A stretch of DNA of 64,000 bases from NCBI RefSeq assembly GCF_017377795.1, contig NZ_JAFRDR010000013.1, positions 1-64,000 of the forward strand, in the 5' to 3' direction. This DNA is from Williamsia soli (GTDB lineage: Bacteria; Actinomycetota; Actinomycetes; Mycobacteriales; Mycobacteriaceae). The notes beneath the pieces are model-generated. The model made no database searches. It saw only the letters and a program-made list of their open reading frames with translations, and was not told the origin of the DNA. The stretch's first letter is position 1. Each line of letters begins with the position of its first letter. Made by a program: the position numbers and the translations under genes. This document shows positions 1 to 64,000 of the stretch, piece by piece.

Positions 1-941
1 CGCTCAGCCCGCGCCGCCGAGGTGTACACCATCAGACGAGCAGCCTCGATCTTCATCGCCATATCCGCGATCATGAACTCCACACCCTGAAACGAGCTGA
101 TCGACTTCCCGAACTGCTTACGATCCTTCACGTACGCAATCGTCTGATCCAGCGCCCCCTGGGCAATACCGATCGCCTGCGCACCGATCGTCGGACGCGT
201 GTGATCCAACGTCTCCAGAGCCGTCTTGAACCCGGTGCCCGGTGCGCCGATGATCCGATCACCCGGGATCGTGCAGTTCTCGAAATACAACTCCGCAGTC
301 GGCGAACCCTTGATCCCCAGCTTCTTCTCCAACGGCCCGACCGTGAACCCCGGATCGTCCTTGTGCACCATGAACGACGAGATCCCGTTCGCACCCTTGT
401 CCGGATCGGTCACCGCCATCACCGTGTACCAGGTCGACTTGCCACCATTGGTGATCCAGCACTTGCTGCCGTTGAGCACCCAGGTGTCACCGTCCTGCTT
501 CGCCCGGGTCTTCATCGACGCCGCATCCGAACCGGCCTCACGCTCGGACAACGCATACGACGCCATCGCCTCACCCGAAGCGATCGAGGGCAGCACCTGC
601 TGCTTCAGCTCGTCCGAGCCCTTCAGGATCAAACCCATCGTGCCGAGCTTGTTCACCGCCGGGATCAGCGACGCCGACGCATCCACCCGCGCGACCTCCT
701 CGATCACGATGCACGCCGCCACCGAATCGCCACCCTGCCCATCGAACTCCTCGGGCACATGGATCGCGTTGAACCCCGAAGCGGTCAACGCCGCCAAGGC
801 CTCATCGGGAAACCGCGAATTCTCATCCACATCAGCCGCGTACGGCTCGATCTCCTTCTCCGACAGCGCGCGAATCGCCGCACGCAACTCATCGTGCTCC
901 TCACCGAGCTTGAACAAATCGAAATCGGGGTTGCCGGCCAT
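1..941 (-). CDS. Acyl-CoA dehydrogenase, N-terminal part (gene runs off left edge)
   Basis: FAD-dependent acyl-CoA dehydrogenase, which introduces the alpha,beta double bond in the first step of beta-oxidation. About 313 N-terminal residues are visible of the roughly 380-390 usual for the family. They cover the helical N-terminal domain and the middle beta domain, including a YALSEREAGSDAASM stretch and WITNGGKS, both typical of FadE-type enzymes. The ATG at 941 follows an AGGGAG ribosome site. The gene is divergent from the tetR at 1039 and shares a 98-bp region with a strong palindrome, so repression by that TetR is likely. It resembles mycobacterial FadE25-like enzymes (family memory, not a search). 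The C-terminal domain lies outside the window. Confidence 0.93.
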   Translation of the reverse strand, partial: MAGNPDFDLFKLGEEHDELRAAIRALSEKEIEPYAADVDENSRFPDEALAALTASGFNAIHVPEEFDGQGGDSVAACIVIEEVARVDASASLIPAVNKLGTMGLILKGSDELKQQVLPSIASGEAMASYALSEREAGSDAASMKTRAKQDGDTWVLNGSKCWITNGGKSTWYTVMAVTDPDKGANGISSFMVHKDDPGFTVGPLEKKLGIKGSPTAELYFENCTIPGDRIIGAPGTGFKTALETLDHTRPTIGAQAIGIAQGALDQTIAYVKDRKQFGKSISSFQGVEFMIADMAMKIEAARLMVYTSAARAE

Positions 942-983
942 ATGATGTGCTCCCTGGTTGCCTACTGTTTCGAACGCCTTGGT

Positions 984-1017
984 GGTACTCAGTACCATAG
1001 TATCGGTACTGAGTACC
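984..1017. promoter_or_regulatory. TetR-type operator (13-bp inverted repeat)
   Basis: Two perfect complementary 13-bp arms, GGTACTCAGTACC and GGTACTGAGTACC, are separated by 8 bp. Each arm is itself palindromic apart from its central base, so the site looks like two stacked dimer sites. It lies between the divergent acyl-CoA dehydrogenase and tetR starts, 21 bp before the tetR ATG, as expected for an autoregulated TetR operator. Confidence 0.85.
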
Positions 1018-1038
1018 GTTGTCACCAGAGGAGGTCCG

Positions 1039-1710
1039 ATGCCCGATCAGGAACCGGTTCGCGAGCGCCTGGTGAAAGGAGCGCTCGAACTCTTCGAGGA
1101 GCGTGGCTATGACGCAACCAGCGTTGGCGACGTCGCTGCGCGTGCCCAGGTCGGTCGTACGACGTTGTTCCGTTATTTCGGCTCCAAAGAAGCGCTGGTG
1201 TTTCCCGATCACGACCTGCTGATGCAGCAGTGTCAGGACAGACTCTCGGCAGCGGGTCCGTCATCAATGTCGGTCGCCGTCACCGACTGCGCGCGTATTG
1301 TGCTCGACCACTACCTGGCCGAGGACAAGCTGGCACGATCCCGATACCGCCTGACCAGTTCCGTCCCGGCGCTTCGGGATCACGAGATCGCCACCGTCTC
1401 AAGGTATGTCCGGCTGTTCACGAAGTATCTGCAGTCGGCCTCACCTGATGATGCGGCCGGCCAGCTTCGTGCAGAGCTCTTTTCGCACGCGGTGGTCGCC
1501 GCCCACAACCACGTCCTGCGTCGCTGGCTCCGAGGCGAGATCAACGACGCTCGGCACGAACTGACAACAGCGATGGAGACCGCTCAAGTCCTACTGCGTC
1601 CGAGCGACGATCTCGATTCGTCGTCAGCGGTGGTGATCCTGTCGACCAATCGGTCAATCGAGTCACTGCTCCCGCAGCTGCGTCAGGCTCTTGACGACTT
1701 GGAAACTTAG
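1039..1710 (+). CDS. TetR/AcrR family transcriptional regulator
   Basis: A 223-aa regulator with an N-terminal helix-turn-helix (residues about 10-55, containing TSVGDVAARAQVGRTTLFRYF) and a helical ligand-binding C-terminal domain. A longer in-frame reading from 958 exists, but the ATG at 1039 has a GAGGAGG ribosome site directly upstream, and the longer version would run through the operator. It is divergent from an acyl-CoA dehydrogenase gene and probably represses both in response to an acyl-CoA. The ligand is unknown. Confidence 0.9.
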   Translation: MPDQEPVRERLVKGALELFEERGYDATSVGDVAARAQVGRTTLFRYFGSKEALVFPDHDLLMQQCQDRLSAAGPSSMSVAVTDCARIVLDHYLAEDKLARSRYRLTSSVPALRDHEIATVSRYVRLFTKYLQSASPDDAAGQLRAELFSHAVVAAHNHVLRRWLRGEINDARHELTTAMETAQVLLRPSDDLDSSSAVVILSTNRSIESLLPQLRQALDDLET

Positions 1711-1839
1711 TTCACGTCGGTAGTAGCAAATGCAGACAACAGGCTTCTGCGCTGACTGGATTTAGCGCAGTACTCCCGAGCAAGCTCACAGTTGCGAATC
1801 GACCGCCCGGACGACGTCTGCCGGCTGAGCACGAGCGGT

Positions 1840-1874
1840 GAGACCCCGACCCTCCGCAACCGGGTCGGGGTCTC
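1840..1874. terminator. Bidirectional hairpin terminator
   Basis: Perfect 13-bp stem (GAGACCCCGACCC / GGGTCGGGGTCTC) with a 9-nt loop, lying between the convergent tetR (1039-1710) and ridA-like (1890-2300) genes, so it can serve both strands. Confidence 0.8.
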
Positions 1875-1889
1875 CTCGTTCGGCAATGG

Positions 1890-2300
1890 TCAGTCGAGGA
1901 TCGCTGTGGCCTCGACTTCCACGAGCACATCGGGTTCGAAGAGATAGTCGACTCCGATCAACGAAGCTGGTGGCATCGGAAGCGCGAGTCCGATCTCATC
2001 GGCGACACGTTCGACGCCGGCCATGAACTCTCCGATCTTCTCCGGCGTCCAGTGTGTGACGTAGAACGTCAGTCGCAGGACGTCGCTGAACGTGGCTCCT
2101 GCGCCGGCCAGCCCTGTCGCCGTGTTGCGCAGCGCCTGCTCGACCTGTCCTGCCAGGTCGCCTGAAGCGACGGGTGAACCATCGGCCAGGCGGGCGATCT
2201 GCCCGCTGACGTGCACGTGGCGCGATCCCGTGCCCACTGCGACGTGGTGGTATGGCGTGGGTTGTGTCATGCCATCGGGGGTCGAGTAATTGACGGGCAC
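1890..2300 (-). CDS. RidA family (YjgF/YER057c) protein
   Basis: A 136-aa member of the RidA/YjgF/UK114 family, whose best-known members hydrolyse reactive enamine/imine intermediates in amino-acid metabolism. The single small domain shows HVHVSGQIARLADG near the N-terminus and ends in a VLVEVEATAIL strand, a classic RidA C-terminus; length is normal. The GTG at 2300 is preferred because AAGGAG precedes it; the longer reading frame to 2417 would run across the divergent promoter. It is divergent from an HxlR regulator that probably controls it. The arginine that binds the substrate carboxylate in canonical RidA was not identified, so a different substrate or degradative role is possible. Confidence 0.87.
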   Translation of the reverse strand: MPVNYSTPDGMTQPTPYHHVAVGTGSRHVHVSGQIARLADGSPVASGDLAGQVEQALRNTATGLAGAGATFSDVLRLTFYVTHWTPEKIGEFMAGVERVADEIGLALPMPPASLIGVDYLFEPDVLVEVEATAILD

Positions 2301-2325
2301 GCTGTTCTCCTTGGTGTGTTCCAGT

Positions 2326-2344
2326 AGGTATATCGTTGATACCT
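2326..2344. promoter_or_regulatory. Candidate HxlR operator
   Basis: Inverted repeat AGGTAT-N7-ATACCT in the 79-bp gap between the divergent RidA-like and HxlR-type genes. HxlR regulators usually bind such palindromes in their own divergent promoters; assignment by position only. Confidence 0.55.
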
Positions 2345-2379
2345 GGTACACAAAGGGCACTTCAAGGAGACGTGGTTTC

Positions 2380-2760
2380 ATGACCGATACCCCCGGCACG
2401 GCGGTCGAGCTGACCATCAGCGCGCCACACCGCGAGTTACTCGATCAAGTGCTCGACAAGTGGTCTTTGGCGGTGCTCAACGAACTCTGCGAGCGCCCCT
2501 GCCGGTTCAACAACCTGCGACGGGCGATCCCGACCGTCACTCAGAAGTCGCTGACCGCAACACTCCGCAAGCTCGAACGGAACGGGATCATCGAGAGGGT
2601 GCTGCTGAGTTCACGCCCGGTCGCGGTCGAGTATCGGATCACCCCGCTGGGCAAAACACTCCGGCCGCCGATCGACGTGATCCTGCACTGGGCAACCGTG
2701 CACATGCCGGCCATCGAACGCGCTCGCGAAAGTTTTGACGCTGCCGAGGACGGCGCATAG
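2380..2760 (+). CDS. HxlR family winged-helix transcriptional regulator
   Basis: A 126-aa single-domain regulator with the HxlR pattern: DKWSLAVLNELCERPCRFNNLRRAI (split: DKWSLAVLNELC then RFNNLRRAI), then a recognition helix (TQKSLTATLRKLERNGIIER) and a wing (VEYRITPLGKTL). The ATG at 2380 has AAGGAGA upstream and excludes 30 unlikely residues of a longer frame from 2290. It lies divergent to the RidA-like gene with an inverted repeat between them, so local control is likely. Members often sense reactive electrophiles; the signal here is unknown. Confidence 0.9.
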   Translation: MTDTPGTAVELTISAPHRELLDQVLDKWSLAVLNELCERPCRFNNLRRAIPTVTQKSLTATLRKLERNGIIERVLLSSRPVAVEYRITPLGKTLRPPIDVILHWATVHMPAIERARESFDAAEDGA

Positions 2761-2796
2761 CCGCTGCTGCTCAGACTCGGGGGTGCCCTAGAGACC

Positions 2797-2834
2797 GCTA
2801 TGCCCCGCCTCTGTCACAGAGTGCGGGGCATAGC
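2797..2834. terminator. Hairpin terminator
   Basis: Perfect 12-bp stem GCTATGCCCCGC / GCGGGGCATAGC with a 14-nt loop, 36 bp after the HxlR stop and 25 bp beyond the end of the minus-strand micropeptide frame at 2859-2945. It can end transcription from both sides. Confidence 0.75.
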
Positions 2835-2858
2835 AGTGTCGTTCGCGTCAGCGAAGCG

Positions 2859-2945
2859 TCAGCCGAGCAGACCGCTCAGGGACTCTGCGTTGTCAATGAG
2901 GAACTGAAAGATGTCGAGCAAAGCGATTTCGAAGGTCGAAGTCAT
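2859..2945 (-). CDS. Candidate 28-aa hydrophobic micropeptide
   Basis: A 29-codon frame (28 aa) starting at ATG 2945, preceded by GAAAGG, with 20 of 27 sense codons after the start ending in G or C, and followed by the hairpin at 2797-2834. The product is helical-looking and rich in Leu, Ile and Phe with four acidic residues and no basic ones (it contains STFEIALLDIFQFLID). It resembles the micropeptide at 22625-22714 in length, in an ST near the N-terminus, and in an L-[LF]-D-[IV] core. No function is known; it could be a membrane-active or anchor peptide, or a chance frame. Confidence 0.45.
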   Translation of the reverse strand: MTSTFEIALLDIFQFLIDNAESLSGLLG

Positions 2946-3460
2946 CGTAGATACCTTTCGTGTGTTCGTATTGTTCCGCAGCCGAGGTCGACAACGGTCG
3001 AGGACGGCCAGGCCCTACAGCAGGCCCTGCGTCATCGGAACCGATTGTGGCACTTTTTCGTTCGCCGTGCATGCAGCTGCCTCACAAACACGACCCGACC
3101 TGACCTGAGCGAATTATGTTGTTAGACAATGTATTAACTATTCATGTATCGACCGGTACACCGAAATGAGACCTCCAGTGTGCCTACTCTTGGCGAAGAC
3201 GTCACCTCTACGTCATACAACGTTCGCCGCGCCGTGGGGTGCGAAGCAACGCATTTCCGCGACTGCCGCGGAGTAGTGGAGCTGTTCGTCCGGACACCTG
3301 TTCGCCCGGTGTTCACATCGCGGTACCGATCAATCATTCATCGAGCAACAGTCGCCGCCTACCGTGACCACCAGCAAGACACGATCGTGAAGACAGATGC
3401 GATTGCCGACTGCGTGTCAGTCGATTCCCAGTCATTCGTTCGCCTTCTGGAGGCCCCGTT
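2946..3460. other. 515-bp intergenic region, AT-richer than its surroundings
   Basis: No convincing gene. The centre (about 3105-3150) is notably A/T-rich around TATGTTGTTAGACAATGTAT, unlike the high-GC neighbours, and could hold promoters for the micropeptide (minus) and the secreted hydrolase (plus). The short frames here have poor codon use and no ribosome sites. Confidence 0.5.
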
Positions 3461-4387
3461 TTGTATAGATCAGCGATCGCTGCCGCATGCCTCAGTGTCG
3501 CCGCGGCCGGAACTCTGGTGAGCACGTCGATGTCGGCCGCAACGCCGGCCGCACAAGGTTCATGCCCCGAGCAGGTCACGTTCGCAGTAGGCGGCACCGG
3601 AGACACCCATTCGCAACACGTTCCGGGCGTTCCGGCAGGCCCACGCGAGAACATCGACTATCCCGCGTCCATTCGACCGATCGGCGTGGTCACCGGCAAC
3701 GAGTCGATCTTGGTCGGCACCGATGAGCTCGACTCACGAGCACGGTCTTACCGCACCCGCTGCCCAGACACCCACATCAATGCCCAGGGATACAGCCTGG
3801 GGGCCGTTGTGGTCGGGGCAGTCTGCGACCGATGGCAGATCGACACCGTGATGAGCCACAACACCGAGTGCACCACCGTCGGCAACCCCAGCCGCCCCCA
3901 GCGAGATGGGACGTCCGGCATCTTGGGACAGATCCCACCGATCGTGCCCGGATTGGCGGTCGACCGACAGAAAAATTCCGGCCCGATTCCTGTCACCGAC
4001 GTCTGCAACTCGAACGACATCATCTGCAACGCACCCAATCCCGTCGTCAACCCGCTCGAGTTCGCCAACGGAATCCTCGGCTACTACGAGGGCGACCATG
4101 GCTACGCCCAACCCATTCCGAACAACCCTGGTGACTACGTGTACTACCAGCAGCCCCGCATCGAAGGTGCGCGGCCGACGACACCCGCACTGCAGTCTCT
4201 ACCTACCGTCCCGGCTGTCCTTGATGCCGTCGAACAGGGGCACTGGCCTGCGCCCGCCGACACCATCTCGCCGACCATGGACTCCCCAAATCCGACCGCA
4301 CCGCACGTTCCCTGGGCTCCGCCGGAACTCGTCGACGCCGCATTCCGCGTAGCCGCCGCGTTGGCAGCAAACGTCATCGACGAATAG
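3461..4387 (+). CDS. Secreted PE-PPE/cutinase-like serine hydrolase
   Basis: A 308-aa exported alpha/beta hydrolase. Residues 1-25 form a signal peptide ending near SMSA. The nucleophile elbow is GYSLGA with Ser112; a likely Asp186 (in SNDIICN) and His213 (in DHGYAQP) complete the triad in the spacing of cutinase and PE-PPE-domain (PF08237) esterases. Cys-rich segments fit disulfides outside the cell. The TTG at 3461 is chosen because TGGAGG lies 8 nt upstream and it gives a clean signal peptide. The gene is monocistronic and followed by a strong terminator. Likely substrates are esters of lipids or polyesters; this cannot be narrowed from sequence. Confidence 0.8.
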   Translation: MYRSAIAAACLSVAAAGTLVSTSMSAATPAAQGSCPEQVTFAVGGTGDTHSQHVPGVPAGPRENIDYPASIRPIGVVTGNESILVGTDELDSRARSYRTRCPDTHINAQGYSLGAVVVGAVCDRWQIDTVMSHNTECTTVGNPSRPQRDGTSGILGQIPPIVPGLAVDRQKNSGPIPVTDVCNSNDIICNAPNPVVNPLEFANGILGYYEGDHGYAQPIPNNPGDYVYYQQPRIEGARPTTPALQSLPTVPAVLDAVEQGHWPAPADTISPTMDSPNPTAPHVPWAPPELVDAAFRVAAALAANVIDE

Positions 4388-4403
4388 ACCTCACCCGGAC
4401 TCT

Positions 4404-4445
4404 GATCGTCACGCCGGGCCATGATCTGGTCCCGGCGTGACGATC
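4404..4445. terminator. Bidirectional hairpin terminator
   Basis: Perfect 15-bp stem (GATCGTCACGCCGGG / CCCGGCGTGACGATC) with a 12-nt loop, between the convergent hydrolase gene (ending 4387) and the end of the lanthipeptide operon (4451). Confidence 0.85.
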
Positions 4446-4450
4446 GGGCG

Positions 4451-4702
4451 CTACTTCTTGAGCAGTGACGCCAGGTGGGTCGCCGACTTCAGTCCGAGTC
4501 GTGGTTCTGCCTTACGGATTTCCGCGATCGCATCGACCTGCTTGTTCGGCGGGATGCCGGCGGCTTGAAGCACTCCCTCGGCCCAGGTGATCGCGCGGTT
4601 GATCGCTTCGGTAGCGTCGGGACCCTGCCCGGTTCCGAAGACCTCCACGATTTCTTCCCGAGGGTTGCGGTGGTCACCGACGATCAGGTTTTTCAACGAC
4701 AT
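4451..4702 (-). CDS. 83-aa protein of unknown function, last gene of the lanthipeptide operon
   Basis: A soluble, mostly helical 83-aa protein with a GGAGA ribosome site before the ATG at 4702. It has no signal peptide, no Cys and no membrane segment; it ends in ATHLASLLKK. I do not recognise the family. It lies 59 bp downstream of the ABC permease in the same direction and before the terminator at 4404-4445, so it may belong to the operon. Candidate roles are immunity or an accessory factor, but an unrelated small protein is equally possible. It lacks the Ser/Thr/Cys-rich C-terminus needed for a third precursor. Confidence 0.7.
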   Translation of the reverse strand: MSLKNLIVGDHRNPREEIVEVFGTGQGPDATEAINRAITWAEGVLQAAGIPPNKQVDAIAEIRKAEPRLGLKSATHLASLLKK

Positions 4703-4761
4703 CGTGTCTCCTTCGTGTTGGTAGACATGCGATCTGCACGTCAGATCTGAATATCGGGTGT

Positions 4762-5616
4762 TCAGTAGCCCCGCGCGGCTCGTCGTTGCGCGAGAGCTTC
4801 GAGTCGGGCACCCGATTGGCGGCGGGTCATCACCCGCAACGCCCGCGGCGCGAGGATGAGACCCAGCGCCGCCCATGCCACGGGTACTCCGATGGCCGTC
4901 ACGGCCTGACCGGCACTGTCGAACGTGGTCCCAGGGACCAGCGTGACCCGTGACAACAATCCCAGCCAGTAGACCGGGAAAACCTTGATCGGCACCGTCA
5001 GCCAATCCGGCATCGATGCGATCGAGAAGAAGATGCCCGACACGGACATCAGGGCATACGCCACCAACGAGATCGGGAAGATCGCGAGCGGCGACTTGAT
5101 CAGACTGCCGACCACCGAGCCCATGGGCACCGTCGCGAACAGGGTCAGCACCGCCACCCCGGTGAGTGCCGCCCAGCCCAGGATGGTCCCGGGGAGGATC
5201 GGTGCGACGAAGATGTCCGCCGGGATGAGCAGTAGCAGCGCGGTGACCACGCCGGTGACCCACAGACTCAACGTCTTTCCGACGAGGTAGCCCGCCAAAC
5301 CGTAGGGCAGGGTCCGCACCCTGAGCATGGTCCCGTCGTCCTGTTCTGCGACGAGCTCACCGCAGATTCCCACGAATCCGCCGACGAACAGCGACGCCGC
5401 CGCGATCCCGGCCAACATGCCGGTGGCACCCTGACCGCCCAGGAAGTCGCTGACGTCGACGTTGAGGAAGACCACCACCAGCACCGCCGGGACGATGAGA
5501 TGCCCCAGAGCGCTCGGCCGGGTGAAGCGGTTGATGATCTCGACCTTGGCCTGCAACGCACCGAATTTCAGGACCCTGAGCTGTGTGGAGCCCGGTGCCA
5601 TCGTGGTGGCAGTCAT
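4762..5616 (-). CDS. ABC-2 type transporter permease (lanthipeptide export/immunity)
   Basis: A 284-aa integral membrane protein with about six hydrophobic segments (for example LIVPAVLVVVFLNVDV and VVTALLLLIPADIFVAPIL), matching the ABC-2 permease family of drug and peptide exporters. Its ATG overlaps the stop of the ATPase gene (ATGA), so the two are translationally coupled and form one transporter. It sits downstream of the modification and maturation genes, fitting export of, or self-protection against, the finished lanthipeptide. Confidence 0.87.
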   Translation of the reverse strand: MTATTMAPGSTQLRVLKFGALQAKVEIINRFTRPSALGHLIVPAVLVVVFLNVDVSDFLGGQGATGMLAGIAAASLFVGGFVGICGELVAEQDDGTMLRVRTLPYGLAGYLVGKTLSLWVTGVVTALLLLIPADIFVAPILPGTILGWAALTGVAVLTLFATVPMGSVVGSLIKSPLAIFPISLVAYALMSVSGIFFSIASMPDWLTVPIKVFPVYWLGLLSRVTLVPGTTFDSAGQAVTAIGVPVAWAALGLILAPRALRVMTRRQSGARLEALAQRRAARGY

Positions 5617-6524
5617 CGCTGTACCTCCCCGTTGTCTTCACGCACGATCGAGAGATAGACCTGTTCGAGGGTGCCGCGGCGCACCTCCAGGTCCCAGGCG
5701 TGCTCGCTGCCGGTCACCAGGTCGCGAACCAGTGCATCCGAGTCGGCCACCGTCCGGCGTTGCGGGCCCTGCGCCGACATCCACGTGACGGTGCTGGTCG
5801 ACGCCAGCGTCGACCGCAGTTCGGTCGGACTGCCATCGGCAACCACCTGACCGCGGTTGAGGATGATGATCCGCTCGCACATCTCTTCGGCCTCGTGCAG
5901 ATTGTGGGTGGCCCAGATGATGGTGGTGCTCTGCGCCAGATTGTGGATGAGTTCGTAGAAGGACTGTCGTATCTCCGGATCGAAACCGGTTGTCGGTTCG
6001 TCGAGGAACAGTAGTTCCGGACGGCTGATGAGCGCCGCCGCCACGTCGACCCGCCGCCGCTGACCGCCCGACAGTGACCTGATCTGCTGACCGGCACGGT
6101 CCCCTAGTTCCACTGCCGCAAGCAGTTCGGGGACGGGCCAGAGGTCGGTCACCCCGGCGGCGCGATGGGCCGCACTCACGTACCGCAGAAAGTCGGCGAC
6201 TTTCCAGGTCCCGTGATCCCGCCAGGCCTGCAACACCACGCCCAGCCGCGACCTCCATTGTTCCGGTGCGCTGTCGGGCTGGTGTCCGAGCACGGACACC
6301 TGACCGCCGGACGGACGGCGCATGCCTTCGAGGATCTCGATCAGGGTGGATTTGCCTGCGCCGTTGGGCCCCAGTACCGCCACCTTCTGCCCGGCCGGTA
6401 TGTCGAACGTCAGATCATCGAGAACATCCGTTGTCCCGTACCGCATTCGGAGGCCGTCAACGCGGATCGCGGCGGCGCCCTTCGCCACGGAGTCGATCAT
6501 GTCTGCTGTCATCGAGCTGCTCAT
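5613..6524 (-). CDS. ABC transporter ATP-binding protein (lanthipeptide export/immunity)
   Basis: A 303-aa ATPase with Walker A GPNGAGKST, signature LSGGQRRR, Walker B LLFLDEPT and an H-loop WATHN. The order and the C-terminal extension are those of DrrA-like ATPases that partner ABC-2 permeases. The ATG at 6524 overlaps the stop of the upstream gene (ATGA) and its own stop overlaps the permease start, giving a tightly coupled pair. It should energise export of the modified peptide or resistance to it. Confidence 0.92.
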   Translation of the reverse strand: MSSSMTADMIDSVAKGAAAIRVDGLRMRYGTTDVLDDLTFDIPAGQKVAVLGPNGAGKSTLIEILEGMRRPSGGQVSVLGHQPDSAPEQWRSRLGVVLQAWRDHGTWKVADFLRYVSAAHRAAGVTDLWPVPELLAAVELGDRAGQQIRSLSGGQRRRVDVAAALISRPELLFLDEPTTGFDPEIRQSFYELIHNLAQSTTIIWATHNLHEAEEMCERIIILNRGQVVADGSPTELRSTLASTSTVTWMSAQGPQRRTVADSDALVRDLVTGSEHAWDLEVRRGTLEQVYLSIVREDNGEVQR

Positions 6525-7453
6525 GGTGGTGTCCCATCGGTGGCTTGATGTTGGTGCTCGGCCGGTGGCTGCCCGCGCTCGAGCAGCCATGTCACGAAAG
6601 GCGCCAGCGTGGCGCAGTGTGCGGTACTTGCGGTGGTGACGGAGAAGTCGATCATGTGCAGTGCGATACGCGCGGCGGCCACGGCGCCGAGTACCGCCTG
6701 ATCCAAGACGCGATCAGACTCCGAGCTGTAGCCCGCGATCAATGCCTCGGCCGCCCGAGGGTACGCGTCCGGGTGATCACACCCGTTCGCTCGCGCCGTG
6801 AACTCGAACTCCGTCAGCTCCCCGACCATCCACCCCAGATCCAATTCCGGTGATCCCGAGCAGATCTCAGGTCCGATGACCACTTCTACGAATGTGTGAT
6901 CCGAATCCGCGACAACGGACCCCAGGCTGAATCCGCCATGGCACAGCACAGCCGTGCCCCGCTCGGCGGCGGCGTCGGCCACGGACTGCAGACGCGCAAC
7001 CGCTTTCGGCGACAGCCATCCGACGGCGGCAGCAGCTGGGCCGGCGGGCTCGGCAAGGTAGCGGCGCAGCCGTTCTACGTGCGGACTGACGTCACCGATG
7101 GGCGGCGGAGCACTCCGGTGCAGGGTTGCCAGCAGGCGCCCGAGGTCCGTCATGGTCGACAGTCCGGCGCCCCCGGGCAGAAAGGCCGGTGCCACCTGCG
7201 GCCACAACTGCGTGGCGAGTTGTTCGTCGCCTCGCAACGAACACCGTTGCGAATCACTCGATGTCGACGCGGACGTCCACACGAGGTGAACCTGCCCGGA
7301 CGGCGCCACCGGCGGTGTCACCGCCTGCGAAGCCCGATCACGCGTGGCGTCGCGGTACGTCCTGGTCAGCACGAACCCGTCCTCGTCGCGCGCCAGTTGC
7401 TGCCACCACACCGCGGTGTCGAATTCCCAGACGATCGTCTGCGCGGCGGTCAT
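6521..7453 (-). CDS. Degenerate aminoglycoside-phosphotransferase-like protein of the lanthipeptide cluster
   Basis: A 310-aa protein with an APH/choline-kinase-like C-terminal lobe in which the catalytic signature is decayed. The usual HGDxxxxN loop reads HGGFSLGS, and the metal-binding segment IDWE is replaced by IGPE, followed by a recognisable DLGWMVGE. The catalytic Asp and metal Asp are therefore absent, so phosphorylation is unlikely. It overlaps its neighbours on both sides (ATGA). Class V lanthipeptide systems need a third protein (LanX) besides kinase and lyase; this may fill that role or help bind the leader. That assignment is inference; only the fold resemblance is visible. Confidence 0.65.
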   Translation of the reverse strand: MTAAQTIVWEFDTAVWWQQLARDEDGFVLTRTYRDATRDRASQAVTPPVAPSGQVHLVWTSASTSSDSQRCSLRGDEQLATQLWPQVAPAFLPGGAGLSTMTDLGRLLATLHRSAPPPIGDVSPHVERLRRYLAEPAGPAAAAVGWLSPKAVARLQSVADAAAERGTAVLCHGGFSLGSVVADSDHTFVEVVIGPEICSGSPELDLGWMVGELTEFEFTARANGCDHPDAYPRAAEALIAGYSSESDRVLDQAVLGAVAAARIALHMIDFSVTTASTAHCATLAPFVTWLLERGQPPAEHQHQATDGTPP

Positions 7454-8064
7454 GCTGTTTCTGCCTTGGTTGTCACACTCGATACCAGTGCGCCCGACAG
7501 TGCCTGCGCAGCAGCGGGGAACAGTACGGGTGGCAGCCCCTCGAGAGCTGGGTCGCTCACGCTGAAACCCTTCATCGGTGGCAGCAACTCGACGTTCGGT
7601 CGCAGTGCCAGCGCCGTGCAGTACTGCTTCCACACAGGTGTTCTCGTGAATCCGGGTGGCGCCGACGCCGCGACCACCACCGGGGCGAGACTTCCCTGGA
7701 TGGCCAGCATCGCCGGTGAGTCGCAGAGGCCCGCCGACAATCTGGACACGAAATGCATGGTGGCCGGGTGGACGAGGTACCCGTCGGCCCACTGCCCGAG
7801 TTCGACGTGCACGGGACGTTGCTCGTTGTCCGACCACGTGTCGATCAGGGGCTCGTAGCCGAATCCGCGGATCGTGCCCAGTCCGACGAACTGGAGGGCC
7901 GACGGGGTCAGCACCACGCGGATCTCGGTGCTCGGTGACGTCGAACTCAGCCAGCCCAGCCACGAATGCAGAAACGACGCCCCGAGGGCCCCGGTGGCCA
8001 TGACGACGATTCGGCGGTCGGCAAGGCCTTCGATGGAATAGGTACTCGGATCCGACTCGGTCAT
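7450..8064 (-). CDS. LanD-type flavoprotein cysteine decarboxylase (HFCD family)
   Basis: A 204-aa member of the homo-oligomeric flavin-containing Cys decarboxylases. It has an N-terminal Rossmann strand (RIVVMATGALGASFL), a His in RPVHVEL at the position of the EpiD active-site His, and the flavin-binding VHPATMHFVSRLSAGLCD, matching the PATAN...GIADNL pattern. Such enzymes oxidatively decarboxylate a peptide C-terminal Cys to an enethiolate, which becomes S-aminovinyl-(methyl)cysteine. Both precursors in this operon end in Cys, which is exactly what the enzyme requires. The start and stop overlap the neighbouring genes. Confidence 0.85.
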   Translation of the reverse strand: MTESDPSTYSIEGLADRRIVVMATGALGASFLHSWLGWLSSTSPSTEIRVVLTPSALQFVGLGTIRGFGYEPLIDTWSDNEQRPVHVELGQWADGYLVHPATMHFVSRLSAGLCDSPAMLAIQGSLAPVVVAASAPPGFTRTPVWKQYCTALALRPNVELLPPMKGFSVSDPALEGLPPVLFPAAAQALSGALVSSVTTKAETA

Positions 8065-9092
8065 CGGGCCGCCACCGCCTCGGTCCGGGTCGACATCACA
8101 TAGGGCACCGCGCTTTCCGGCAACACCAGAGACGCAGCGGACTTCGCGTCCGCCACCGCGAGAATCTCTTCGAGGTCGTCGACCGCGTGTCCGGCACCGT
8201 ACATCTTGGATACCCCGAACACATTGAGTACCACTTCGTCGACCCCGCGTTCCTGTAGGCGGGTCATCGCAGCGACGATCTCGTCGGCCGACCCGTACAG
8301 GTACGTATTCGACGACACCAGCTCGCCGGCGCCTGCCCACGGATCCGCCGGGTCAGCCGGGATGCCTGCCGATCGGAGCATGGCCGTGTAGTGGGGTGCG
8401 GCCAGGTGCGCACCGACCGCGGCGTGGGCAAGCTGTCTCGGGTCGCGGCCGGGGCGACGAACAGCAGCGTGGACCACGCTCGCGACTCGCGGCGCGGGCC
8501 GCATCGACTCGGCTGCTGCCGAACGCATCTCCGGGATCAGGGTGTGCTCGAGGTACTCCTCGGGCGTCAGCCACGTGATGGCCCACTCTGCCTTGCCGCC
8601 TGCGCATCTGGCCATGCTCGGCCGCAGGACACCGAGGCCGGTCTCCACCGACCCGAACAGTTTGTCGACGCGTTCAGGCCCGTCGGCGGGCCCGGTTTGC
8701 AGCGGGCGCGGAATGATGGTCTTCACCTGGTCCAGGAATTCACCTGCCTGACGAACAGGAGCTTTCATCGGGGCACCGAAGACAGCGCGCTGGAACGCAG
8801 TACTACCCGGACCGACGCCGGCGACGTAGGTCTGCCCGGTCAACCGCCCGATCGATTGGGCCTGTACGGCGAATCCATGGGAGTGGAACAAGGGATAGAG
8901 CGCCACCGCACTGCCGAACGGCAGGGCGTAACCCCGCCCGGCCAGTCCAGCCATCGTCAGATGCGAATCGACGGTCGATGAGTGGCCGAACCACAGTCGG
9001 TGCCCGCCGCGGCGTGCCGCTTCCGCGTAGGGGATCACCGGTCCGATGGCAGTTGGCATCTCGGGATAGAAGACTCCGATGTTCGAGTTCAC
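8061..9092 (-). CDS. F420-type luciferase-like oxidoreductase (candidate LanJ dehydroamino-acid reductase)
   Basis: A luciferase-like (LLM) TIM-barrel flavin/F420 enzyme of about 343 aa, with VAGVGPGSTAFQRAVFG and a C-terminal ERGVDEVVLNVFG segment of the family. In lexapeptide-type class V clusters an F420H2-dependent LLM reductase converts dehydroalanine to D-Ala; placement between the peptidase and LanD genes favours that role here. The GTG at 9092 overlaps the upstream stop (GTGA) like its neighbours; an alternative GTG at 9104 would add four residues. F420 rather than FMN use is inferred from relatives and context. Confidence 0.8.
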   Translation of the reverse strand: MNSNIGVFYPEMPTAIGPVIPYAEAARRGGHRLWFGHSSTVDSHLTMAGLAGRGYALPFGSAVALYPLFHSHGFAVQAQSIGRLTGQTYVAGVGPGSTAFQRAVFGAPMKAPVRQAGEFLDQVKTIIPRPLQTGPADGPERVDKLFGSVETGLGVLRPSMARCAGGKAEWAITWLTPEEYLEHTLIPEMRSAAAESMRPAPRVASVVHAAVRRPGRDPRQLAHAAVGAHLAAPHYTAMLRSAGIPADPADPWAGAGELVSSNTYLYGSADEIVAAMTRLQERGVDEVVLNVFGVSKMYGAGHAVDDLEEILAVADAKSAASLVLPESAVPYVMSTRTEAVAAR

Positions 9093-10237
9093 AATTCGAC
9101 CCACTTTCCGTTACAGGGATTGGGTGACATCACCAGCGCGTGGAATCCGGTCGGCCGGTAGAGGTCGTGAAGGGTTCGAGAGATCGCCGTGCCGGCGCTC
9201 GCGCACAGCTCGGCGGGTGTCCTGCTGGTGTCGAGGGCAGACGGGAGCGAGCCTTCGAGCACCGCTGCCCGTTCGTCCGCAGCACCTTGCATATGGTCCC
9301 GGTCCACGATGGTGCGGCCACGGAGGTAGCTCGCCGCGGCCAGCATGGTGCTGTCCGACAGGGGTTCTGCCGAGAACGTCTCCAGCGCAGTGCGGATGGC
9401 CGCGTCGCAGCTGCTTTCGTCGCCGGGGGTGGTCTGCACGTCGATGACCAGTAGGTGTCGGCCATCGCGATGTAGGAGGGTCGACTGCGGGCTGTAGCTC
9501 AGGCCGCGTTCCCGGCGCACCAGGTCCACCAGGAGCGAGCCGTGCACACCGCCGAATGCGACGTTCACCAGACTCCGGGCGAGCTGTTCGGATCCGTCGG
9601 CCGGCGGGGTCAGGAAGCGGTACCAGCGAACCCAGGACGACCGCACGGGAACGCGGGCCCACCGTCGGGTCGCCACCGGCTCTGGGATCGTCTCCGGGGC
9701 CGCAGACTCTTCTGGGCGGGCAAGGGGCGGTTGGTCGTCAACGCCGGTGGACAGCGCACGACAGATCTTGTCCCGCGCGGCATCCAGATCTCCTGTGTTG
9801 CCCCCACCGGATACGACGACATCGAAGACGAGAGTCGGGAGCAATGCCGCAAGCCGGCCTTCGCGCTGCGGTCCGGCACTGTCGTCGACGCTGTCGAAGG
9901 TGAGGGCCGTGATCAATTCGGCCGGTGACGTCGGGGGCTGAGCGCCGGCCACGGGTGTGGAATGCAGACGCTCACGCCACGTGGTCAAAGACGTTGCCAA
10001 GATGTCGATGTCCCACTCTCGGGCCCGGCTGGTGCAGGTGACAACGATGCCCTCGGGTCCGGCGACTGCACGCCCCGCGTGCAGCCCGACTTCATGCAGG
10101 GCCAGTGTCATCGCCCGTGCCAGTCGCGTCCGGTCGGCCCAGTCGACCGCAGGGCGGGCGACGAGCGCGACGTACAGGAGGTCGGTTCCACCGCGGCGCG
10201 GTATATCGGGGGCGGCAACAGCTTCGGTGGTCGTCAT
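9089..10237 (-). CDS. M16-family peptidase-like protein, non-catalytic partner
   Basis: A 382-aa M16 (pitrilysin/MPP-fold) protein without any HxxEH zinc motif. It keeps the Arg/Tyr element of substrate-binding M16 domains in RRERGLSYSPQSTL and a FGGVHGSLLVDLV helix before it. That is the pattern of the non-catalytic subunit in M16 heterodimers (MPP alpha, PqqG-like). It overlaps the catalytic partner gene by ATGA and likely pairs with its product to remove the leader from the lanthipeptide. Its length equals two M16 domains. Confidence 0.82.
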   Translation of the reverse strand: MTTTEAVAAPDIPRRGGTDLLYVALVARPAVDWADRTRLARAMTLALHEVGLHAGRAVAGPEGIVVTCTSRAREWDIDILATSLTTWRERLHSTPVAGAQPPTSPAELITALTFDSVDDSAGPQREGRLAALLPTLVFDVVVSGGGNTGDLDAARDKICRALSTGVDDQPPLARPEESAAPETIPEPVATRRWARVPVRSSWVRWYRFLTPPADGSEQLARSLVNVAFGGVHGSLLVDLVRRERGLSYSPQSTLLHRDGRHLLVIDVQTTPGDESSCDAAIRTALETFSAEPLSDSTMLAAASYLRGRTIVDRDHMQGAADERAAVLEGSLPSALDTSRTPAELCASAGTAISRTLHDLYRPTGFHALVMSPNPCNGKWVEL

Positions 10238-11466
10238 GCCGGCACCTCCGCTCGGTGCACCGCGGACCGCAGCATGGCGACAGGGGTGTGTGCGACGCGG
10301 TGGAGGTAGGCCTCGACATCTGGGGCCGAGACCAGCTCGACGTTCCTACGCCGCTCGAGTGTGTCGAGACCGAACACGGTGTCGCGAGCCAGCAGCGCGG
10401 AGAAGGTCGCCGTACTCGACAGCGTCTTGTCGATCCCGTCGAGCGCCTTCGCGACAGCCCGATCCAGCAGGCGACGATCCGCACCGGCGAGGTCCCGTGG
10501 GAACCGGGCGACCGGACCGCCGGCGCTCGGACCACTGCCGATCAGAATGTTCCGGTCAGGGCCCATCGTGGGACCGAAAAGCCCGAGTTGCCAGTGCGTT
10601 CGGTTCTGGACCAGGTTCGCCCACTCGACGGCGACGATGGCAGCCGCATCGGTCGCTTCCCTGTTGATGGAGGAGCTGCCGGCAACATATTGCACCGACG
10701 CGTGCATGGGGATCAGTGTGGCCACACTGCCGTGCACGTCGTGTGGGCCGTCGAGCACACCCACCATTCCATCGTCCTCGGTGTCGTCGGCCCCAGCGGC
10801 GCCACCGACAGCGTCGATCACATCGTGGGGTTCCCACGGGCCGACCACGGCGACGGAGTGATGGCTCCGGCGATAGGTCCGGTCCCAGAACTGCTCGACA
10901 CCGTCCACCGATGCCGCCTCGAGGTCCGTCAGATCAGAGAACCCGTTGTGCCGCAGCCCATGGTCTGAGCTCAGTGCCGAGAGTGCGTCGATCCAGGGAA
11001 AGCCCGCGACCGGCGAAGACGACATCCGTAGCGCCACTTCTTGGCGAATGACCGCCTTCTCGCGATCGAGGTCGACGGGGGTGATCGGCGGCGACGTGGC
11101 GCGGCGGCGGGCGAGGTCGATCCAGTGCACCAGGTCCTGCCGCGCCGGAGCGGGGATCGCGAAACTGAATTCAGTGTGAAACGGGTATGTCTGGGCATTG
11201 GAGAGGCCACCGACTGCCAGGATGCAACCCTCCACGAGATGCCCGAACTGATCGCGGACGCTCTGATGCGCGAGATGCTCGGTCAAGTGGGCGAATCCGG
11301 CCTCACCCGGCTGCTCGTGGGCCGTCCCGACGGGTACGACGACGGTGACACCAAGGGTGCGTGCGCCGGGGATCCGGCCCACGGAAAGTTTGTTGCGACC
11401 GATGGTTCCGCGACTCACCGACAGCTCGGTCGCCGCGATGGGCGTCATGATCTGGCTGGTCGTCAT
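10234..11466 (-). CDS. M16-family zinc peptidase, catalytic subunit (leader removal)
   Basis: A 410-aa M16 metallopeptidase. The inverted zinc motif HxxEH is present as HLTEH (His60, Glu63, His64), and the distal EKAVIRQE element supplies the third ligand (Glu143 by spacing). The usual glycine-rich loop precedes the motif (GTAHEQPGEAGFAH). It is the first gene after the two precursor genes and the intercistronic hairpin, and its stop overlaps the non-catalytic M16 partner. The most economical role is proteolytic release of the leader from the modified precursors. Confidence 0.9.
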   Translation of the reverse strand: MTTSQIMTPIAATELSVSRGTIGRNKLSVGRIPGARTLGVTVVVPVGTAHEQPGEAGFAHLTEHLAHQSVRDQFGHLVEGCILAVGGLSNAQTYPFHTEFSFAIPAPARQDLVHWIDLARRRATSPPITPVDLDREKAVIRQEVALRMSSSPVAGFPWIDALSALSSDHGLRHNGFSDLTDLEAASVDGVEQFWDRTYRRSHHSVAVVGPWEPHDVIDAVGGAAGADDTEDDGMVGVLDGPHDVHGSVATLIPMHASVQYVAGSSSINREATDAAAIVAVEWANLVQNRTHWQLGLFGPTMGPDRNILIGSGPSAGGPVARFPRDLAGADRRLLDRAVAKALDGIDKTLSSTATFSALLARDTVFGLDTLERRRNVELVSAPDVEAYLHRVAHTPVAMLRSAVHRAEVPA

Positions 11467-11531
11467 CGTTCACCTGTCCGTCCTCGTGGGTGCCGACTGG
11501 ATCGATCACGGTGTGCTTGCGCTCCCGGGGA

Positions 11532-11565
11532 TTGCCGCGGGGGCACCGTGACGCCCCCGCGGCAA
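11532..11565. terminator. Intra-operon hairpin between precursor and peptidase genes
   Basis: Perfect 13-bp stem (TTGCCGCGGGGGC / GCCCCCGCGGCAA) with an 8-nt loop just downstream of the second precursor on the minus strand, and with no T-run. A partial terminator or mRNA-stabilising hairpin here would raise precursor mRNA over enzyme mRNA, a common RiPP arrangement. Confidence 0.7.
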
Positions 11566-11580
11566 CGCTGTCAGGTCAGC

Positions 11581-11787
11581 TCAGCAGCCGGCCCCGATGG
11601 TGATGCTGGTGCTGGTGACGACTCCGGCGCTCGCGCCGATCGAGAACGCTGCGCACTCCGGGCTCGATGCCGTCGCGAAGACGGAGATCGGGCTGATGCC
11701 GGGAGCGGACTCGACGCTCACCTGGGCGAGTTCTTCACCGCGTGCGTAGTTGCTGTAGCCGGAGATGAGTGACTGTGAGTTGGGCAT
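11581..11787 (-). CDS. Class V lanthipeptide precursor peptide, second copy
   Basis: A 68-aa precursor with an AAAGGA ribosome site before the ATG at 11787. The leader (about residues 1-40) shares QSLISGYSNYA and ESAPG with the sister precursor. The core probably begins near SSPEC (residues 41-45) and is Ser/Thr/Gly/Ala-rich, with only two Cys: Cys45 and the C-terminal Cys68. Thr63 lies five residues before the last Cys, suiting an aminovinyl-methylcysteine ring; Cys45 can form a (methyl)lanthionine with Ser41 or Ser42. The exact leader/core boundary cannot be fixed from sequence. Confidence 0.88.
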   Translation of the reverse strand: MPNSQSLISGYSNYARGEELAQVSVESAPGISPISVFATASSPECAAFSIGASAGVVTSTSITIGAGC

Positions 11788-11873
11788 ACCATGTCCTTTG
11801 CTCGTGAATGCTGGTCAAGTGAAAGAGATTTGTTCGAACAAGTAGAGCTGTACTGCTGGGTGGTCGCGCGTGC

Positions 11874-12077
11874 TCAGCAACCCCAGGCGATGGTCGCCCC
11901 GACGCCGCCGGAGCTCACTACGCTCACGGCCGTGCCACATGCGGTCGACGACACACCGATGAAACTCAGAATGCCCGGCGTCGCGGACGGAGCTGTTTCA
12001 CTCATCTCGGTCAACTCCGGTGCTGCCGCATAGCTACGGTAACCAGCCACCAACGATTGTGTAACCGTCTCTGACAT
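11874..12077 (-). CDS. Class V lanthipeptide precursor peptide, first copy
   Basis: A 67-aa precursor. ATG 12077 has GGAAGGA upstream and excludes ten residues of a longer frame. The leader has QSLVAGYRSYA, PEL and ETAPS, aligned with the sister peptide. The likely core starts near SSTAC (residues 43-47), is rich in Ser, Thr, Val and Gly, and ends in TIAWGC. Cys47 and Cys67 are the only cysteines; Thr62 sits at Cys minus five. From memory, the core of the class V peptide cacaoidin also starts SSxxC and ends with Thr at minus five and WGC, a striking match. It lies 84 bp downstream of the HopA1-type lyase gene. Confidence 0.92.
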   Translation of the reverse strand: MSETVTQSLVAGYRSYAAAPELTEMSETAPSATPGILSFIGVSSTACGTAVSVVSSGGVGATIAWGC

Positions 12078-12161
12078 GAAGGTCCTTCCTTTCGGTCGTT
12101 CGGTCATTGCTTCAATTCGAGGAGCGTGCCCCTCGCCTGGCCGGGTGCGGCCAAGACTTGT

Positions 12162-13142
12162 TCAGAGCACCGGAGAATCAAGATTGCGATACACCGCACC
12201 GGGATCGACGTTTGCGGTGATCAACGCTCGACGGATTGCTCTGTGAATCTGGGGGTCCGGCTCGGCGGCTTCGGCGACGATGGCCCGCGCGATCGTGTTG
12301 CTCCGATGTTCGCCAAAGCTCGTACCGCCACGCGGCGCCGCCGTGTCCACAGGTTCCCACGCCATCGACACACCGTTCGTGAGCTGATGCCCGAACAGGG
12401 ACACTGGCGCATTCGGACGTTCGCTGCGCAGATGATCGGCGATCTCGCCGACCGCGTGCAGACTCTCCGATGGCAGGTAGACCACCATCGCGTCGTTTCG
12501 TGGGAATCCCGAACGCCGGGAGACGATCTTCACCCGCAGCGGAATCCCACGCTCCTCGACCCAGCCGATGAACGATGACCACACCTGCACTGCTTCCTCC
12601 GGATCACCGAGGTGGCGATACAGGCGCAGCAGACGCGAGGTGTGGCCGCCGCCGGCAGATGACGTGTAGAACATGAACCCTAGTGACAACCGGCTCTCCA
12701 CCGACGGAACCGTCGCCACCGCGCTGTGCTCGCTCTCCGACAGAATCGCCGGTGGCTCGAAGAACACGCGAATACCGTTCAGGGACAGCACGAGACCGGA
12801 TTTGCCCGGCGCCCGTTCGACCATCGTCAGCCGGGACTGCCGATGCTTGACCGGTGTCGCCTCGTATAGACGGTGTTCCAGTTCCGGGTCCTCGAGCAGC
12901 GCCGGGATGAACTCGCCGTCGCCGCCTGCGACCATGCCGGCGTGGTACGTGCGGTACAGGTGTCCGCCCAGATCACGATGCAACTCGGCTGTGGTCTGCG
13001 CGACGATCTCTGTTCCGTCCACCACGATCTCGCATCCTCGTGGACCGGAGACGGCGTGCCGGGTGATCCGCGAGACCAACCATTCGATGCCGGGGTCGAG
13101 CGTGCGCGTCAGAACAGGCTGTGTTGTGGCCGTCGTGGTCAT
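12162..13142 (-). CDS. HopA1-type lanthipeptide lyase (class V LanY-like)
   Basis: A 326-aa protein with the C-terminal HopA1 effector-like domain. Visible family marks are LGFMFYTSSAG, an ESLHAVGEIADHL helix and the terminal TSFGEHRSNTIARAI motif (about residues 274-288). In class V lanthipeptides and thioamitides this family eliminates phosphate from phospho-Ser/Thr to give dehydroamino acids. It overlaps the kinase gene by ATGA and lies immediately before the precursors, the textbook kinase-HopA1-precursor arrangement. Confidence 0.87.
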   Translation of the reverse strand: MTTTATTQPVLTRTLDPGIEWLVSRITRHAVSGPRGCEIVVDGTEIVAQTTAELHRDLGGHLYRTYHAGMVAGGDGEFIPALLEDPELEHRLYEATPVKHRQSRLTMVERAPGKSGLVLSLNGIRVFFEPPAILSESEHSAVATVPSVESRLSLGFMFYTSSAGGGHTSRLLRLYRHLGDPEEAVQVWSSFIGWVEERGIPLRVKIVSRRSGFPRNDAMVVYLPSESLHAVGEIADHLRSERPNAPVSLFGHQLTNGVSMAWEPVDTAAPRGGTSFGEHRSNTIARAIVAEAAEPDPQIHRAIRRALITANVDPGAVYRNLDSPVL

Positions 13143-14230
13143 GCTGCGTACCGCCCTTCGGTCAGGCCGAGGACCTCGGCGTAGTCCCCTCCGCCGAGAA
13201 TGGCTTCTCGCCCGATACCTGCAAGCGCTCGGTCCAGAGCTGACAACCGTCCGAAGTACGTGCCTGCCGCCAGCGCCCGGTCGAACAACTGCCAGCCGAA
13301 GTACTGCACGCCACGTGCCACGAAATCGCTGGTGATGCCGGGCCGCTCGTCCCGGTAGGCCTCCCAGACGGTCCGTGCTGCGGGCATGGCTTCGGACAGG
13401 GCGGTGGTGCCGCGCTCTATGATCTCGTCATCGGTCACCGAACCCTCGTCCCCGCCGGCAAAAGAGGCCAGGCTCTTGCGAACCCGGTGATAGAAGACCT
13501 CACCCATCAGTGCGCCCACGTCTCGTGCGCCGTCCTCGAGCCGAAAGTCCTCCCAATCCAGGATCCAGTTGGCGGTTTCGGTCAGCAGGATCTGGTCGCC
13601 GCGGAGATCGCCGTGGATGGGCACACGCGGGGTGTCGACTTTCGCAAGGATGTTGAGCGCTTCTCGCAATTCGTTGTCCGACTGGATGATCCGCCACATG
13701 TCCAGCTGGCCCATGGTCGATCCATAGTACATCTGCAGGGAGATGGCGTTGGGCCCGTGGGGCGGAAAGAACGGATTGGTGTGGTCGGTCGCGTCCGCGT
13801 ACTGCACGGGAAGATTGTGCAGTCCGGCGACGCACCGGCCGACGCGGGCGAGCGTCACCGCGTCCATCTCGTCGTCCCGGATCATTTTTCCTGCACTCTC
13901 ACCGCCGGTGATGTACTCGTACACGACGGTGTGGGAGACGTCGTCTCGGGCCAACAGAGCCGGGGTCGACGTGTCCCGCGACGGATCGGACAGATCGAGC
14001 GACTCATGGAAGGACACGCTACGGAAGTAGCGTTCTGCCGCCCCCAGACCGGTCATCCTCTTGATGAAGACCACCTGGTTGTCACTGAATGTGATACTGC
14101 CGCTGATGTTTCGGCCGAGCAGCGGCTGTACATCCTCGACGTCGGATTCGGACCTGTCCAGCTTCGGGAAGATGTGCGAGACGGAATCGAGCAATTGTCG
14201 TTCTTGTTGCCGCAGAGGCGTCTTGGTCAC
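13139..14230 (-). CDS. APH-type Ser/Thr kinase of class V lanthipeptide synthesis (LanK-like)
   Basis: A 363-aa kinase of the aminoglycoside phosphotransferase fold with intact catalytic elements: beta-3 lysine in FIKRM (Lys57), the catalytic loop HGDLRGDQ (Asp208, with Gln213 in the usual Asn position) and the metal Asp in ILDWED (Asp225). It should phosphorylate core Ser/Thr as the first half of dehydration, the HopA1-like partner doing elimination. The GTG at 14230 overlaps the methyltransferase stop (GTGA); a longer frame to 14308 lacks a ribosome site and would overlap that gene more. Confidence 0.88.
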   Translation of the reverse strand: MTKTPLRQQERQLLDSVSHIFPKLDRSESDVEDVQPLLGRNISGSITFSDNQVVFIKRMTGLGAAERYFRSVSFHESLDLSDPSRDTSTPALLARDDVSHTVVYEYITGGESAGKMIRDDEMDAVTLARVGRCVAGLHNLPVQYADATDHTNPFFPPHGPNAISLQMYYGSTMGQLDMWRIIQSDNELREALNILAKVDTPRVPIHGDLRGDQILLTETANWILDWEDFRLEDGARDVGALMGEVFYHRVRKSLASFAGGDEGSVTDDEIIERGTTALSEAMPAARTVWEAYRDERPGITSDFVARGVQYFGWQLFDRALAAGTYFGRLSALDRALAGIGREAILGGGDYAEVLGLTEGRYAA

Positions 14231-14967
14231 TTCGCCTGCTCCTTGCGATAGAGCGACAGACACCTCGGACTGTCGGGCCCGAAAGGGGTGGTGCCCCAGT
14301 CGGCCCATCGCTCGGCCACGACCAAGCCGGCGATCCGCGCAACTGCGTCCATCTCGAGAGGAAAGAGGTAGCGCAGCACGTGCGTGTAGTTGAACTGGTC
14401 ACCGTTTTGCAGCACCAGATTCTGCGAGATCAGCAGTTGACGAGTCGGTTCCACCACATACTGTTCCAACTGCGTGATCTCTTCGCTCAACTGCCTCATC
14501 TGCGCGTCGGGCTTGCGCAGTCCGTGATACTGATTCGGATTGAAGGTCTCGACGAGGAAGAAGCCGTCATCGGCCAGGGCCGCGGCCGCGTTGCGAAAGA
14601 CCGCGATCTGCTCGTCCAGCGTCTTCGCGACGAACAGGGTGTTGATCATCAGCAGTACCGCGTCGAAGGTTCCCTCCGCGGGTTCGCCGATGAAGTCCTG
14701 CTCGACGACCTTGACCAGGCCCTCGGTGTCCTTCTCCTTCAGAATGGTGAGCATGTCGGTGGATATGTCCAGCCCAGTCACCTCAAACCCGCTCTGCGCC
14801 AACGGAAGAGCAATCCGTCCGGTACCCACACCGTATTCGAGCACACGAGTCCCAGCGGTCCTCGAATGCATGAAATCACACAACGTCGCGATGTCGTCGA
14901 AGAAGTCCGGATAGAGCAGATCGTAGATCTGGGCGATTCGGGATGGGTAGAGATTCTGTACAGACAT
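14227..14967 (-). CDS. Class I SAM-dependent methyltransferase of the lanthipeptide cluster
   Basis: A 246-aa Rossmann methyltransferase with motif I VLEYGVGTGRIALPLA, motif II GLDISTDML and a post-II FDAVLLMINTLF stretch. It is the first gene of the minus-strand operon. Related clusters methylate the N-terminal amine of the mature peptide, sometimes to N,N-dimethyl; that is the likeliest job here. ATG 14967 is chosen for the N-terminus MSVQNLYPSR; an upstream ATG at 14985 would add six residues. Confidence 0.88.
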   Translation of the reverse strand: MSVQNLYPSRIAQIYDLLYPDFFDDIATLCDFMHSRTAGTRVLEYGVGTGRIALPLAQSGFEVTGLDISTDMLTILKEKDTEGLVKVVEQDFIGEPAEGTFDAVLLMINTLFVAKTLDEQIAVFRNAAAALADDGFFLVETFNPNQYHGLRKPDAQMRQLSEEITQLEQYVVEPTRQLLISQNLVLQNGDQFNYTHVLRYLFPLEMDAVARIAGLVVAERWADWGTTPFGPDSPRCLSLYRKEQAK

Positions 14968-15275
14968 GAGCAATTCCCTTCTCATACCGGTAGTTTGGCG
15001 TCTAGCGCGCAATAGCGGCGCGGGTGCGAGGCACCCTGCTGTATCGAAACTCTTGCTGTAAACCTTGGTTCGTTCCCGCTGCAACCGAGAGTATTGATGA
15101 ATGCGCCGACCTTCAACGCGATGCCGCCTCTCACAGCCTTGTTCAGTCAGTGTTCACATCCACGCCACCAACCCGTTATCACCGTCGAGTCAAGCGGACC
15201 GAGCTTCCAATTAGGCTGCTACGCATCGCCGCAGGACGCAGTGGGATCAGAGCATCCGTTCGCCGCGGTATGAAG
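14968..15275. promoter_or_regulatory. 308-bp region holding the lanthipeptide operon promoter
   Basis: No credible gene. It separates the 3' end of the minus-strand tetR from the methyltransferase start, so the promoter for the whole minus-strand lanthipeptide operon must lie here unless tetR is co-transcribed. I could not assign -35/-10 boxes with confidence. Confidence 0.5.
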
Positions 15276-15911
15276 TCAGGTCAGCGCGGGTTGGTTCAGC
15301 GGGCGCCGCGACACCTCACGCGCTTCGGACTTGCTCAAGCCGAACATCGTGAGCAAGCTTGCGGCCAGATCATCTGCGACAGAATCGGTATCGAGCGAGG
15401 GGTCGTGTTCGAGCAGGTGGATGCACCCGAACAGCGCGCCCGCCGTGCAGGCCACAGCCATCGCCGTGTTGTCGATGTCGAGACGACCTGACGCGACGGC
15501 TGCCTCGAGATCGCGGTAGGCACGCGGCGCCAGCCCCTCTGGACTGTCCAGATAGCGGAAACCGACCTGAATCATCGTGTGGGCCACCTTGGGGTGCGAC
15601 ACCCTCATCCGAAGAGTCATTCGCACCCCGGCGGCGAAGACCTCTGCAGGATCGTCGAGTCCGGCGCACGCCTCGTCGAACAACCTGCCGTGGAGTTCGA
15701 GGACGGTGCTGATGGCGACCTCGAACAGCTCTGACTTACTGGCGAAATGGTTGTAGAACGACCCGAGCCCGACATCAGCGCGGTTGGTGATGTCTGAGAT
15801 GCTCGCCTCGGTGCCCTGTGGAGTGGCCAGCAAATCGCAGGCCGCGTCGACGAGAGCTGCTCTGGTGCGCGCCTTGCGGCGCTCGAGGCGGGTCGCCGGG
15901 ATTTCCTCCAC
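15276..15911 (-). CDS. TetR family transcriptional regulator
   Basis: A 211-aa TetR protein: N-terminal HTH with SISDITNRADVGLGSFYNHFASKSELF (family pattern ADVGLGSFYNHF) and a helical effector domain. The GTG at 15911 gives a normal N-terminus (MEEIPATRLERRKARTRAAL). It is divergent from the dioxygenase operon at 16019, with a long inverted repeat in the gap, so it most likely represses that catabolic operon. Its 3' end faces the lanthipeptide operon in the same direction, so read-through into that operon is possible. Confidence 0.9.
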   Translation of the reverse strand: MEEIPATRLERRKARTRAALVDAACDLLATPQGTEASISDITNRADVGLGSFYNHFASKSELFEVAISTVLELHGRLFDEACAGLDDPAEVFAAGVRMTLRMRVSHPKVAHTMIQVGFRYLDSPEGLAPRAYRDLEAAVASGRLDIDNTAMAVACTAGALFGCIHLLEHDPSLDTDSVADDLAASLLTMFGLSKSEAREVSRRPLNQPALT

Positions 15912-15968
15912 TGGACCAGCCTAGACCATTCAGTTCTGAATCTGATTCCAACACTGAACGTCGTTGAC

Positions 15969-15998
15969 GAACCGGACGTCACAAGTGACGATCGGTTC
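15969..15998. promoter_or_regulatory. Candidate TetR operator for the dioxygenase operon
   Basis: Inverted repeat with 14-bp arms matching at 12 positions (GAACCGgaCGTCAC and its partner GTGACGatCGGTTC) around AA, ending 20 bp before the GTG of the dioxygenase gene and upstream of the divergent tetR. Position and symmetry fit a TetR dimer site. Confidence 0.65.
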
Positions 15999-16018
15999 AG
16001 AAAGGTTGGTGATCTACC

Positions 16019-17143
16019 GTGACAGTCCCCGTACGAACACCGCACAGCGACCTCCACGGCGAGGGCGGCCCGCGACCGATCGACCCCGGCGACAGATCGA
16101 CCTCACCTGTCGTCAAGGTCGTCGACCTGGCGTGGCTCGAGTTCGACAAACAGAACATCGGCCAGGCTGAACTGTTCGCCCACGATTTCGGCTTCACCAC
16201 CGTCTCGCGAACCGCCGACGAGTTGTCTCTGCGCGGTACGTGGTCAGGCGCGCCCTGTGTCCTGATTCGGCGGTCACATCGGTCGAGGTTCACCGGCCCG
16301 GCGTTTCGAGCCGCCGGGAAAGATGACCTGGTGCGGCTGTCCCGCGTATCCGGGCGGCGGGTGTACCCCCTCGGTGACCTCGGTGGCTGGGCAATCGACC
16401 TCACCGACCCCTCCGGGATGCAGGTCCGGGTGGTTGCCGGTATGACCGAGCTGCCCGCGCTCCCCGACCAGGACCCGCTGACTGTCAATGTCAGCGGAAA
16501 AGTCGAGCGTTTCAATGCCGTTCAGCGCCCACCACGTGAGCCTGCGCGGGTTCAACGGCTGGGGCACGTAGTACTCGAGACACCACGCTTTCGCGAAAAC
16601 CTTGCCTGGTACCAGGAGATGCTCGGGCTCATCGTCAGCGACTTCTTGTTCTTCCCCGGCCAACGCGATCGCGGACCCACGATGGCGTTCATGCGCTGCG
16701 ACCGCGGCAGCGACGCGGCAGATCACCACACCCTGGCGATGACACTGGGACCGATGTCGCGGTACGTACACAGTGCGTACCAGGTGGCTGATCTCGATGC
16801 GGTCGCCGCAGGTGGTGCTTACCTGGCAGATCGGGGCTACCACCATGCGTGGGGCATCGGTCGACACATCCAGGGCAGTCAGCTGTTCGACTACTGGCGC
16901 GATCTCGACAAGTTCATGGTCGAGCATTTCGCCGATGGAGACATGTTCGACAGCACCGTCGAGGCGGGATGGGCCCCGATGACCGCCAGTGGACTATCCC
17001 AGTGGGGACCGCCCGTCACCCGCGACTTCCTCGGCGCGAACCCTGATCCAGACCTCGTCAGGGGAATGCTCGCGGGCCTTCGTGACGACAACGAGTTCGA
17101 TATCCACCGCCTTCTGGGCCTACTGAAAGTGGCACGTTCATGA
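16019..17143 (+). CDS. VOC-superfamily extradiol ring-cleavage dioxygenase
   Basis: A 374-aa two-domain VOC protein like type I extradiol (catechol 2,3-) dioxygenases, which open catechol-like rings next to the diol using Fe(II). The C-terminal module carries a candidate 2-His-1-Glu triad: His in LGHVVLETP, His in ADHHTLAM and Glu in KFMVEHF. The GTG start at 16019 follows GAAAGG. Its stop overlaps the FAH-type hydrolase start. With the downstream FAD hydroxylase it forms a plausible hydroxylation, meta-cleavage and C-C hydrolysis route. The aromatic substrate is unknown. Confidence 0.83.
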   Translation: MTVPVRTPHSDLHGEGGPRPIDPGDRSTSPVVKVVDLAWLEFDKQNIGQAELFAHDFGFTTVSRTADELSLRGTWSGAPCVLIRRSHRSRFTGPAFRAAGKDDLVRLSRVSGRRVYPLGDLGGWAIDLTDPSGMQVRVVAGMTELPALPDQDPLTVNVSGKVERFNAVQRPPREPARVQRLGHVVLETPRFRENLAWYQEMLGLIVSDFLFFPGQRDRGPTMAFMRCDRGSDAADHHTLAMTLGPMSRYVHSAYQVADLDAVAAGGAYLADRGYHHAWGIGRHIQGSQLFDYWRDLDKFMVEHFADGDMFDSTVEAGWAPMTASGLSQWGPPVTRDFLGANPDPDLVRGMLAGLRDDNEFDIHRLLGLLKVARS

Positions 17144-18084
17144 CCACCACCGTCCTGCGCACCGAGACCGGCTGGTGGGTCCAGCGCGGCGAGACCGCGT
17201 ACCCCGTTCGCACCTCGGCATTGACCACCGGCGAGTTGTTGTCCGACCGGGCTGCCATCGACGGAGCAGCCACCGGCGACGAATCCGACGCGACACCGGT
17301 GGGAGATCTGACCCTGCTCTCCCCGGTGACCGTGCCGTGTCGCGTGGTGGCGCAGATGGTCAATTACCGCAGTCACGCAACCGATTCCGGCATCAACGCG
17401 GACAGGGTTTCGGCGACGTTCTTTCGCAAGACGTCCGGGTCGATCACCGGCCCGTTCGACGACATCGTCAAGCCGCCGCACGTCCGACTGCTCGACTACG
17501 AAGTCGAGATCGGCCTCGTCGCCGGCGCCGCCATCGAGGTCGGCACCACCATCACCGCCGATACCCTCAGCGACTACTTCGCCGGCGTGGTGATCACCAA
17601 CGACGTCAGCGCTCGGGATCTCCAATTGCCGAAAACGCAGTTCTACGAGTCGAAGTCGTATCCCACGTTCACTCCGGTCGGACCCCGGCTGGTACTGCTC
17701 ACGCACGAGGAATGGCGCCGGTTCGACCAGCTTCGTCTGCAGCTCTGGGTCAACGGCGAACGCCGGCAGAACGGACGCGTCGGGGGCGACATGATCATCG
17801 ACCCGGTCAGCGCATTGGCCGTGCTGACCGGCTTTCAGCGGCTCGACGCTGGAGATCTGCTGCTCACCGGCACTCCGGGCGGCACCGCACTGTCCGCGCC
17901 TCCCAAGCCGATCGAGATCATCGGGGCGCTCATCCCGCCGCATGTCAAATGGAAGACCTTCTTCAAGCGTCAGGCCGCAAATCCCAAATACCTCAAAGAG
18001 GGTGACGTCGTCGAGCTGCGAATCGCAACCGATGACGGCGCCATCGACCTCGGCCGGCAACGTTGCCAGGTGAGATATTCATGA
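17140..18084 (+). CDS. Fumarylacetoacetate hydrolase (FAH) family protein
   Basis: A 314-aa FAH-fold enzyme that hydrolyses C-C bonds in, or decarboxylates or hydrates, 2-oxo acids with a divalent metal. Acidic metal ligands are visible in LLDYEVEIGLV and in ITNDVSARDLQ; the C-terminal half contains LLTGTPGGT, a family hallmark. ATG 17140 overlaps the dioxygenase stop and its own stop overlaps the next start, so the genes are coupled. Placed right after a ring-cleavage enzyme, it probably processes the ring-opened product. Confidence 0.88.
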   Translation: MTTTVLRTETGWWVQRGETAYPVRTSALTTGELLSDRAAIDGAATGDESDATPVGDLTLLSPVTVPCRVVAQMVNYRSHATDSGINADRVSATFFRKTSGSITGPFDDIVKPPHVRLLDYEVEIGLVAGAAIEVGTTITADTLSDYFAGVVITNDVSARDLQLPKTQFYESKSYPTFTPVGPRLVLLTHEEWRRFDQLRLQLWVNGERRQNGRVGGDMIIDPVSALAVLTGFQRLDAGDLLLTGTPGGTALSAPPKPIEIIGALIPPHVKWKTFFKRQAANPKYLKEGDVVELRIATDDGAIDLGRQRCQVRYS

Positions 18085-19646
18085 CGACTCCGCGCGACCC
18101 CGTTGTCATCGTCGGCGCGGGCCCGGTCGGGGTCGCGTGCGCCCTACTCCTTGCTCACCGCGGCGTTGCCAGCGTGATCCTGGAGCGTCACCGTGAACCG
18201 TATGCGCTGCCGCGCGCGGTGCACCTCGACGACGAGGTGTTCCGCATCCTGCAAGCCGTCGGCATCGACGAGACATTCGCACCGCTCACCCGACCGATGC
18301 CGGGTATGAGGTTGGTCAATGGACGGGGCCGGGTGATGACCGAGTTCTCGCGCGACACCGGTGCCGGTCGTAACGGTTTCCCACCGGACAGCATGTTCGA
18401 CCAACCCGACCTCGAACGTATCCTTCTTGCCAAAGCAGCGGACGTCGACCTGATCGACCTGCGACGCGGTTGCCAGGTCACCGAGTTGAGCGGCGGTGCG
18501 CGGCCGGTGGTGTGCTATCGAAACCTGACCGGGGCAACCACATCCATCGACGCGGTCGCCGTGATCGGGTGCGACGGGGCAAACAGCGTTGTACGCGAGC
18601 AACTCGGTATCACCATGCGCGACTTCAGATTCGACGAGCGGTGGCTGGTGGTCGACGTGCTCACCCCGGCACCGCTGGACGTGTGGACCGGCGTTCACCA
18701 GATCTGCGACCCCCACCGCGCCGCCACGTTCATGCCGGTCACCGGCAACCGGTACCGCTGGGAGTTCCGAGTCCGAGGCGATGACGACCTGGATGCGCTG
18801 CGGTCTGAGGATTCGATACGGCACTTGTTGTCGCCGTGGATGTCTCCGGCCGTACTCGCAGAATCCGAGATCATGCGGCGAGCGTCGTATACCTTTCGGG
18901 CGCGGGTGGCCCGCACCTGGCGTGCTGGCCGGGTGTTCCTCGCCGGCGATGCCGCCCATCAAACACCTCCGTTCGTAGGCCAGGGGCTCGGATCAGGGTT
19001 GCGCGATGCATTCAACCTGACCTGGAAATTGGCCGACGTCCTCGACGGTGCCGCGCCGGAAGTGCTGCTCGACACCTATGAATCCGAACGCACACCGCAC
19101 GCCACTCGCGTCATTTTGATGGCCCTTGTCGTCGGATGGTGTCTGACCGGTGGGCAAGACCGCCTTGCATCCATTCGCAGGGCCCTGGTCACGGCGGCAT
19201 GCCGCATCCCTCGGATCGCGCATGCGTTACCCGATGCAAGCCCTGCACTGAGCCGCGGGCCACTGGTCCAGCGCCGCGGATTTCGGTCGCGCCTCAACGG
19301 GACCGTGTTCCCACAACCGTGGGTGCGCACACCCGACGGCGCCCGCCGGCTCGACGACCTGCTCGGAACGGGCTACGCGCTGATCACCCGCGGCCGCCTG
19401 CGTGACCACACGGCCACCCGACTCGCGGCTACCGGCCTGACGCATATCGATGTCGATGACCTTGCGTGTGTTCCGTCGACCAACCCGTCCCCGTCTGCCG
19501 TGATGCGCTCGCAGCACACGTATGCGATTCTGCTCCGCCCCGATCGTGTCGTGATGGCGTCAGCCCGGACCTGCGCGCACGTGGGCGATCTGCTCTCGAG
19601 CTACCAGCGTGTGCACCGCACCGACCTCGAGGACATATCGGTATGA
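18081..19646 (+). CDS. FAD-dependent aromatic hydroxylase (MhpA/PheA-like)
   Basis: A 521-aa group A flavoprotein monooxygenase. The N-terminal dinucleotide fold is VIVGAGPVGVACALLLAHRG, a DG motif occurs in GCDGANSVVREQLG, and the GD motif in VFLAGDAAHQTPPFVGQG. These place it with 3-(3-hydroxyphenyl)propionate and phenol hydroxylases that add a second ring OH using NAD(P)H. The ATG at 18081 overlaps the previous stop. It would supply the catechol for the dioxygenase at 16019. Confidence 0.92.
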   Translation: MTTPRDPVVIVGAGPVGVACALLLAHRGVASVILERHREPYALPRAVHLDDEVFRILQAVGIDETFAPLTRPMPGMRLVNGRGRVMTEFSRDTGAGRNGFPPDSMFDQPDLERILLAKAADVDLIDLRRGCQVTELSGGARPVVCYRNLTGATTSIDAVAVIGCDGANSVVREQLGITMRDFRFDERWLVVDVLTPAPLDVWTGVHQICDPHRAATFMPVTGNRYRWEFRVRGDDDLDALRSEDSIRHLLSPWMSPAVLAESEIMRRASYTFRARVARTWRAGRVFLAGDAAHQTPPFVGQGLGSGLRDAFNLTWKLADVLDGAAPEVLLDTYESERTPHATRVILMALVVGWCLTGGQDRLASIRRALVTAACRIPRIAHALPDASPALSRGPLVQRRGFRSRLNGTVFPQPWVRTPDGARRLDDLLGTGYALITRGRLRDHTATRLAATGLTHIDVDDLACVPSTNPSPSAVMRSQHTYAILLRPDRVVMASARTCAHVGDLLSSYQRVHRTDLEDISV

Positions 19647-20836
19647 CACTCACTCTCGGTACGCGACGCGCCGCACGACGACATGCCCCGGCAGTTGATA
19701 TCGACCTGTACGGACGCGCGGCACTGATCGATCCCCAGCCGGTGTACCGGCAGATCCGCGACGCCGGTCCGGTCGTCTGGTTACCCCGACACCATGTCTG
19801 GGCGATGGGAAGGTTCGACGACGTCCGCGGCGCGCTGCGCGACGACGCCACCTTTCGCAGCGGCACCGGTGTAGCAGCGAATCCAGTGGCGAACCTACTC
19901 GGACGCAAGACCGTGCTGTCCAGCGACGACGATCGGCACTCGACGCGTCGCCGAATCCTGATGCAGTCGTTGACCTCCCGTGCGATCCGGCCGTCGCTGC
20001 CCATCCTGCGTGATGAAGCACGCGCCACCGTGGAACGGCTACTCGAACGGGACACGTTCGACGGTATCGCTGATTTCGCCTCTCGCCTGCCGATCGCTGC
20101 GGTGGCGGACCTGGTAGGGGTAGAGGTAGGGCCCCAGCAGTTACTGCGCTGGGGTGCGGGCACATTCGACATCCTCGGCCCGATGAACCGGCGCTCGGTG
20201 GACGCTGCCCCCACAGCACTCGGGCTGTTGCTGTACACGATGCAGTTGCGCCGATCCCGGGTCACGCCTGATGGGTGGGCAAGAAGCGTCTTCGATGCCG
20301 CCGATCGTGGTGAGATCAGCAGATCCGAAGCACGCACCATGGTCATCGACTTCGTGGCACCGAGTCTGGACACGACCATCCTCGCGATCGGTCAGCTTCT
20401 CTGGAGCCTGGGAGAGAATCCGGAGGTGTTCGCCCAGTTGAAGGCCGAACCCGAATTGATCCCGACCGCGGTCGTGGAGGCGGTCCGCGTCTGTTCACCG
20501 GTCCGCGGATTCACCCGCACGGTGGCTCGCGACACCGAGATCGACGGCGTTCGACTAGGTGCCGGCGAGCGCGTCGTGTTGCTCTATGCCGCCGCCAATA
20601 TGGATGAACGTCATTTCGACGACCCTCAGACGTTCTCGCTGCAGCGCCGGGGCAGCAACCTCGGCTGGGGGCACGGCATGCACACCTGCGTCGGCATGCA
20701 GCTGTCGAAGCTGGAGATGCAAACCCTCCTCCACGAAGTGCTCACCCGCGTAGAGACCATCGAGGTCTCGGACCCGGTGCCGCTGTCCAACAACTGCCTC
20801 CAGGGATTCGAATCGTTCCAGGCGAGGTTTGCCTGA
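19643..20836 (+). CDS. Cytochrome P450
   Basis: A 397-aa soluble bacterial P450. It has the K-helix ExxR as EAVR, an I-helix segment with APSLDTT, and a Cys-ligand loop GWGHGMHTCVG, where Trp replaces the usual Phe. ATG 19643 overlaps the hydroxylase stop (ATGA), excluding the much longer upstream frame. As the last coupled gene of the dioxygenase operon it may carry out the first hydroxylation or demethylation of the substrate. No dedicated redox partner is adjacent; the ferredoxin reductase at 52860 is far away. Confidence 0.92.
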   Translation: MTLTLGTRRAARRHAPAVDIDLYGRAALIDPQPVYRQIRDAGPVVWLPRHHVWAMGRFDDVRGALRDDATFRSGTGVAANPVANLLGRKTVLSSDDDRHSTRRRILMQSLTSRAIRPSLPILRDEARATVERLLERDTFDGIADFASRLPIAAVADLVGVEVGPQQLLRWGAGTFDILGPMNRRSVDAAPTALGLLLYTMQLRRSRVTPDGWARSVFDAADRGEISRSEARTMVIDFVAPSLDTTILAIGQLLWSLGENPEVFAQLKAEPELIPTAVVEAVRVCSPVRGFTRTVARDTEIDGVRLGAGERVVLLYAAANMDERHFDDPQTFSLQRRGSNLGWGHGMHTCVGMQLSKLEMQTLLHEVLTRVETIEVSDPVPLSNNCLQGFESFQARFA

Positions 20837-20985
20837 AGACAGATCAGCACATCATTCCTGCGCTGACGACAGCCGCAGGCTCGACCGAACCCTTGTGACT
20901 CGGACCACACGTGTGCTATTGATGTTACAGAGAGACGCTTTGCGTTTCATTGCATCAGCCTGCACTGACGGACGGGGACACAGAA

Positions 20986-22209
20986 ATGGATAGTTTCAAC
21001 AGACGAAACGCCTTGAAAGCCGGCGGAGTACTGGGGGCCGCCGGCGCGTTCGCCCTCGCGGCACCGGCGACACCGTGGACGTGGTCTCCCGCGGGCTCGG
21101 TCCCGGGCATCGGCAGCGGCGCCGACCCCAAATATGTCTGGGACGTCGAAGCAGATCCCGTTGTCGCCGGCCTCCTGGACCGGGGTGAGGTGCCCAAGGT
21201 CAACGAGATCCTCAAACACTGGACCAAGAACTCACAACCGCTGCCGGCAGGGCTGCCATCGGAACTTCGCGACTTCATGGAACACGCCAAGCAACTACCG
21301 GCCTGGGCTGATGAGCAAAAGCTGGTCAGCGCAGTCAATTTCAACCAGAAGCGTGGCACCTATCTCGGGGTGCTCTACGGCTTCGCGAGCGGGATGATGA
21401 GTACCGTCATCCCGAAGGAAGCCCGCGCGGTCTACTACTCCAAGGGCGGCGCGGACATGAAAGACCGCATCACCAAAACCGCGAAACTCGGCTACGACAT
21501 CGGCTCACTCAACGCCTACCAACCCGACGGCGAGATGGTCGTCACCTGCGTCAAAACCCGCCTCGCGCACGCCGCGGTTCGACACCTGCTGCCACAATCG
21601 CCGCACTGGGTGAACTCGGCACCCGAAGACATACCCATCAGCCAAGCCGACATCATGGTCACCTGGCACTCACTGCCCACCACGGTGATGCGCAACCTCA
21701 AGAAGTGGAAGGTCCCGATCGCCGCCGACGAGTCGGAGGGGTTCCTGCACTCGTGGCAGCTGGCGGCGCATCTGCTGGGCGTGCAAGACCAGTACATCCC
21801 GGCGTCGTGGAATGAGGCCGACTCCCAGGCCAAGCAGGTCCTCGACCCCATCCTCGCGCCGACCCCCGAGGGCATCAAACTCGCCGACATCCTCCTGAGT
21901 CTCGGCATGAACCTCGACCTGACACTGCTCAGCAGACCGATCCTCGGCGCGCTGACCCGCTTCATGCTCGGCAACGAGATCGCCAACTGGCTGCGCATCC
22001 CCACCGAACCCGTGTGGACGCCGTTACTCGAAACTGCCTGGGGGCCCTACGTCATCGTCCGCGAAGGAGGCCTCGACCTCGGCGTACCCGAAGAGGCCTA
22101 CTGGCTGTTCGACGAGTTCCTCCGCCAGTTCGTCCTGTTCTACATGTCGGAGCTGCGTATGCCCATCAACATCAGCATCCCGGTCATCAACAATCCAAAC
22201 CATCCCTGA
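20986..22209 (+). CDS. lcp: Latex clearing protein-like rubber oxygenase (Lcp, DUF2236)
   Basis: A 407-aa exported haem b oxygenase, a length typical of Lcp, which cleaves poly(cis-1,4-isoprene). The N-terminus has a twin-arginine signal (NRRNALKAGG then a hydrophobic stretch ending near APATP). Residues match the functional set of Streptomyces K30 Lcp at a constant offset of three: Glu145 (E148), Arg161, Lys164, Thr165 (R164, K167, T168) and His195 (H198). Lys164 and His195 keep the 31-residue spacing of the axial ligands. The K30 numbers are from memory. The stop overlaps the globin ATG. Another DUF2236/MpaB substrate is possible. Confidence 0.82.
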   Translation: MDSFNRRNALKAGGVLGAAGAFALAAPATPWTWSPAGSVPGIGSGADPKYVWDVEADPVVAGLLDRGEVPKVNEILKHWTKNSQPLPAGLPSELRDFMEHAKQLPAWADEQKLVSAVNFNQKRGTYLGVLYGFASGMMSTVIPKEARAVYYSKGGADMKDRITKTAKLGYDIGSLNAYQPDGEMVVTCVKTRLAHAAVRHLLPQSPHWVNSAPEDIPISQADIMVTWHSLPTTVMRNLKKWKVPIAADESEGFLHSWQLAAHLLGVQDQYIPASWNEADSQAKQVLDPILAPTPEGIKLADILLSLGMNLDLTLLSRPILGALTRFMLGNEIANWLRIPTEPVWTPLLETAWGPYVIVREGGLDLGVPEEAYWLFDEFLRQFVLFYMSELRMPINISIPVINNPNHP

Positions 22210-22694
22210 TGGACAAAGATCTCCTGGAACACAGCCTGACGCTGGTCGGGGCGGGTGACCCGGATTTCACCGTTCGCTTCTACGAGAGGTTGTTCGACGA
22301 ACATCCCTCGGTGCGAGATCTTTTCGGAACGAACATACGCCCGCAGGCCGCCATGTTGCAGCAGGCCATCGTCGCCGTACTCGACCATCTCGACGACCCC
22401 GGCTGGCTGCACGAGTCACTGGGGTCGCTCGGTCGCGTCCACGCCTCGCTGGGGGTCACTCCGCAGATGTATGGCTGGGTCGCAACGACGTTGGTGTCCA
22501 CCATGGCCGGCATCGGCGGCGACAAATGGACCGATGCCATGTCCACGGCCTGGAAAGAAGCGCTCACCACGGTGGCCGTGATCATGCTCGACGCCTATCC
22601 AACAGATTCAAAGGACGAAACAACGTGCTCTCCACGATCTTCTATCTCTTCGACGTCATCGCCAACACCTTCGGGGTCATCGTCGACGCCGTGA
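22209..22694 (+). CDS. Single-domain bacterial globin (flavohaemoglobin-like)
   Basis: A haem globin of up to 161 aa, overlapping the lcp stop (TGATG). The fold spans about residues 1-135: the N-terminal helix, FTVRFYERLFDEHPSVRDLF, a candidate proximal His in GRVHASLGVTPQMYGWV and the terminal helix WKEALTTVAVIMLDAY. No reductase domain follows. The last 25 residues are a Ser/Pro/Thr-rich tail read in the wrong frame relative to an overlapping micropeptide, so the tail is probably without function. Coupling to lcp suggests O2 delivery, haem handling or NO/peroxide protection for the rubber oxygenase; this is inference. Confidence 0.83.
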   Translation: MDKDLLEHSLTLVGAGDPDFTVRFYERLFDEHPSVRDLFGTNIRPQAAMLQQAIVAVLDHLDDPGWLHESLGSLGRVHASLGVTPQMYGWVATTLVSTMAGIGGDKWTDAMSTAWKEALTTVAVIMLDAYPTDSKDETTCSPRSSISSTSSPTPSGSSSTP

Positions 22695-22714
22695 CCACGG
22701 GCAGCGTCGGGTAG
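22625..22714 (+). CDS. 29-aa hydrophobic micropeptide overlapping the globin gene end
   Basis: A 30-codon frame starting at GTG 22625, 8 nt after an AAAGGA ribosome site. Of the 28 sense codons after the start, 27 end in G or C, the mark of true coding sequence here, whereas the globin frame across the same bases gives a low-complexity Ser-rich tail. The product is strongly hydrophobic (STIFYLFDVIANTFGVIV) with two Asp and no basic residue. It overlaps the last 70 nt of the globin. It resembles the micropeptide at 2859-2945. Function unknown; a single membrane helix is likely. Confidence 0.62.
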   Translation: MLSTIFYLFDVIANTFGVIVDAVTTGSVG

Positions 22715-22729
22715 CCGGGCGGCCGGACA

Positions 22730-23476
22730 TCAGATGATCGTCCGGCCACCATCGGCGTGAACGAGTTGTCCGTGGACCATGCCGGCCTCATCGCCGGCCA
22801 AGAAGACGATGACCGACGCGATCTCATCAGGTGTGGCGGTTCGTCCGAGCGGTGACTTGGCTGCGAGCTTGTCCAATGCGGGGCCCATGACCGACTCAGT
22901 ACCTTCGGTCCTCGTGGGTCCCGGCGCAACGGCGTTGACCCGCACCCCATCTCTTCCGAACTCGGCCGCCCAGGTCTTCGTCAGGTGATTGAGCGCGGCC
23001 TTACTCGATCCATAGATTCCGGATCCGGCACTTCCGAAGCTCGCGGCCATCGTACTGACGTTGATGATTGCGCCACCTCCGTGCTGAACCATCGCCGGAG
23101 CGATGCTTGCCACGAGAAAGTAGGGGACCTTGGTGTTGAGTGCGTAGATGGTGTCGAACTGGTCCTCCGTCCCGTGTGCGGTCGAACCGAAAACTGCGGC
23201 GCCGGCGTTGTTGACAAGGATGTCGATCCGTCCGGTCACGGCAAGTGCCTCTTGCGCAAGTCGCGTTGCCGACGCAGCATCGATCAAATCGGCACCGATG
23301 AAATCGGCAGTGCCACCGCCGCGGCGTATGTCAGAAACGACGGCGTCACCACGCTGCGCGTCACGACCGGACGCGACAACACGTACACCCCGCTGCGCGA
23401 GCATGACGGCCGTAGCCCTTCCGATACCGCTTGTCGCTCCGGTGACCAAAGCCACCTTTCCCGTCAGATTCCCCAT
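22730..23476 (-). CDS. SDR family NAD(P)-dependent oxidoreductase
   Basis: A 248-aa classical short-chain dehydrogenase with cofactor motif TGATSGIG, structural NNAG, catalytic Ser in INVSTMAAS and YGSSK (Tyr-x-x-x-Lys). It ends 15 bp from the convergent micropeptide frame. It heads away from lcp and is co-directional with the citE-like and maoC-like genes upstream. The substrate alcohol or ketone cannot be predicted. Confidence 0.9.
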   Translation of the reverse strand: MGNLTGKVALVTGATSGIGRATAVMLAQRGVRVVASGRDAQRGDAVVSDIRRGGGTADFIGADLIDAASATRLAQEALAVTGRIDILVNNAGAAVFGSTAHGTEDQFDTIYALNTKVPYFLVASIAPAMVQHGGGAIINVSTMAASFGSAGSGIYGSSKAALNHLTKTWAAEFGRDGVRVNAVAPGPTRTEGTESVMGPALDKLAAKSPLGRTATPDEIASVIVFLAGDEAGMVHGQLVHADGGRTII

Positions 23477-23533
23477 TTTCGCCCCCTGTTTTGTGAGACC
23501 CGCGGCCCGTCGTCAGACTTACGGTCAATGCAA

Positions 23534-24103
23534 TCACGCTCGCCGCATGATCGCCTTCGCCTGACCGAGCAAGGGCGAATCGATCATCTGTCCGCCCACT
23601 CGGAACACGCCGCCGGCACTCTTCGATGCTGCATCGAGTACTTCTGTAGCCCAGTCGATCTCGTCTGCCGAGGGACGGTAGGCAGACCGCACGACCTCGA
23701 CTTGAGACGGATGTATGCATGCCGTCGCCTCGTACCCCAGGTTGACGGCATCGAGCGCTTCGGCAAGTAGCCCCTCGGTATCTGCGATATCGATGTGTAC
23801 CGAGTCGATCGCGAACTTTCCATGCGCCGGACCGATGCAGTTGGGAGTACCGGCGATCTGAGCCGCCGCCAGGTCCGCATGGTGGTCCTCGGTGCCAGAC
23901 GGGTTGATAGGCACGATCGTTCGGTCCGGGTCGATGGGATTCTCGATCAGTGCTCGACGCGCCGCATCGCGCGCCTCGGGCTTGATCGCATCTTCGAGAT
24001 CGAGAATGACAGCATCTGCCCGGCTGAGCGCCTTCGCATATCGCTCCGGCCGGTCAGCCGGACAGAACAGGATGGCCGGGCCCGGCATACTCCACTGCGC
24101 CAT
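23534..24103 (-). pseudogene. CitE/HpcH-like lyase with internal in-frame deletion (probable pseudogene)
   Basis: A 189-aa product compared with about 270-300 aa for the citrate-lyase-beta/HpcH family. The N-terminal third (LFCPADRPERYAKALSRAD, then VILDLEDAIKP) and the C-terminal third (FAIDSVHIDIADTEGL, ACIHPSQVEVVRSAYRPS) match the Rv2498c type well. Between them, directly after the AAQIAGT segment, about 80 residues are missing, among them the ETARG glutamate and the Asp of the GxxDL metal site. The enzyme should be inactive, although the frame is intact. It starts 4 bp after the maoC-like stop, the same order as Rv2499c-Rv2498c in mycobacteria (memory). Confidence 0.72.
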
Positions 24104-24107
24104 CGAG

Positions 24108-24593
24108 CTAGTCCGCGCCAGGCTGTTTGCGTACCAACGTGGAACGGTCAGCAGTGGCGACCACATCCCCGTCTTGATTTCTCCCCACGTGCCGCAGCGC
24201 CACCACTCCCTCGCCGGGTCGGGACTTGCTCTCCCGCATGCCAGTACACACCGTCTCGGCGTACAGCGTGTCGCCGTGGAACAGCGGCTTCGGGAACGCA
24301 ATGGCGGAAAACCCCAGGTTGGCGACGAGTGTGCCCTGGGTGAGCTGACTGACCGACAGACCCACGATGGTCGAGAGGGTGAACATCGAGTTGACGAGCC
24401 GCTCGCCCCAGAAGCCAGGTTGGGTCGCAGCGAACGCGGCATCGAGGTGCAGCGCTTGAGTATTCATCGTCAGGGTGGTGAAGAGAACGTTATCGGCTTC
24501 CGTGACGGTACGGCCGGGTCGATGCTCGTACACGGCGTCGACCTCGAACTCCTCGAACCACAACCCCCGCTGCGTGATGCGTCGTTCCGTCAT
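24108..24593 (-). CDS. MaoC-like hot-dog dehydratase
   Basis: A 161-aa MaoC-type (R)-specific enoyl/mesaconyl-CoA hydratase-like protein. The single hot-dog fold starts with a GRTVTEADNVLFTTLTMNTQ segment carrying the family Asp, followed by LHLDAAFA with the catalytic-type His, and ends with RHVGRNQDGDVV. The ATG at 24593 has GGGAGG 8 nt upstream. It resembles Rv2499c, which neighbours citE in mycobacteria; here the citE partner is internally deleted, so the pair may no longer act together. Confidence 0.83.
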   Translation of the reverse strand: MTERRITQRGLWFEEFEVDAVYEHRPGRTVTEADNVLFTTLTMNTQALHLDAAFAATQPGFWGERLVNSMFTLSTIVGLSVSQLTQGTLVANLGFSAIAFPKPLFHGDTLYAETVCTGMRESKSRPGEGVVALRHVGRNQDGDVVATADRSTLVRKQPGAD

Positions 24594-24790
24594 CGTGGTG
24601 AGCCTCCCATGAACTCTTGTGGGACCGTGGTCCGCCTGCTGCGATGCCGGGCCTCGCACGGTCCGAGAATGCAGAGAACCGATTCAGCAGGTCAAATACG
24701 GGGCTGATCTGTTCGTTCAGTGATCAGTCCACGGCGATGTGTCCACTGTCCGAACGCTCGGAGCGCAGAAAATCTGCCACCGGGTACGCC

Positions 24791-25618
24791 TCACATCGAG
24801 CCTGCGCTGCGCTGGCGAAACGAGGAGGGCGTTTGACCGCTGTAGTCGGTGAACGCTCGGGCAAACGAGCTCGCATTCTCGAAACCCACTGCGCGCGCTG
24901 CTTCTTGGACGGATTGGTCTTGCGAGGCAAGCAGAGCCATGGCTCGGAGCATTCGCGCACGCAGGAGGTAGGTGCGCCACGAAGATCCCGTCTCCTCATG
25001 GAACATCCGGCGAAGCGTTCGCTCCGAGACCGCCACTGCACGTGCCACCTCATTGATGCTGACCGAGTGCAGGTTCTCCTTCGTGAATGTCATGGCGGAC
25101 GCGACCACATGGTCATCAGAGGTCGGCAGACTGAGCGTTTCACCGCCGCTCGCTATCGCCTCGAGAAGGAGATTGCCAAGAGTGCTGAAGAAGCAATCGG
25201 CCTCGGGGTCAGTGCTCAGGCGACCGATCGGCCAGCGCCGGGCGTACACGATCATTTCCCGAATCAGCGGAGAGACAGTGAGAATCGCGGCGCTCCGCCC
25301 CTCGTACTTGACGAGTTCAGGATCGAACATCACCGCTATCGACCGCACATTGGGGTTCATCGTGGCCTGGTGCCGCAGCCCGGCCGGGATCCACACTGCC
25401 CGCTGCGGCGGCAGCAGATAGTGCGCGTTCGCGGTCTCGACCTCGACGACACCGCCGATCGCGTATTCGATCTGATGCTCGTCGTGCTGATGCCAGCCGG
25501 TGACGAGACGCTCACCTTCGTAGACGCGACTACCCGCCGTGACGACAGCGCTGCGACGAAGCCGTTTGATGTTGGCCGTTTCTGCACGGGGCGTGGCCGA
25601 ATGTGTGGAGTCGGTCAT
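24791..25618 (-). CDS. AraC family transcriptional regulator
   Basis: A 275-aa regulator with an N-terminal cupin sensor (GWHQHDEHQIEYAIGG, RAVWIPAGLRHQ) and a C-terminal double helix-turn-helix (SINEVARAVAVSERTLRRMF and ARAVGFENASSFARAF, then the PSSFRQR end). The ATG at 25618 gives a sensible N-terminus. It is divergent from the first amidohydrolase with only 61 bp between them, so it probably activates or autoregulates there. The effector is unknown. Confidence 0.9.
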   Translation of the reverse strand: MTDSTHSATPRAETANIKRLRRSAVVTAGSRVYEGERLVTGWHQHDEHQIEYAIGGVVEVETANAHYLLPPQRAVWIPAGLRHQATMNPNVRSIAVMFDPELVKYEGRSAAILTVSPLIREMIVYARRWPIGRLSTDPEADCFFSTLGNLLLEAIASGGETLSLPTSDDHVVASAMTFTKENLHSVSINEVARAVAVSERTLRRMFHEETGSSWRTYLLRARMLRAMALLASQDQSVQEAARAVGFENASSFARAFTDYSGQTPSSFRQRSAGSM

Positions 25619-25679
25619 GCCTGTGAACGGTACAACAGAGTCACAGCCCACGTGACCTACCGCACTCCTAGGAGTATTG

Positions 25680-26948
25680 ATGAACATCGAGGACATGATC
25701 CTTGTCAGCATCGACGATCACGTCGTCGAGCCGCCCGACATGTTCCAGAACCATGTCCCGGCCAAGTACGTCGACGAGGCCCCGAAGGTGATCGTCACAG
25801 AGGCGGGCATCGATCAGTGGGTCTACCAGGGCAAACCCACTGGCGTGAGCGGTCTCAACGCGGTCGTGTCCTGGCCCGCCGAAGAGTGGGGGCGCGATCC
25901 CGCCCGTTTCGCCGAGATGCGTCCGGGTGTGTACGACGTGCACGAGCGAGTCCGCGACATGAGCCGGAACGGCATCCTCGCCTCGATGTGTTTCCCGACC
26001 TTCACCGGCTTCTCCGCACGACATCTCAACCAGCATCAGGCCGAAGTGACCATCGTGATGGTCCAGGCGTACAACGACTGGCACATAGACGAGTGGTGCG
26101 CCGCCTACCCCGACCGGTTTCTACCGTTGGCACTGCTACCGACGTGGAACCCGCCCGCCATGGTCGCCGAGATCAAGCGGGTGGCCGCCAAAGGATGCCG
26201 GGCGGTCACCATGCCCGAGATCCCGCACCTCGAAGGCCTGCCCAGCTACCACGACATCGACTACTGGGGTCCGGTATTCCAAACGCTGTCGGACGAGAAC
26301 GTGGTCATGTGTCTGCACATCGGATCGGGATTCGGTGCGATCTCGATGGCCAAAGACGCACCCATCGACAACCTGATCGTCCTCGCCACTCAAATCTCTG
26401 CGATCGCCGCCCAAGATCTGCTGTGGGGACCGGCCATGCGCGGGTTCCCCGATCTCCGATTCGCGTTCTCAGAAGGCGGGATCGGCTGGATACCCTTTTA
26501 TCTCGACCGTTGCGATCGGCATTACACGAACCAGCGCTGGCTTCGGCGCGACTTCGGCGGCAAACTGCCCAGCGAGGTCTTCAAGGAGCACTCGCTCGCG
26601 TGTTATGTCACCGATCCGACCGCCCTCAAGCTTCGTCATGAGATCGGCATCGACATCATTGCCTGGGAATGCGACTTCCCGCACTCCGACTGCTTTTTCC
26701 CCGACGCGGCCGAAAGCGTATACGGCGAGCTGACTGCCGTGGGCGCCAGCGACAGCGACATCAACAAGATCACCTTCGAGAACTCGTGCCGGCACTTCGG
26801 GTGGGATCCCTTCGCCAAGACCAAGCGCGAAGACGCCACCGTTGGAGCATTGCGGGCCACCGCCACCGATGTCGATGTATCGATTCGCTCCCGGGCGGAG
26901 TGGGCACGGCTCTACAACGAGAAGAACCTGGTCACCGGACCGGCCTGA
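25680..26948 (+). CDS. Amidohydrolase-2 family metal-dependent hydrolase/decarboxylase (paralogue 1)
   Basis: A 422-aa TIM-barrel protein of the ACMSD/resorcylate decarboxylase-like amidohydrolase-2 family. The N-terminal metal segment reads SIDDHVVEPPD, a His sits in CLHIGSG, a SEGGIGWIPF strand follows, and the Asp/His site is ECDFPHSD. The ATG at 25680 follows AGGAG. It is about full family length and closely related to the genes at 37812 and, more distantly, 45315. The neighbouring AraC gene is divergent. Members hydrolyse or decarboxylate ring carboxylates; the substrate here is unknown. Confidence 0.87.
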   Translation: MNIEDMILVSIDDHVVEPPDMFQNHVPAKYVDEAPKVIVTEAGIDQWVYQGKPTGVSGLNAVVSWPAEEWGRDPARFAEMRPGVYDVHERVRDMSRNGILASMCFPTFTGFSARHLNQHQAEVTIVMVQAYNDWHIDEWCAAYPDRFLPLALLPTWNPPAMVAEIKRVAAKGCRAVTMPEIPHLEGLPSYHDIDYWGPVFQTLSDENVVMCLHIGSGFGAISMAKDAPIDNLIVLATQISAIAAQDLLWGPAMRGFPDLRFAFSEGGIGWIPFYLDRCDRHYTNQRWLRRDFGGKLPSEVFKEHSLACYVTDPTALKLRHEIGIDIIAWECDFPHSDCFFPDAAESVYGELTAVGASDSDINKITFENSCRHFGWDPFAKTKREDATVGALRATATDVDVSIRSRAEWARLYNEKNLVTGPA

Positions 26949-26986
26949 TCGGCGACGCCGAGTCGCAACCGGCGCCGAAAGAACGA

Positions 26987-27025
26987 ATCTGGTCAGCGGC
27001 TACCGCAGGTAGCCGCTGACCAGAT
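26987..27025. terminator. Strong hairpin terminator
   Basis: Perfect 17-bp stem with a 5-nt loop; arms begin ATCTGGTCAGCGGCTAC and end with the reverse complement. It lies 38 bp after the first amidohydrolase stop and before the DUF3263 gene. Confidence 0.85.
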
Positions 27026-27079
27026 CTATCGGCCCAATTACTTGTTGAGGCCACCTAACACTCGGAGAGGAAAACGCAC

Positions 27080-27340
27080 ATGTATGCGAGCACCAGGATC
27101 CAACAGCACATCGCACAGTGGACGCCTGATCGATACGACACAGCCATGATCGACTTCGCGTTGCAGTGGCAGTTTTTCGACGGAGGAGACGCCGGCGACA
27201 TCTTTGAGACGTTCGGATTGCCCGAGCGACGCTACTTTCAGCGGCTACTGAACTGGATGTCAGACGACAGAGTCCCGGGAGTCGACGACGACGCACGCAG
27301 CCGTATCACCGAGGTGTGCCACCGCAGACTCGCGGCCTGA
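27080..27340 (+). CDS. DUF3263-like small protein
   Basis: An 86-aa protein with an AGAGG site before ATG 27080. The central ALQWQFF...DIFETFGLPERRYFQRLLNWM pattern matches the small actinobacterial DUF3263 family (FERQWW...EELFGMSATRYYQVLN), which looks like a helix-turn-helix. It is monocistronic behind a terminator, and its last 35 bp overlap the 3' end of the convergent esterase gene. Function unknown; DNA binding is a reasonable guess. Confidence 0.78.
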   Translation: MYASTRIQQHIAQWTPDRYDTAMIDFALQWQFFDGGDAGDIFETFGLPERRYFQRLLNWMSDDRVPGVDDDARSRITEVCHRRLAA

Positions 27341-28133
27341 TCAACTGGGCGAGGTGCTCGATCATGAAGTCGATTGCTGATTCCGACGCGGGAGTGGACG
27401 GGTAGGCCAGATTCCAGATATGCGGCTGACCCTCGTGCACTTTCAACCGGACATCTACACCGGCGTCCGTCGCCGTCTGCGCCAGCAACAACGCATCATC
27501 GCGCAACACCTCACTGTCGCTGACCTGGACCACGAGCCGAGGCTGCCCGGTCCAGTCACCGAGTGCCGGTGACACGAGCGGATCGGTTGCCGGATGTCCC
27601 GCGAGATAGTCGGCCGCGGCCTCGGTTGCCTGCTGCAAAGAGAAGCGCTCGTCACTGGCCTCGTTCTCGGAGAAGCTGACCGCCGAGTTTCGGAGATCGG
27701 CCCACGGGGAGAACAGGAACGCCCCGACCGGGCCGCGAATTCCTAGTTCTCGCAGTCGCAGCAGTAGCGCCGCGGCCAATCCACCACCTGCCGAATCACC
27801 CCACAAAGCAAGCCGTTCCGGACGTATCTCCTGCGTGATCAATTCATAGGCGGCGACGGCGTCGTCCAACGCGGCCGGAAAAGGCCTCTCGGTGGACAGG
27901 CGGTAGCCCACGGCAAACACCTGCATCCGACACGCCTCCGCGATCCGAGCGAGGCTGTCGGCGAAAATCTCTGGCGAACCTTTGCGGTAGCCGCCGCCGT
28001 GAAAGTGTAGAAGCGCAGTGTCACTCCTGGCGCCGGCCGGGACTATCCGCAGGATGCGAACGCTCTCGGAGTCGAGAGCCGCGATCTGAGTGCCTTCCCC
28101 CAAATCAGCTGCAGCGAAGTTGTTCTCAGTCAT
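27306..28133 (-). CDS. Alpha/beta hydrolase, HSL (hormone-sensitive lipase) type esterase
   Basis: A 275-aa cytoplasmic esterase with the oxyanion motif HGGG in LHFHGGGYRKG, nucleophile GDSAGGG, a C-terminal acid in SDSEVLRDDA and His in EGQPHIWNL. This is the HSL/family IV arrangement. Its 3' end overlaps the DUF3263 gene convergently by 35 bp. The IclR gene lies 32 bp upstream and is co-directional, suggesting the two are co-transcribed. Confidence 0.9.
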   Translation of the reverse strand: MTENNFAAADLGEGTQIAALDSESVRILRIVPAGARSDTALLHFHGGGYRKGSPEIFADSLARIAEACRMQVFAVGYRLSTERPFPAALDDAVAAYELITQEIRPERLALWGDSAGGGLAAALLLRLRELGIRGPVGAFLFSPWADLRNSAVSFSENEASDERFSLQQATEAAADYLAGHPATDPLVSPALGDWTGQPRLVVQVSDSEVLRDDALLLAQTATDAGVDVRLKVHEGQPHIWNLAYPSTPASESAIDFMIEHLAQLIRPRVCGGTPR

Positions 28134-28165
28134 TGTGAATACCTTTCAGTTCCAGGTTCCCCAGA

Positions 28166-29062
28166 TCACAGCGGGATACTCCAGTCGTGGGTCGGTGCCC
28201 TGCCACCGATCTGCCGGGTCAGCAGCTGGGCCGACGCGGTGACAGGTTGCGCCGCTACCGCGATATCGACACCCCGAAGCCTGCCGATATGCAGCAGGGT
28301 GAGACAGAAAGCAACCCGCCCGTCAGGATCGAAGACGGGGGCCGCGATGTTACCCACGTCGTACTCGAGGTCCGGGTCGACCTCCAGAACCGCGTAATGC
28401 GGTTGTTCGTCGAAGAATTGCTCGAGCAAAGCTTTTCGCAGATCGACATCGTTCGGTCGCTCCGCCAGATCCCGGGTCAACGAGCGCCGTTCCGGGCTCG
28501 GGTCCTCGAGACCGATTGTGTAGCCGCGTTGCCTAACCGCAGGGCCGTACCCACTGAGATAGCCCGCAACCCGTTCTTGCAGGTCATCTGGCAGCTCGGT
28601 GATCCACTCGCGCAATTCGGTCGGCGCCAGCCACGCCAAGAAGGGCTGGCCGAACGGGGGTTGCAGAGGAATGCGCTGTCCTGCAGCGAGTTCTAGCTGC
28701 CGCCCAGTCGGTTTACCCTCGACCGCGATACAGAGGATGTCACGACCGACCATGACGGTGCCCGAGCACTCGTGACCGGTCGCGGATGCCAGGTTGACCA
28801 TTTCCGAGCGTGCCAGATCGATGACCGGATGAGCACCCGACGCCGCGTGTCCGGCGGCGACCACAGCCGGTCCGAGTGTGTAGGTCTTGTGACGCGGATG
28901 CCGGAGCACATAGCCGCCGTCGCTCATCACCTTGAGCACAGCAAACATCGACCCGGGACTGATGTCCAACGATTTCGAGAGCTCGCTGAGGGTGAAGCTA
29001 CTGCGCTCGTTCACGGTCAGGAAATCGAGCACCTGTAATGCACGGAGGGCCGACAGAGACAT
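28166..29062 (-). CDS. IclR family transcriptional regulator
   Basis: A 298-aa regulator: N-terminal winged HTH (ALRALQVLDFLTVNERSSFT, then LSELSKSLDISPGSMFAVLKVM) and a C-terminal effector domain (VMVGRDILCIAVEG, IPLQPPFGQPFLAW). The ATG at 29062 has TAGGAG upstream, better than the start seven codons earlier. It is divergent from the Baeyer-Villiger monooxygenase at 29167 and likely controls it together with the following SDR genes. Confidence 0.9.
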   Translation of the reverse strand: MSLSALRALQVLDFLTVNERSSFTLSELSKSLDISPGSMFAVLKVMSDGGYVLRHPRHKTYTLGPAVVAAGHAASGAHPVIDLARSEMVNLASATGHECSGTVMVGRDILCIAVEGKPTGRQLELAAGQRIPLQPPFGQPFLAWLAPTELREWITELPDDLQERVAGYLSGYGPAVRQRGYTIGLEDPSPERRSLTRDLAERPNDVDLRKALLEQFFDEQPHYAVLEVDPDLEYDVGNIAAPVFDPDGRVAFCLTLLHIGRLRGVDIAVAAQPVTASAQLLTRQIGGRAPTHDWSIPL

Positions 29063-29075
29063 CCAACTCCTAAAT

Positions 29076-29149
29076 GTGATCAAAACGTTGACGTGATCTT
29101 CGCCTCAGGCTAGCGTAGCCCACCAAGTTAAGAAACATTTTTCGAAATG
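29076..29149. promoter_or_regulatory. Candidate IclR-control region before the monooxygenase
   Basis: The 104-bp gap between the divergent iclR and monooxygenase genes contains two direct GTGATC repeats (29076-29081 and 29093-29098) and a short palindrome CATTT-TTCG-AAATG at 29136-29149. Either could be the regulator's site; assignment is by position only. Confidence 0.4.
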
Positions 29150-29166
29150 CTGAAAAGAGGCTCAGA

Positions 29167-31152
29167 TTGAGCGACGAAGACTTCCGCCGACACGCAATGG
29201 CGAGCTCGAACCTCCACGCCCTGCGACTCGCCCTCTTGCACTCCACCGGCGACCCTGAGCTGGCGAAGATGAAGCTTGACTTGGTGCCCATCCGTAGCGG
29301 CGCCGCGTTCGAGATGACGATCGCCGAGGACGACCGCGAGGACCTGTTCCGCAAGGCCGAGGCCTTCGTTGACGGCGTAGGTGCGAGCTACACACCGCGC
29401 GAACTCGACGAGACCGAACTCCGCGACATGATGGAGCTCGCCCTCGGCCAGGAGCTGACCGACGCGGAATTCGCGGTGGCCAGGACCATGCCCGCAGTAG
29501 ACGATTTCCCGCTCTTCGCCGAGTGGAGCGACAATCGTCCGGAACGCGCCGACGAGTTCTCCGTCGTCATCATCGGAGCCGGGCTCTGCGGGATCGCGAT
29601 GGGGGTCCAGCTCGAGCAACTCGGAATCTCCTACGTGATCTACGAGCGTCGACCTGACGTCGGCGGCACGTGGGCGATCAACACCTACCCCGATGCCCGG
29701 GTCGACACCGCAAGCACCACGTACGAATACAGCTTCGTGAAAAATCACCCCTGGACCGAGCAATTCGCCCGCCAACCCGAGGTCCGCAGCTACCTCGAGA
29801 TGGTGGCAAAGAATTACGGCGTGTTCGAGAACATCCGGTTCGAGCACGAGGTCCAGGCGGCCGAGTTCGATGAACGGTCATCGTCGTGGGCACTACGCGT
29901 GTCCGACGCCGACGGCATTGCCTGGGACCTCACCAGCAATTTCGTGGTCACAGCGACCGGTCTGTTCTCCACCCCGAAAAAGCTTGTCGCCGAGGGCATC
30001 GAGGGCTTCGCGGGGGAGATCATCCACACCACCGAGTGGACCGACGGACACAGCGCCAAGGGAAAGTCTGTGGCCATCATCGGCAACGGGTCCACCGGCG
30101 TCCAGATCCTTGCGCGAATCGCGGACGACGCAGATCAGGTCCACGTCTTCCAGCGGACTCCCCAGTGGATCGCGCCCCGAGAAGGTTACGGCGAGGCCGT
30201 CACCCCGGAGATGCGCTGGATTCTCGACAACATCCCGCACTACTGGAACTGGGCACGCACCACGGCGCTGAAGCCCAACAATCCTCGCGACACGATCCAA
30301 CCTGATCCGGAGTGGCAGGCCGCCGGCGGGATCTTCAGCAAGAGCAACGACAGACTGCGCGAGAACCTCACCCAGTACATCCGCTCACAAGTGGACAATC
30401 GCGCCGACCTTGTCGAGAAGCTCGTTCCGGATTACACCCCGGCAGCTCGGCGTCCGATCGTCGACAACGAGTGGTACCGGTCGCTCACCCGCGACAACGT
30501 CGAGCTCGTCACCGATGGCATCGAGAAGTTCACCGAGGACGGGATCGTCACCGTCGACGGAACCCTGCGGAAGGTCGATCTGACTCTCACCGCCGTGGGC
30601 TTCGAGGTCACGAAGTGGCTCTGGCCCATCGATTTTCGCGGTGTCGGCGGTGTACACATCGAAGAACGCTGGAACAAGGAAGGCGGCCCTCGGGCCTACC
30701 TGGGCCTGGCAATCCCCGAGTTCCCCAACCTGTTCGTGCTCTACGGTCCCAATGCACAGCCGGCCACGGGCGGCGGGATCGGCGTCGGCGGACTTCCCGC
30801 ATGGATGGAGTCCTGGGTGGGCTACATCGCCAGGGTCATCGTCGCAGTCATCGAAGACGGATGCGACAGCGCTGAGGTCACCGACGAGGCGTTCTGGGAA
30901 TTCAACAACGCGATCGACGAGGAAGCGAGCAAATTGATCTGGCTCGATCCGAAGGCAAACCCCGAGCGCAACTACTACGTCAACGAGCACGGACGCCTCG
31001 GCACCAGTACCCCGATGTCGGGACTGGAACTCGCGACCCGCCTGCTCCACCTCAACCGCGCCGACTACACATTCTCCGTTGCCGCACAGCACTATTCGAG
31101 CGCAGTCGACCCCGATGAAGACGAGAGCGACGACCTCGAGACGGTGGCCTGA
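29167..31152 (+). CDS. Baeyer-Villiger-type flavin monooxygenase, long form
   Basis: A 661-aa NADPH/FAD enzyme that inserts oxygen next to a ketone. The type I BVMO fingerprint FxGxxxHTxxW is present as FAGEIIHTTEW; the first Rossmann motif is IGAGLCG (residues 136-142), with GGTWAINTYPDARVD after it, and the second dinucleotide motif is IIGNGSTG. About 130 residues precede the first Rossmann fold, as in the long BVMO subgroup. The start is a TTG after AGAGG. Three SDR genes follow in the same direction and could make the ketone or oxidise the alcohol products. Confidence 0.92.
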   Translation: MSDEDFRRHAMASSNLHALRLALLHSTGDPELAKMKLDLVPIRSGAAFEMTIAEDDREDLFRKAEAFVDGVGASYTPRELDETELRDMMELALGQELTDAEFAVARTMPAVDDFPLFAEWSDNRPERADEFSVVIIGAGLCGIAMGVQLEQLGISYVIYERRPDVGGTWAINTYPDARVDTASTTYEYSFVKNHPWTEQFARQPEVRSYLEMVAKNYGVFENIRFEHEVQAAEFDERSSSWALRVSDADGIAWDLTSNFVVTATGLFSTPKKLVAEGIEGFAGEIIHTTEWTDGHSAKGKSVAIIGNGSTGVQILARIADDADQVHVFQRTPQWIAPREGYGEAVTPEMRWILDNIPHYWNWARTTALKPNNPRDTIQPDPEWQAAGGIFSKSNDRLRENLTQYIRSQVDNRADLVEKLVPDYTPAARRPIVDNEWYRSLTRDNVELVTDGIEKFTEDGIVTVDGTLRKVDLTLTAVGFEVTKWLWPIDFRGVGGVHIEERWNKEGGPRAYLGLAIPEFPNLFVLYGPNAQPATGGGIGVGGLPAWMESWVGYIARVIVAVIEDGCDSAEVTDEAFWEFNNAIDEEASKLIWLDPKANPERNYYVNEHGRLGTSTPMSGLELATRLLHLNRADYTFSVAAQHYSSAVDPDEDESDDLETVA

Positions 31153-31236
31153 CGCTCCACGCGTAGCCACCGAAGGAGCGGCGCGCGTCCATCGGCCCGC
31201 CGCACACTGACCTACCGAAGAAAGCCGAGACAGAAC

Positions 31237-32061
31237 ATGATCGACCTAGGACTGGACGGCGCCCGCGCCATTGTTGTCGGTGCCGGTTTCATCCCTGTGC
31301 GGGCGGGTAACGGCCGCGGATCCGCACTGCAATTGGCGCGGGCCGGAGCCACCGTCGCGTGCATCGACAAGGATGCCGAACGCGCAGAACAGATCGTTCG
31401 GGAAATCACCGACGAGGGTGGCAACGCATTCGCGATCATCGCCGACGTACTCGACTCAGCTGCTGCCCGGCGCGCGGTCGACGAGGCGGCGGTGCGACTG
31501 GGCGGACTGGACGTCTGCGTCGACATCGTCGGTGGTGCCAAATGGAGCAAGGCTGCCGACATTCCCGACGACGACTGGGATTCCCAGATCCTCCTCAATC
31601 TGACGCAGGTCTTCTATGTGTTCAAGGCAGCGATACCGCATCTGATCAGGAACGACATGGGCGGTTCACTCATCGCCCTCACCTCGGTGGACGGAATCGG
31701 CTCGTCGCGATTCCACGCCGGATATGGCGCCGCCAAAGCGGGCGTCATCTCACTGGTCAAGACTTTTGCCGACGAATACGGCGAGCACGGTGTGCGGGTC
31801 AATTCGATAGCGCCGGGCAACGTCGGCGGCAACAACTGGGACCTCCCGGAGGTCCCATTCGGGGAAGACGTCGTCAACGCCCTCGCTCCCCCTCGCGGGC
31901 GCGACATCGCAGATGCAGTGCTGTTCCTTGCATCTCGGCTCGCCGCGAAGATCACCGGGCAGACGCTGGTAGTCGACGGTGGCGCGGTTATCCAAAGTCC
32001 GTGGCGCATGACCGCGGACCAAATCGAGCGAAACGCCGCGTTCTCGGACGCGACGTCCTAG
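31237..32061 (+). CDS. SDR family oxidoreductase
   Basis: A 274-aa short-chain dehydrogenase with an unusual cofactor loop (VVGAGFIPVRAGNGRGSA, longer than the usual TGxxxGIG), Ser in ALTSVDGIGSS and YGAAK. The NNAG element reads DIVGG, so it is somewhat divergent. It lies 84 bp after the monooxygenase, with the next SDR starting 3 bp after its stop. It probably belongs to one catabolic operon. Confidence 0.87.
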   Translation: MIDLGLDGARAIVVGAGFIPVRAGNGRGSALQLARAGATVACIDKDAERAEQIVREITDEGGNAFAIIADVLDSAAARRAVDEAAVRLGGLDVCVDIVGGAKWSKAADIPDDDWDSQILLNLTQVFYVFKAAIPHLIRNDMGGSLIALTSVDGIGSSRFHAGYGAAKAGVISLVKTFADEYGEHGVRVNSIAPGNVGGNNWDLPEVPFGEDVVNALAPPRGRDIADAVLFLASRLAAKITGQTLVVDGGAVIQSPWRMTADQIERNAAFSDATS

Positions 32062-32064
32062 CCC

Positions 32065-32874
32065 ATGACCACTTCCCATCATTCGGCTGTGACCGACGCG
32101 TTTCTCGTGACCGACAAGGTGGCCCTCGTCACCGGTGGCGGCAATGGCATCGGTCAGGAGACTGCCATCGTGCTCGCCTCTGCGGGCGCGCGCGTCACCG
32201 CCACCGATGTCAACGAGCCAGGCCTACTGCGGACGCGGACGCGCGCCGAGGAACTCGGGCTGTCGATCGCAACACAGAGTTTGGACGTCGCCGATCCCGC
32301 CGCGATATCCGATGCTGTCGACGACGTGATGGCCGCACACGGACAGCTGGACATCCTCGTGAACGCTGCCGGAATCATGATCATGCGCAATGCGTTGGAG
32401 GTCATTCCGGCTGAACTCGACACCGTGTTCCGAATCAACGTGGGCGGTACGTTCTTCGCCTGCCAGGCGGCGGGGCGGGTCATGACGCCGGGTAGCAGCA
32501 TCGTCAATCTGACCTCGTCCATCCAAGACCGCACCAGCCCCGGTCGCATCACCTACGCAATCTCGAAAGGTGGCGTTGCACAATTGACACGCACCTTTGC
32601 ACTCGAACTCGGCCCAGCGGGAATACGGGTCAATGCAATTGCGCCGGGCTGGGTCGAGACCGGGATGACCGACCAGCACTGGACGGGTAACGACGGGACG
32701 ATCGATCACGACAGACGCGCCGAGTACATCGCGATGATGGCGACGGCATCGCCGCTCGGCGTGGTCGGAACCACCCGCGATGTCGCACTGTCCGTGCTTC
32801 AACTCGCCTCCGATGCTGGTTCATTCATCACCGGACAAGTAGTCCGCATCAACGGCGGGGCGTTCATGGCATGA
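32065..32874 (+). CDS. SDR family oxidoreductase
   Basis: A 269-aa classical SDR: cofactor motif TGGGNGIG, VNAAG, catalytic VNLTSSIQD and YAISK, and a C-terminal GQVVRINGG. It starts 3 bp after the previous SDR. Together with its neighbours it suggests successive alcohol/ketone conversions around the Baeyer-Villiger step. Confidence 0.91.
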   Translation: MTTSHHSAVTDAFLVTDKVALVTGGGNGIGQETAIVLASAGARVTATDVNEPGLLRTRTRAEELGLSIATQSLDVADPAAISDAVDDVMAAHGQLDILVNAAGIMIMRNALEVIPAELDTVFRINVGGTFFACQAAGRVMTPGSSIVNLTSSIQDRTSPGRITYAISKGGVAQLTRTFALELGPAGIRVNAIAPGWVETGMTDQHWTGNDGTIDHDRRAEYIAMMATASPLGVVGTTRDVALSVLQLASDAGSFITGQVVRINGGAFMA

Positions 32875-32965
32875 CCCAGGCGCACCGATTCAGATCACAA
32901 CTTCAGCGTGGGACACCAAAGGTCCCACGCAACGCATCCGCGAACGCGGAGAGAGGACCGGTTTC

Positions 32966-33736
32966 ATGAGCCACAGGCTCGAGGGCAAGGTCGCCGTGGT
33001 GACAGGCGGCGCCAGTGGTATCGGAGCGGAGACCGCTCGAACGTTCCTTCGTGAGGGTGGGAGGGTAGTGATCGCCGATGTCAACGACGAGCTTGGTGAG
33101 ACCGTCGCCCGGGAATTCGGGGAGGACGCCCTCTTCGTCCATGCCGACGTCACAAAGCAAGACGACTGGGATCACTTGCTGTTCGCCACATCCGAGCACT
33201 TCGCGCCACTGGAAATCTTGGTCAACAACGCCGGCGGCGGCCGCGGCGTGGGCAAGATCGTCGACGAGGTCTACGACGGCCATCACTCGATCATGGAATT
33301 GAATGTCGCCTCGGTGTGGATGGGCACTCGTACCGCCCTACCAGTGATGCAGCGCAACGGCGGTGGATCCATCGTCAACATCTCCTCGATCGACGGTCTC
33401 GTCGGAGTCGAGGGGATGACCTCGTACGTCGCATCCAAGTTCGCGGTAACCGGTCTCACCAAAGCCGTTGCGTTCGAGGGAGGCCCGTTCAACGTCCGGG
33501 TCAACTCCGTTCATCCTGGCTTCATCGAGACCCCGATGATGCTCAAAGCCACCGGAACCGTACGCACCCGACTCGAGTCGGCGATGCAGAAGCAACCCAT
33601 CGCTCGTTTCGGCAAGCCCGAAGATGTCGCGAATGCAGTGTTGTTCTTCGCCTCGGACGAGAGCTCGTACTGCACGGGCACGTCGCTGATCGTCGACGGC
33701 GGTCAGCTCGCCGGGCCACACCGGGAACCGATGTGA
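32966..33736 (+). CDS. SDR family oxidoreductase
   Basis: A 256-aa classical SDR with TGGASGIG, NNAGGG, VNISSIDG, YVASK and the late GTSLIVDGG. A GAGAGGA ribosome site precedes the ATG at 32966. It is related in pattern to 3-alpha/beta-hydroxysteroid and cyclohexanol dehydrogenases, but these cannot be told apart by eye. The solute-binding lipoprotein gene follows 45 bp later. Confidence 0.91.
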   Translation: MSHRLEGKVAVVTGGASGIGAETARTFLREGGRVVIADVNDELGETVAREFGEDALFVHADVTKQDDWDHLLFATSEHFAPLEILVNNAGGGRGVGKIVDEVYDGHHSIMELNVASVWMGTRTALPVMQRNGGGSIVNISSIDGLVGVEGMTSYVASKFAVTGLTKAVAFEGGPFNVRVNSVHPGFIETPMMLKATGTVRTRLESAMQKQPIARFGKPEDVANAVLFFASDESSYCTGTSLIVDGGQLAGPHREPM

Positions 33737-33781
33737 ACAGCCATGTTTTGAACCCCTCCCCCTCCTACCGAAAGGTCGACG

Positions 33782-35350
33782 ATGATTCGACAACGGCGTC
33801 TCTTCACCGCGGTGATCGCAGCAGTGTGTTCTGCCACCCTGCTACTGACAGCCTGCGGCTCCCCCTCCGCCACCAACGCATCCGAGGACGAAGGTGAGCC
33901 GGTGGCCGGCGGGTCCGCCAGCATCATCCAGGTCGCCGAGCCCCGGACTCTCGACCCCGCTTCCCTCGGCAACGTCTGGGCAACGCAACCCGAGCTCGGG
34001 AACGCGCTCTACGGCACGCTGATGATCAATAACGTCGAGTCCCTCGATATCGAATACAAGATGGCCGAGGACTTCTCGACCACCGACGGCGGCGCCACCT
34101 ACACGATGAAGTTGCGTCCGGGACTGCAGTTCACGGACGGCACACCACTCGACGCCGAGGCGGTCAAGTACAACTGGGACCGCATGAAAGATCCGACCCT
34201 CGGGTCCGGTGCCAGCAAGGTGAGCCCCCAGATCTCATCGACTGAGGTCGTGGATCCGGCAACCCTGAAGGTTGTGATGGTCGCACCGAATCAACACTTC
34301 GCTCAGGCGGTGGTGACCAGCGCGCTGAACTGGGTCGCCTCCCCGACGGTTCTGGAGAAGGGCCGTGCGTCGTTTGATGCCGCGCCCGTGGGTGCGGGTC
34401 CGTTCACATTGACCAGTTGGACCAGGCAGAACAAGATGGAATTCGCGAAGAATCCGGGCTACTGGGATGCCCCTAAGCCCTATCTCGATTCGCTGACCTT
34501 CACCTTCGTTCCCGACGCCGCTCAACGCTACAACGCGGTCATCAGCGGTGCCGTCGACAGCGCTTCGGAGTCAAATGCTGCCAACCTCCAGAAGGCCGAG
34601 GGCGCCGGCCTCAAGACCGACCTCGTCGAGGCCGGCGGCGGGTACTACATGGCGATGAATACCAGGCGTGCTCCGTTCGACGATCCGCGGGCTCGTAAAG
34701 CGGTATCCCTCGCTCTGAATCTCGACACACTCAACACCGTCGTCTACAACGACGCCGGGATCGTCCCGAAGACGCTGTTCCCAGAGTTGTCCCCGTTCTA
34801 CAGCGACATCGCGCTGCAGGAGAACAACAAGGAAGAAGCGCAGGCGCTGTTCGACGAACTGGCCGCCGAGGGCAAGCCTGTGGACTTCGCCTACACCGCT
34901 TTTTCGACCACGGAGAACAAGCAGACGGGCGAGGCTCTACAGGCCCAGTTGAGTGCGTTCGACAACGTCGAGGTCAGCATCAACGCGCTCGACTCGTCCG
35001 CGATCAACTCAGTGGTCGCGAATCGTGATTTCCAGATGGTCGTCACCTCGGCGAATGTCCTGGACCCGGATACCGAACTGTGGGTGAGCTTCCACTCGAA
35101 GTCACAAGGAAACATGACCGGTATCAGCGACCCGGAACTCGATGCCGCACTCGATGCCGGACGCGTCGGCACCACCGTGGAGGAGCGGAAGGGTGCCTAC
35201 GACACGGTGCAGCGCAAAATTGCCGAACTGGTCCCAGGTGTCTTCTTCGTCCGATCAACGCCGGCGGTGATCGCGGGCACGAACGTGTCGGGTGTCGACG
35301 TCTACGGATTGGGTTCGCCGCTGCCCGAGGAGATGTGGCTGACGAAGTGA
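33782..35350 (+). CDS. ABC transporter solute-binding lipoprotein, family 5 (orphan, copy 1)
   Basis: A 522-aa extracytoplasmic peptide/nickel-type (SBP family 5) binding protein. The signal peptide ends in the lipobox LLTACGS, with Cys the lipidated residue. Internal family signatures include AEDFSTTDGGATYTMKLRPG, FTDGTPLDAEAVKYNWDRM and GAGPFTLTSWTRQNKMEF. No permease or ATPase gene is adjacent. It is a close paralogue of the gene at 47877; even the 12 bases before the ATG are identical (AGGTCGACG element). It likely captures a hydrophobic or ring compound for the surrounding pathway, with a permease elsewhere. Confidence 0.9.
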   Translation: MIRQRRLFTAVIAAVCSATLLLTACGSPSATNASEDEGEPVAGGSASIIQVAEPRTLDPASLGNVWATQPELGNALYGTLMINNVESLDIEYKMAEDFSTTDGGATYTMKLRPGLQFTDGTPLDAEAVKYNWDRMKDPTLGSGASKVSPQISSTEVVDPATLKVVMVAPNQHFAQAVVTSALNWVASPTVLEKGRASFDAAPVGAGPFTLTSWTRQNKMEFAKNPGYWDAPKPYLDSLTFTFVPDAAQRYNAVISGAVDSASESNAANLQKAEGAGLKTDLVEAGGGYYMAMNTRRAPFDDPRARKAVSLALNLDTLNTVVYNDAGIVPKTLFPELSPFYSDIALQENNKEEAQALFDELAAEGKPVDFAYTAFSTTENKQTGEALQAQLSAFDNVEVSINALDSSAINSVVANRDFQMVVTSANVLDPDTELWVSFHSKSQGNMTGISDPELDAALDAGRVGTTVEERKGAYDTVQRKIAELVPGVFFVRSTPAVIAGTNVSGVDVYGLGSPLPEEMWLTK

Positions 35351-35365
35351 TCGACCGATCGATGC

Positions 35366-36013
35366 TCACCGGGTGACCGGGGCGAGCCAGAGACCCACTA
35401 TGGCGTCGACGAGATCGATGGTGAAGTCTGTCCAATCGCCCGACTGTCCCATCGCCTCACTGCCGGACGATTCGGCGATGGCCCGTTCGCGCTCGGCACA
35501 CATGTGCGTCATGAGCTGGCGCATCATGTCCGAACGGGCCTGCCGAACGTCGCCGGGCATATCGGGCAGGCACGCCGCCAATCCGGCGATGGTCTGTTGT
35601 AGTGAGGGCGAGGCCATGGCCTCCGCGTAGACGATGTCGCGCAGCCCGGGGTCGGTGAGCACCTGTGCGCTGAACCGGGCATACCAGCTCGAGGTACGCG
35701 AGCGCGCGTAGTGTCCGGTCGAAGCCTGAACGAGGCAGGTCACCCAGTCCCGGACCTCTGTGGACCCTTGAATCCCTGCCACGAGATTGCACCGATGCTG
35801 TTCGATCTGGCCCGCGTGCTTCTGCACGATCGCCCGCACCAGGTCGATTTTTGTACCGAAATGATATCCGACCGCTGCGTTGTTACCTTGGCCCGCGGCC
35901 TCACTCACCTGACGGTTGGACACCGCGAACACGCCATGCTCGGCAAACAACTGTTCGGCCACTGTGAGCAATCGATCTCGAGTAGACGACCCCGTCGTAG
36001 CGTCCTTGGTCAC
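35366..36013 (-). CDS. TetR family transcriptional regulator
   Basis: A 215-aa TetR protein with HTH VFAVSNRQVSEAAGQGNNAA then VGYHFGTKIDLVRAI. The GTG at 36013 follows AAAGGG; the longer reading to 36214 would run through the divergent promoter. It is divergent from the MFS exporter with a repeat-rich operator between them, the usual drug-efflux repressor layout. Its stop lies 15 bp from that of the convergent lipoprotein gene. Confidence 0.9.
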   Translation of the reverse strand: MTKDATTGSSTRDRLLTVAEQLFAEHGVFAVSNRQVSEAAGQGNNAAVGYHFGTKIDLVRAIVQKHAGQIEQHRCNLVAGIQGSTEVRDWVTCLVQASTGHYARSRTSSWYARFSAQVLTDPGLRDIVYAEAMASPSLQQTIAGLAACLPDMPGDVRQARSDMMRQLMTHMCAERERAIAESSGSEAMGQSGDWTDFTIDLVDAIVGLWLAPVTR

Positions 36014-36040
36014 ACCCAGCCCTTTCGAGTTGACTACTTC

Positions 36041-36078
36041 AATCGACTGACTTAACTTAGCTAAATCAACTGACTTAA
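36041..36078. promoter_or_regulatory. Operator region of the TetR/MFS pair
   Basis: Direct repeat AATC(G/A)ACTGACTTAA at 36041-36055 and 36064-36078, flanking a perfect TTAGCTAA palindrome at 36057-36064. The AT-rich stretch between divergent tetR and MFS genes probably holds both promoters and the TetR sites. Confidence 0.7.
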
Positions 36079-36108
36079 GCCAGCCACGTCTTCCGATGGA
36101 GTGTTCAC

Positions 36109-37584
36109 ATGTCGACTTCCGCTGATTCCACTGCGGTGGCCAAACCTCCGGCGACCGGTGCTGTGGTCGCAGTTCTCGCGTTCGCCGGAATCGTGGTCTC
36201 ACTGATGCAGACATTGGTGATCCCGATCATCCCGCACCTTCCGGAGTATCTCGATGCTCCCGCATCGGACACCGCATGGGCCATCACGGCCACCCTGCTC
36301 GCCGCCTCGGTCGCAGTGCCCACCATGGGTCGACTCGGTGACATGTTCGGCAAACGGCGGATGTTGCTCATCAGCGTTGTCCTACTGGTGGCCGGCTCGC
36401 TGGTTGCCGCGCTCAGCTCCAGCCTGATTCCCCTGGTGGTCGGAAGAACCCTGCAGGGGCTCGCCGCCGGACTCATCCCCCTGGGGATCAGCGTCATGCG
36501 CGACGTCCTCCCGCCCCAGAAGCTCGCCGGTGCCGTGGCGATGATGAGCGCATCGCTCGGAGTCGGTGGAGCACTCGGGCTGCCGATCGCCGCCTTGATC
36601 GCCGAGTACGCCGATTGGCATGTCTTGTTCTGGGTGTCGGCCGCCCTCGGCGTCGTCGCCGGCGCACTCATCGTCATGATCGTGCCCGAATCACCTGTGC
36701 GCACCGGCGGCTCGTTCGACTTCGTCGGCGCAATCTCGCTCTCCACTGGACTCGTCGCGCTACTGCTGGCCGTATCCAAGGGTTCGAGCTGGGGCTGGAC
36801 CAGCGGCCAGACCTTGGTCCTGCTCGCGGTTGCACTGATCGCGTTCCTCGCCTGGGGGTGGTGGGAGCTTCGTACCACCCGACCACTGGTCGACCTGCGG
36901 ATCGCAGTCCGACGCCAGGTTCTTTTCACCAATCTCGCTTCGATCGTGTTCGGCTTCGCCATGTTCGCCGCGACCATGGTCTTCCCCCAGGTCGTACAGC
37001 TCCCTGAGAGCACCGGATACGGCCTCGGCGGATCGATGCTGATGTCCGGTCTGGTGATGGCCCCCTTCGGTGTGGTGATGATGCTCATCGCTCCGGTCTC
37101 GTCCAGGATCACCAATGCGTACGGACCAAAGATCACACTGATGCTCGGCGCTGTCATCGTCGCAACGGGCTACGGGGTCGGAATCTTCACGCTCCACTCG
37201 ATCTGGCAGCTGGTCATGGTCGCGATCATCATCGGCTCAGGTACCGGTATGGCCTACGGCGCGATGCCCGCGCTCATCATGGCGGCCGTGCCCCCCACCG
37301 AGACCGGTGCGGCGAACAGCTTCAACACCCTGATGCGTTCGCTGGGAACCTCATTCGCCAGCGCCATCGCCGGGGTCATCCTCGCGCAGATGACCATCTC
37401 GATCGGCGCCGCATCCGTGCCAACGGAAAATGCATTCCGGGTGATCATGGCCCTGGCAGCCGGGTCTGCAATCGCTGCGCTGATCCTGACCTCCTTCCTG
37501 CCGAAGTTCCGGACGCCCGACTCCGGACATGACGCCGTCCTCGGCGCCACACCCAAGAAACCGGTCGCAGCGCGAGCCGAGTAA
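36109..37584 (+). CDS. MFS drug-efflux transporter (DHA2 type, 14 TM)
   Basis: A 491-aa membrane transporter of the proton-coupled drug-H+ antiporter-2 group. It carries motif A as GRLGDMFGKRRM between TM2 and TM3, motif C-like GVGGALGLPIAA in TM5 and about 14 hydrophobic segments. It is divergent from a TetR and ends at a strong hairpin, so it is a single-gene unit induced by the TetR ligand. The exported compound is unknown; it could be a toxic intermediate of the nearby catabolic genes. Confidence 0.91.
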   Translation: MSTSADSTAVAKPPATGAVVAVLAFAGIVVSLMQTLVIPIIPHLPEYLDAPASDTAWAITATLLAASVAVPTMGRLGDMFGKRRMLLISVVLLVAGSLVAALSSSLIPLVVGRTLQGLAAGLIPLGISVMRDVLPPQKLAGAVAMMSASLGVGGALGLPIAALIAEYADWHVLFWVSAALGVVAGALIVMIVPESPVRTGGSFDFVGAISLSTGLVALLLAVSKGSSWGWTSGQTLVLLAVALIAFLAWGWWELRTTRPLVDLRIAVRRQVLFTNLASIVFGFAMFAATMVFPQVVQLPESTGYGLGGSMLMSGLVMAPFGVVMMLIAPVSSRITNAYGPKITLMLGAVIVATGYGVGIFTLHSIWQLVMVAIIIGSGTGMAYGAMPALIMAAVPPTETGAANSFNTLMRSLGTSFASAIAGVILAQMTISIGAASVPTENAFRVIMALAAGSAIAALILTSFLPKFRTPDSGHDAVLGATPKKPVAARAE

Positions 37585-37602
37585 CCCGGTTTCCCTCTCG
37601 CC

Positions 37603-37638
37603 GATCCGCCCCCGCCCTGCACAGGGCGGGGGCGGATC
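37603..37638. terminator. GC-rich hairpin terminator
   Basis: Near-continuous 17-bp inverted repeat (GATCCGCCCCCGCCCTG and its complement) 18 bp after the MFS stop. Confidence 0.85.
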
Positions 37639-37767
37639 ATCCACCCACACGTCGCCGGAAACTTCCTGCAGATGCTTCCGATTCGGGGCCCTACGTCGGT
37701 TTGCGGTTGCTGAAGAAGCGGACAGGTGAGTTCCGAACCAGCCAAAAGAGTCACGCTCTTCATCTTG

Positions 37768-37782
37768 GAGAGTAAGATTCTC
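37768..37782. promoter_or_regulatory. Shared palindromic operator, copy 1
   Basis: GAGAGT-AAG-ATTCTC, 29 bp before the amidohydrolase start at 37812. One of a family of 15-bp palindromes (consensus GAGAGT-N3-ATTCTC) found before several units in this region. Confidence 0.7.
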
Positions 37783-37811
37783 ACAAGCCCTGCCCGCTAG
37801 AGAGGACCTTC

Positions 37812-39080
37812 ATGAACATTGACGACATGGTCATGGTCAGCATCGACGATCACGTGGTCGAGCCGGCCGACATCTTCGAAAAGCACTTCCCGAAGAGCCT
37901 GATGGACCAGGCCCCCACACTGACGGCCAATCCACGCAACCCCGACGTGCAGGCCTGGCTCTTCCAGGGCCAGGTTGTCGGCAGCTCCGGCCTCAACGCC
38001 GTCGTCTCGTGGCCCAAGAAGGAGTGGGGTATGGACCCGACGGGCTATGCGGAGATGCGGCCAGGTGTCTACGACATGGGCATGCGCGTGCGCGACATGG
38101 ATGCCAATGGCACTCTGGCGGCGACCCTGTTCGCCACCTTCCCCGGCTTCGCGGGTACACACCTGGCCAGCCTTCCGGACAAGAAGCTCTCGCTGGCGGC
38201 GTGCAAGGCCTTCAACGACTGGGTTGTCGGTGAAGTCCCTGACACTTTCCCGGGTCGCTTCCTTCCTCTGGGCATCATCCCGTTCTTCGACCAGGCCGAG
38301 TCGGTCAAGGAAATCCATCGGCTCGCCGCAATGGGGTGTCGGTCGATCAGTATTCCGGAAACGCCCTACGGCTCAGGGTTTCCCGACTTCAAGTCGGGCT
38401 ACTGGGATCCGATGTTCGAGGCGTGTTCCGAGCACAACATCGTTCAGAGCCTCCACATCGGAGGTGGTTTCAGCCTGATCAAGCGCCCCGAGGGTTTCAA
38501 TCTCGACGACATGATGGTCTTGACTCCCTTGATCTCGACGATCGCCGCGAACGACGTACTGCTCAGCGGTGTCTTTCAGAAATTCCCTGACCTCAAGTTC
38601 GCCATGAGCGAGGGCGGGGTCGGCTGGGTTGCGCCGTGGCTCGATCGCGTCGAACGACACATAGACAACCAGTCCGAGTGGCTGGGCTCGAGCTTCCTGC
38701 CCGCGGGTATGACAGCAACCGAAGTGTGGCGCAAAAACTTTCTGGCGTGCTACATCACCGAGCCGAGCGGGCTGAACAATCGCGACAGACTCGGAATCGA
38801 CACCATCGCGTGGGAATGCGACTACCCACACTCCGATTCGACCTGGCCCCGCTCACCGGAAATCCTCAAGGAAGAACTCGACGCGGCCGAATGCACCGAC
38901 GAGGAAATCGACAAGATCACCTTCGCCAACGTCGCGAAGTTCTTCGACTGGGATCCGTTCAAGCACATCGCCCGTGAAGATGCGACGGTCGGCGCACTCC
39001 GGGCCCGAGCCGGCGACGTCGACACCCGAGAGACGTCGAAGCTCGAATACCGGCGGCGTTACGAGCTCGCAAACTCCTAG
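37812..39080 (+). CDS. Amidohydrolase-2 family metal-dependent hydrolase/decarboxylase (paralogue 2)
   Basis: A 422-aa protein, the same length as the gene at 25680 and close to it along the whole chain. Metal-site segments are SIDDHVVEPAD, SLHIGGG and ECDYPHSDS; SEGGVGWVAPW and the end motif REDATVGALRARAGDVD are shared. The ATG at 37812 follows AGAGAGG. It is preceded by the GAGAGT-N3-ATTCTC operator and followed by a terminator, so it is an independently regulated single gene of that regulon. Confidence 0.87.
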   Translation: MNIDDMVMVSIDDHVVEPADIFEKHFPKSLMDQAPTLTANPRNPDVQAWLFQGQVVGSSGLNAVVSWPKKEWGMDPTGYAEMRPGVYDMGMRVRDMDANGTLAATLFATFPGFAGTHLASLPDKKLSLAACKAFNDWVVGEVPDTFPGRFLPLGIIPFFDQAESVKEIHRLAAMGCRSISIPETPYGSGFPDFKSGYWDPMFEACSEHNIVQSLHIGGGFSLIKRPEGFNLDDMMVLTPLISTIAANDVLLSGVFQKFPDLKFAMSEGGVGWVAPWLDRVERHIDNQSEWLGSSFLPAGMTATEVWRKNFLACYITEPSGLNNRDRLGIDTIAWECDYPHSDSTWPRSPEILKEELDAAECTDEEIDKITFANVAKFFDWDPFKHIAREDATVGALRARAGDVDTRETSKLEYRRRYELANS

Positions 39081-39097
39081 CACCCCGGCCACCAGCC

Positions 39098-39134
39098 AAT
39101 ACCCACAGATGCCGGCACGGCGCCTGTGGGTATT
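39098..39134. terminator. Hairpin terminator
   Basis: Perfect 11-bp stem AATACCCACAG / CTGTGGGTATT with a 15-nt loop, followed by a T-rich stretch, 17 bp after the second amidohydrolase. Confidence 0.8.
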
Positions 39135-39150
39135 GTCATTTCGTTGCATA

Positions 39151-39198
39151 TGTGACCCTCGTTCTATACTGTACGAGAGTGTTGTTCTAGTATAGACG
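39151..39198 (+). promoter_or_regulatory. Promoter/operator element shared with 45164 (copy 2 of the operator)
   Basis: A stretch almost identical to 45164-45205: both read GTGACC-N-TCGTTCTATA-N-TGTACGAGAGTGT in order. It contains the operator variant GAGAGT-GTT-GTTCTA at 39175-39189. It lies about 90 bp before the aldehyde dehydrogenase start and probably drives the operon 39289-42849. Confidence 0.75.
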
Positions 39199-39288
39199 CG
39201 AACATGAGTCCAGGTCATCCCGCTCGACCGGCAACCGCCGCGAGGCAAGCTTCGGCGGGCGATCTCGCAAACTCCTCGAGGAGCCCAC

Positions 39289-40761
39289 GTGACAACGATC
39301 ATCAGCACCCGCTCGCCCTACATAGACGGCAAATACGTAGTCGGCGACGGTGAATCGCTACCGGTGATCAACCCCGCAACGGAAGAGGTGTTCACCGAGG
39401 TCGAGACCACGTCCGTGAAGCAGGTCGAGACGGCAGTCCTTGCCGCACGACGCGCATTCGACATCGGCGACTGGGCGTGGGCCGACAAACGCGACCGGGT
39501 CCGCCTCGTTCTCAGGATGCTCGACTACTTCGAGGAACATCGCGACGAGCTGGGCCGGACAATTCAGCAGGAGGCCGGCGCCACGACGCGCATGCTCGGC
39601 TCTGCGCAACTGGATCACGCGATCGCGCAGATGCGCCAGACCGTCGACCTGTATCTGTCGTTACCCGACCAGGAATACAGCCCGCGCCCACTCGACATGG
39701 CCATAGCCGCGAACTCCGTCGGGCTCAGCGTGATGACGTACGAGCCCGTGGGCGTCGTATCGTGCATCTCGGCCTACAACTGTCCGTTCTGGATCAACGC
39801 GTGGAAAGCGATTCCCGCACTGCTCACCGGCAACACCGTGGTGTTGCGGCCGAGTCCGTTGACCCCCTTGTCGGCGTTGGTGTTCGGCGACGCCGCCGAG
39901 GCAGCGGGCCTGCCCGCAGGTGTGCTCAACGTGGTGCTCGAGGCAGGGTACGAGGGCTCCGCCTTGATGACCACACACCCGGCGGTGGATCAGGTAAGTT
40001 TCACCGGCTCGACGGCAGTCGGCAAGACGATCATGCGGCAGGCCGCTGACACCGCCAAACGGGTGATGCTCGAACTCGGCGGCAAGTCGGTACAGCTGTA
40101 TCTGCCTGATGGCGTCGACAAGGCACCCATGGGCTTTCCTGTTGTCTTCGCCAATCACTCCGGCCAGGCCTGCGTGGCAGCCACCCGCATGCTCGTGCCT
40201 CACGCCCGCAAGGAAGAGGTACTCGACAAGGGCGCGGCCATCGCAGCCCGGTTGACCATCGGCGATCCGGCCGACCCCGCAACCCTGATGGGACCACTGA
40301 TCTCGGCCGCTCAGCGCGATCGATGTGCACTGTACGTACAACGCTCAGTCGCCGCTGGTGGACGCGTGGTGACCGGCGGCAAGCGCCCAGCCGGTCACGA
40401 GAGGGGCTACTACTTCGAACCTACGATCCTCGATGTCCCGGACAACGCCAATCCCGCAGCGCAAGAGGAGATCTTCGGCCCGGTCGTCACGGTCATAGGC
40501 TACGACACGGTGGACGAGGCAATCGCCATCGCCAATGACTCCCCCTACGGCCTCTCGGGACAGGTGTACAGCCCGGATCTCGTTGCGGCGACAGCAGTTG
40601 CGCGCCGCATCAGGGCGGGCGCGGTCAACGTCAACGGGCTCGGCGCCAGCGCATACGCCTCATCCGGCGGTTACAAGGAGAGCGGTTTGGGTCGTGAACG
40701 CGGAGTAGACGGCTTGCGCGCGTACCAGGAGATCAAACACGTCAGCGTCAACAACTGGTGA
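39289..40761 (+). CDS. NAD(P)-dependent aldehyde dehydrogenase
   Basis: A 490-aa ALDH-superfamily enzyme oxidising aldehydes to acids. It has the cofactor loop FTGSTAVGKTIM, Glu in LELGGKS and the catalytic Cys in HSGQACVA. The GTG at 39289 follows GAGGAG. It is the first gene of a likely operon with an SDR, an F420-type nitroreductase-fold protein and a TetR regulator, under the shared promoter element. Confidence 0.94.
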   Translation: MTTIISTRSPYIDGKYVVGDGESLPVINPATEEVFTEVETTSVKQVETAVLAARRAFDIGDWAWADKRDRVRLVLRMLDYFEEHRDELGRTIQQEAGATTRMLGSAQLDHAIAQMRQTVDLYLSLPDQEYSPRPLDMAIAANSVGLSVMTYEPVGVVSCISAYNCPFWINAWKAIPALLTGNTVVLRPSPLTPLSALVFGDAAEAAGLPAGVLNVVLEAGYEGSALMTTHPAVDQVSFTGSTAVGKTIMRQAADTAKRVMLELGGKSVQLYLPDGVDKAPMGFPVVFANHSGQACVAATRMLVPHARKEEVLDKGAAIAARLTIGDPADPATLMGPLISAAQRDRCALYVQRSVAAGGRVVTGGKRPAGHERGYYFEPTILDVPDNANPAAQEEIFGPVVTVIGYDTVDEAIAIANDSPYGLSGQVYSPDLVAATAVARRIRAGAVNVNGLGASAYASSGGYKESGLGRERGVDGLRAYQEIKHVSVNNW

Positions 40762-40808
40762 CCACCGAAACCCTCATCGCCATCGACATCCCCACAGGAG
40801 ACCTCAGA

Positions 40809-41579
40809 ATGCAGCTCGAAGGAAAGACGATCGCCATAACCGGGGCAGGCTCAGGAGTGGGCAGGGCCGCCACACTCTTGTTCACCCGCGAGGGCGGGAA
40901 TGTCGTGTGTTTGGACGTCAACGACGCGTGGGCCAAGGAGACGGCGCGGTTGGCCGAGGCCGAAGGCGGCAATTCGATTGCAGTGCACTGCGATGTGTCC
41001 GATGAAGATGACGTAGAAGCGGCTATTGCGGCCACCGTCAGCGAATACGGCCGGCTTGATGTGATGTTCAACAACGCAGCCATAGCCACCCCGCGGCCCG
41101 GCCTCCGATTCGAAGACCACACCGTCGAGGAGTTCGAGAAACTCACATCGATCAATTTCAAGGGCGTGTTTCTCGGAACCAAGCACGCCGTCCGGCAGTT
41201 CCGGGCCCAGAACTCGCCAGGAGCGATCGTCAACACCGCGTCGGTGGCAGGAATGGTCGGGTGGGGTGGAACCGTCTACGGCGCCATCAAAGGCGGGGTG
41301 ATTCAACTCACCAGGGCGGTCGCCGTCGAGTCCGCACCGTTCGACATTCGAGTGAACGCGGTCTGCCCCGCCGGTATGCCTGCCACCAATTTCATGGACA
41401 TCCCCACCGATGAGGCAACCCAGAGCGCCGCTTTCGAGAAGGTCGCCCAACAGCATCCGCTGGGCCGGAACATCGACCCGGAAGACATCGCGGCTGCGGC
41501 ACTGTTCTTGGCGTCGGACAGCGCGCGCAACATCACCGGAGTCGCTCTGCCGGTCGACGGCGGATACGTAGCACGATAA
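40809..41579 (+). CDS. SDR family oxidoreductase
   Basis: A 256-aa classical SDR with TGAGSGVG, NNAA, VNTASVAG and YGAIK, plus a C-terminal GVALPVDGG. I choose the ATG at 40809 because CAGGAG precedes it and it gives the usual short N-terminus; a GTG at 40758 overlapping the aldehyde dehydrogenase stop would add 17 residues. It may feed the aldehyde dehydrogenase or act on the same pathway's alcohols. Confidence 0.9.
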   Translation: MQLEGKTIAITGAGSGVGRAATLLFTREGGNVVCLDVNDAWAKETARLAEAEGGNSIAVHCDVSDEDDVEAAIAATVSEYGRLDVMFNNAAIATPRPGLRFEDHTVEEFEKLTSINFKGVFLGTKHAVRQFRAQNSPGAIVNTASVAGMVGWGGTVYGAIKGGVIQLTRAVAVESAPFDIRVNAVCPAGMPATNFMDIPTDEATQSAAFEKVAQQHPLGRNIDPEDIAAAALFLASDSARNITGVALPVDGGYVAR

Positions 41580-41592
41580 CGCGAGGAGAGAC

Positions 41593-42048
41593 ATGACCAC
41601 GGACAACAGCGAGACGAAGTATCAACCGCAAAACCTGACCCTCCGGGGTGCCGAGCACGTAGAACGTTACCGGGCCACAGACGGTGCGGAAGGCCATATC
41701 TGGAACGGTGCGACCTGCTTGCTGCTGACCACCACAGGCCGCAAGAGCGGCGAACCCCGGGAGACGCCGCTCATCTACGCGCAGGACGGGGATGACCTCG
41801 TCGTGATCGCGTCCAAGGGGGGTGCCCCCAAAGCACCGAATTGGTACGAGAATCTGGTGGTGGATCCGGAGGTCACGATTCAGATCTTGGCCGAACGCTT
41901 CCCCGCGCGTGCACACGAGGTCGATGGCGAAGAATACTCCCGTCTCTGGGATCTGGCCGCAGCCTCCTGGCCGAACTACAACGTGTACGCACAACGGACC
42001 AACCGGCGGATTCCCGTTGTCGTGTTGCGCCGCACACGCGCGCACTGA
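41593..42048 (+). CDS. F420-type (DDN-like) nitroreductase-family protein
   Basis: A 151-aa split beta-barrel protein of the deazaflavin-dependent nitroreductase family (Ddn, TIGR00026). Family marks are CLLLTTTGRKSGEPRETPLI, VVIASKGGAPKAPNWYENL and a terminal IPVVVLRR. Such enzymes use F420H2 to reduce quinones or other compounds. It starts 13 bp after the SDR, so is co-transcribed. Confidence 0.9.
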   Translation: MTTDNSETKYQPQNLTLRGAEHVERYRATDGAEGHIWNGATCLLLTTTGRKSGEPRETPLIYAQDGDDLVVIASKGGAPKAPNWYENLVVDPEVTIQILAERFPARAHEVDGEEYSRLWDLAAASWPNYNVYAQRTNRRIPVVVLRRTRAH

Positions 42049-42123
42049 CGTCTTCCCGGTAGACCGGCAACCACGATTGACGGTTTAAGGTCGGGGGAAC
42101 ACAACGAGTAGGGGTGGTCGAGC

Positions 42124-42849
42124 GTGGTAGACGCTTCCAGCAAGCATGCGCAGTCGATCTGGGAGTCGCGGGCGCTCGATCGCTCGGCGATACGGGCACA
42201 GGACAAGACTGCGGCGCGGCAACTGTCGACCGCACGCGAGATCATCGGCGCGGGGAGGAAGCTGTTCGCAGAGTCCAGCAGCTTCCAGTTCACGATGAAA
42301 CAGGTCAGCGTGCAGGCCGGTGTCGCACTGCAGACCGTCTACCGGCATTTCGAGACGAAAGACCTGCTGGTGCTGGCGATCCTCGAGGAGGAGATCCGCT
42401 CGTCCGTAGCCAAGATCGAAGCCGACGTCGCCACAATTGAAGATCCGCTGGAAAAAGTCCACTCCGTGATCACCGGACCTGCGTCGAGGCAGAGGACGAA
42501 ACAACAGAACTTGATGGGTGCAGCGATAGTGCGCGAGCACCTCCGACTCCAGGTCGATCATCCGGCCGACGTGGCGCTGGTGGTGGCGCCCTACTTCGTC
42601 TTGATGGAAGACATCCTGCGGACCGCTGCCGACGCCGGCGTGCTGCAGATCGTCGATCCCAAACGCGATGCTCAGATCATCCAGCATCTCGTCATGTCGT
42701 TTTATCACCAGTTCGCGCTGGGCGTGGTCTCTGGCGACCCTGCCGAGGAGACCGCTTACCTCTGGGAGTTCTGCCGCGCCGCACTCGACCGCGGGATCGC
42801 AGCCGCCAAGCCGGCTCGTCCTCGACGGCGGATCGCTCCGAAGAAGTAG
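42124..42849 (+). CDS. TetR family transcriptional regulator (candidate regulator of the shared operators)
   Basis: A 241-aa TetR-type protein with HTH FTMKQVSVQAGVALQTVYRH then FETKDLLVLAIL, and a basic C-terminus (RPRRRIAPKK). The GTG at 42124 follows a TAGGGG site. It lies 75 bp after the F420-type gene in the same direction, inside the operon whose promoter carries the GAGAGT-N3-ATTCTC palindrome. That makes it the leading candidate to bind these sites; the link is positional. Confidence 0.9.
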   Translation: MVDASSKHAQSIWESRALDRSAIRAQDKTAARQLSTAREIIGAGRKLFAESSSFQFTMKQVSVQAGVALQTVYRHFETKDLLVLAILEEEIRSSVAKIEADVATIEDPLEKVHSVITGPASRQRTKQQNLMGAAIVREHLRLQVDHPADVALVVAPYFVLMEDILRTAADAGVLQIVDPKRDAQIIQHLVMSFYHQFALGVVSGDPAEETAYLWEFCRAALDRGIAAAKPARPRRRIAPKK

Positions 42850-42899
42850 CCGACCTGAGGTGGGCGGCCGCCATCACCCGTGAAGGGCAGGGCGGGCGC

Positions 42900-44477
42900 T
42901 CAGCCCGTCGCCGTCTCGGACTCATCCGCCGCGCCCGCCTTGGTCCGCATTCCTGGAATACTCTGGCGCACAGCATACTTCTGGACCTTACCGCTGGCTG
43001 TCCGCGGAAGCGCTTCGACGACGAACAACTCTTCCGGCCATTTCTGGCGGGCCATCCCGGCGCCGTCGAAGTGCGCTCGGACTTCGCCTAGAGTCGGAGC
43101 GGCATGACCCGGCCGCAGCCGCATCACCGCGGTGGCGTGCTCTCCCAACCGGGCGTCCGACCCCGCAACCACCACGGCCTCGGCCACAGCGGGCATCGAC
43201 AGCAGCACATCTTCGACCTCCACCGCGCTGATGTTCTCCCCACCGCGGATGATCAGGTCCGACTTCCGGTCGGTGATGGTCAGATAACCGTCGTCATCCA
43301 CGACACCTACGTCTCCGGTTCGGTACCAGCCGTCGTCGTCGAATGCGTTGCCGGTCAACGAATCATCTGTGTAGCCGATACATAGATCAGGGCCGCGACT
43401 GAAGATTTCACCGTCCTCGCCCAGCCTGATCTCAACGCCGAGTCGCGGCTTGCCATCGGTGTAGAGGCGCTTGTCTTCGGGCGCCGAGTTCAGCGAACCG
43501 GTGATCGACGGGTGTTCGGTGCTTCCATAGGACCGCGTGACACAGATACCCAGATCTGCGAGATGCCGGGTCACCGTCGCGGGAACCGCCGAACCGCCGA
43601 GGCCCATGTACTTGAGGTAATCCAGATGGTCATCCCTGAACGCGTCCAGGTCGAGCAGACTCGTCACGAAGTAGGGCGGGCCACCGCCGATCGCCACTCC
43701 ATGGCTGTCGATGAGTTCGAGTACGCGGGCCGGCTCCCACTGATCGAGCAGATCGACCGAGACGCCTTCGAGGATCGGGGTGAGCAGCGCGCTCACCATT
43801 CCGATGAAGTGCCCCACGGGAAGAGCAGTCAGTTGTGCGCCGCGATCCTCCGGGTAGTTCGCCAGTAATTGCCGGGTTTCGAACCCGAGCGTCTGGTGAC
43901 TGTGGATCACGCCTTTGGGGTCGCGGGTGGTTCCCGAAGTGAACGCGATGACCGCAGGCGCAGCCGGGTCGACGTCGAGCGTTCCCTGCAACGGTTTATC
44001 GGCGAGCAGGTCGTCGAAGTTCTCGCCGACCACACCGACGATGGGCACTGCCGCACTCACCTCTGGTCGATAGGTCATCCGGCCGAACTGTGCGGCGGTG
44101 ACATACACCTTGGGTTGAGTGGTCGCCAGCACGAATGACAGCTCCTTGGGCCCATAGAAATGCACCATGGGAACCACCACGGCGCCGAGAAATGACGAGG
44201 CCCAGAAGGTGGCCGCGGCTTCCATCCAGTTGGGAAGTTGCATGACAACAACATCTCCGGGACCCACGCCTCGATCCCGCAGCCCGCCGGCCAATCTGCG
44301 TGCGACCAGCTCGACGTCCCCGAACGTTCCCACGTAAGGTCGCACCGCCGAATGGACACGGAACGTGACATCAGGGTGTTGGTGCAAGCCCTCCGCCACC
44401 ATCTTGCCGAGGGAGTCGGGGGTCCACCACCCCATGTCCTGGTAACGCTGAGCGAGATCGGCGGGGATAGTGCGCAT
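42900..44477 (-). CDS. Acyl-CoA synthetase (AMP-binding, FadD/cyclohexanecarboxylate-CoA ligase type)
   Basis: A 525-aa adenylate-forming ligase that activates a carboxylic acid with CoA and ATP. It has the P-loop-like TSGTTRDPKGV, YGSTEHPS, the hinge region GWYRTGDVGVVDDDGYL then TDRKSDLIIRGGENI, and the catalytic Lys in PRTASGKVQK. The ATG at 44477 follows GGAGG. It is divergent from the cupin gene, with two tandem copies of the shared operator between them, so it belongs to the regulon. Confidence 0.93.
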   Translation of the reverse strand: MRTIPADLAQRYQDMGWWTPDSLGKMVAEGLHQHPDVTFRVHSAVRPYVGTFGDVELVARRLAGGLRDRGVGPGDVVVMQLPNWMEAAATFWASSFLGAVVVPMVHFYGPKELSFVLATTQPKVYVTAAQFGRMTYRPEVSAAVPIVGVVGENFDDLLADKPLQGTLDVDPAAPAVIAFTSGTTRDPKGVIHSHQTLGFETRQLLANYPEDRGAQLTALPVGHFIGMVSALLTPILEGVSVDLLDQWEPARVLELIDSHGVAIGGGPPYFVTSLLDLDAFRDDHLDYLKYMGLGGSAVPATVTRHLADLGICVTRSYGSTEHPSITGSLNSAPEDKRLYTDGKPRLGVEIRLGEDGEIFSRGPDLCIGYTDDSLTGNAFDDDGWYRTGDVGVVDDDGYLTITDRKSDLIIRGGENISAVEVEDVLLSMPAVAEAVVVAGSDARLGEHATAVMRLRPGHAAPTLGEVRAHFDGAGMARQKWPEELFVVEALPRTASGKVQKYAVRQSIPGMRTKAGAADESETATG

Positions 44478-44604
44478 CTGGCTTCGATCCTCCTGGATTG
44501 TTCGGTGGCGCAGCAGTCGGCGCACCACACGGGACGATCACCGACGCTCCGCGTCGACGGCTCGGCGAGTACGCCGGCATCGGAATCGGCGATCCGAAAG
44601 TGAT

Positions 44605-44641
44605 GAGAATGACACTCTCAATCTGTCAGAATCATACTCTA
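44605..44641. promoter_or_regulatory. Two tandem copies of the shared operator
   Basis: GAGAAT-GAC-ACTCTC at 44605-44619 (consensus palindrome, opposite strand) and a near copy CAGAAT-CAT-ACTCTA at 44627-44641, 22 bp apart centre to centre. They lie between the divergent acyl-CoA ligase and cupin genes. Confidence 0.72.
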
Positions 44642-44711
44642 GCCCGCGCGAGAACCAGGGTGTTCCGTACGCGCTACTCGAACCGCCCATCCCCGACCCG
44701 GAGGACCTCCG

Positions 44712-45137
44712 ATGCCCCACGCCAGACCAGCAGACCTTCCCAACGGCGGCGGGGGCCGCTGGCCCGCGGCCAATGACCACTTCCGATCAGCCCAGTGGGG
44801 TGACCTCGAGGTCGGCTATACCACCACTGCAGGTCCAGTCGACACCACCGAACTGAACAGGGTGGGCGGACTAGCGGGCGGCGTGTGCCCCTGCCCCCAC
44901 TATGGCTATGTCTTCGAGGGTTCCATCACCGCCGTATATCCCGACACCGGCAAGCCTGACGAAGTGATCTCGGCGGGCGAGGTCTACTTCATCCCCGCCG
45001 GACACGTACTCAAGTATGACCGGCAGACCAACCACCTCGAGTTCAACCCGGCCTTCGCGCTACAGCAGTGCATGGATGCCATGCAGCGCACAGCAGACCT
45101 CGCCGCTCAGGCAACCAGCAACCGCCCAGACATCTGA
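44712..45137 (+). CDS. Cupin-domain protein of unknown function
   Basis: A 141-aa small beta-barrel protein. A cupin-like pattern runs from CPCPHYGYVFEGSITAVYPD to VISAGEVYFIPAGHVLKY; the His in CPHYGYV and the one in AGHVLKY could bind metal. The ATG at 44712 follows GGAGGA. It is divergent from the acyl-CoA ligase under the tandem operators. Its role may be isomerase, lyase or sensor; nothing is decisive. Confidence 0.72.
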   Translation: MPHARPADLPNGGGGRWPAANDHFRSAQWGDLEVGYTTTAGPVDTTELNRVGGLAGGVCPCPHYGYVFEGSITAVYPDTGKPDEVISAGEVYFIPAGHVLKYDRQTNHLEFNPAFALQQCMDAMQRTADLAAQATSNRPDI

Positions 45138-45163
45138 CAACTACCCGCACTGTCCGTTGCGGA

Positions 45164-45205
45164 TGTGACCATCGTTCTATATTGTACGAGAGTGTGATTC
45201 TCGTA
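45164..45205 (+). promoter_or_regulatory. Promoter/operator element, second copy of the 39151 element
   Basis: Near-identical to 39151-39192, with the palindrome GAGAGT-GTG-ATTCTC at 45188-45202. It lies 110 bp before the third amidohydrolase start and probably drives the operon 45315-51086. Confidence 0.78.
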
Positions 45206-45314
45206 ACAACGGGATCGCAAGTCCAGGACCGGTCGCATCGCCCTCCGATGGCCGGCACCCCGCAGCCCTCCACGTACGACACCGGGCTGCTCCTCGCACC
45301 AGAAGGAGACGACA

Positions 45315-46511
45315 GTGACCTCATCCACCTCACCCGACCTGAACTGGTTGATCTCGGTCGACGATCACATCCTCGAGCCACCGCACGTCTGGCAAGACCG
45401 CATCGCCGCCAAAGACCGGGACCGCGCACCCAAACTCGTCCGTGACGGCGACAAGGAGACGTGGGTCTACGAAAACCGCATCGTCCCGACCAGCGGACTG
45501 TCCGCGGTCGTCGGAAAGTCTCGCGAAGAGTTCAGCCCCGAAGCCATCACCTATGCCGACATGCACCCGGGGTGCTACGACCCCAAGGTTCGCCTCGAAC
45601 ACATGAATGAAGCCGGAATCCTTGCCTCCCTCGGCTTTCCCTCGTTCCCACGGTTTTGCGGACAGATCTTCTACGAAGCCCAGGACAAGGACCTCGCACT
45701 ACGGTGCCTGCAGGCCTACAACGACTGGATCTTCGAAGAGTGGTGCGCCACGGACCCAGGTCGCTTCATCCCCCTGGTCATCATGCCTTTGTGGGACACC
45801 GATCTGGCCGTCAAGGAGATCGAACGCACCGCCGCCCTCGGGGCCCGATCGGTGGCCTTCTCCGAGAACCCCGAACCCCTGGGCCTGCCCACGATCAACG
45901 ACCCCAGCCGCTACTGGGACCCCGTCATGCAAGCCGCTGCCGACAACGATCTCGTCATCTCCATGCACGTCGGATCTTCCTCCCGCCTTCCCACCATCGC
46001 CAGCGACGCCCCCTTCATGGCCAACCTCACCTGGGGTGCCACCCGTACCGCCGGCACAATGCTGCAGTGGTTGTTCTCCGACTACTTCGCCAAGTTTCCG
46101 AACCTCAAAATCGCTCTGTCAGAAGGCAATATCGGTTGGATTCCCTATTTCCTCGAACGCGCCGAGCAAGTGTACGAAAAGCAGCGCTTCTGGGCCGCCA
46201 AGGGCGTCAAGTACGAGGGTCACGCCGCCACCGAGGTCCCGCTGGACCTCGATATCCGCCAGCGTTTCAAGGACCACGTCTACGGTTGCTTCATCCACGA
46301 CGAAGCCGGTATCGCCAACATCGACCTCATCGGCGAAGACAACATCATGTTCGAGACCGATTACCCCCACTCCGACAGCACCTGGCCGGACTCCATCAAC
46401 GTGGCCCGCAAACAGATCCAGCACCTCCCCGAAGCCACCCAATACAAGCTCCTCCGCGGCAACGCCGAGAAGCTGTATCGATTCGAACCGACCGTGCCCG
46501 ACCTCACGTAG
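45315..46511 (+). CDS. Amidohydrolase-2 family metal-dependent hydrolase/decarboxylase (paralogue 3)
   Basis: A 398-aa member, the most divergent of the three in this window and shorter at the C-terminus. Metal segments: SVDDHILEPPH, SMHVGSSS and ETDYPHSDS; it shares LSEGNIGWIPYFLERAE and the terminal LLRGNAEKLYRF. The GTG at 45315 follows GAAGGAG. It opens a likely operon with CoA transferase, solute-binding lipoprotein, thiolase-fold and DUF35 genes, behind the shared operator. Confidence 0.88.
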   Translation: MTSSTSPDLNWLISVDDHILEPPHVWQDRIAAKDRDRAPKLVRDGDKETWVYENRIVPTSGLSAVVGKSREEFSPEAITYADMHPGCYDPKVRLEHMNEAGILASLGFPSFPRFCGQIFYEAQDKDLALRCLQAYNDWIFEEWCATDPGRFIPLVIMPLWDTDLAVKEIERTAALGARSVAFSENPEPLGLPTINDPSRYWDPVMQAAADNDLVISMHVGSSSRLPTIASDAPFMANLTWGATRTAGTMLQWLFSDYFAKFPNLKIALSEGNIGWIPYFLERAEQVYEKQRFWAAKGVKYEGHAATEVPLDLDIRQRFKDHVYGCFIHDEAGIANIDLIGEDNIMFETDYPHSDSTWPDSINVARKQIQHLPEATQYKLLRGNAEKLYRFEPTVPDLT

Positions 46512-46553
46512 TCACCGCACCAACACAATCGGGAATCAGCGAAGGAGATCTGG

Positions 46554-47780
46554 GTGGATGCGACGGTGGGAACCAACGTCTTCGACGGCGTCAAGGTGGT
46601 GGAGCTCGCCCAGTGGGTGTTCGTACCCGTGGCGGGTGCCCTGTTGTCCGACTGGGGAGCCGACGTCGTCAAAGTCGAGTCACCGACCGCCGGCGATCCC
46701 TATCGAGGCCTTGTCGAGCAAGGTGTCACCACCGGGACCGAGCGGGTGAACTACTCGATCGAGCTCGCGAATCGGGGCAAGCGCAGTATCGGACTGGATC
46801 TGAAGAACCCGGAAGGCCGGGAGATCTTCTACAAGCTGATCGCCGAAGCCGATGTCTTCCTCACCAACTTCCGTGCATCCGCACTGGACCGGTTGGGACT
46901 GAGCGTAGATCACCTGCGAAAGCACAACCCGCAGTTGATTTATGCCCGCGGTCATGGGTTCGGTGTGCGCGGTCCGGACAAAGACGTCCCGGCCTACGAC
47001 AACACCGCGTTCTGGTCGCGTGGAGGGATGGCACACGTGCTGACCCCGGAAAACATGGACTATCCGATCTCCCCACGCGGCGCCTTCGGAGATCGCCAGG
47101 CGGCCATGAACCTGGCCTTCGGGGTGTCTGGCGCCCTCTTCCGGCGCGAGCGAACCGGCGAGCCGTCTGTGGTGGACGTGTCGCTGTTGTCCAGCGCCAT
47201 GTGGACTCTGGGATCCGACATGCTGGGCGCACTGCAGGGCCAGGAGCCCCGGGCGCGGTCGACGCGTGGTCAGAGTCCGAATCCGCTCGGCAATGTCTTC
47301 CGAACTCGGGACGGCCGTCACATCACCCTGGCCCTCCTTCAGCCCGATCGTTACTGGGCCGAGCTGTGCGAAGTGCTGGGGAGGCCGGAGCTGTTCGGCG
47401 ACAGCCGCTTCGGGACGCTGAAGAGCCGGTCCGAGAACCGGGTCGACTGCCTCAAGATCCTCGACGAGATCTTCGCGGGCCGCACATACGCCGACTGGGT
47501 GTCCCGCTTCTCGACGTCAGATATGCCCTGGGCCCCGGTCCAGTCGGTCGAAGAGGTCCTGACAGATCCTCAGGTGATTGCCAACGGCTACCTCTCCACA
47601 GTCGCGTCCGAGGGCGGCGCCGAGTTGACATTCCCCAACGGTCCAGTCCAGTTCGACGAGGCCCCTCCGGTCCTGCGCCGGGCCCCGGAACACGGCGCGC
47701 ACACCGAGGACATCCTCCTCGAACTGGGCTTCGACTGGGGCGAGATCAGCGAATTGAAAGACCACCGCGCGATCATGTGA
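46554..47780 (+). CDS. CaiB/BaiF family CoA transferase
   Basis: A 408-aa class III CoA transferase. N-terminal VVELAQWVFVPVAGALLSDW and GADVVKVESPTAGDP are diagnostic; the candidate nucleophilic Asp lies in AFGDRQAAMNLAF. Members move CoA between acids or racemise 2-methylacyl-CoAs. The GTG at 46554 follows GAAGGAGA. Position 42 bp after the third amidohydrolase puts it in the same operon, where it can activate an acid without ATP. Confidence 0.92.
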   Translation: MDATVGTNVFDGVKVVELAQWVFVPVAGALLSDWGADVVKVESPTAGDPYRGLVEQGVTTGTERVNYSIELANRGKRSIGLDLKNPEGREIFYKLIAEADVFLTNFRASALDRLGLSVDHLRKHNPQLIYARGHGFGVRGPDKDVPAYDNTAFWSRGGMAHVLTPENMDYPISPRGAFGDRQAAMNLAFGVSGALFRRERTGEPSVVDVSLLSSAMWTLGSDMLGALQGQEPRARSTRGQSPNPLGNVFRTRDGRHITLALLQPDRYWAELCEVLGRPELFGDSRFGTLKSRSENRVDCLKILDEIFAGRTYADWVSRFSTSDMPWAPVQSVEEVLTDPQVIANGYLSTVASEGGAELTFPNGPVQFDEAPPVLRRAPEHGAHTEDILLELGFDWGEISELKDHRAIM

Positions 47781-47876
47781 GCAGCCTCCTGCTTGCCGAA
47801 TGCGACTCTGCTGCAAAGAGTCAAGAAGTTTTGACCACCTTCATCAAACCACGCACCACTCCCCGAGAGGTCGACG

Positions 47877-49445
47877 ATGATTCGACAACGACGTCTACTC
47901 ACCGCAACACTGGCCGTGTTGTGTTCCGCAGCAATGCTTGTGACCGCATGCGGTTCATCTGCCGACCAGGCAGGATCGTCCGCAGACGAGGGCGCACCGG
48001 TCGCCGGCGGCACGGTGAACGCCATCCAGGTGAGCGAACCGCGCACCCTCGATCCCGCGACCCTGGGGAATGTTTGGGCGACCCAGGCCATGTTGGGCAA
48101 CGCACTGTATGGCACGTTGATGATCAACAATCCGGAAACGCTCGAGATCGAATACAAGATGGCCGAGGACTTCTCGAGCTCCGACGGCGGCGCCACCTAC
48201 ACGATGAAGTTGCGTCCGGGCCTCGAGTTCACCGACGGTACGCCGCTCGACGCCGAAGCGGTCAAGTTCAACTGGGACCGCGTCAAGGACCCGAAACTGG
48301 GATCCGGTGCCAGCAAGGTCAGTCCACAGATCGCCGAGACGACGGTCGTCGATCCGACCACATTGACAGTCGCCATGGTCGCCCCCAACTCGCATTTCGA
48401 CCAGGCGGTGGTCACCAGTGCATTGAACTGGATCGCCTCACCGACTGCTTTGCAGAAGAGCCGCGCGGAGTTCGATGCCGCGCCGGTCGGCGCCGGACCG
48501 TTCACGCTGTCGGAATGGAGCCGGCAGAACCAGATAGTCCTCAACAAGAACCCTGGCTATTGGGATGCACCGAAGCCGTATGTCGACTCGATTTCTTTCC
48601 GGTTCGTCGCCGACACTGCTCAGCGGTTCAATGCGGTCGTGAGCGGCGCCGCCGACATCAGCGCGGAATCGAATCCCAAGAGCATCGAGGACGCCACCGC
48701 CCAGAACCTGAAGACCGACCTCGTGGTAACCGGTGGTGGCCAGTATTTGGCCATGAACACCCGGCGCGCTCCGTTCGATGACCCGAGGGCTCGCCAGGCG
48801 GTGTCACTGGCCCTGGATCTCGACGCCCTCAACACCGTCGTCTACATCGGTGCGGGCGACGTGCCCAACACGCTGTTCCCCGAGGTCTCCCCCTTCTACA
48901 GCAACATCCCGCTCCGCGAGACCAACAAGGCGCAGGCACAAGCCTTGTTCGACGAGCTGGCCGCCGAAGGAAAGCCGGTCAACTTCGACTTCACGAGCTT
49001 CTCGAGCACGGAGAACAAGATGGCCGCCGAGGGTGTCCAATCTCAACTCAGCGCGTACAACAACGTCGAGGTCGGCGTAAAGAACGTCGACTCCACCGCA
49101 ATACAATCCGTGGTCGGTCAGCGCGATTTTCAGATGGTGGTCACCTCGGCGAACATCATCGACCCGGACACCGAACTGTGGGTGAGCTTCCACTCGAAGT
49201 CGCAGGGCAACATGACCGGCATCAGTGATCCCCAACTCGATGCTGCGCTCGATGCCGGCCGCGTCGGCGCAACGGTCGAGGAGCGCAAGGCTGCATACGA
49301 CACGGTGCAGGAGCGGCTCGCCGAAGTCGTCCCCGGCGTCTTCTACATCCGGTCCACGCCGTCGGTGATGGCTGCCGGCAAGACCAAGGGCGTGGATCTC
49401 TACGGTCTCGGTTCTCCGCTACCCGAGGAGCTGTGGGTCAACTGA
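47877..49445 (+). CDS. ABC transporter solute-binding lipoprotein, family 5 (orphan, copy 2)
   Basis: A 522-aa lipoprotein, the same length as the 33782 gene and similar throughout. The signal peptide ends in the lipobox LVTACGS. Shared stretches include TLDPATLGNVWATQ, FDDPRARQAVSLALDLD and ELWVSFHSKSQGNMTGISDP (20 residues identical in both). No permease or ATPase gene is nearby. It sits between a CoA transferase and a thiolase-fold gene, so probably binds the substrate of this operon. Confidence 0.9.
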   Translation: MIRQRRLLTATLAVLCSAAMLVTACGSSADQAGSSADEGAPVAGGTVNAIQVSEPRTLDPATLGNVWATQAMLGNALYGTLMINNPETLEIEYKMAEDFSSSDGGATYTMKLRPGLEFTDGTPLDAEAVKFNWDRVKDPKLGSGASKVSPQIAETTVVDPTTLTVAMVAPNSHFDQAVVTSALNWIASPTALQKSRAEFDAAPVGAGPFTLSEWSRQNQIVLNKNPGYWDAPKPYVDSISFRFVADTAQRFNAVVSGAADISAESNPKSIEDATAQNLKTDLVVTGGGQYLAMNTRRAPFDDPRARQAVSLALDLDALNTVVYIGAGDVPNTLFPEVSPFYSNIPLRETNKAQAQALFDELAAEGKPVNFDFTSFSSTENKMAAEGVQSQLSAYNNVEVGVKNVDSTAIQSVVGQRDFQMVVTSANIIDPDTELWVSFHSKSQGNMTGISDPQLDAALDAGRVGATVEERKAAYDTVQERLAEVVPGVFYIRSTPSVMAAGKTKGVDLYGLGSPLPEELWVN

Positions 49446-49500
49446 ACGGTCCGGCGATGATCGAATACCCGCGGTTCGGCGTGCCACGAGAGGACGGTCG

Positions 49501-50667
49501 ATGACAGCATCATTGGACATCGCGGTCGCCGGCATGGGTCTCACAGAACAGGGACGGCATACCGGGGCCTCAGGACGGGACCTCCGGAGGCAAGCACTCG
49601 ACCTCGCCCTCGACGACGCCGGACTGACGCGGTCGGACATCGACGGATACATCCTGATCGGCGCCTCCTTCGAGGACCTCCGGTATCTGGGCCTGTCTCC
49701 GGCATTCTCCTACTCCCTCATGACCGGCGGTGCCTCACCGACCGCGAGTGTGCTGGTCGCCGCCGGCGCGATCGCCACCGGCCAGGCCACCACCATCGCC
49801 TGCGTCTATGGCGAGGCCTACTCGTCCGCACCTCCGAAACTGTTGCCGCACAGCACTGGCGGCACCGAACGGGACATCCGGTCGTACAGCTACGGCTATC
49901 CGTACCTGTACGGCATGGTGGGGCCGGCATCGGCGTACGCGCTCGCGGCGCGACGACACATGGAGTTGTACGGGACCACCTCGGAAGACCTGGGACGGGT
50001 GGCAGTCGTCGAACGAGACTATGCCTCCGTCCGGCCCGGAACGCAGGGGTACGGTCAGCCGATCTCGCTGGCCGACCACCAGGAGTCGCGCATGATCGTC
50101 GATCCTCTGCGGCTTCTGGACTGCTCACGACCGACCGATGGCGGCGCGGCAATCATCGTCACCTCGAACGAACGTGCGGCCGATCTGACCGACCACCCCG
50201 TGAGCGTCTTGGGCGGCGGAACCTCACACGCGATCGAAACATGGTGGAAGGAGACGATGTTCGAGTCGATGAATGTCGGTCGTGCTGCCCGGACCGCCTT
50301 GGAGCAGGCGCGGATGAACATCGGCGACATCGACGTGGCGCAGCTATATGCCCCCTTCACGATTGCCGTTCTCATGCAACTCGAGGAATATGGCTTCTGC
50401 GCGGCAGGCGAGGGTGGTTCCTTCGTCGCCGAAGGCCACACCGGACCGACCGGCGCGATACCCACGAACACCGGAGGTGGGCAACTGTCGGGTTTCTACG
50501 CCACCGGTTTCACGCCACTGAGCGAAGGGATCCTCCAGATGCGTGGCCAGGCTCCGAGTAGTCAGATCCCCGAGGCGCGAACGTGCCTCGTCAGCGGATC
50601 GGGAGGCAACGGCGGTATCCAGGGGTCCTGGTCGCACGCCACCCTGGTCCTGGGAACCGACCGGTGA
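49501..50667 (+). CDS. Thiolase-fold lipid-transfer-type protein (Ltp2-like aldolase candidate)
   Basis: A 388-aa thiolase-superfamily protein of the SCP-x/Ltp group. The nucleophilic-Cys position is occupied by a TGGASPTASV stretch without Cys, the GHP histidine element reads YATGFTPLSEG and the C-terminal Cys motif is SGSGGNGG. Loss of both Cys and of the GHP His rules out ordinary thiolysis and matches Ltp2-like retro-aldolases that cleave steroid side chains with a DUF35 partner. A DUF35 gene overlaps its stop. The substrate is unknown. Confidence 0.83.
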   Translation: MTASLDIAVAGMGLTEQGRHTGASGRDLRRQALDLALDDAGLTRSDIDGYILIGASFEDLRYLGLSPAFSYSLMTGGASPTASVLVAAGAIATGQATTIACVYGEAYSSAPPKLLPHSTGGTERDIRSYSYGYPYLYGMVGPASAYALAARRHMELYGTTSEDLGRVAVVERDYASVRPGTQGYGQPISLADHQESRMIVDPLRLLDCSRPTDGGAAIIVTSNERAADLTDHPVSVLGGGTSHAIETWWKETMFESMNVGRAARTALEQARMNIGDIDVAQLYAPFTIAVLMQLEEYGFCAAGEGGSFVAEGHTGPTGAIPTNTGGGQLSGFYATGFTPLSEGILQMRGQAPSSQIPEARTCLVSGSGGNGGIQGSWSHATLVLGTDR

Positions 50668-51086
50668 GCGCGGACCGCCCATTACCGGGCGATGTCGTAG
50701 ACGACGCCATCGATCAACCTTTCTGGGACGCATGCAATGACAGCGTTCTCCTGGTGTACCGCTGCAATACCTGTGGCACGTCCTACTGGCCCGCGGGCTC
50801 GTGCACCACACACGGCATGTCCGACATGGGCTGGGTGCCCGCCGCTGGGACCGGACAGCTGCACACCTGGACCGTGGTGCACCAGAGGTACAGCCGCTCC
50901 TTCACCGACGACGATAAGATCGTCGCGGTTATCAAGCTCGACGAGGGACCGTTCTTTCATACCAACCTCATCGACACCCACGCCGACGATCTGAAAGTCG
51001 GCCTGCCGGTGAAAGTCACCTTCTCGACTGGTGACGACGGGGTGGCGCTACCGATGTTCCGACTGTCGGGTCCACCGCAGCAGTGA
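50664..51086 (+). CDS. DUF35/OB-fold protein, partner of the thiolase-fold protein
   Basis: A 140-aa DUF35 protein: an N-terminal helix (DQPFWDACNDSVLLVYRC), a rubredoxin-like zinc ribbon (CNTCGTSYWPAGSCTTH, where the fourth Cys is replaced by His or absent) and an OB fold (GTGQLHTWTVVHQ, VGLPVKVTF). The GTG overlaps the thiolase stop (GTGA). Such proteins form a complex with, and feed acyl-CoA to, Ltp2-type aldolases or non-standard thiolases. Confidence 0.9.
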   Translation: MSADRPLPGDVVDDAIDQPFWDACNDSVLLVYRCNTCGTSYWPAGSCTTHGMSDMGWVPAAGTGQLHTWTVVHQRYSRSFTDDDKIVAVIKLDEGPFFHTNLIDTHADDLKVGLPVKVTFSTGDDGVALPMFRLSGPPQQ

Positions 51087-51101
51087 TCCTTGCGGTTCCG
51101 T

Positions 51102-51749
51102 CTACCCGCTCGTCAAATTGCCTGCGGGCCCGTCCCACTGGTCCAGAGCGACGAAATCCGAAAGCGGCCGGCGCCGCACGAGCCCATGACTGCCTCGCGG
51201 CCATCCCACCACCACGTGGCCGGCCAGAACCCAATCCGATGGCATGCCAACGGCTTCGCGGAGAAGCGCCTCACCCTCATACGACGCCCAGCTCGTCAGG
51301 CAAGCTCCGAGCCCCTGTGCGCGTGCAGCCAACAGGAAGTTCTGCATGGCCGGGAAGATCGAGCCGCCGAGCAGCAGTTCCGACGCGGTCTCGAATCTCT
51401 GTTGGGCAAACAGTACGGAAGTGAATTCGCCTGCACGATCGTGCAGTTCGTAGGTCGCCCGGTTGTTTCGGGCTCGGCGGCTGTTGTCGTCGGCGGAGGG
51501 GCGGGACATCCCGTAGACCGGTTCGATCACGTCGAGGGCGTGCGCCGCAGCCTTTCCGACGACCGATCGGAGTTCGGGCGACCGGAGCACCACGAACTTC
51601 CAGGCCTGAGCGTTCGCCCCCGAGGGCGCCCAGGTCGCCGCGCGCAAACACTTGGTCAGCGTGGCGTCGTCCACCGGTTCGTCTGTGAAACGCCGAATGG
51701 TCCTGGCGGTCGACATCGTCTCCCAGACATCCGAGGTCGCATCACTCAT
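51102..51749 (-). CDS. Nitroreductase family FMN oxidoreductase
   Basis: A 215-aa nitroreductase-fold enzyme: TARTIRRFTDEPVDDATL at the N-terminus, the flavin-binding WAPSGANAQAWKFVVL and GLGACLTSW. The ATG at 51749 follows GGAGGG and excludes a longer frame. It lies convergent to the DUF35 gene (15-bp gap) and 46 bp after the LLM gene, probably co-transcribed with it. IpdC-like or quinone-reductase roles are possible. Confidence 0.88.
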   Translation of the reverse strand: MSDATSDVWETMSTARTIRRFTDEPVDDATLTKCLRAATWAPSGANAQAWKFVVLRSPELRSVVGKAAAHALDVIEPVYGMSRPSADDNSRRARNNRATYELHDRAGEFTSVLFAQQRFETASELLLGGSIFPAMQNFLLAARAQGLGACLTSWASYEGEALLREAVGMPSDWVLAGHVVVGWPRGSHGLVRRRPLSDFVALDQWDGPAGNLTSG

Positions 51750-51795
51750 CTCTGCAGTGCCCTCCCAGCCGGTGCACGGCCGTAGTCGGATGACG

Positions 51796-52752
51796 TCATC
51801 GCATGTCTGCGACGAGCCCCGCAATGACCTCGCGGGTCCGGTACTTCGACGCGATCAGTTCGTCACGGTTGTCGCCGATCGGCAGCAGTCGCATCGACAG
51901 GTCGGTGACGCCGGCGTCGGCGAACCGCTGAAAACGCTTCATGATCGCTTCTTCGTCTCCGACCGCACACAGGTCGCCGACATCCTTGGCATCGCCGTAC
52001 CCGAGCAGACGCTGGTAGTTCGGCGAGATCTCGGCTTCGCCCAGGATTCGGTTTGCGCGCTCGCGTGCCACGTCCACCTGGGAGGGCGCGCATAGGCACA
52101 CCGGAATCCCGGCGACGATGCGTGGGGCCTTCCGCCCGGCGTTGGCGGCCGCCTTCGTGATCCGCGGAACCACGTGATCGGAGACGGCCCGTTCGTCGGC
52201 CATCCACAAGATGGTGCCGTCGGTACGCTCTCCGGCGAGATCGAGCATGACCGGCCCGAGTGCGGCCACGAGGATCGGCAACGGGGCGATCGGACCGAGC
52301 TCGAGTGGGTTGTGCACCGTGAACGTGGTGTTCTCGACGTCGATCGGCCCGGGAGCCTGCTGTGCGGCATCGAGGACGTCGAGGTAGTCGCGGGTGAACC
52401 GTGCCGGCTTCTCGTAAGGCAGCCCGAGCATGTCCTTGACGATCCAGTGGTGCGAAGGTCCGACGCCCAGCGCCAGGCGGCCCCCGGTGGCGGCGTGCGC
52501 CGACAGGGCTTGCCTCGCCAACGCGATCGGATGCTGAGCCTGCAGCGGCACGACGGCCGTACCGATCTCGATCCGGCTCGTCCGCGTCCCCATCAGCGCC
52601 ACCGTGATCAGCGCATCGAAATCGGTCGGGACCTGGGGAATCCACGCCGTGTCGAGCCCGGCTTCTTCCGCCCACACGATGTCGTCGAGCATCCGGCTGA
52701 CCTTCTTCGCCGAGTCGCCTCGCTCGGGACCGATCATCACTCCGACGCGCAT
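51796..52752 (-). CDS. LLM-class F420-type oxidoreductase
   Basis: A 318-aa luciferase-like TIM barrel with the F420-family pattern: GLDTAWIPQV, RIEIGTAVVPLQAQHPIALARQ (family block IGTAVVPLQ), LALGVGPSHHWIV, and a late FADAGVTDLSMRLLPIG. The ATG at 52752 follows GGAGGA. It probably uses F420 for hydride transfer. A degenerate copy of the regional operator lies upstream. Confidence 0.9.
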   Translation of the reverse strand: MRVGVMIGPERGDSAKKVSRMLDDIVWAEEAGLDTAWIPQVPTDFDALITVALMGTRTSRIEIGTAVVPLQAQHPIALARQALSAHAATGGRLALGVGPSHHWIVKDMLGLPYEKPARFTRDYLDVLDAAQQAPGPIDVENTTFTVHNPLELGPIAPLPILVAALGPVMLDLAGERTDGTILWMADERAVSDHVVPRITKAAANAGRKAPRIVAGIPVCLCAPSQVDVARERANRILGEAEISPNYQRLLGYGDAKDVGDLCAVGDEEAIMKRFQRFADAGVTDLSMRLLPIGDNRDELIASKYRTREVIAGLVADMR

Positions 52753-52804
52753 GAATCCTCCAGATCTCCTGACCTACCTGGTGGATACGTTACTTGCAAA
52801 AAAA

Positions 52805-52819
52805 GAGAATGCCAATATC
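52805..52819. promoter_or_regulatory. Weak copy of the shared operator
   Basis: GAGAAT-GCC-AATATC in the AT-rich gap before the LLM gene: one half site matches perfectly, the other at four of six bases. Suggestive only. Confidence 0.4.
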
Positions 52820-52859
52820 ACGAGGCTGAGGAGCAGACCCGCGGACGGTTCGTACGACG

Positions 52860-54521
52860 TCACAAGGCATCGGCGGGCCACTGCGAGCGCACCTGGTCGA
52901 AGCGGGTGAACTTCACCCGGGGCCGACCCACGGGTCGCCCGGCAGAGCGCTCCGCGGCATCGATCTCGCGCCAGCGGGCTTTCCCGATGACGTCCGGTTG
53001 CCGCTCGGACACCAGCGTCGCCAGCGCACGTCGACCAGCACCGGGCGCTGTGAGACGTCCCGCCTCGAAGTCCTCGATGAGCATGGCCACGGTCTCGCGT
53101 GAGTCACCACGGTTGGTTCCGATGACCCCCCGTGGTCCCCGCTTGATCCACCCGGCGGTGTACACGCCCTCAACCCCGGCAACCCGTCCGTGCACGTTGT
53201 CGATCACCCCGCGTTCGGAGTCGAACGGCAGGTCCGCCACCGGCTCGCCGCGGTAGCCGACCGATCGCAGCACCAGCGACGTCGCCAGGACGTCGGTGAC
53301 TGTGGTCGGATGCGCTCGGAGATCGCCGTCGAGTTCGTTGTGGACCAACGCCAACGACTCGACCGCACCATCGCCGCGCAGTTCGGTGGGAGAGGTGAGG
53401 TACCGGAAGACGATCCGCTTGTGTGCGCCGTTCGGTGTAGCCGCGGCATACTCGCGCGCCAACTCCATCTTCAGGTGCAGCGAGGCCTCTACGTCGGGGC
53501 TCTCGAGGATGGTCTGACTCACCGGATCAAGGGCGAGCTCGGTCTCGTCGATCACGACGTCGACGCCGGGTAGATAACCGAGCGCAAGGAACTCCGAGGT
53601 CGAATAGGCCGCCTGCACCGGACCGCGACGTCCGAGTACAACCACCTCACGGATGTTGCTCTCTCGCAGGGCTTCCAGCGCGTGGTCGGCAATGTCGGTC
53701 TTCGCGAGCTCGTCCGGGTCCAGGGTGAGTATTCTGGCGACATCGAGCGCGACGTTGCCGTTCCCGACCACCACGGCCCGCTCCCCCGACAGATCGAAGT
53801 GCCGGTCGGCGTGATCGGGGTGGCCGTTGTACCAGGCGACGAACTCGGTGGCGGCATGACTGCCCGGCAGATCTTCACCGGGTATTCCCAACCGCCGATC
53901 GCTTGCCGCGCCGGTCGCGTAGATCACCGCATGGTGATGCTCACGGAGTTCGGTCAGCGAGATGTCCCTACCCACTTCCACATTGAGATAGAACTCCAGC
54001 GCGTCCGGTGCGAACAACTTCGTGAACATGTCCGCCACCCCCTTGGTCTCGGGGTGGTCGGGCGCGACACCGGCACGCACCAGGCCCCAGGGCGCATGCA
54101 CCCGGTCGAACATCTCGATCTGGACGTCGCCCCGAGCCAGCAACTCCTCTGCCGCGTAGCAGGCCGCAGGACCGGTGCCGACGATGGCGACCCGCAGGAC
54201 ACCGCGATCGCCGAACCCCTTGCCTTTCGGCCGCGGCGCCTGAGCACCTGAGTTCTCATCGAGCGGATTGCGCTCGAAATACGCCTCATTGATGGCGATG
54301 TACCTGTTCATCGGTGCGAGCAGGTCGTATTCGGAGAAGATCGCATCGACGGGGCAGGCATCCGCGCAGGCCCCGCAATCGATGCAGGATTCCGGATCGA
54401 TGTAGAGCATCTCGGCGGTCTCGAATTGAGGATCCCCGGGAGTCGGCCTGATGCAGTCGACCGGACATTCGGCGATGCAACTGGCATCTTTGCAGCAGCG
54501 TTGGGTGATCACGAAGGTCAT
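52860..54521 (-). CDS. fprB: Ferredoxin/ferredoxin-NADP(+) reductase fusion (FprB-type)
   Basis: A 553-aa fusion. Residues 1-100 form a 7Fe-type ferredoxin: CIAECPVDCI near the N-terminus and CIDCGACADACPVDAI. Residues about 110-550 are an adrenodoxin-reductase-like FAD/NADPH domain (VAIVGTGPAACYAAEEL, FDRVHAPWGLVRAGVAPDHP, VVVGNGNVALDVARIL, GWIKRGPRGVIGTNR). It moves electrons between NADPH and P450s or other acceptors. The ATG at 54521 follows GAGGAGG. Position after the mce genes suggests co-transcription or at least functional coupling to oxidation of imported lipids. Confidence 0.93.
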   Translation of the reverse strand: MTFVITQRCCKDASCIAECPVDCIRPTPGDPQFETAEMLYIDPESCIDCGACADACPVDAIFSEYDLLAPMNRYIAINEAYFERNPLDENSGAQAPRPKGKGFGDRGVLRVAIVGTGPAACYAAEELLARGDVQIEMFDRVHAPWGLVRAGVAPDHPETKGVADMFTKLFAPDALEFYLNVEVGRDISLTELREHHHAVIYATGAASDRRLGIPGEDLPGSHAATEFVAWYNGHPDHADRHFDLSGERAVVVGNGNVALDVARILTLDPDELAKTDIADHALEALRESNIREVVVLGRRGPVQAAYSTSEFLALGYLPGVDVVIDETELALDPVSQTILESPDVEASLHLKMELAREYAAATPNGAHKRIVFRYLTSPTELRGDGAVESLALVHNELDGDLRAHPTTVTDVLATSLVLRSVGYRGEPVADLPFDSERGVIDNVHGRVAGVEGVYTAGWIKRGPRGVIGTNRGDSRETVAMLIEDFEAGRLTAPGAGRRALATLVSERQPDVIGKARWREIDAAERSAGRPVGRPRVKFTRFDQVRSQWPADAL

Positions 54522-54589
54522 CTGGGCCTCCTCGGTGGTGAGTGTGTGAGGGTTACGGCGACTGCGCCGGGCTGTGTGCCCGAGCCCGT

Positions 54590-55348
54590 CTAGGGCAGGT
54601 CGACCTTGGCCGCGAGCCAACGACCGTCGATCTTCTCCATGGTCATCACCACCCGACTCCGGTCGACGCGTGGGTCGGGAGTTGCTGTGTTGGTGACGGT
54701 CTGGTCGACGAACAGCAGTACCTCGACCTTCGAGGTGCTCGCCGACTTGATGCCCGAGTCGATGACGGTTCCTTCCGCAGTTGCCTTGTTGTCGACCAGC
54801 AGCTGGCGGAGCTGACCGCTCGACTGCGAATACATGTCCTTGAACTCACCGGTGGCACCGCCGAGGACATCGGCGAAGTTCTGGTCGAGATTGTCCGAAC
54901 TGACGCTGGTCAGTGCGACGGCGTAGTTCCGAGCCGCCTGCTCGGCCTGATCGGCAGCGGTATCGACGGCATTGCGCTGCTGCAACTTCCAGCCCAACAC
55001 CGCGGCGACGGCAATCGCGGCCACTGCGACGACAACCAGGAGAAGTATCGCTGTTCGACGGGCACGGGTGCCGGCCCACCAACGCTTCGCGGGCGGGTCG
55101 ATGCGCTCGTCGTCGTGCTCCGCGACTGTCGGGGTCGCATCTGATTCTTTCGCAACCAGTTCGTGGGCTACGGGATTTTCGTCGACCGGTTCCTGGTCGA
55201 CGAGTTCTTCGACTGCCGGTCCCTCGACTGGCGGCGGCGCGGTATCCGGTTTCGAGATGTCCACCCCACCGACCTCAGGCGCTCCGTCAGCCATCAGCGT
55301 CCATCGTTCTTCGGGTGTCACAGTTGCGGTTCCGCTGCTCTTGCTCAC
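54590..55348 (-). CDS. Mce-associated membrane protein
   Basis: A 252-aa protein: an acidic Pro/Val/Glu-rich cytoplasmic N-terminus (residues 1-90), one membrane helix (ILLLVVVAVAAIAVAAVLGW), then a nuclear-transport-factor-like extracytoplasmic domain ending MEKIDGRWLAAKVDLP. Mam proteins stabilise Mce complexes. The GTG at 55348 follows GAGGAGACAGCA. It lies 52 bp after mceF, as in other mce operons. Confidence 0.88.
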   Translation of the reverse strand: MSKSSGTATVTPEERWTLMADGAPEVGGVDISKPDTAPPPVEGPAVEELVDQEPVDENPVAHELVAKESDATPTVAEHDDERIDPPAKRWWAGTRARRTAILLLVVVAVAAIAVAAVLGWKLQQRNAVDTAADQAEQAARNYAVALTSVSSDNLDQNFADVLGGATGEFKDMYSQSSGQLRQLLVDNKATAEGTVIDSGIKSASTSKVEVLLFVDQTVTNTATPDPRVDRSRVVMTMEKIDGRWLAAKVDLP

Positions 55349-55400
55349 TGCTGTCTCCTCTGCGTTGGCGTGCTCGGTGTCGTGTGGTTGCCTGCGAATC

Positions 55401-56681
55401 TCACGGCTGCCCCGGCAACACGGGGCCCGCGTAGGGCAAGGGGATGGATTCGGGACCGATCGGTGTCGGGGACGCCTGCGCCAGCGGATCGACGCCGGGT
55501 GGCGGTCCCGCGCTGGTGTCTCCCGGTGGACGCGGGGCGTTGGCGGCGCCGCGAACAAGGTTCGCCGGATCGTCGTCCTCGCAGTACGTGTACAGGTATG
55601 GCTCGGAGAAATCGGCGAGCCACCCTGGCCTGCGAGGCAGATCGTAGTTGCACGACTTACGTGGATAGATGTTCACCGACGCCCAGATCCCACCGTCACG
55701 CATGATGTTCGCGATGGCATCGAGCGTTGATCCGTCGCGGTATTGCGGGAAGAAGAACTCCTGCAGGGCAGGCACTCTCAGGTAGGTCATCTGCGCAACC
55801 GTGGTGAGGTTGCCGAGCAGCTGCACCATGGTCGGCGAATTGTCCGCGATGAGGGTGTCCACCGCCGCCAGCGTCGAAGGGGTCTGATCGATGAAGGTAC
55901 GAAAGCCTCCATCCATCGCGGCAACCCCGTCGAGCGTGCCCGAGAGGTTCTGCGACGTTCTTTGCAGACCCGGACTCATCTCGCTGAGTGTGCCCAGCAC
56001 CACCTTGCTGCTGTTCAGGAGGCTGACCGTCTGTGGCAGTACGGAATCGAGCGTTGAGATGAGGAACGTGCCGCCGGTGATGATTGATTCGAGCTTGTCG
56101 GGCCCTTCCGGACCGACGCCGAGCTCGTGGGTGATCGTCTCGACCTTCTTAGGGTCGATCTGGGCGAGCATCCCGTCTAGGTCGCCCAGCAAGTTCGCCA
56201 GCGGCACCGGCGTCGACGTCTGATCGGCCGCGACCTCCGATCCGTCGGTGAGGTACGGACCCTGATCTGTGGTCGGACGGAAGTCGAGGTATTGCTCCCC
56301 CGCCGGGGACAACCCGGCGACACGGACCTCACCGCCCACCGGGATTCGGGTGTCGGCATCGATGGTCGCAACCGCCACCACCCCCTCGTCCGAGAGTTCG
56401 ACGGCCTTCACCTGACCGATCGGGACACCACGCAGCGTCACATCCTGATTGGGGAGCAGCCCACCGGACAACGCGAGATTGACCCGGACGGTCATGGCCT
56501 GCTGCGTCGGGTTCACCTGGAACACTCCGAACACGAGGTAGGTGAGGCCGAGGATGAAGGTGAGGGCCAGCGCCGCGACCGAGAGCAACAGTCGGTGGTC
56601 GATCAGTCTCCGCACCGTGTTCACCAAGCCACGGGCGGGCGACTCCAACGGTCCGGTTGCGTAGTGCGACATCTGGGTCAT
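55401..56681 (-). CDS. mceF: MCE family protein MceF
   Basis: A 426-aa Mce protein: an N-terminal membrane helix (residues about 30-55), the MCE/MlaD domain (TVRVNLALSGGLLPNQDVTLRG...GQVKAVEL, quoted by ends) and a long helical part, then a Pro-rich C-terminus (residues 380-426). It forms part of the hexameric lipid conduit across the cell envelope. The ATG at 56681 overlaps the mceE stop; a start three codons later is also possible. Confidence 0.9.
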   Translation of the reverse strand: MTQMSHYATGPLESPARGLVNTVRRLIDHRLLLSVAALALTFILGLTYLVFGVFQVNPTQQAMTVRVNLALSGGLLPNQDVTLRGVPIGQVKAVELSDEGVVAVATIDADTRIPVGGEVRVAGLSPAGEQYLDFRPTTDQGPYLTDGSEVAADQTSTPVPLANLLGDLDGMLAQIDPKKVETITHELGVGPEGPDKLESIITGGTFLISTLDSVLPQTVSLLNSSKVVLGTLSEMSPGLQRTSQNLSGTLDGVAAMDGGFRTFIDQTPSTLAAVDTLIADNSPTMVQLLGNLTTVAQMTYLRVPALQEFFFPQYRDGSTLDAIANIMRDGGIWASVNIYPRKSCNYDLPRRPGWLADFSEPYLYTYCEDDDPANLVRGAANAPRPPGDTSAGPPPGVDPLAQASPTPIGPESIPLPYAGPVLPGQP

Positions 56682-57787
56682 CGGCGTGGTCCCGCCACTT
56701 TGGCCCCGAGTCGCTCGAGTGTGCTGGTCAGGGTCCCCACGAAGTTTGCACCGTCGGTGCCCAGGTCAGGGATACGACTCCCCGGGTCGGCTGTGTGCGT
56801 CGGATCGGCGATGGCACCGATCGCCAGGTCTTCCAGATCCGCGTCGACGTGCGACCCGGACGAGTTGGTGATCTTGATGACCGGCGCCAACAGCCGGTTG
56901 ACCGCATCGAGGTCGGCATTCGGATTCATGGCGGCCGCATTCAGTTCGGCCGCGATCGTGTTGATGTCGGCGACCAGTCCCCCGGCGGCGGTGCCCGCGA
57001 TCGACGGAAACTTCGCGAGTTGGGAACTCACCGAGGCCAATTGGTTGACGATTCCGAGGATCTGATCGGTGTTGGCCGACAGCACACTCATGGCCGGCCC
57101 GGCAGCGGCGATGGCATCCTTGATGGTGCCCTGGCCGGCCGACAGGGTCGAGACCAGTCGGTTGGTCTCGTTCAGGGTGCTCCGGATCTCGCCCGTGCGG
57201 GCGGAGAGCTTGCTGACCAGACTCGTCGACTGTTCGATCAGCCCGGCCAGTTCCCCGCCCTTGTCGCCGACGGCGTCACCGAGTCCGTTGATGACCTTGG
57301 TGATGTTGCGGATCACGCCGCCGTTGACCAGCAGCGACGACGTGGTCAGGACCTCTTCGATCGTCGCGGCGGCCGAGGTCTGGTCAAGTTCGATGTTGTC
57401 GCCGTTCTGCAACACCGGACCGTCCGGCTCGGCGTCGAGCGGGGGTTGCATGGCGACGAAGATGTCGCCGAGAGGAGTCGCAGAGCGCAGTTCGGCCCTG
57501 GTGCCGACGGGCAGGGCGACTCCTTCGGAGACCTTCAGGGTGACGATCGCCGAGTAGTCACGGACGGTCATGCCCTCGACCGAACCGACGTCGGCCCCGG
57601 CGAGTTTGACCTTGGCCTGTTTCGGTAGGTTCAGTGCGTTCTCGAAGGTCGCGTACACGGTGTAGGAGTCGCTTCCAACGTTGCGCTTGGGGAGTGGGAC
57701 CGACTCCAGTTCCACTGAACACGCGGTCATCGTGAGGGTCAGGGTCAGCATCGCCCCGACTGCTGCAGCCGATGTCCTGCGGGTCAT
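56678..57787 (-). CDS. mceE: MCE family lipoprotein MceE
   Basis: A 369-aa Mce protein with a lipoprotein signal (LTLTLTMTACS), the mark of MceE among the six subunits. The MCE domain (YTVYATFENALNLPKQAKVKL) precedes a coiled, Ser/Ala-rich helical region. The ATG at 57787 overlaps the mceD stop; the longer frame to 57898 overlaps that gene and lacks a signal. Confidence 0.9.
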   Translation of the reverse strand: MTRRTSAAAVGAMLTLTLTMTACSVELESVPLPKRNVGSDSYTVYATFENALNLPKQAKVKLAGADVGSVEGMTVRDYSAIVTLKVSEGVALPVGTRAELRSATPLGDIFVAMQPPLDAEPDGPVLQNGDNIELDQTSAAATIEEVLTTSSLLVNGGVIRNITKVINGLGDAVGDKGGELAGLIEQSTSLVSKLSARTGEIRSTLNETNRLVSTLSAGQGTIKDAIAAAGPAMSVLSANTDQILGIVNQLASVSSQLAKFPSIAGTAAGGLVADINTIAAELNAAAMNPNADLDAVNRLLAPVIKITNSSGSHVDADLEDLAIGAIADPTHTADPGSRIPDLGTDGANFVGTLTSTLERLGAKVAGPRR

Positions 57788-58893
57788 TTCGCCAACCCCG
57801 CCATGCCCTCGAGCATGTCCGTGATACCGAAGTCCGGGCCGAAGTCTGACAATGTCCCGGTCGCACAACCGAGTTGCCGCAGTCCCAGCACGTTGCACAC
57901 TTCTTTGAGGAGCTGGCCGTCGAAGAACACCTTGTCCAGTTGCGCATGCACCCGTGCCACCCGGTTCTCCTGATCCACTGCGGCGTAGGCATTGTCGAGG
58001 AGTAGCGGCGTCACGTCGAGGAACTCGGCGAGCTCGCGCCGGTAATCCGCCAGGGTCTTCACGAGGACGTTCGAGTCGGTGACCGTGGAGTTGAGGTTGC
58101 CCTGGTTGGTCCGCAACAGGTCTTCGGCCTGGAGCAGGATCTCGTTGATCTGTGCACCGGTATCTCCGGAGCCGAGATCTTGGTCGGCGAGAATCCCACT
58201 CAATTGGCTGACCGCCGAACCGAAGTCGCGGATCTGCCCGTCGTTGCGTGCGGCGGCCTCGGTCAACACGGACAGGTTGTCGACGATCGTCGTGATCGCG
58301 TCCCTGGTCTCGGCGCCGCCATCGGCTCCTAGACGCAGTGCTTTCGCGAGCTCACCAAGGGCGGCTCGCATGTCCTGCCCGTTGCCGTCGGTGATGGCCG
58401 ATCCGACGTCGAGGAGTTCCGCCACCGGCCCTGCGCCTTCCCCGTCGCCCTCGAGTTCGATCGCGAGGTCATCGGCCATGGCCAGGAGCCGATCGAACTC
58501 GACCGGGGTCTTCGTCCGGTCCAGTCCGATGAAGTCGTTGTTCTTCAGCACCGGTCCACCGGTGTACGCCGGCGACAACTCGATGTGCCGGTCGGTGAGG
58601 ATCGAGGTCGAGACGGTGACCGCGTCGACGCCCGCCGGAATCGTCACACCGCCCTCGATGCTCATCACGACCTCGACGTAGGTGCCCTTAGGCGAGATCG
58701 TCTCGACCTTCCCCACCGGCATCCCGAGCACTGACACCGAGTTCCCCTCGTACAGTCCTACGCCGTTGTCGAACTGCGCGGTCACCCGTATCGACCCCTC
58801 CGACGCGGTTGCGGCACGGACACTGCCGAAACAGACGGCAGCGATCAGCACGACGAGGACCACCACCTTCGCAACTGTCTTGCTCGCCCTCAT
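57784..58893 (-). CDS. mceD: MCE family protein MceD
   Basis: A 369-aa Mce subunit with an N-terminal membrane anchor (VVVLVVLIAAVCFGSVRA) and the MCE domain (IRVTAQFDNGVGLYEGNSV...GKVETI, quoted by ends). A long helical segment follows. The ATG at 58893 overlaps the mceC stop. Assignment to D is by order. Confidence 0.9.
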   Translation of the reverse strand: MRASKTVAKVVVLVVLIAAVCFGSVRAATASEGSIRVTAQFDNGVGLYEGNSVSVLGMPVGKVETISPKGTYVEVVMSIEGGVTIPAGVDAVTVSTSILTDRHIELSPAYTGGPVLKNNDFIGLDRTKTPVEFDRLLAMADDLAIELEGDGEGAGPVAELLDVGSAITDGNGQDMRAALGELAKALRLGADGGAETRDAITTIVDNLSVLTEAAARNDGQIRDFGSAVSQLSGILADQDLGSGDTGAQINEILLQAEDLLRTNQGNLNSTVTDSNVLVKTLADYRRELAEFLDVTPLLLDNAYAAVDQENRVARVHAQLDKVFFDGQLLKEVCNVLGLRQLGCATGTLSDFGPDFGITDMLEGMAGLAK

Positions 58894-59954
58894 TTGCAGT
58901 CCTTCAGGTACTCGGGAAGATTCAGCTGATTGGCTCTCCCGCTCACAGCACACATCCAGGAGTCGAGGAACGGCCCGGACTGAGCGGAGAAGTCGACCTC
59001 GTTGCCGGTGCCGCTCGCGTTGGCGAAGTTGCGGACGGGAACCGGCAGGATCTGCAGAGTGTTCCGCAGCAGGTCGTCGTTGCGCGCCAGACTCGCAAGC
59101 ATCCCGTTCAGATTCGTCAGCAGCGCGTCAATCTGAGCGCGGTTGTCGACGACGATCGTCTGGAGCTGATCGACCAGGTTCGTGGTTGCCTGGAACAACT
59201 GGTTGATCACCGCCCGGCGCGAGTTGATCTCTTGTAAGACCTGCGCGCCCTGGGTGATCAGTGACCCCAGGTTTGCCTGCTGCGCCCGCACCACGTCCGT
59301 CAGTTGTTTGGTGCTGGTCAGCAACGTGCCGATCTGAGAGCGCCGATCGGCCATGATCGTTGCCAGGCTCTGGACGTTGTTCAGCACCTGGGGCATCACT
59401 TCCGGCGTGCCCTCGAGCTGCTCGGAGAGTGTCGTCATCGTCTCGCCGATGTCCTTGAAGTCGACCTGTTCGAACGTCGTGGTGGCGTTGTCGATCAACT
59501 GCTGCAGGTCGTACGGGACGCTGGTGTGCGACAGGCCGATCCTGTTGTCCGGCAGCGCAGCGCCACCCGCCGGCTTGAGGTCTACATAGCGTGAACCGAG
59601 CAGTGTGGTCAATTGGATGGATGCCCTGGTATCGGCGCCGAGACGGACATCGTCGTTGATCTCGAGCGTCACGACCACGTGGTCGCCCGCGAGCCGCGTC
59701 GCTTTCACCGTGCCCACCGACACCCCGGCGATGGTCACCGAGTCGCCCGAACTGACGCCGGCGGCCTGCGCGAACTCGGCCTGATAGGAGGTCTTCCCGA
59801 TTCCGGCCCCGGCGAACTGCAACAGCGCGACGAGCAGGAGGGCGATCACCGCGACGGTGATGATCCCGAGCGTCAGGGTGCTGTGCTGTTCGATGGGTCT
59901 ACGCGCCACCTGGCCGGCAGTGGCGGTCATCCGGCGAACGTCTGGGCGTTTCAT
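58890..59954 (-). CDS. mceC: MCE family protein MceC
   Basis: A 354-aa Mce subunit: anchor helix (LTLGIITVAVIALLLVALLQ), MCE domain (YQAEFAQAAGVSSGDSVTIA, GTVKATRL), then helical region and Cys-containing tail (NLPEYLKDCK). ATG 59954 overlaps the mceB stop. Assignment to C is by order in the operon. Confidence 0.9.
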   Translation of the reverse strand: MKRPDVRRMTATAGQVARRPIEQHSTLTLGIITVAVIALLLVALLQFAGAGIGKTSYQAEFAQAAGVSSGDSVTIAGVSVGTVKATRLAGDHVVVTLEINDDVRLGADTRASIQLTTLLGSRYVDLKPAGGAALPDNRIGLSHTSVPYDLQQLIDNATTTFEQVDFKDIGETMTTLSEQLEGTPEVMPQVLNNVQSLATIMADRRSQIGTLLTSTKQLTDVVRAQQANLGSLITQGAQVLQEINSRRAVINQLFQATTNLVDQLQTIVVDNRAQIDALLTNLNGMLASLARNDDLLRNTLQILPVPVRNFANASGTGNEVDFSAQSGPFLDSWMCAVSGRANQLNLPEYLKDCK

Positions 59955-60985
59955 TGGCAGGCCGGTGAGTACTTGGGCTTACCGCCGGGGGTGGCGGCAG
60001 CGACGATAGACGGTATGACGTTGCTCAGGGCCGGCACATAGGTCACGTTGAGGCTGCAGAGATACGTCTCGATGAACGCGCCGCTCTGGGTATTACGGGC
60101 GAGGCCTTTCAACAGGATGGGAACGTTGAACCCCAGGTAGGCGAATGCGGTCTTGTTGTCCATGTAGTGGGCGGCGAAACCTGGTTCCCTGACCAGCATC
60201 TGATTCAGCTCCGGTGCCGCCTGGTCTGCCAGGGTCGCCACCCTGCCGACGACCGCCGATATCGAGTCCAGCGAGGTCACCAGTTCCTGCCTGCGTTGGG
60301 AGAGTCTTTCGAACATCGACTGCGCCTGCGTGATCACGGTGTCGACCTCACCGCGCTGCTCCGCCAGGGTCCGCACGATTCCGTCGAGGTTCCCGATGAT
60401 GTCGCCCAAGATCTGGTCCGGACCGGCGAACGACTCGGCAAGATCGGAAGTCTCGGTCACCAGCGTGGTGATCGAACCGTTGTCCCCCTGCAGCGCCCGG
60501 ATGATCGAGGTGGTGATGTTGTCGATCTGTTCCGGGTCGAGAACACTGAACAATGGTTCGAACCCGTTGAGCAGCACGGATATGTTGAAGGAGGGCTCGG
60601 TGTGTGCCAGCGGGATCTCACCGCCGTCGAGGACCTGGGGCTGCCCGTAGTCGGCGAGTGACAATCCGAGGTACCGCTGGCCGATGATGTTCTCGTAGGT
60701 GATCGAAGCCTTGGTGTTCCCGTAGACCTTCTGGTCGGCCTCGACCCGGAAGCCCACCCGGGCGAGCGTCCCTTCGAGCGTGATCGAATCGACGCGGCCC
60801 ACGCGGACGCCCGCCATCCGGACGTCGTCGCCGACCCCGAGTCCCGATACGTCGGTGAACACCGCAGAGTACGACGTGGTCGCGCCGTTCACGCTGCGTT
60901 GCAACGTGTTGAAGACTGTCCACGTCAGCGTCAGCGAGATGACGAGGAAGATGATCAGACCGATGAGCGGCTTGCGGTAACTCAC
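59951..60985 (-). CDS. mceB: MCE family protein MceB
   Basis: A 344-aa Mce subunit: anchor (LIGLIIFLVISLTLTWTVFN), MCE domain (YSAVFTDVSGLGVGDDVRMA, VGRVDSI), helical stalk and a C-terminus with GGKPKYSPACQ. ATG 60985 overlaps the mceA stop. Assignment by order. Confidence 0.9.
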   Translation of the reverse strand: MSYRKPLIGLIIFLVISLTLTWTVFNTLQRSVNGATTSYSAVFTDVSGLGVGDDVRMAGVRVGRVDSITLEGTLARVGFRVEADQKVYGNTKASITYENIIGQRYLGLSLADYGQPQVLDGGEIPLAHTEPSFNISVLLNGFEPLFSVLDPEQIDNITTSIIRALQGDNGSITTLVTETSDLAESFAGPDQILGDIIGNLDGIVRTLAEQRGEVDTVITQAQSMFERLSQRRQELVTSLDSISAVVGRVATLADQAAPELNQMLVREPGFAAHYMDNKTAFAYLGFNVPILLKGLARNTQSGAFIETYLCSLNVTYVPALSNVIPSIVAAATPGGKPKYSPACQ

Positions 60986-62286
60986 GACTGCCCCTGCTCG
61001 GGTTCCGCCGAAGCACTGACCACCGCTCCGCGGGCAAGTGGGCCGAGAAGGAGCGTCGACGCCGAATTGGCGTCCTCTCCGAGGATCTCGCCGAGAAGCC
61101 GCTGCTCTTCACGGCTGCCGACCGGACCCACATTGCCGCCCATGGGTGCCGACATGAAGTTCTGCGGCGTATTGAGGTCGGGCATCACCGCGGGCGCGTT
61201 GGTGACAGGTGCGGTCTGGCAGCTGGGCCCTTCGAGGTTCCCGTATCGGGGACAGTCGGCCCGCGTGTACATCTGGTGCGGGGTGAACTGGAACTGGAAC
61301 TTTCCCGTGCCGTTCTGCTGACCCACGGGCCAGAACTCCGCGAACCACTGCTTGGAGACGTTGTTCAAGCTGGTGGTGATCTGGGTGAAGGAGCCACCGC
61401 CGTCGGCCATCACCTCGATCACGGGCCCGAGCGCAGTCGTGATCCCGATAATCTTGTCCGTGTTGTTGTTCAGCGCTGTGTCAACCGTCGAGAGGGTGTT
61501 GGTTCCCGCGGCCAGCAGCTGATTCAGGCCCTTGTTCTTCTCCGCCAGGGTCCGCATGGGGACCACCGCGCTGTTCATCACGTCCAGCAGGTCCGGCGCC
61601 GACTTCCGCAATCCCTGAACGGCTTCACTGAGCGCGCTGAGCGTTGACGGTTGCCCCCGCGGCGCGATCACCGCGTCGAGTTCGCGGGTGATCTTGTCGA
61701 GCTGCGCGCCTGCGGTGGCGATGTCGTCGCCGTGGCGATCGGTGGCCTCGGCCACCACCGCGAGCATCCCGACGGTCTCGTCCGTTCCCACCCGGGCCGA
61801 CGCGGCGATGATCTCCCGTACCTTCGTCATGGCCGTCTGCAACTGCACCGTCGACAGACTCTCGTCTTGGGCGATGATGGCGCCCTGGGTCAACCCCGGC
61901 GCTGATCCGTTGTCCACCAGCTGGATCGACGACACTGCGAAGACGTTGCTGGGCACGACACGTGCCGTCACCGTTCGCGGGATGGTACGGGTGTAACTCG
62001 GATCCAAGGCGAGATCGACGTAGTTGAGTCCGCCATTGGTCCCCGGATCCACGCCCTTCACCGTCCCGACCAGGACACCCCGATACTTCACATCCGAGTT
62101 GGAGGGGAGCCCGTCCCCGACGTTGGCGAGCACCGCGGTCGCCGTCACCGTCTTGTCGAACGTTCCGTTCATCTTCGCGTAGAGCGCGACGAGCAGCAGC
62201 GCCACCACGGCCAGGGCCGTCAGACCGAAGATGAACAAACGGGTGTTCGAGTTCCCGCGCGGATCGGTATCGAAGATCACGGGCAT
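60982..62286 (-). CDS. mceA: MCE family protein MceA
   Basis: A 434-aa Mce subunit: anchor (LFIFGLTALAVVALLLVALY), MCE domain (TATAVLANVGDGLPSNSDVKYR, split by ends), a helical channel region and a C-terminal extension with the Cys pair in RADCPRYGNLEGPSCQT typical of MceA. The ATG at 62286 comes 3 bp after the yrbEB stop. Its domain contacts the permease pair. Confidence 0.91.
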   Translation of the reverse strand: MPVIFDTDPRGNSNTRLFIFGLTALAVVALLLVALYAKMNGTFDKTVTATAVLANVGDGLPSNSDVKYRGVLVGTVKGVDPGTNGGLNYVDLALDPSYTRTIPRTVTARVVPSNVFAVSSIQLVDNGSAPGLTQGAIIAQDESLSTVQLQTAMTKVREIIAASARVGTDETVGMLAVVAEATDRHGDDIATAGAQLDKITRELDAVIAPRGQPSTLSALSEAVQGLRKSAPDLLDVMNSAVVPMRTLAEKNKGLNQLLAAGTNTLSTVDTALNNNTDKIIGITTALGPVIEVMADGGGSFTQITTSLNNVSKQWFAEFWPVGQQNGTGKFQFQFTPHQMYTRADCPRYGNLEGPSCQTAPVTNAPAVMPDLNTPQNFMSAPMGGNVGPVGSREEQRLLGEILGEDANSASTLLLGPLARGAVVSASAEPEQGQS

Positions 62287-62289
62287 CGC

Positions 62290-63144
62290 TCAACCACCGA
62301 GCCGCGCGCCGGAACCGACGCCCCAGAGCGCCATCGTCAGCAGCAGATTGACGACGATCATGGCAGAGATGCTCGCGCGCATCGCACGTCCGGCCGCCGT
62401 ACCGACGCCCTGCGGTCCGCCGGATGCGTAGAAGCCGTAATAGCACTGGATGGTGGAGGTGATTATTACGAACACAACGGCTTTGAGCATCGAATACAGG
62501 ACGTCCGTGCCGTTGAGCACGAGTCGGAAGTAGTGTTCGTAGGTTCCTGCGGACATGCCGCTCGACAAGCTGACAACACCCTGCACCGTCACGTAGTTCA
62601 GCGTGAGACAGATGAGGTACAGCGGGATGATGGCCACGATGGACGCCAGGATGCGCGTCGTCACGAGGTACGGGATGGGCCGGATCGCGAGCGCTTCCAT
62701 CGCGTCGATCTCTTCGGAGATGCGCATGGCGCCGAGCTGCGCGGTGAACCGGCAGCCGGCTTGGGCGGCGAACGCGAGAGAGGCCATGATCGGGGCGAGT
62801 TCCCGGGTCGCCGCCGTCGACGCGACCATACCGGTGGCCGGCTCGAGGCCGAGTAGATGCAGGGCCTGGTACCCCTCGATACCCACCAGGGCACCTGCCG
62901 CGGCCCCGAGCACGATGATCACACCTGCCGTCCCACCGCCGACGACTATCGACCCGTTACCCCAGGTGACATCAGACAGGATGCGTAGGAACTCTTTTCG
63001 ATAATGCCGCAGGGTCAGCGGGATCGACACCAACGCCTTCACCAGAAACGCGACCATGTGACCGAGTCGCATCACCACTGCACCCTGGGATGCGGCGGCC
63101 GCCGCGATCGGACGCACCCCGGGTGGGTAATACCTGGAGGCCAT
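62290..63144 (-). CDS. yrbEB: YrbE-type Mce permease, second subunit
   Basis: A 284-aa MlaE/YrbE permease with about five to six membrane segments and the family block EIDAMEALAIRPIPYLVTTR (EExDAL-like, which binds the MceG ATPase). ATG 63144 directly abuts the yrbEA stop. It forms the inner-membrane dimer with YrbEA; no MceG gene is in the window. Confidence 0.92.
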   Translation of the reverse strand: MASRYYPPGVRPIAAAAASQGAVVMRLGHMVAFLVKALVSIPLTLRHYRKEFLRILSDVTWGNGSIVVGGGTAGVIIVLGAAAGALVGIEGYQALHLLGLEPATGMVASTAATRELAPIMASLAFAAQAGCRFTAQLGAMRISEEIDAMEALAIRPIPYLVTTRILASIVAIIPLYLICLTLNYVTVQGVVSLSSGMSAGTYEHYFRLVLNGTDVLYSMLKAVVFVIITSTIQCYYGFYASGGPQGVGTAAGRAMRASISAMIVVNLLLTMALWGVGSGARLGG

Positions 63145-63990
63145 CTAGAACCCCGTCCGCGGGAACAACAGGACGTAGAGCTGCGTGAAGCCGACGTTGA
63201 CGACCATCAAAAGGATGATCGAGGCCACGACGGTGGCGTTGACCGAGTTGGCCACGCCCGCCGGTCCGCCGCGGGTGTTCAGACCCTTGTGGCAGGCCAC
63301 GATCGCCACGATGGCTCCGAAGACGATGGCCTTGATCATCGTCAGGTAAAAGTCACCGACTGTCGCAAAGGATGCGAAGGTGGACACGAACGTCCCCGGG
63401 GTGCCGTTCTGTACGAATGTGTTGAAGAGATAACCGGAGAAGAAGCCGACGAAGCAGACGACTCCGGTCAACGACACCCCGACGAGGACCGCCGCCGCCA
63501 GGCGTGGCACCACCAGCCGGCGGATGACCGACAGGCCCATGACCTCCATGGCATCGATCTCGTCGCGGATCTTCCGCGATCCGAGGTCGGCGCAGACCGC
63601 CGAGCCTGCGGCCGACGCCATCAGCAGGGCCGCCACCATCGGTGCCCCCTGTCTGATCACCGCCAGACCGCTGGCCGCACCGGCCATGGAGGTGGCGCCG
63701 ACCTGACCGGCCAACAGCGCGAACTGAATTGACAGCGTCATGCCGATGGGGACGGCGACGAAGACCGTCGGCATCGCCGACGCCGACGCCATGAACGCTG
63801 ACTGCCGGATGAACTCGACGAAGGGGAACTTCAAGGTGAAGATGTCGACGATGAGGTACTGGATCGCTCGGAGACCCAGGACTGCCTGCCCACCGACAGT
63901 CTCGAGTGCGGCAACCGGGTGGCGCCGGACGTATCCGCGCGACCACTTCTTTATCTCGCCTACCGCAGATTCTCTTCGAACCTTGGGCAC
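63145..63990 (-). CDS. yrbEA: YrbE-type Mce permease, first subunit (start near right edge)
   Basis: A 281-aa MlaE/YrbE permease with the conserved block DEIDAMEVMGLSVIRRLVVP and GGPAGVANSVNATVVASI. The N-terminus starts at GTG 63990, but the frame stays open to the window edge, so an earlier start outside is possible. It is the first mce operon gene seen. Its partner is YrbEB and its substrate presumably a steroid or other lipid. Confidence 0.88.
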   Translation of the reverse strand: MPKVRRESAVGEIKKWSRGYVRRHPVAALETVGGQAVLGLRAIQYLIVDIFTLKFPFVEFIRQSAFMASASAMPTVFVAVPIGMTLSIQFALLAGQVGATSMAGAASGLAVIRQGAPMVAALLMASAAGSAVCADLGSRKIRDEIDAMEVMGLSVIRRLVVPRLAAAVLVGVSLTGVVCFVGFFSGYLFNTFVQNGTPGTFVSTFASFATVGDFYLTMIKAIVFGAIVAIVACHKGLNTRGGPAGVANSVNATVVASIILLMVVNVGFTQLYVLLFPRTGF

Positions 63991-64000
63991 GACATCGGCT

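What the first reader, a model, noticed from the sequence alone, without database searches (positions are those of the whole stretch)
4451..14967. Complete class V lanthipeptide gene cluster outside the usual Streptomyces setting
Seen: one minus-strand run in which most stops overlap the next start, containing an intact APH-type kinase (HGDLRGDQ), a HopA1-type protein (TSFGEHRS), two Cys-terminated precursors, an M16 pair, an LLM reductase, an HFCD decarboxylase, a methyltransferase and an ABC exporter. Known: kinase + HopA1 lyase + decarboxylase + F420 reductase + M16 peptidases characterise lexapeptide/cacaoidin-type class V lanthipeptides. Inference: a new lanthipeptide system in a mycolic-acid-containing actinomycete, possibly Gordonia.
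Basis: partly seen in the sequence, partly recalled or inferred. Interest (0 to 1): 0.93.

Follow-up and report, generated by a model that had tools for sequence, protein, structure and literature searches.

The report
Class V lanthipeptide cluster in Williamsia
An actinomycete of the genus Williamsia carries a complete, intact 13-gene set that should make two ring-shaped, chemically modified peptides of the recently described class V lanthipeptide kind; it is a real new member of a known family rather than a new kind of system.

Summary
LxmK/CaoY active-site residues, CaoA leader contacts and both ring motifs are present. Corrections: the genus is Williamsia, not Gordonia; predicted class V clusters outside Streptomyces are already in print. 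Added here: the cluster is in 6 of 9 searched genomes of the genus, in at least two contexts; a cluster-free relative has the matching flanks 0.9 kb apart; the two precursors have the lowest dN of all the cluster's genes and are identical to those of Williamsia sp. 1135; a hairpin with compensatory changes follows the precursor pair. Product and activity are unknown. New member of a known kind.

The parts
14227..14967 (-). M: N-terminal alpha-N-methyltransferase, CypM/CcbJ type (246 aa)
   Evidence: Pfam Methyltransf_25 48.9 bits; best solved relatives CcbJ 91.9, YunM 68.3, CypM 54.3 bits
13139..14230 (-). K: LanK Ser/Thr kinase (363 aa, GTG start)
   Evidence: NF038156 LxmK 281.6 bits, cut-off 315; LxmK 9dk1_A 139.7 bits; D208, Q213, D225, R40, K57 align with the LxmK active-site residues
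12162..13142 (-). Y: LanY HopA1-type phospho-Ser/Thr lyase (326 aa)
   Evidence: PF17914 128.5 bits; LxmY 9dk1_B 79.1 bits; R173, K205, R215, Y222 at CaoY spacing
11874..12077 (-). A1: precursor, 67 aa from the second ATG (open frame to 12107); S-S-T-A-C and C-terminal T-I-A-W-G-C
   Evidence: LxmA leader model 16.6 bits, below cut-off 25; identical protein in sp. 1135, 91% in four other genomes
11581..11787 (-). A2: precursor, 68 aa; S-S-P-E-C and C-terminal T-I-G-A-G-C
   Evidence: LxmA leader model 22.9 bits, below cut-off 25; identical protein in sp. 1135, 81% in four other genomes
11532..11565 (-). Hairpin after A2 without a T-run; candidate attenuator or mRNA stabiliser
   Evidence: Folds in 6 of 6 loci; 11 pairs counted: 98.5% of 66 cells paired, 4 pairs with two-sided change
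10234..11466 (-). P1: M16 peptidase with HLTEH zinc motif (410 aa)
   Evidence: PF00675 36.9 bits; HxxEH in the window and 5 of 5 relatives
9089..10237 (-). P2: M16-like partner without HxxEH (382 aa)
   Evidence: PF05193 24.2 bits, cut-off 23; no HxxEH
8061..9092 (-). J: LLM-family protein, probably F420H2-dependent Dha/Dhb reductase (343 aa, GTG start)
   Evidence: PF00296 57.1 bits; TIGR03564 81 bits, below its cut-off 234
7450..8064 (-). D: HFCD/CypD-type cysteine decarboxylase LanD (204 aa)
   Evidence: PF02441 47.5 bits; CypD family 72.3 bits, below cut-off 215; CypD 6jdd 74.1 bits
6521..7453 (-).
5613..6524 (-). T1: ABC exporter ATPase, DrrA-like (303 aa)
   Evidence: PF00005 101.8 bits; TIGR01188 192.2 bits, below its cut-off 312
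4762..5616 (-). T2: ABC-2 permease (284 aa)
   Evidence: PF12698 44.0 bits
4451..4702 (-). 83-aa protein of unknown function, last gene of the unit
   Evidence: No match in Pfam at E 0.001, PHROGs at 0.1, NCBIfam at 0.01; present at E 1e-5 in the same 6 of 9 genus genomes as the cluster
4276..15263 (.). Stretch that does not align at the homologous site of a cluster-free relative (G007); the lower break lies inside the 3' end of the cutinase-like frame 3461-4387, so the exact junction is not resolved
   Evidence: G007 aligns to window 1743-4275 and 15264-20840 with about 0.9 kb in between

Best explanation
It is a complete class Va lanthipeptide gene cluster that makes two different peptides. 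Inferred order, by analogy with cacaoidin, lexapeptide and rosin: the leader helix of A1 or A2 docks on K and X; D oxidatively decarboxylates the C-terminal Cys to an enethiol; K phosphorylates Ser/Thr of the core and Y eliminates phosphate to give Dha/Dhb; the inner Cys closes a lanthionine on the first Ser of S-S-X-X-C without a dedicated cyclase; X joins the enethiol to the Dhb five residues upstream to give AviMeCys; J reduces some Dha/Dhb to D-Ala/D-Abu with F420H2; P1/P2 remove the leader near the conserved Ala-Pro; M methylates the freed N-terminus; T1/T2 export the product. The hairpin after A2 probably keeps precursor mRNA in excess over enzyme mRNA. Shown by sequence: the genes, their families, catalytic and contact residues, conservation, and the approximate bounds of the unit. 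Not shown: any chemical step, product or activity.
Against: K is under the LxmK model's curated cut-off (281.6 against 315), both precursors are under the leader model's, D is far under the CypD model's (72 against 215), J is under every F420 subfamily cut-off listed and has no PDB sequence match at E 0.001, and Y has no NCBIfam match at E 0.1. X's 6-sequence profile found no PDB sequence at E 1. The K tree groups the Williamsia sequences (100/100) but does not resolve deeper forks, 3 of 4 outgroup kinases fell inside, and no thioamitide kinase was in it. RosX Glu220 cannot be placed with certainty: E215 is the conserved column, E217 fits the raw spacing. No sigma-70-type promoter match (0 found, 1.4 expected by chance). 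No product is known.
Confidence: 0.93

Rival explanations
1. It is a thioamitide or linaridin cluster, which share the kinase/HopA1, the AviCys cyclase or the CypD/CypM enzymes, rather than a lanthipeptide cluster.
For: The closest solved fold to X is thioamitide TvaE; D is nearest to linaridin CypD, and M's second and third PDB sequence matches are YunM and CypM.
Against: No YcaO or TfuA family among the ten enzyme and transport genes; the one YcaO match of the genome lies about 64 kb away, next to MFS and peptidase genes of its own; the kinase and leader families matched are class V ones; both cores have an inner Cys in S-S-X-X-C, as needed for a lanthionine.
Confidence: 0.04
2. The chemistry is class Va, but the two peptides are signals or morphogens rather than antibiotics.
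For: Precursors have the lowest dN of the cluster's genes in all five comparisons; rosin A1 is a class Va peptide without growth inhibition in the strains tested (PMC12291118); no separate immunity gene is recognisable.
Against: PMC12291118 says class V peptides usually are antimicrobial, and cacaoidin, lexapeptide and massatide A are; an ABC exporter can also give self-protection; the cluster is absent from 3 of 9 genus genomes, so it is not a core developmental trait.
Confidence: 0.25
3. The cluster is a decaying, silent remnant.
For: No sigma-70-type promoter match in the region; P1, P2 and X change fast (dN/dS 0.26-0.37).
Against: All 13 frames are intact, catalytic motifs of K, Y, X and P1 are kept in the window and 5 of 5 relatives, dN/dS is well below 1 throughout, and the hairpin is kept with compensatory changes.
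Confidence: 0.03

Closest known systems
Lexapeptide cluster (lxm, Streptomyces rochei; class Va)
   Same: K, Y, X, D, M, an F420H2-dependent reductase, and a P1/P2 pair of which one has the active M16 domain (the name LxmJ is recalled); the solved K-Y complex 9dk1-9dk3 is the only PDB sequence match of K and Y; LxmM belongs to the CcbJ family as M does
   Different: K has only 139.7 bits to LxmK and is below the LxmK family cut-off; two precursors; the 83-aa end gene (not checked in lxm)
Cacaoidin cluster (cao, Streptomyces cacaoi; class Va)
   Same: Leader contact residues, S-S-X-X-C and T-x-x-x-G-C motifs, lyase residues
   Different: Cacaoidin's methyltransferase belongs to a different family, its one M16 protein holds both domains, and it has glycosyltransferases; the window's cores (36-39 residues after Ala-Pro or the next residue) are longer than its 23 residues, with a hydrophobic stretch before S-S-X-X-C
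Rosin cluster (ros; class Va)
   Same: Several precursors, K, Y, D, X, J, P1, P2, ABC genes; lanthionine ring away from the N-terminus
   Different: ros was chosen for lacking an N-methyltransferase; three precursors
Sistertide (sis) and massatide (mat) clusters, class V
   Same: AviMeCys or AviCys; sis has two unlike precursors handled by one enzyme set
   Different: Core sequences; the massatide core is short and starts at the ring motif
Thioamitide clusters (tva, tho)
   Same: K/Y/X/D homologues; X's best fold match is TvaE
   Different: No YcaO/TfuA among the enzyme genes here; two-Cys cores. That YcaO/TfuA make the thioamides is recalled

Membership tests
Class Va lanthipeptide | Standalone LanK (PF01636) with intact kinase residues | tested here: met
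   PF01636 over cut-off; five LxmK active-site residues aligned. The NCBIfam LxmK equivalog cut-off itself is not reached (281.6 of 315)
Class Va lanthipeptide | Standalone LanY (PF17914) with lyase residues | tested here: met
   128.5 bits, cut-off 22.7; R173/K205/R215/Y222
Class Va lanthipeptide | Flavin-dependent Cys decarboxylase LanD | tested here: met
   PF02441 over cut-off; CypD 6jdd 74.1 bits; CypD equivalog cut-off not reached (72.3 of 215)
Class Va lanthipeptide | LanX: kinase fold without kinase catalytic residues | tested here: met
   Model matches TvaE and LxmK; HGG for HGD; HxxD. Place of RosX Glu220 uncertain
Class Va lanthipeptide | No LanC cyclase | tested here: met
   No PF05147 match at E 0.001 in the own genome
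Class Va lanthipeptide | Type-A leader (L/M-24, F/Y-20, Y-17, E/D-12, hydrophobic -11, A-3, P-2) | tested here: met
   A2 in exact register; A1 with one residue fewer before A-P; the NCBIfam leader model's cut-off is not reached by either
Class Va lanthipeptide | Core with (Ser/Thr)2-X-X-Cys and a C-terminal Cys with Thr five residues upstream | tested here: met
   A1 SSTAC and TIAWGC, A2 SSPEC and TIGAGC in two loci; SSTAC and TITWGC, SSPEC and TVGAGC in the other four
[quoted passage not shown]
   Needs expression and MS/NMR
Thioamitide | YcaO plus TfuA for thioamides in the cluster | tested here: not met
   Neither among the ten enzyme and transport genes by Pfam at E 0.1; the only YcaO match is at C4:79394-80413. 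TfuA was not searched genome-wide; that this pair defines thioamitides is recalled
Class Vb lanthipeptide | LanC cyclase | tested here: not met
   definition from PMC12291118

The most novel reading that the evidence does not exclude
The two precursors, present together and under strong purifying selection in 6 of 6 Williamsia loci, act as a two-component class V lanthipeptide: the A1 and A2 products work only jointly, are made by one enzyme set, and are carried on an about 11-kb unit that is gained, lost or moved as a whole. I know of no two-component class V system. One search was made for it (32 papers hold 'class V lanthipeptide' and 'two-component', 10 were listed); I looked up 'two-component' in one of them (PMC11162475), where it refers to class II. 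Against it: several class V clusters carry more than one precursor (sis, ros), and no joint action is reported in the parts I saw.
Probability: 0.18. Interest if true: 0.62.

Novelty: new member of a known kind. Interest (0 to 1): 0.38.

Why it matters
It places an intact, conserved class Va cluster in a little-studied mycolic-acid genus, with exact masses to look for. Because the unit occurs in 6 of 9 searched genomes in at least two contexts, and a relative keeps the flanks without it, the genus offers natural producer/non-producer pairs. The slow precursors beside a fast-changing cyclase and peptidase pair, and the conserved hairpin, are testable features of how class V clusters are run.

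Tried and rejected
Gordonia as host: rejected, the one named relative is Williamsia sp. 1135. This rests on one named contig of 28,387 bases, equal in length and match place to G006:C68, and on the tool's genus grouping, so a split genus name (Williamsia_A is mentioned in PMC10134820) is possible.

Thioamitide or linaridin: rejected, see rivals. Long reading of A1 (77 aa): set aside because of the relatives. TetR gene (15276-15911) as cluster regulator: not supported, since it stays with the flank in the cluster-free G007 and is not found in the 20-kb stretches of 4 of 6 cluster loci. The 83-aa gene as a known family: no match; weak relatives (E 1.7e-8 to 2.1e-5) in 5 genomes of one 2.2-2.4-Mb genus; the one context read by eye shows nothing lanthipeptide-like; a second (L076) was fetched and not read.

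A first structure model of X with 6 sequences was poor (pLDDT 60.1) and was replaced by one with 20. The first K tree was wrong because minus-strand loci were read on the wrong strand; repeated, which still does not resolve class V from other kinases. Absence of a family from the structure lists was not used as evidence.

Supplementary tables of the two large surveys (851 and 1172 clusters) could not be read, so Williamsia may already be in them.
Full report
What is there. The minus-strand run 14967-4451 contains 13 intact genes in the order M, K, Y, A1, A2, P1, P2, J, D, X, T1, T2, orf. Eight of 12 junctions are 4-nt stop/start overlaps; the gaps are Y-A1 84, A1-A2 86, A2-P1 114 and T2-orf 59 nt. 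Pfam assigns all ten enzyme and transport genes above a family cut-off; P2 and X only just (24.2 against 23; 24.6 against 23.2). The last gene (83 aa) has no match in Pfam at E 0.001, PHROGs at 0.1 or NCBIfam at 0.01.

Host. The window is contig C4:1-64000 of a 6.07-Mb genome. The one named relative obtained is Williamsia sp. 1135, NZ_MJEI01000054.1, 28,387 bases, with Y 95% identical; it has the length and match place of G006:C68, which is in the window's genus group. So the genus is Williamsia or a split of it, not Gordonia.

Dehydration. K matches the class V kinase family LxmK at 281.6 bits (E 8.4e-84), below the curated 315. In the PDB sequence set its only match at E 0.01 is LxmK (9dk1-9dk3, 139.7 bits), and Y's only match at E 0.1 is LxmY of the same complex (79.1 bits). 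The LxmK residues that PMC12291118 lists (Asp221, Asp241, Gln226, Arg49, Lys66) align with D208, D225, Q213, R40 and K57 of K, allowing for a 2-residue numbering offset of the PDB chain (my count from the alignment; positions). In Y, R173, K205, R215 and Y222 have the spacing of CaoY R187, K219, R229 and Y236, of which R187, K219 and R229 were tested by mutation (PMC9486802, parts 1-3 of 5 read; spacing). The same spacing is in the five other Williamsia loci.

Precursors. A2's leader has L, Y, Y, E, L, A and P at CaoA positions -24, -20, -17, -12, -11, -3 and -2, taking the residue after Ala-Pro as -1; A1 has the first five in the same places relative to the Tyr but one residue fewer before Ala-Pro (sequences; positions). 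The cores carry S-S-T-A-C ... T-I-A-W-G-C and S-S-P-E-C ... T-I-G-A-G-C, the layout of cacaoidin SSAPC ... TASWGC. They differ from the massatide-like cores (TTVPC... or TTIPC...) seen in three other clusters of the family (L047, L049, L050).

Tailoring and export. M is nearest to CcbJ, YunM and CypM, the type of LxmM, not of the cacaoidin enzyme CaoSC (PMC11447909, passages). J is an LLM protein (81 bits to TIGR03564, below its cut-off). The genome has two CofD matches, consistent with F420, but CofD-like matches also occur in 10 of 14 control genomes and so prove little. P1 has HLTEH or HLSEH in the window and 5 of 5 relatives; the window's P2 has no HxxEH; an active/inactive M16 pair is also described for lexapeptide (PMC8068269). 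T1/T2 form an ABC pair, T1 DrrA-like.

Distribution. A full-length LxmK match (E 1.7e-82 or better) is in 6 of 9 genomes of the genus, own included; the other three have only weak kinase matches of 41 bits or less. In the family, K at E 1e-20 hits 18 of 401 genomes and 6 of 31 genera, own genus included; in a phylum sample the LxmK family at E 1e-30 hits 6 of 396 genomes and 3 of 237 genera. Of the 12 family loci outside the genus, Y is near K in 12 of 12 and D in 11 of 12, and a class V-like precursor was found in 10 of 12 (8, 2 more with a looser pattern). Predicted class V clusters outside Streptomyces are already in print: two Actinoplanes species and an undefined actinobacterium (PMC8068269, section 2.3 read) and five genomes of three Nocardia species (PMC12153302, passages). 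Searches: 'class V lanthipeptide' + 'Gordonia' 0 papers; + 'Rhodococcus' 3 papers, one opened at passages; 'Williamsia' + 'lanthipeptide' 4 papers, one opened at passages, no class V statement there; 'Williamsia' + 'biosynthetic gene cluster' + 'antiSMASH' 16 papers, listing only apart from that one. That does not show that Williamsia is absent from print.

Bounds and movement. Window and sp. 1135 share both flanks (FAH-hydrolase, a 374-aa protein, TetR; cutinase-like), while none of these flank proteins was found in the 20-kb stretches of the four other loci. Genome G007 of the genus, with no strong K match, has TetR (91%) and the cutinase-like gene (90%) on one contig about 0.93 kb apart. 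Its DNA aligns to window 1743-4275 and 15264-20840; in between lies a 262-codon frame that looks like a GAF/ANTAR protein (by eye, not searched). The upper break is thus near 15264; the lower one falls inside the 3' end of the cutinase-like frame, where window and sp. 1135 also fail to align well, so it is not exact. The 83-aa gene is inside, and is present in exactly the six cluster genomes of the genus. Gain and loss cannot be told apart from this.

Selection. Between window and sp. 1135, dN/dS is 0.05-0.12 for M, K, Y, J, D, T1 and T2, 0.26 for P1 and the 83-aa gene, 0.35 for P2 and 0.37 for X; dN is 0 for A1 and A2. Their dS (0.06, 0.11), like that of the 83-aa gene (0.08), is low against 0.22-0.43 for the ten enzyme and transport genes. 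Against the four other loci A1 (91%) and A2 (81%) again have the lowest dN (0.05, 0.10), X is 49-51% and P1 49-52% identical; by plain identity T1 and T2 (82-84%) are above A2, and A2's dN/dS (0.10-0.13) is not the lowest. These are short genes and one method (NG86).

Hairpin. Straight after A2 lies a GC-rich stem without a T-run, in 6 of 6 loci. Over 11 pairs 98.5% of 66 cells pair (0 of 500 shuffles reach this), 4 pairs change on both sides (16 of 500 shuffles reach this), and sliding the partner by 1 to 3 columns drops pairing to 38-65%; one measure, the number of further pair types, is no higher than in shuffles (489 of 500 reach it). Four of the loci are close relatives, so independent changes are fewer than the cells suggest. 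An attenuator or stabiliser that favours precursor mRNA is the natural reading (inference).

Verdict. It is a new member of a known kind. The added facts (two conserved precursors, cluster-free site, hairpin, fast X/P pair) raise the interest moderately.

Noticed in passing
window 11532-11565, minus strand: Hairpin without a T-run directly after the second precursor gene, kept with compensatory changes in 6 of 6 loci.
   Followed up: yes
window 6521-7453 and 9089-11466: X, P1 and P2 change about two to seven times faster at amino-acid level (dN 0.06-0.11 against 0.015-0.028 for the other enzyme and transport genes, window against sp. 1135), although the precursors are identical.
   Followed up: partly
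window 4451-4702: 83-aa gene of unknown function that closes the cluster in 6 of 6 loci; weak relatives in a small-genome genus of the same family.
   Followed up: partly
L074 7097-8024 (G007 C35): Cluster-free relative with the same flanks; an apparent GAF/ANTAR-type gene (by eye) lies where the cluster would be.
   Followed up: partly
L072 14030-17954 (G000 C4:78030-81954), outside the window: YcaO gene with an MFS transporter and an S15-type peptidase in one run, and a nitroreductase-family gene nearby: perhaps a second peptide-modification locus.
   Followed up: partly
L045, L052, L053: D-like and X-like parts lie in one open frame, as in the LanD-LanX fusions mentioned in PMC12291118.
   Followed up: no
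L049 and L050: Clusters in the same family with four and five similar precursor genes having massatide-like cores.
   Followed up: no
window 11581-12077: Synonymous divergence of the two precursor genes is also low, which may mean constraint on the mRNA or recent exchange.
   Followed up: no
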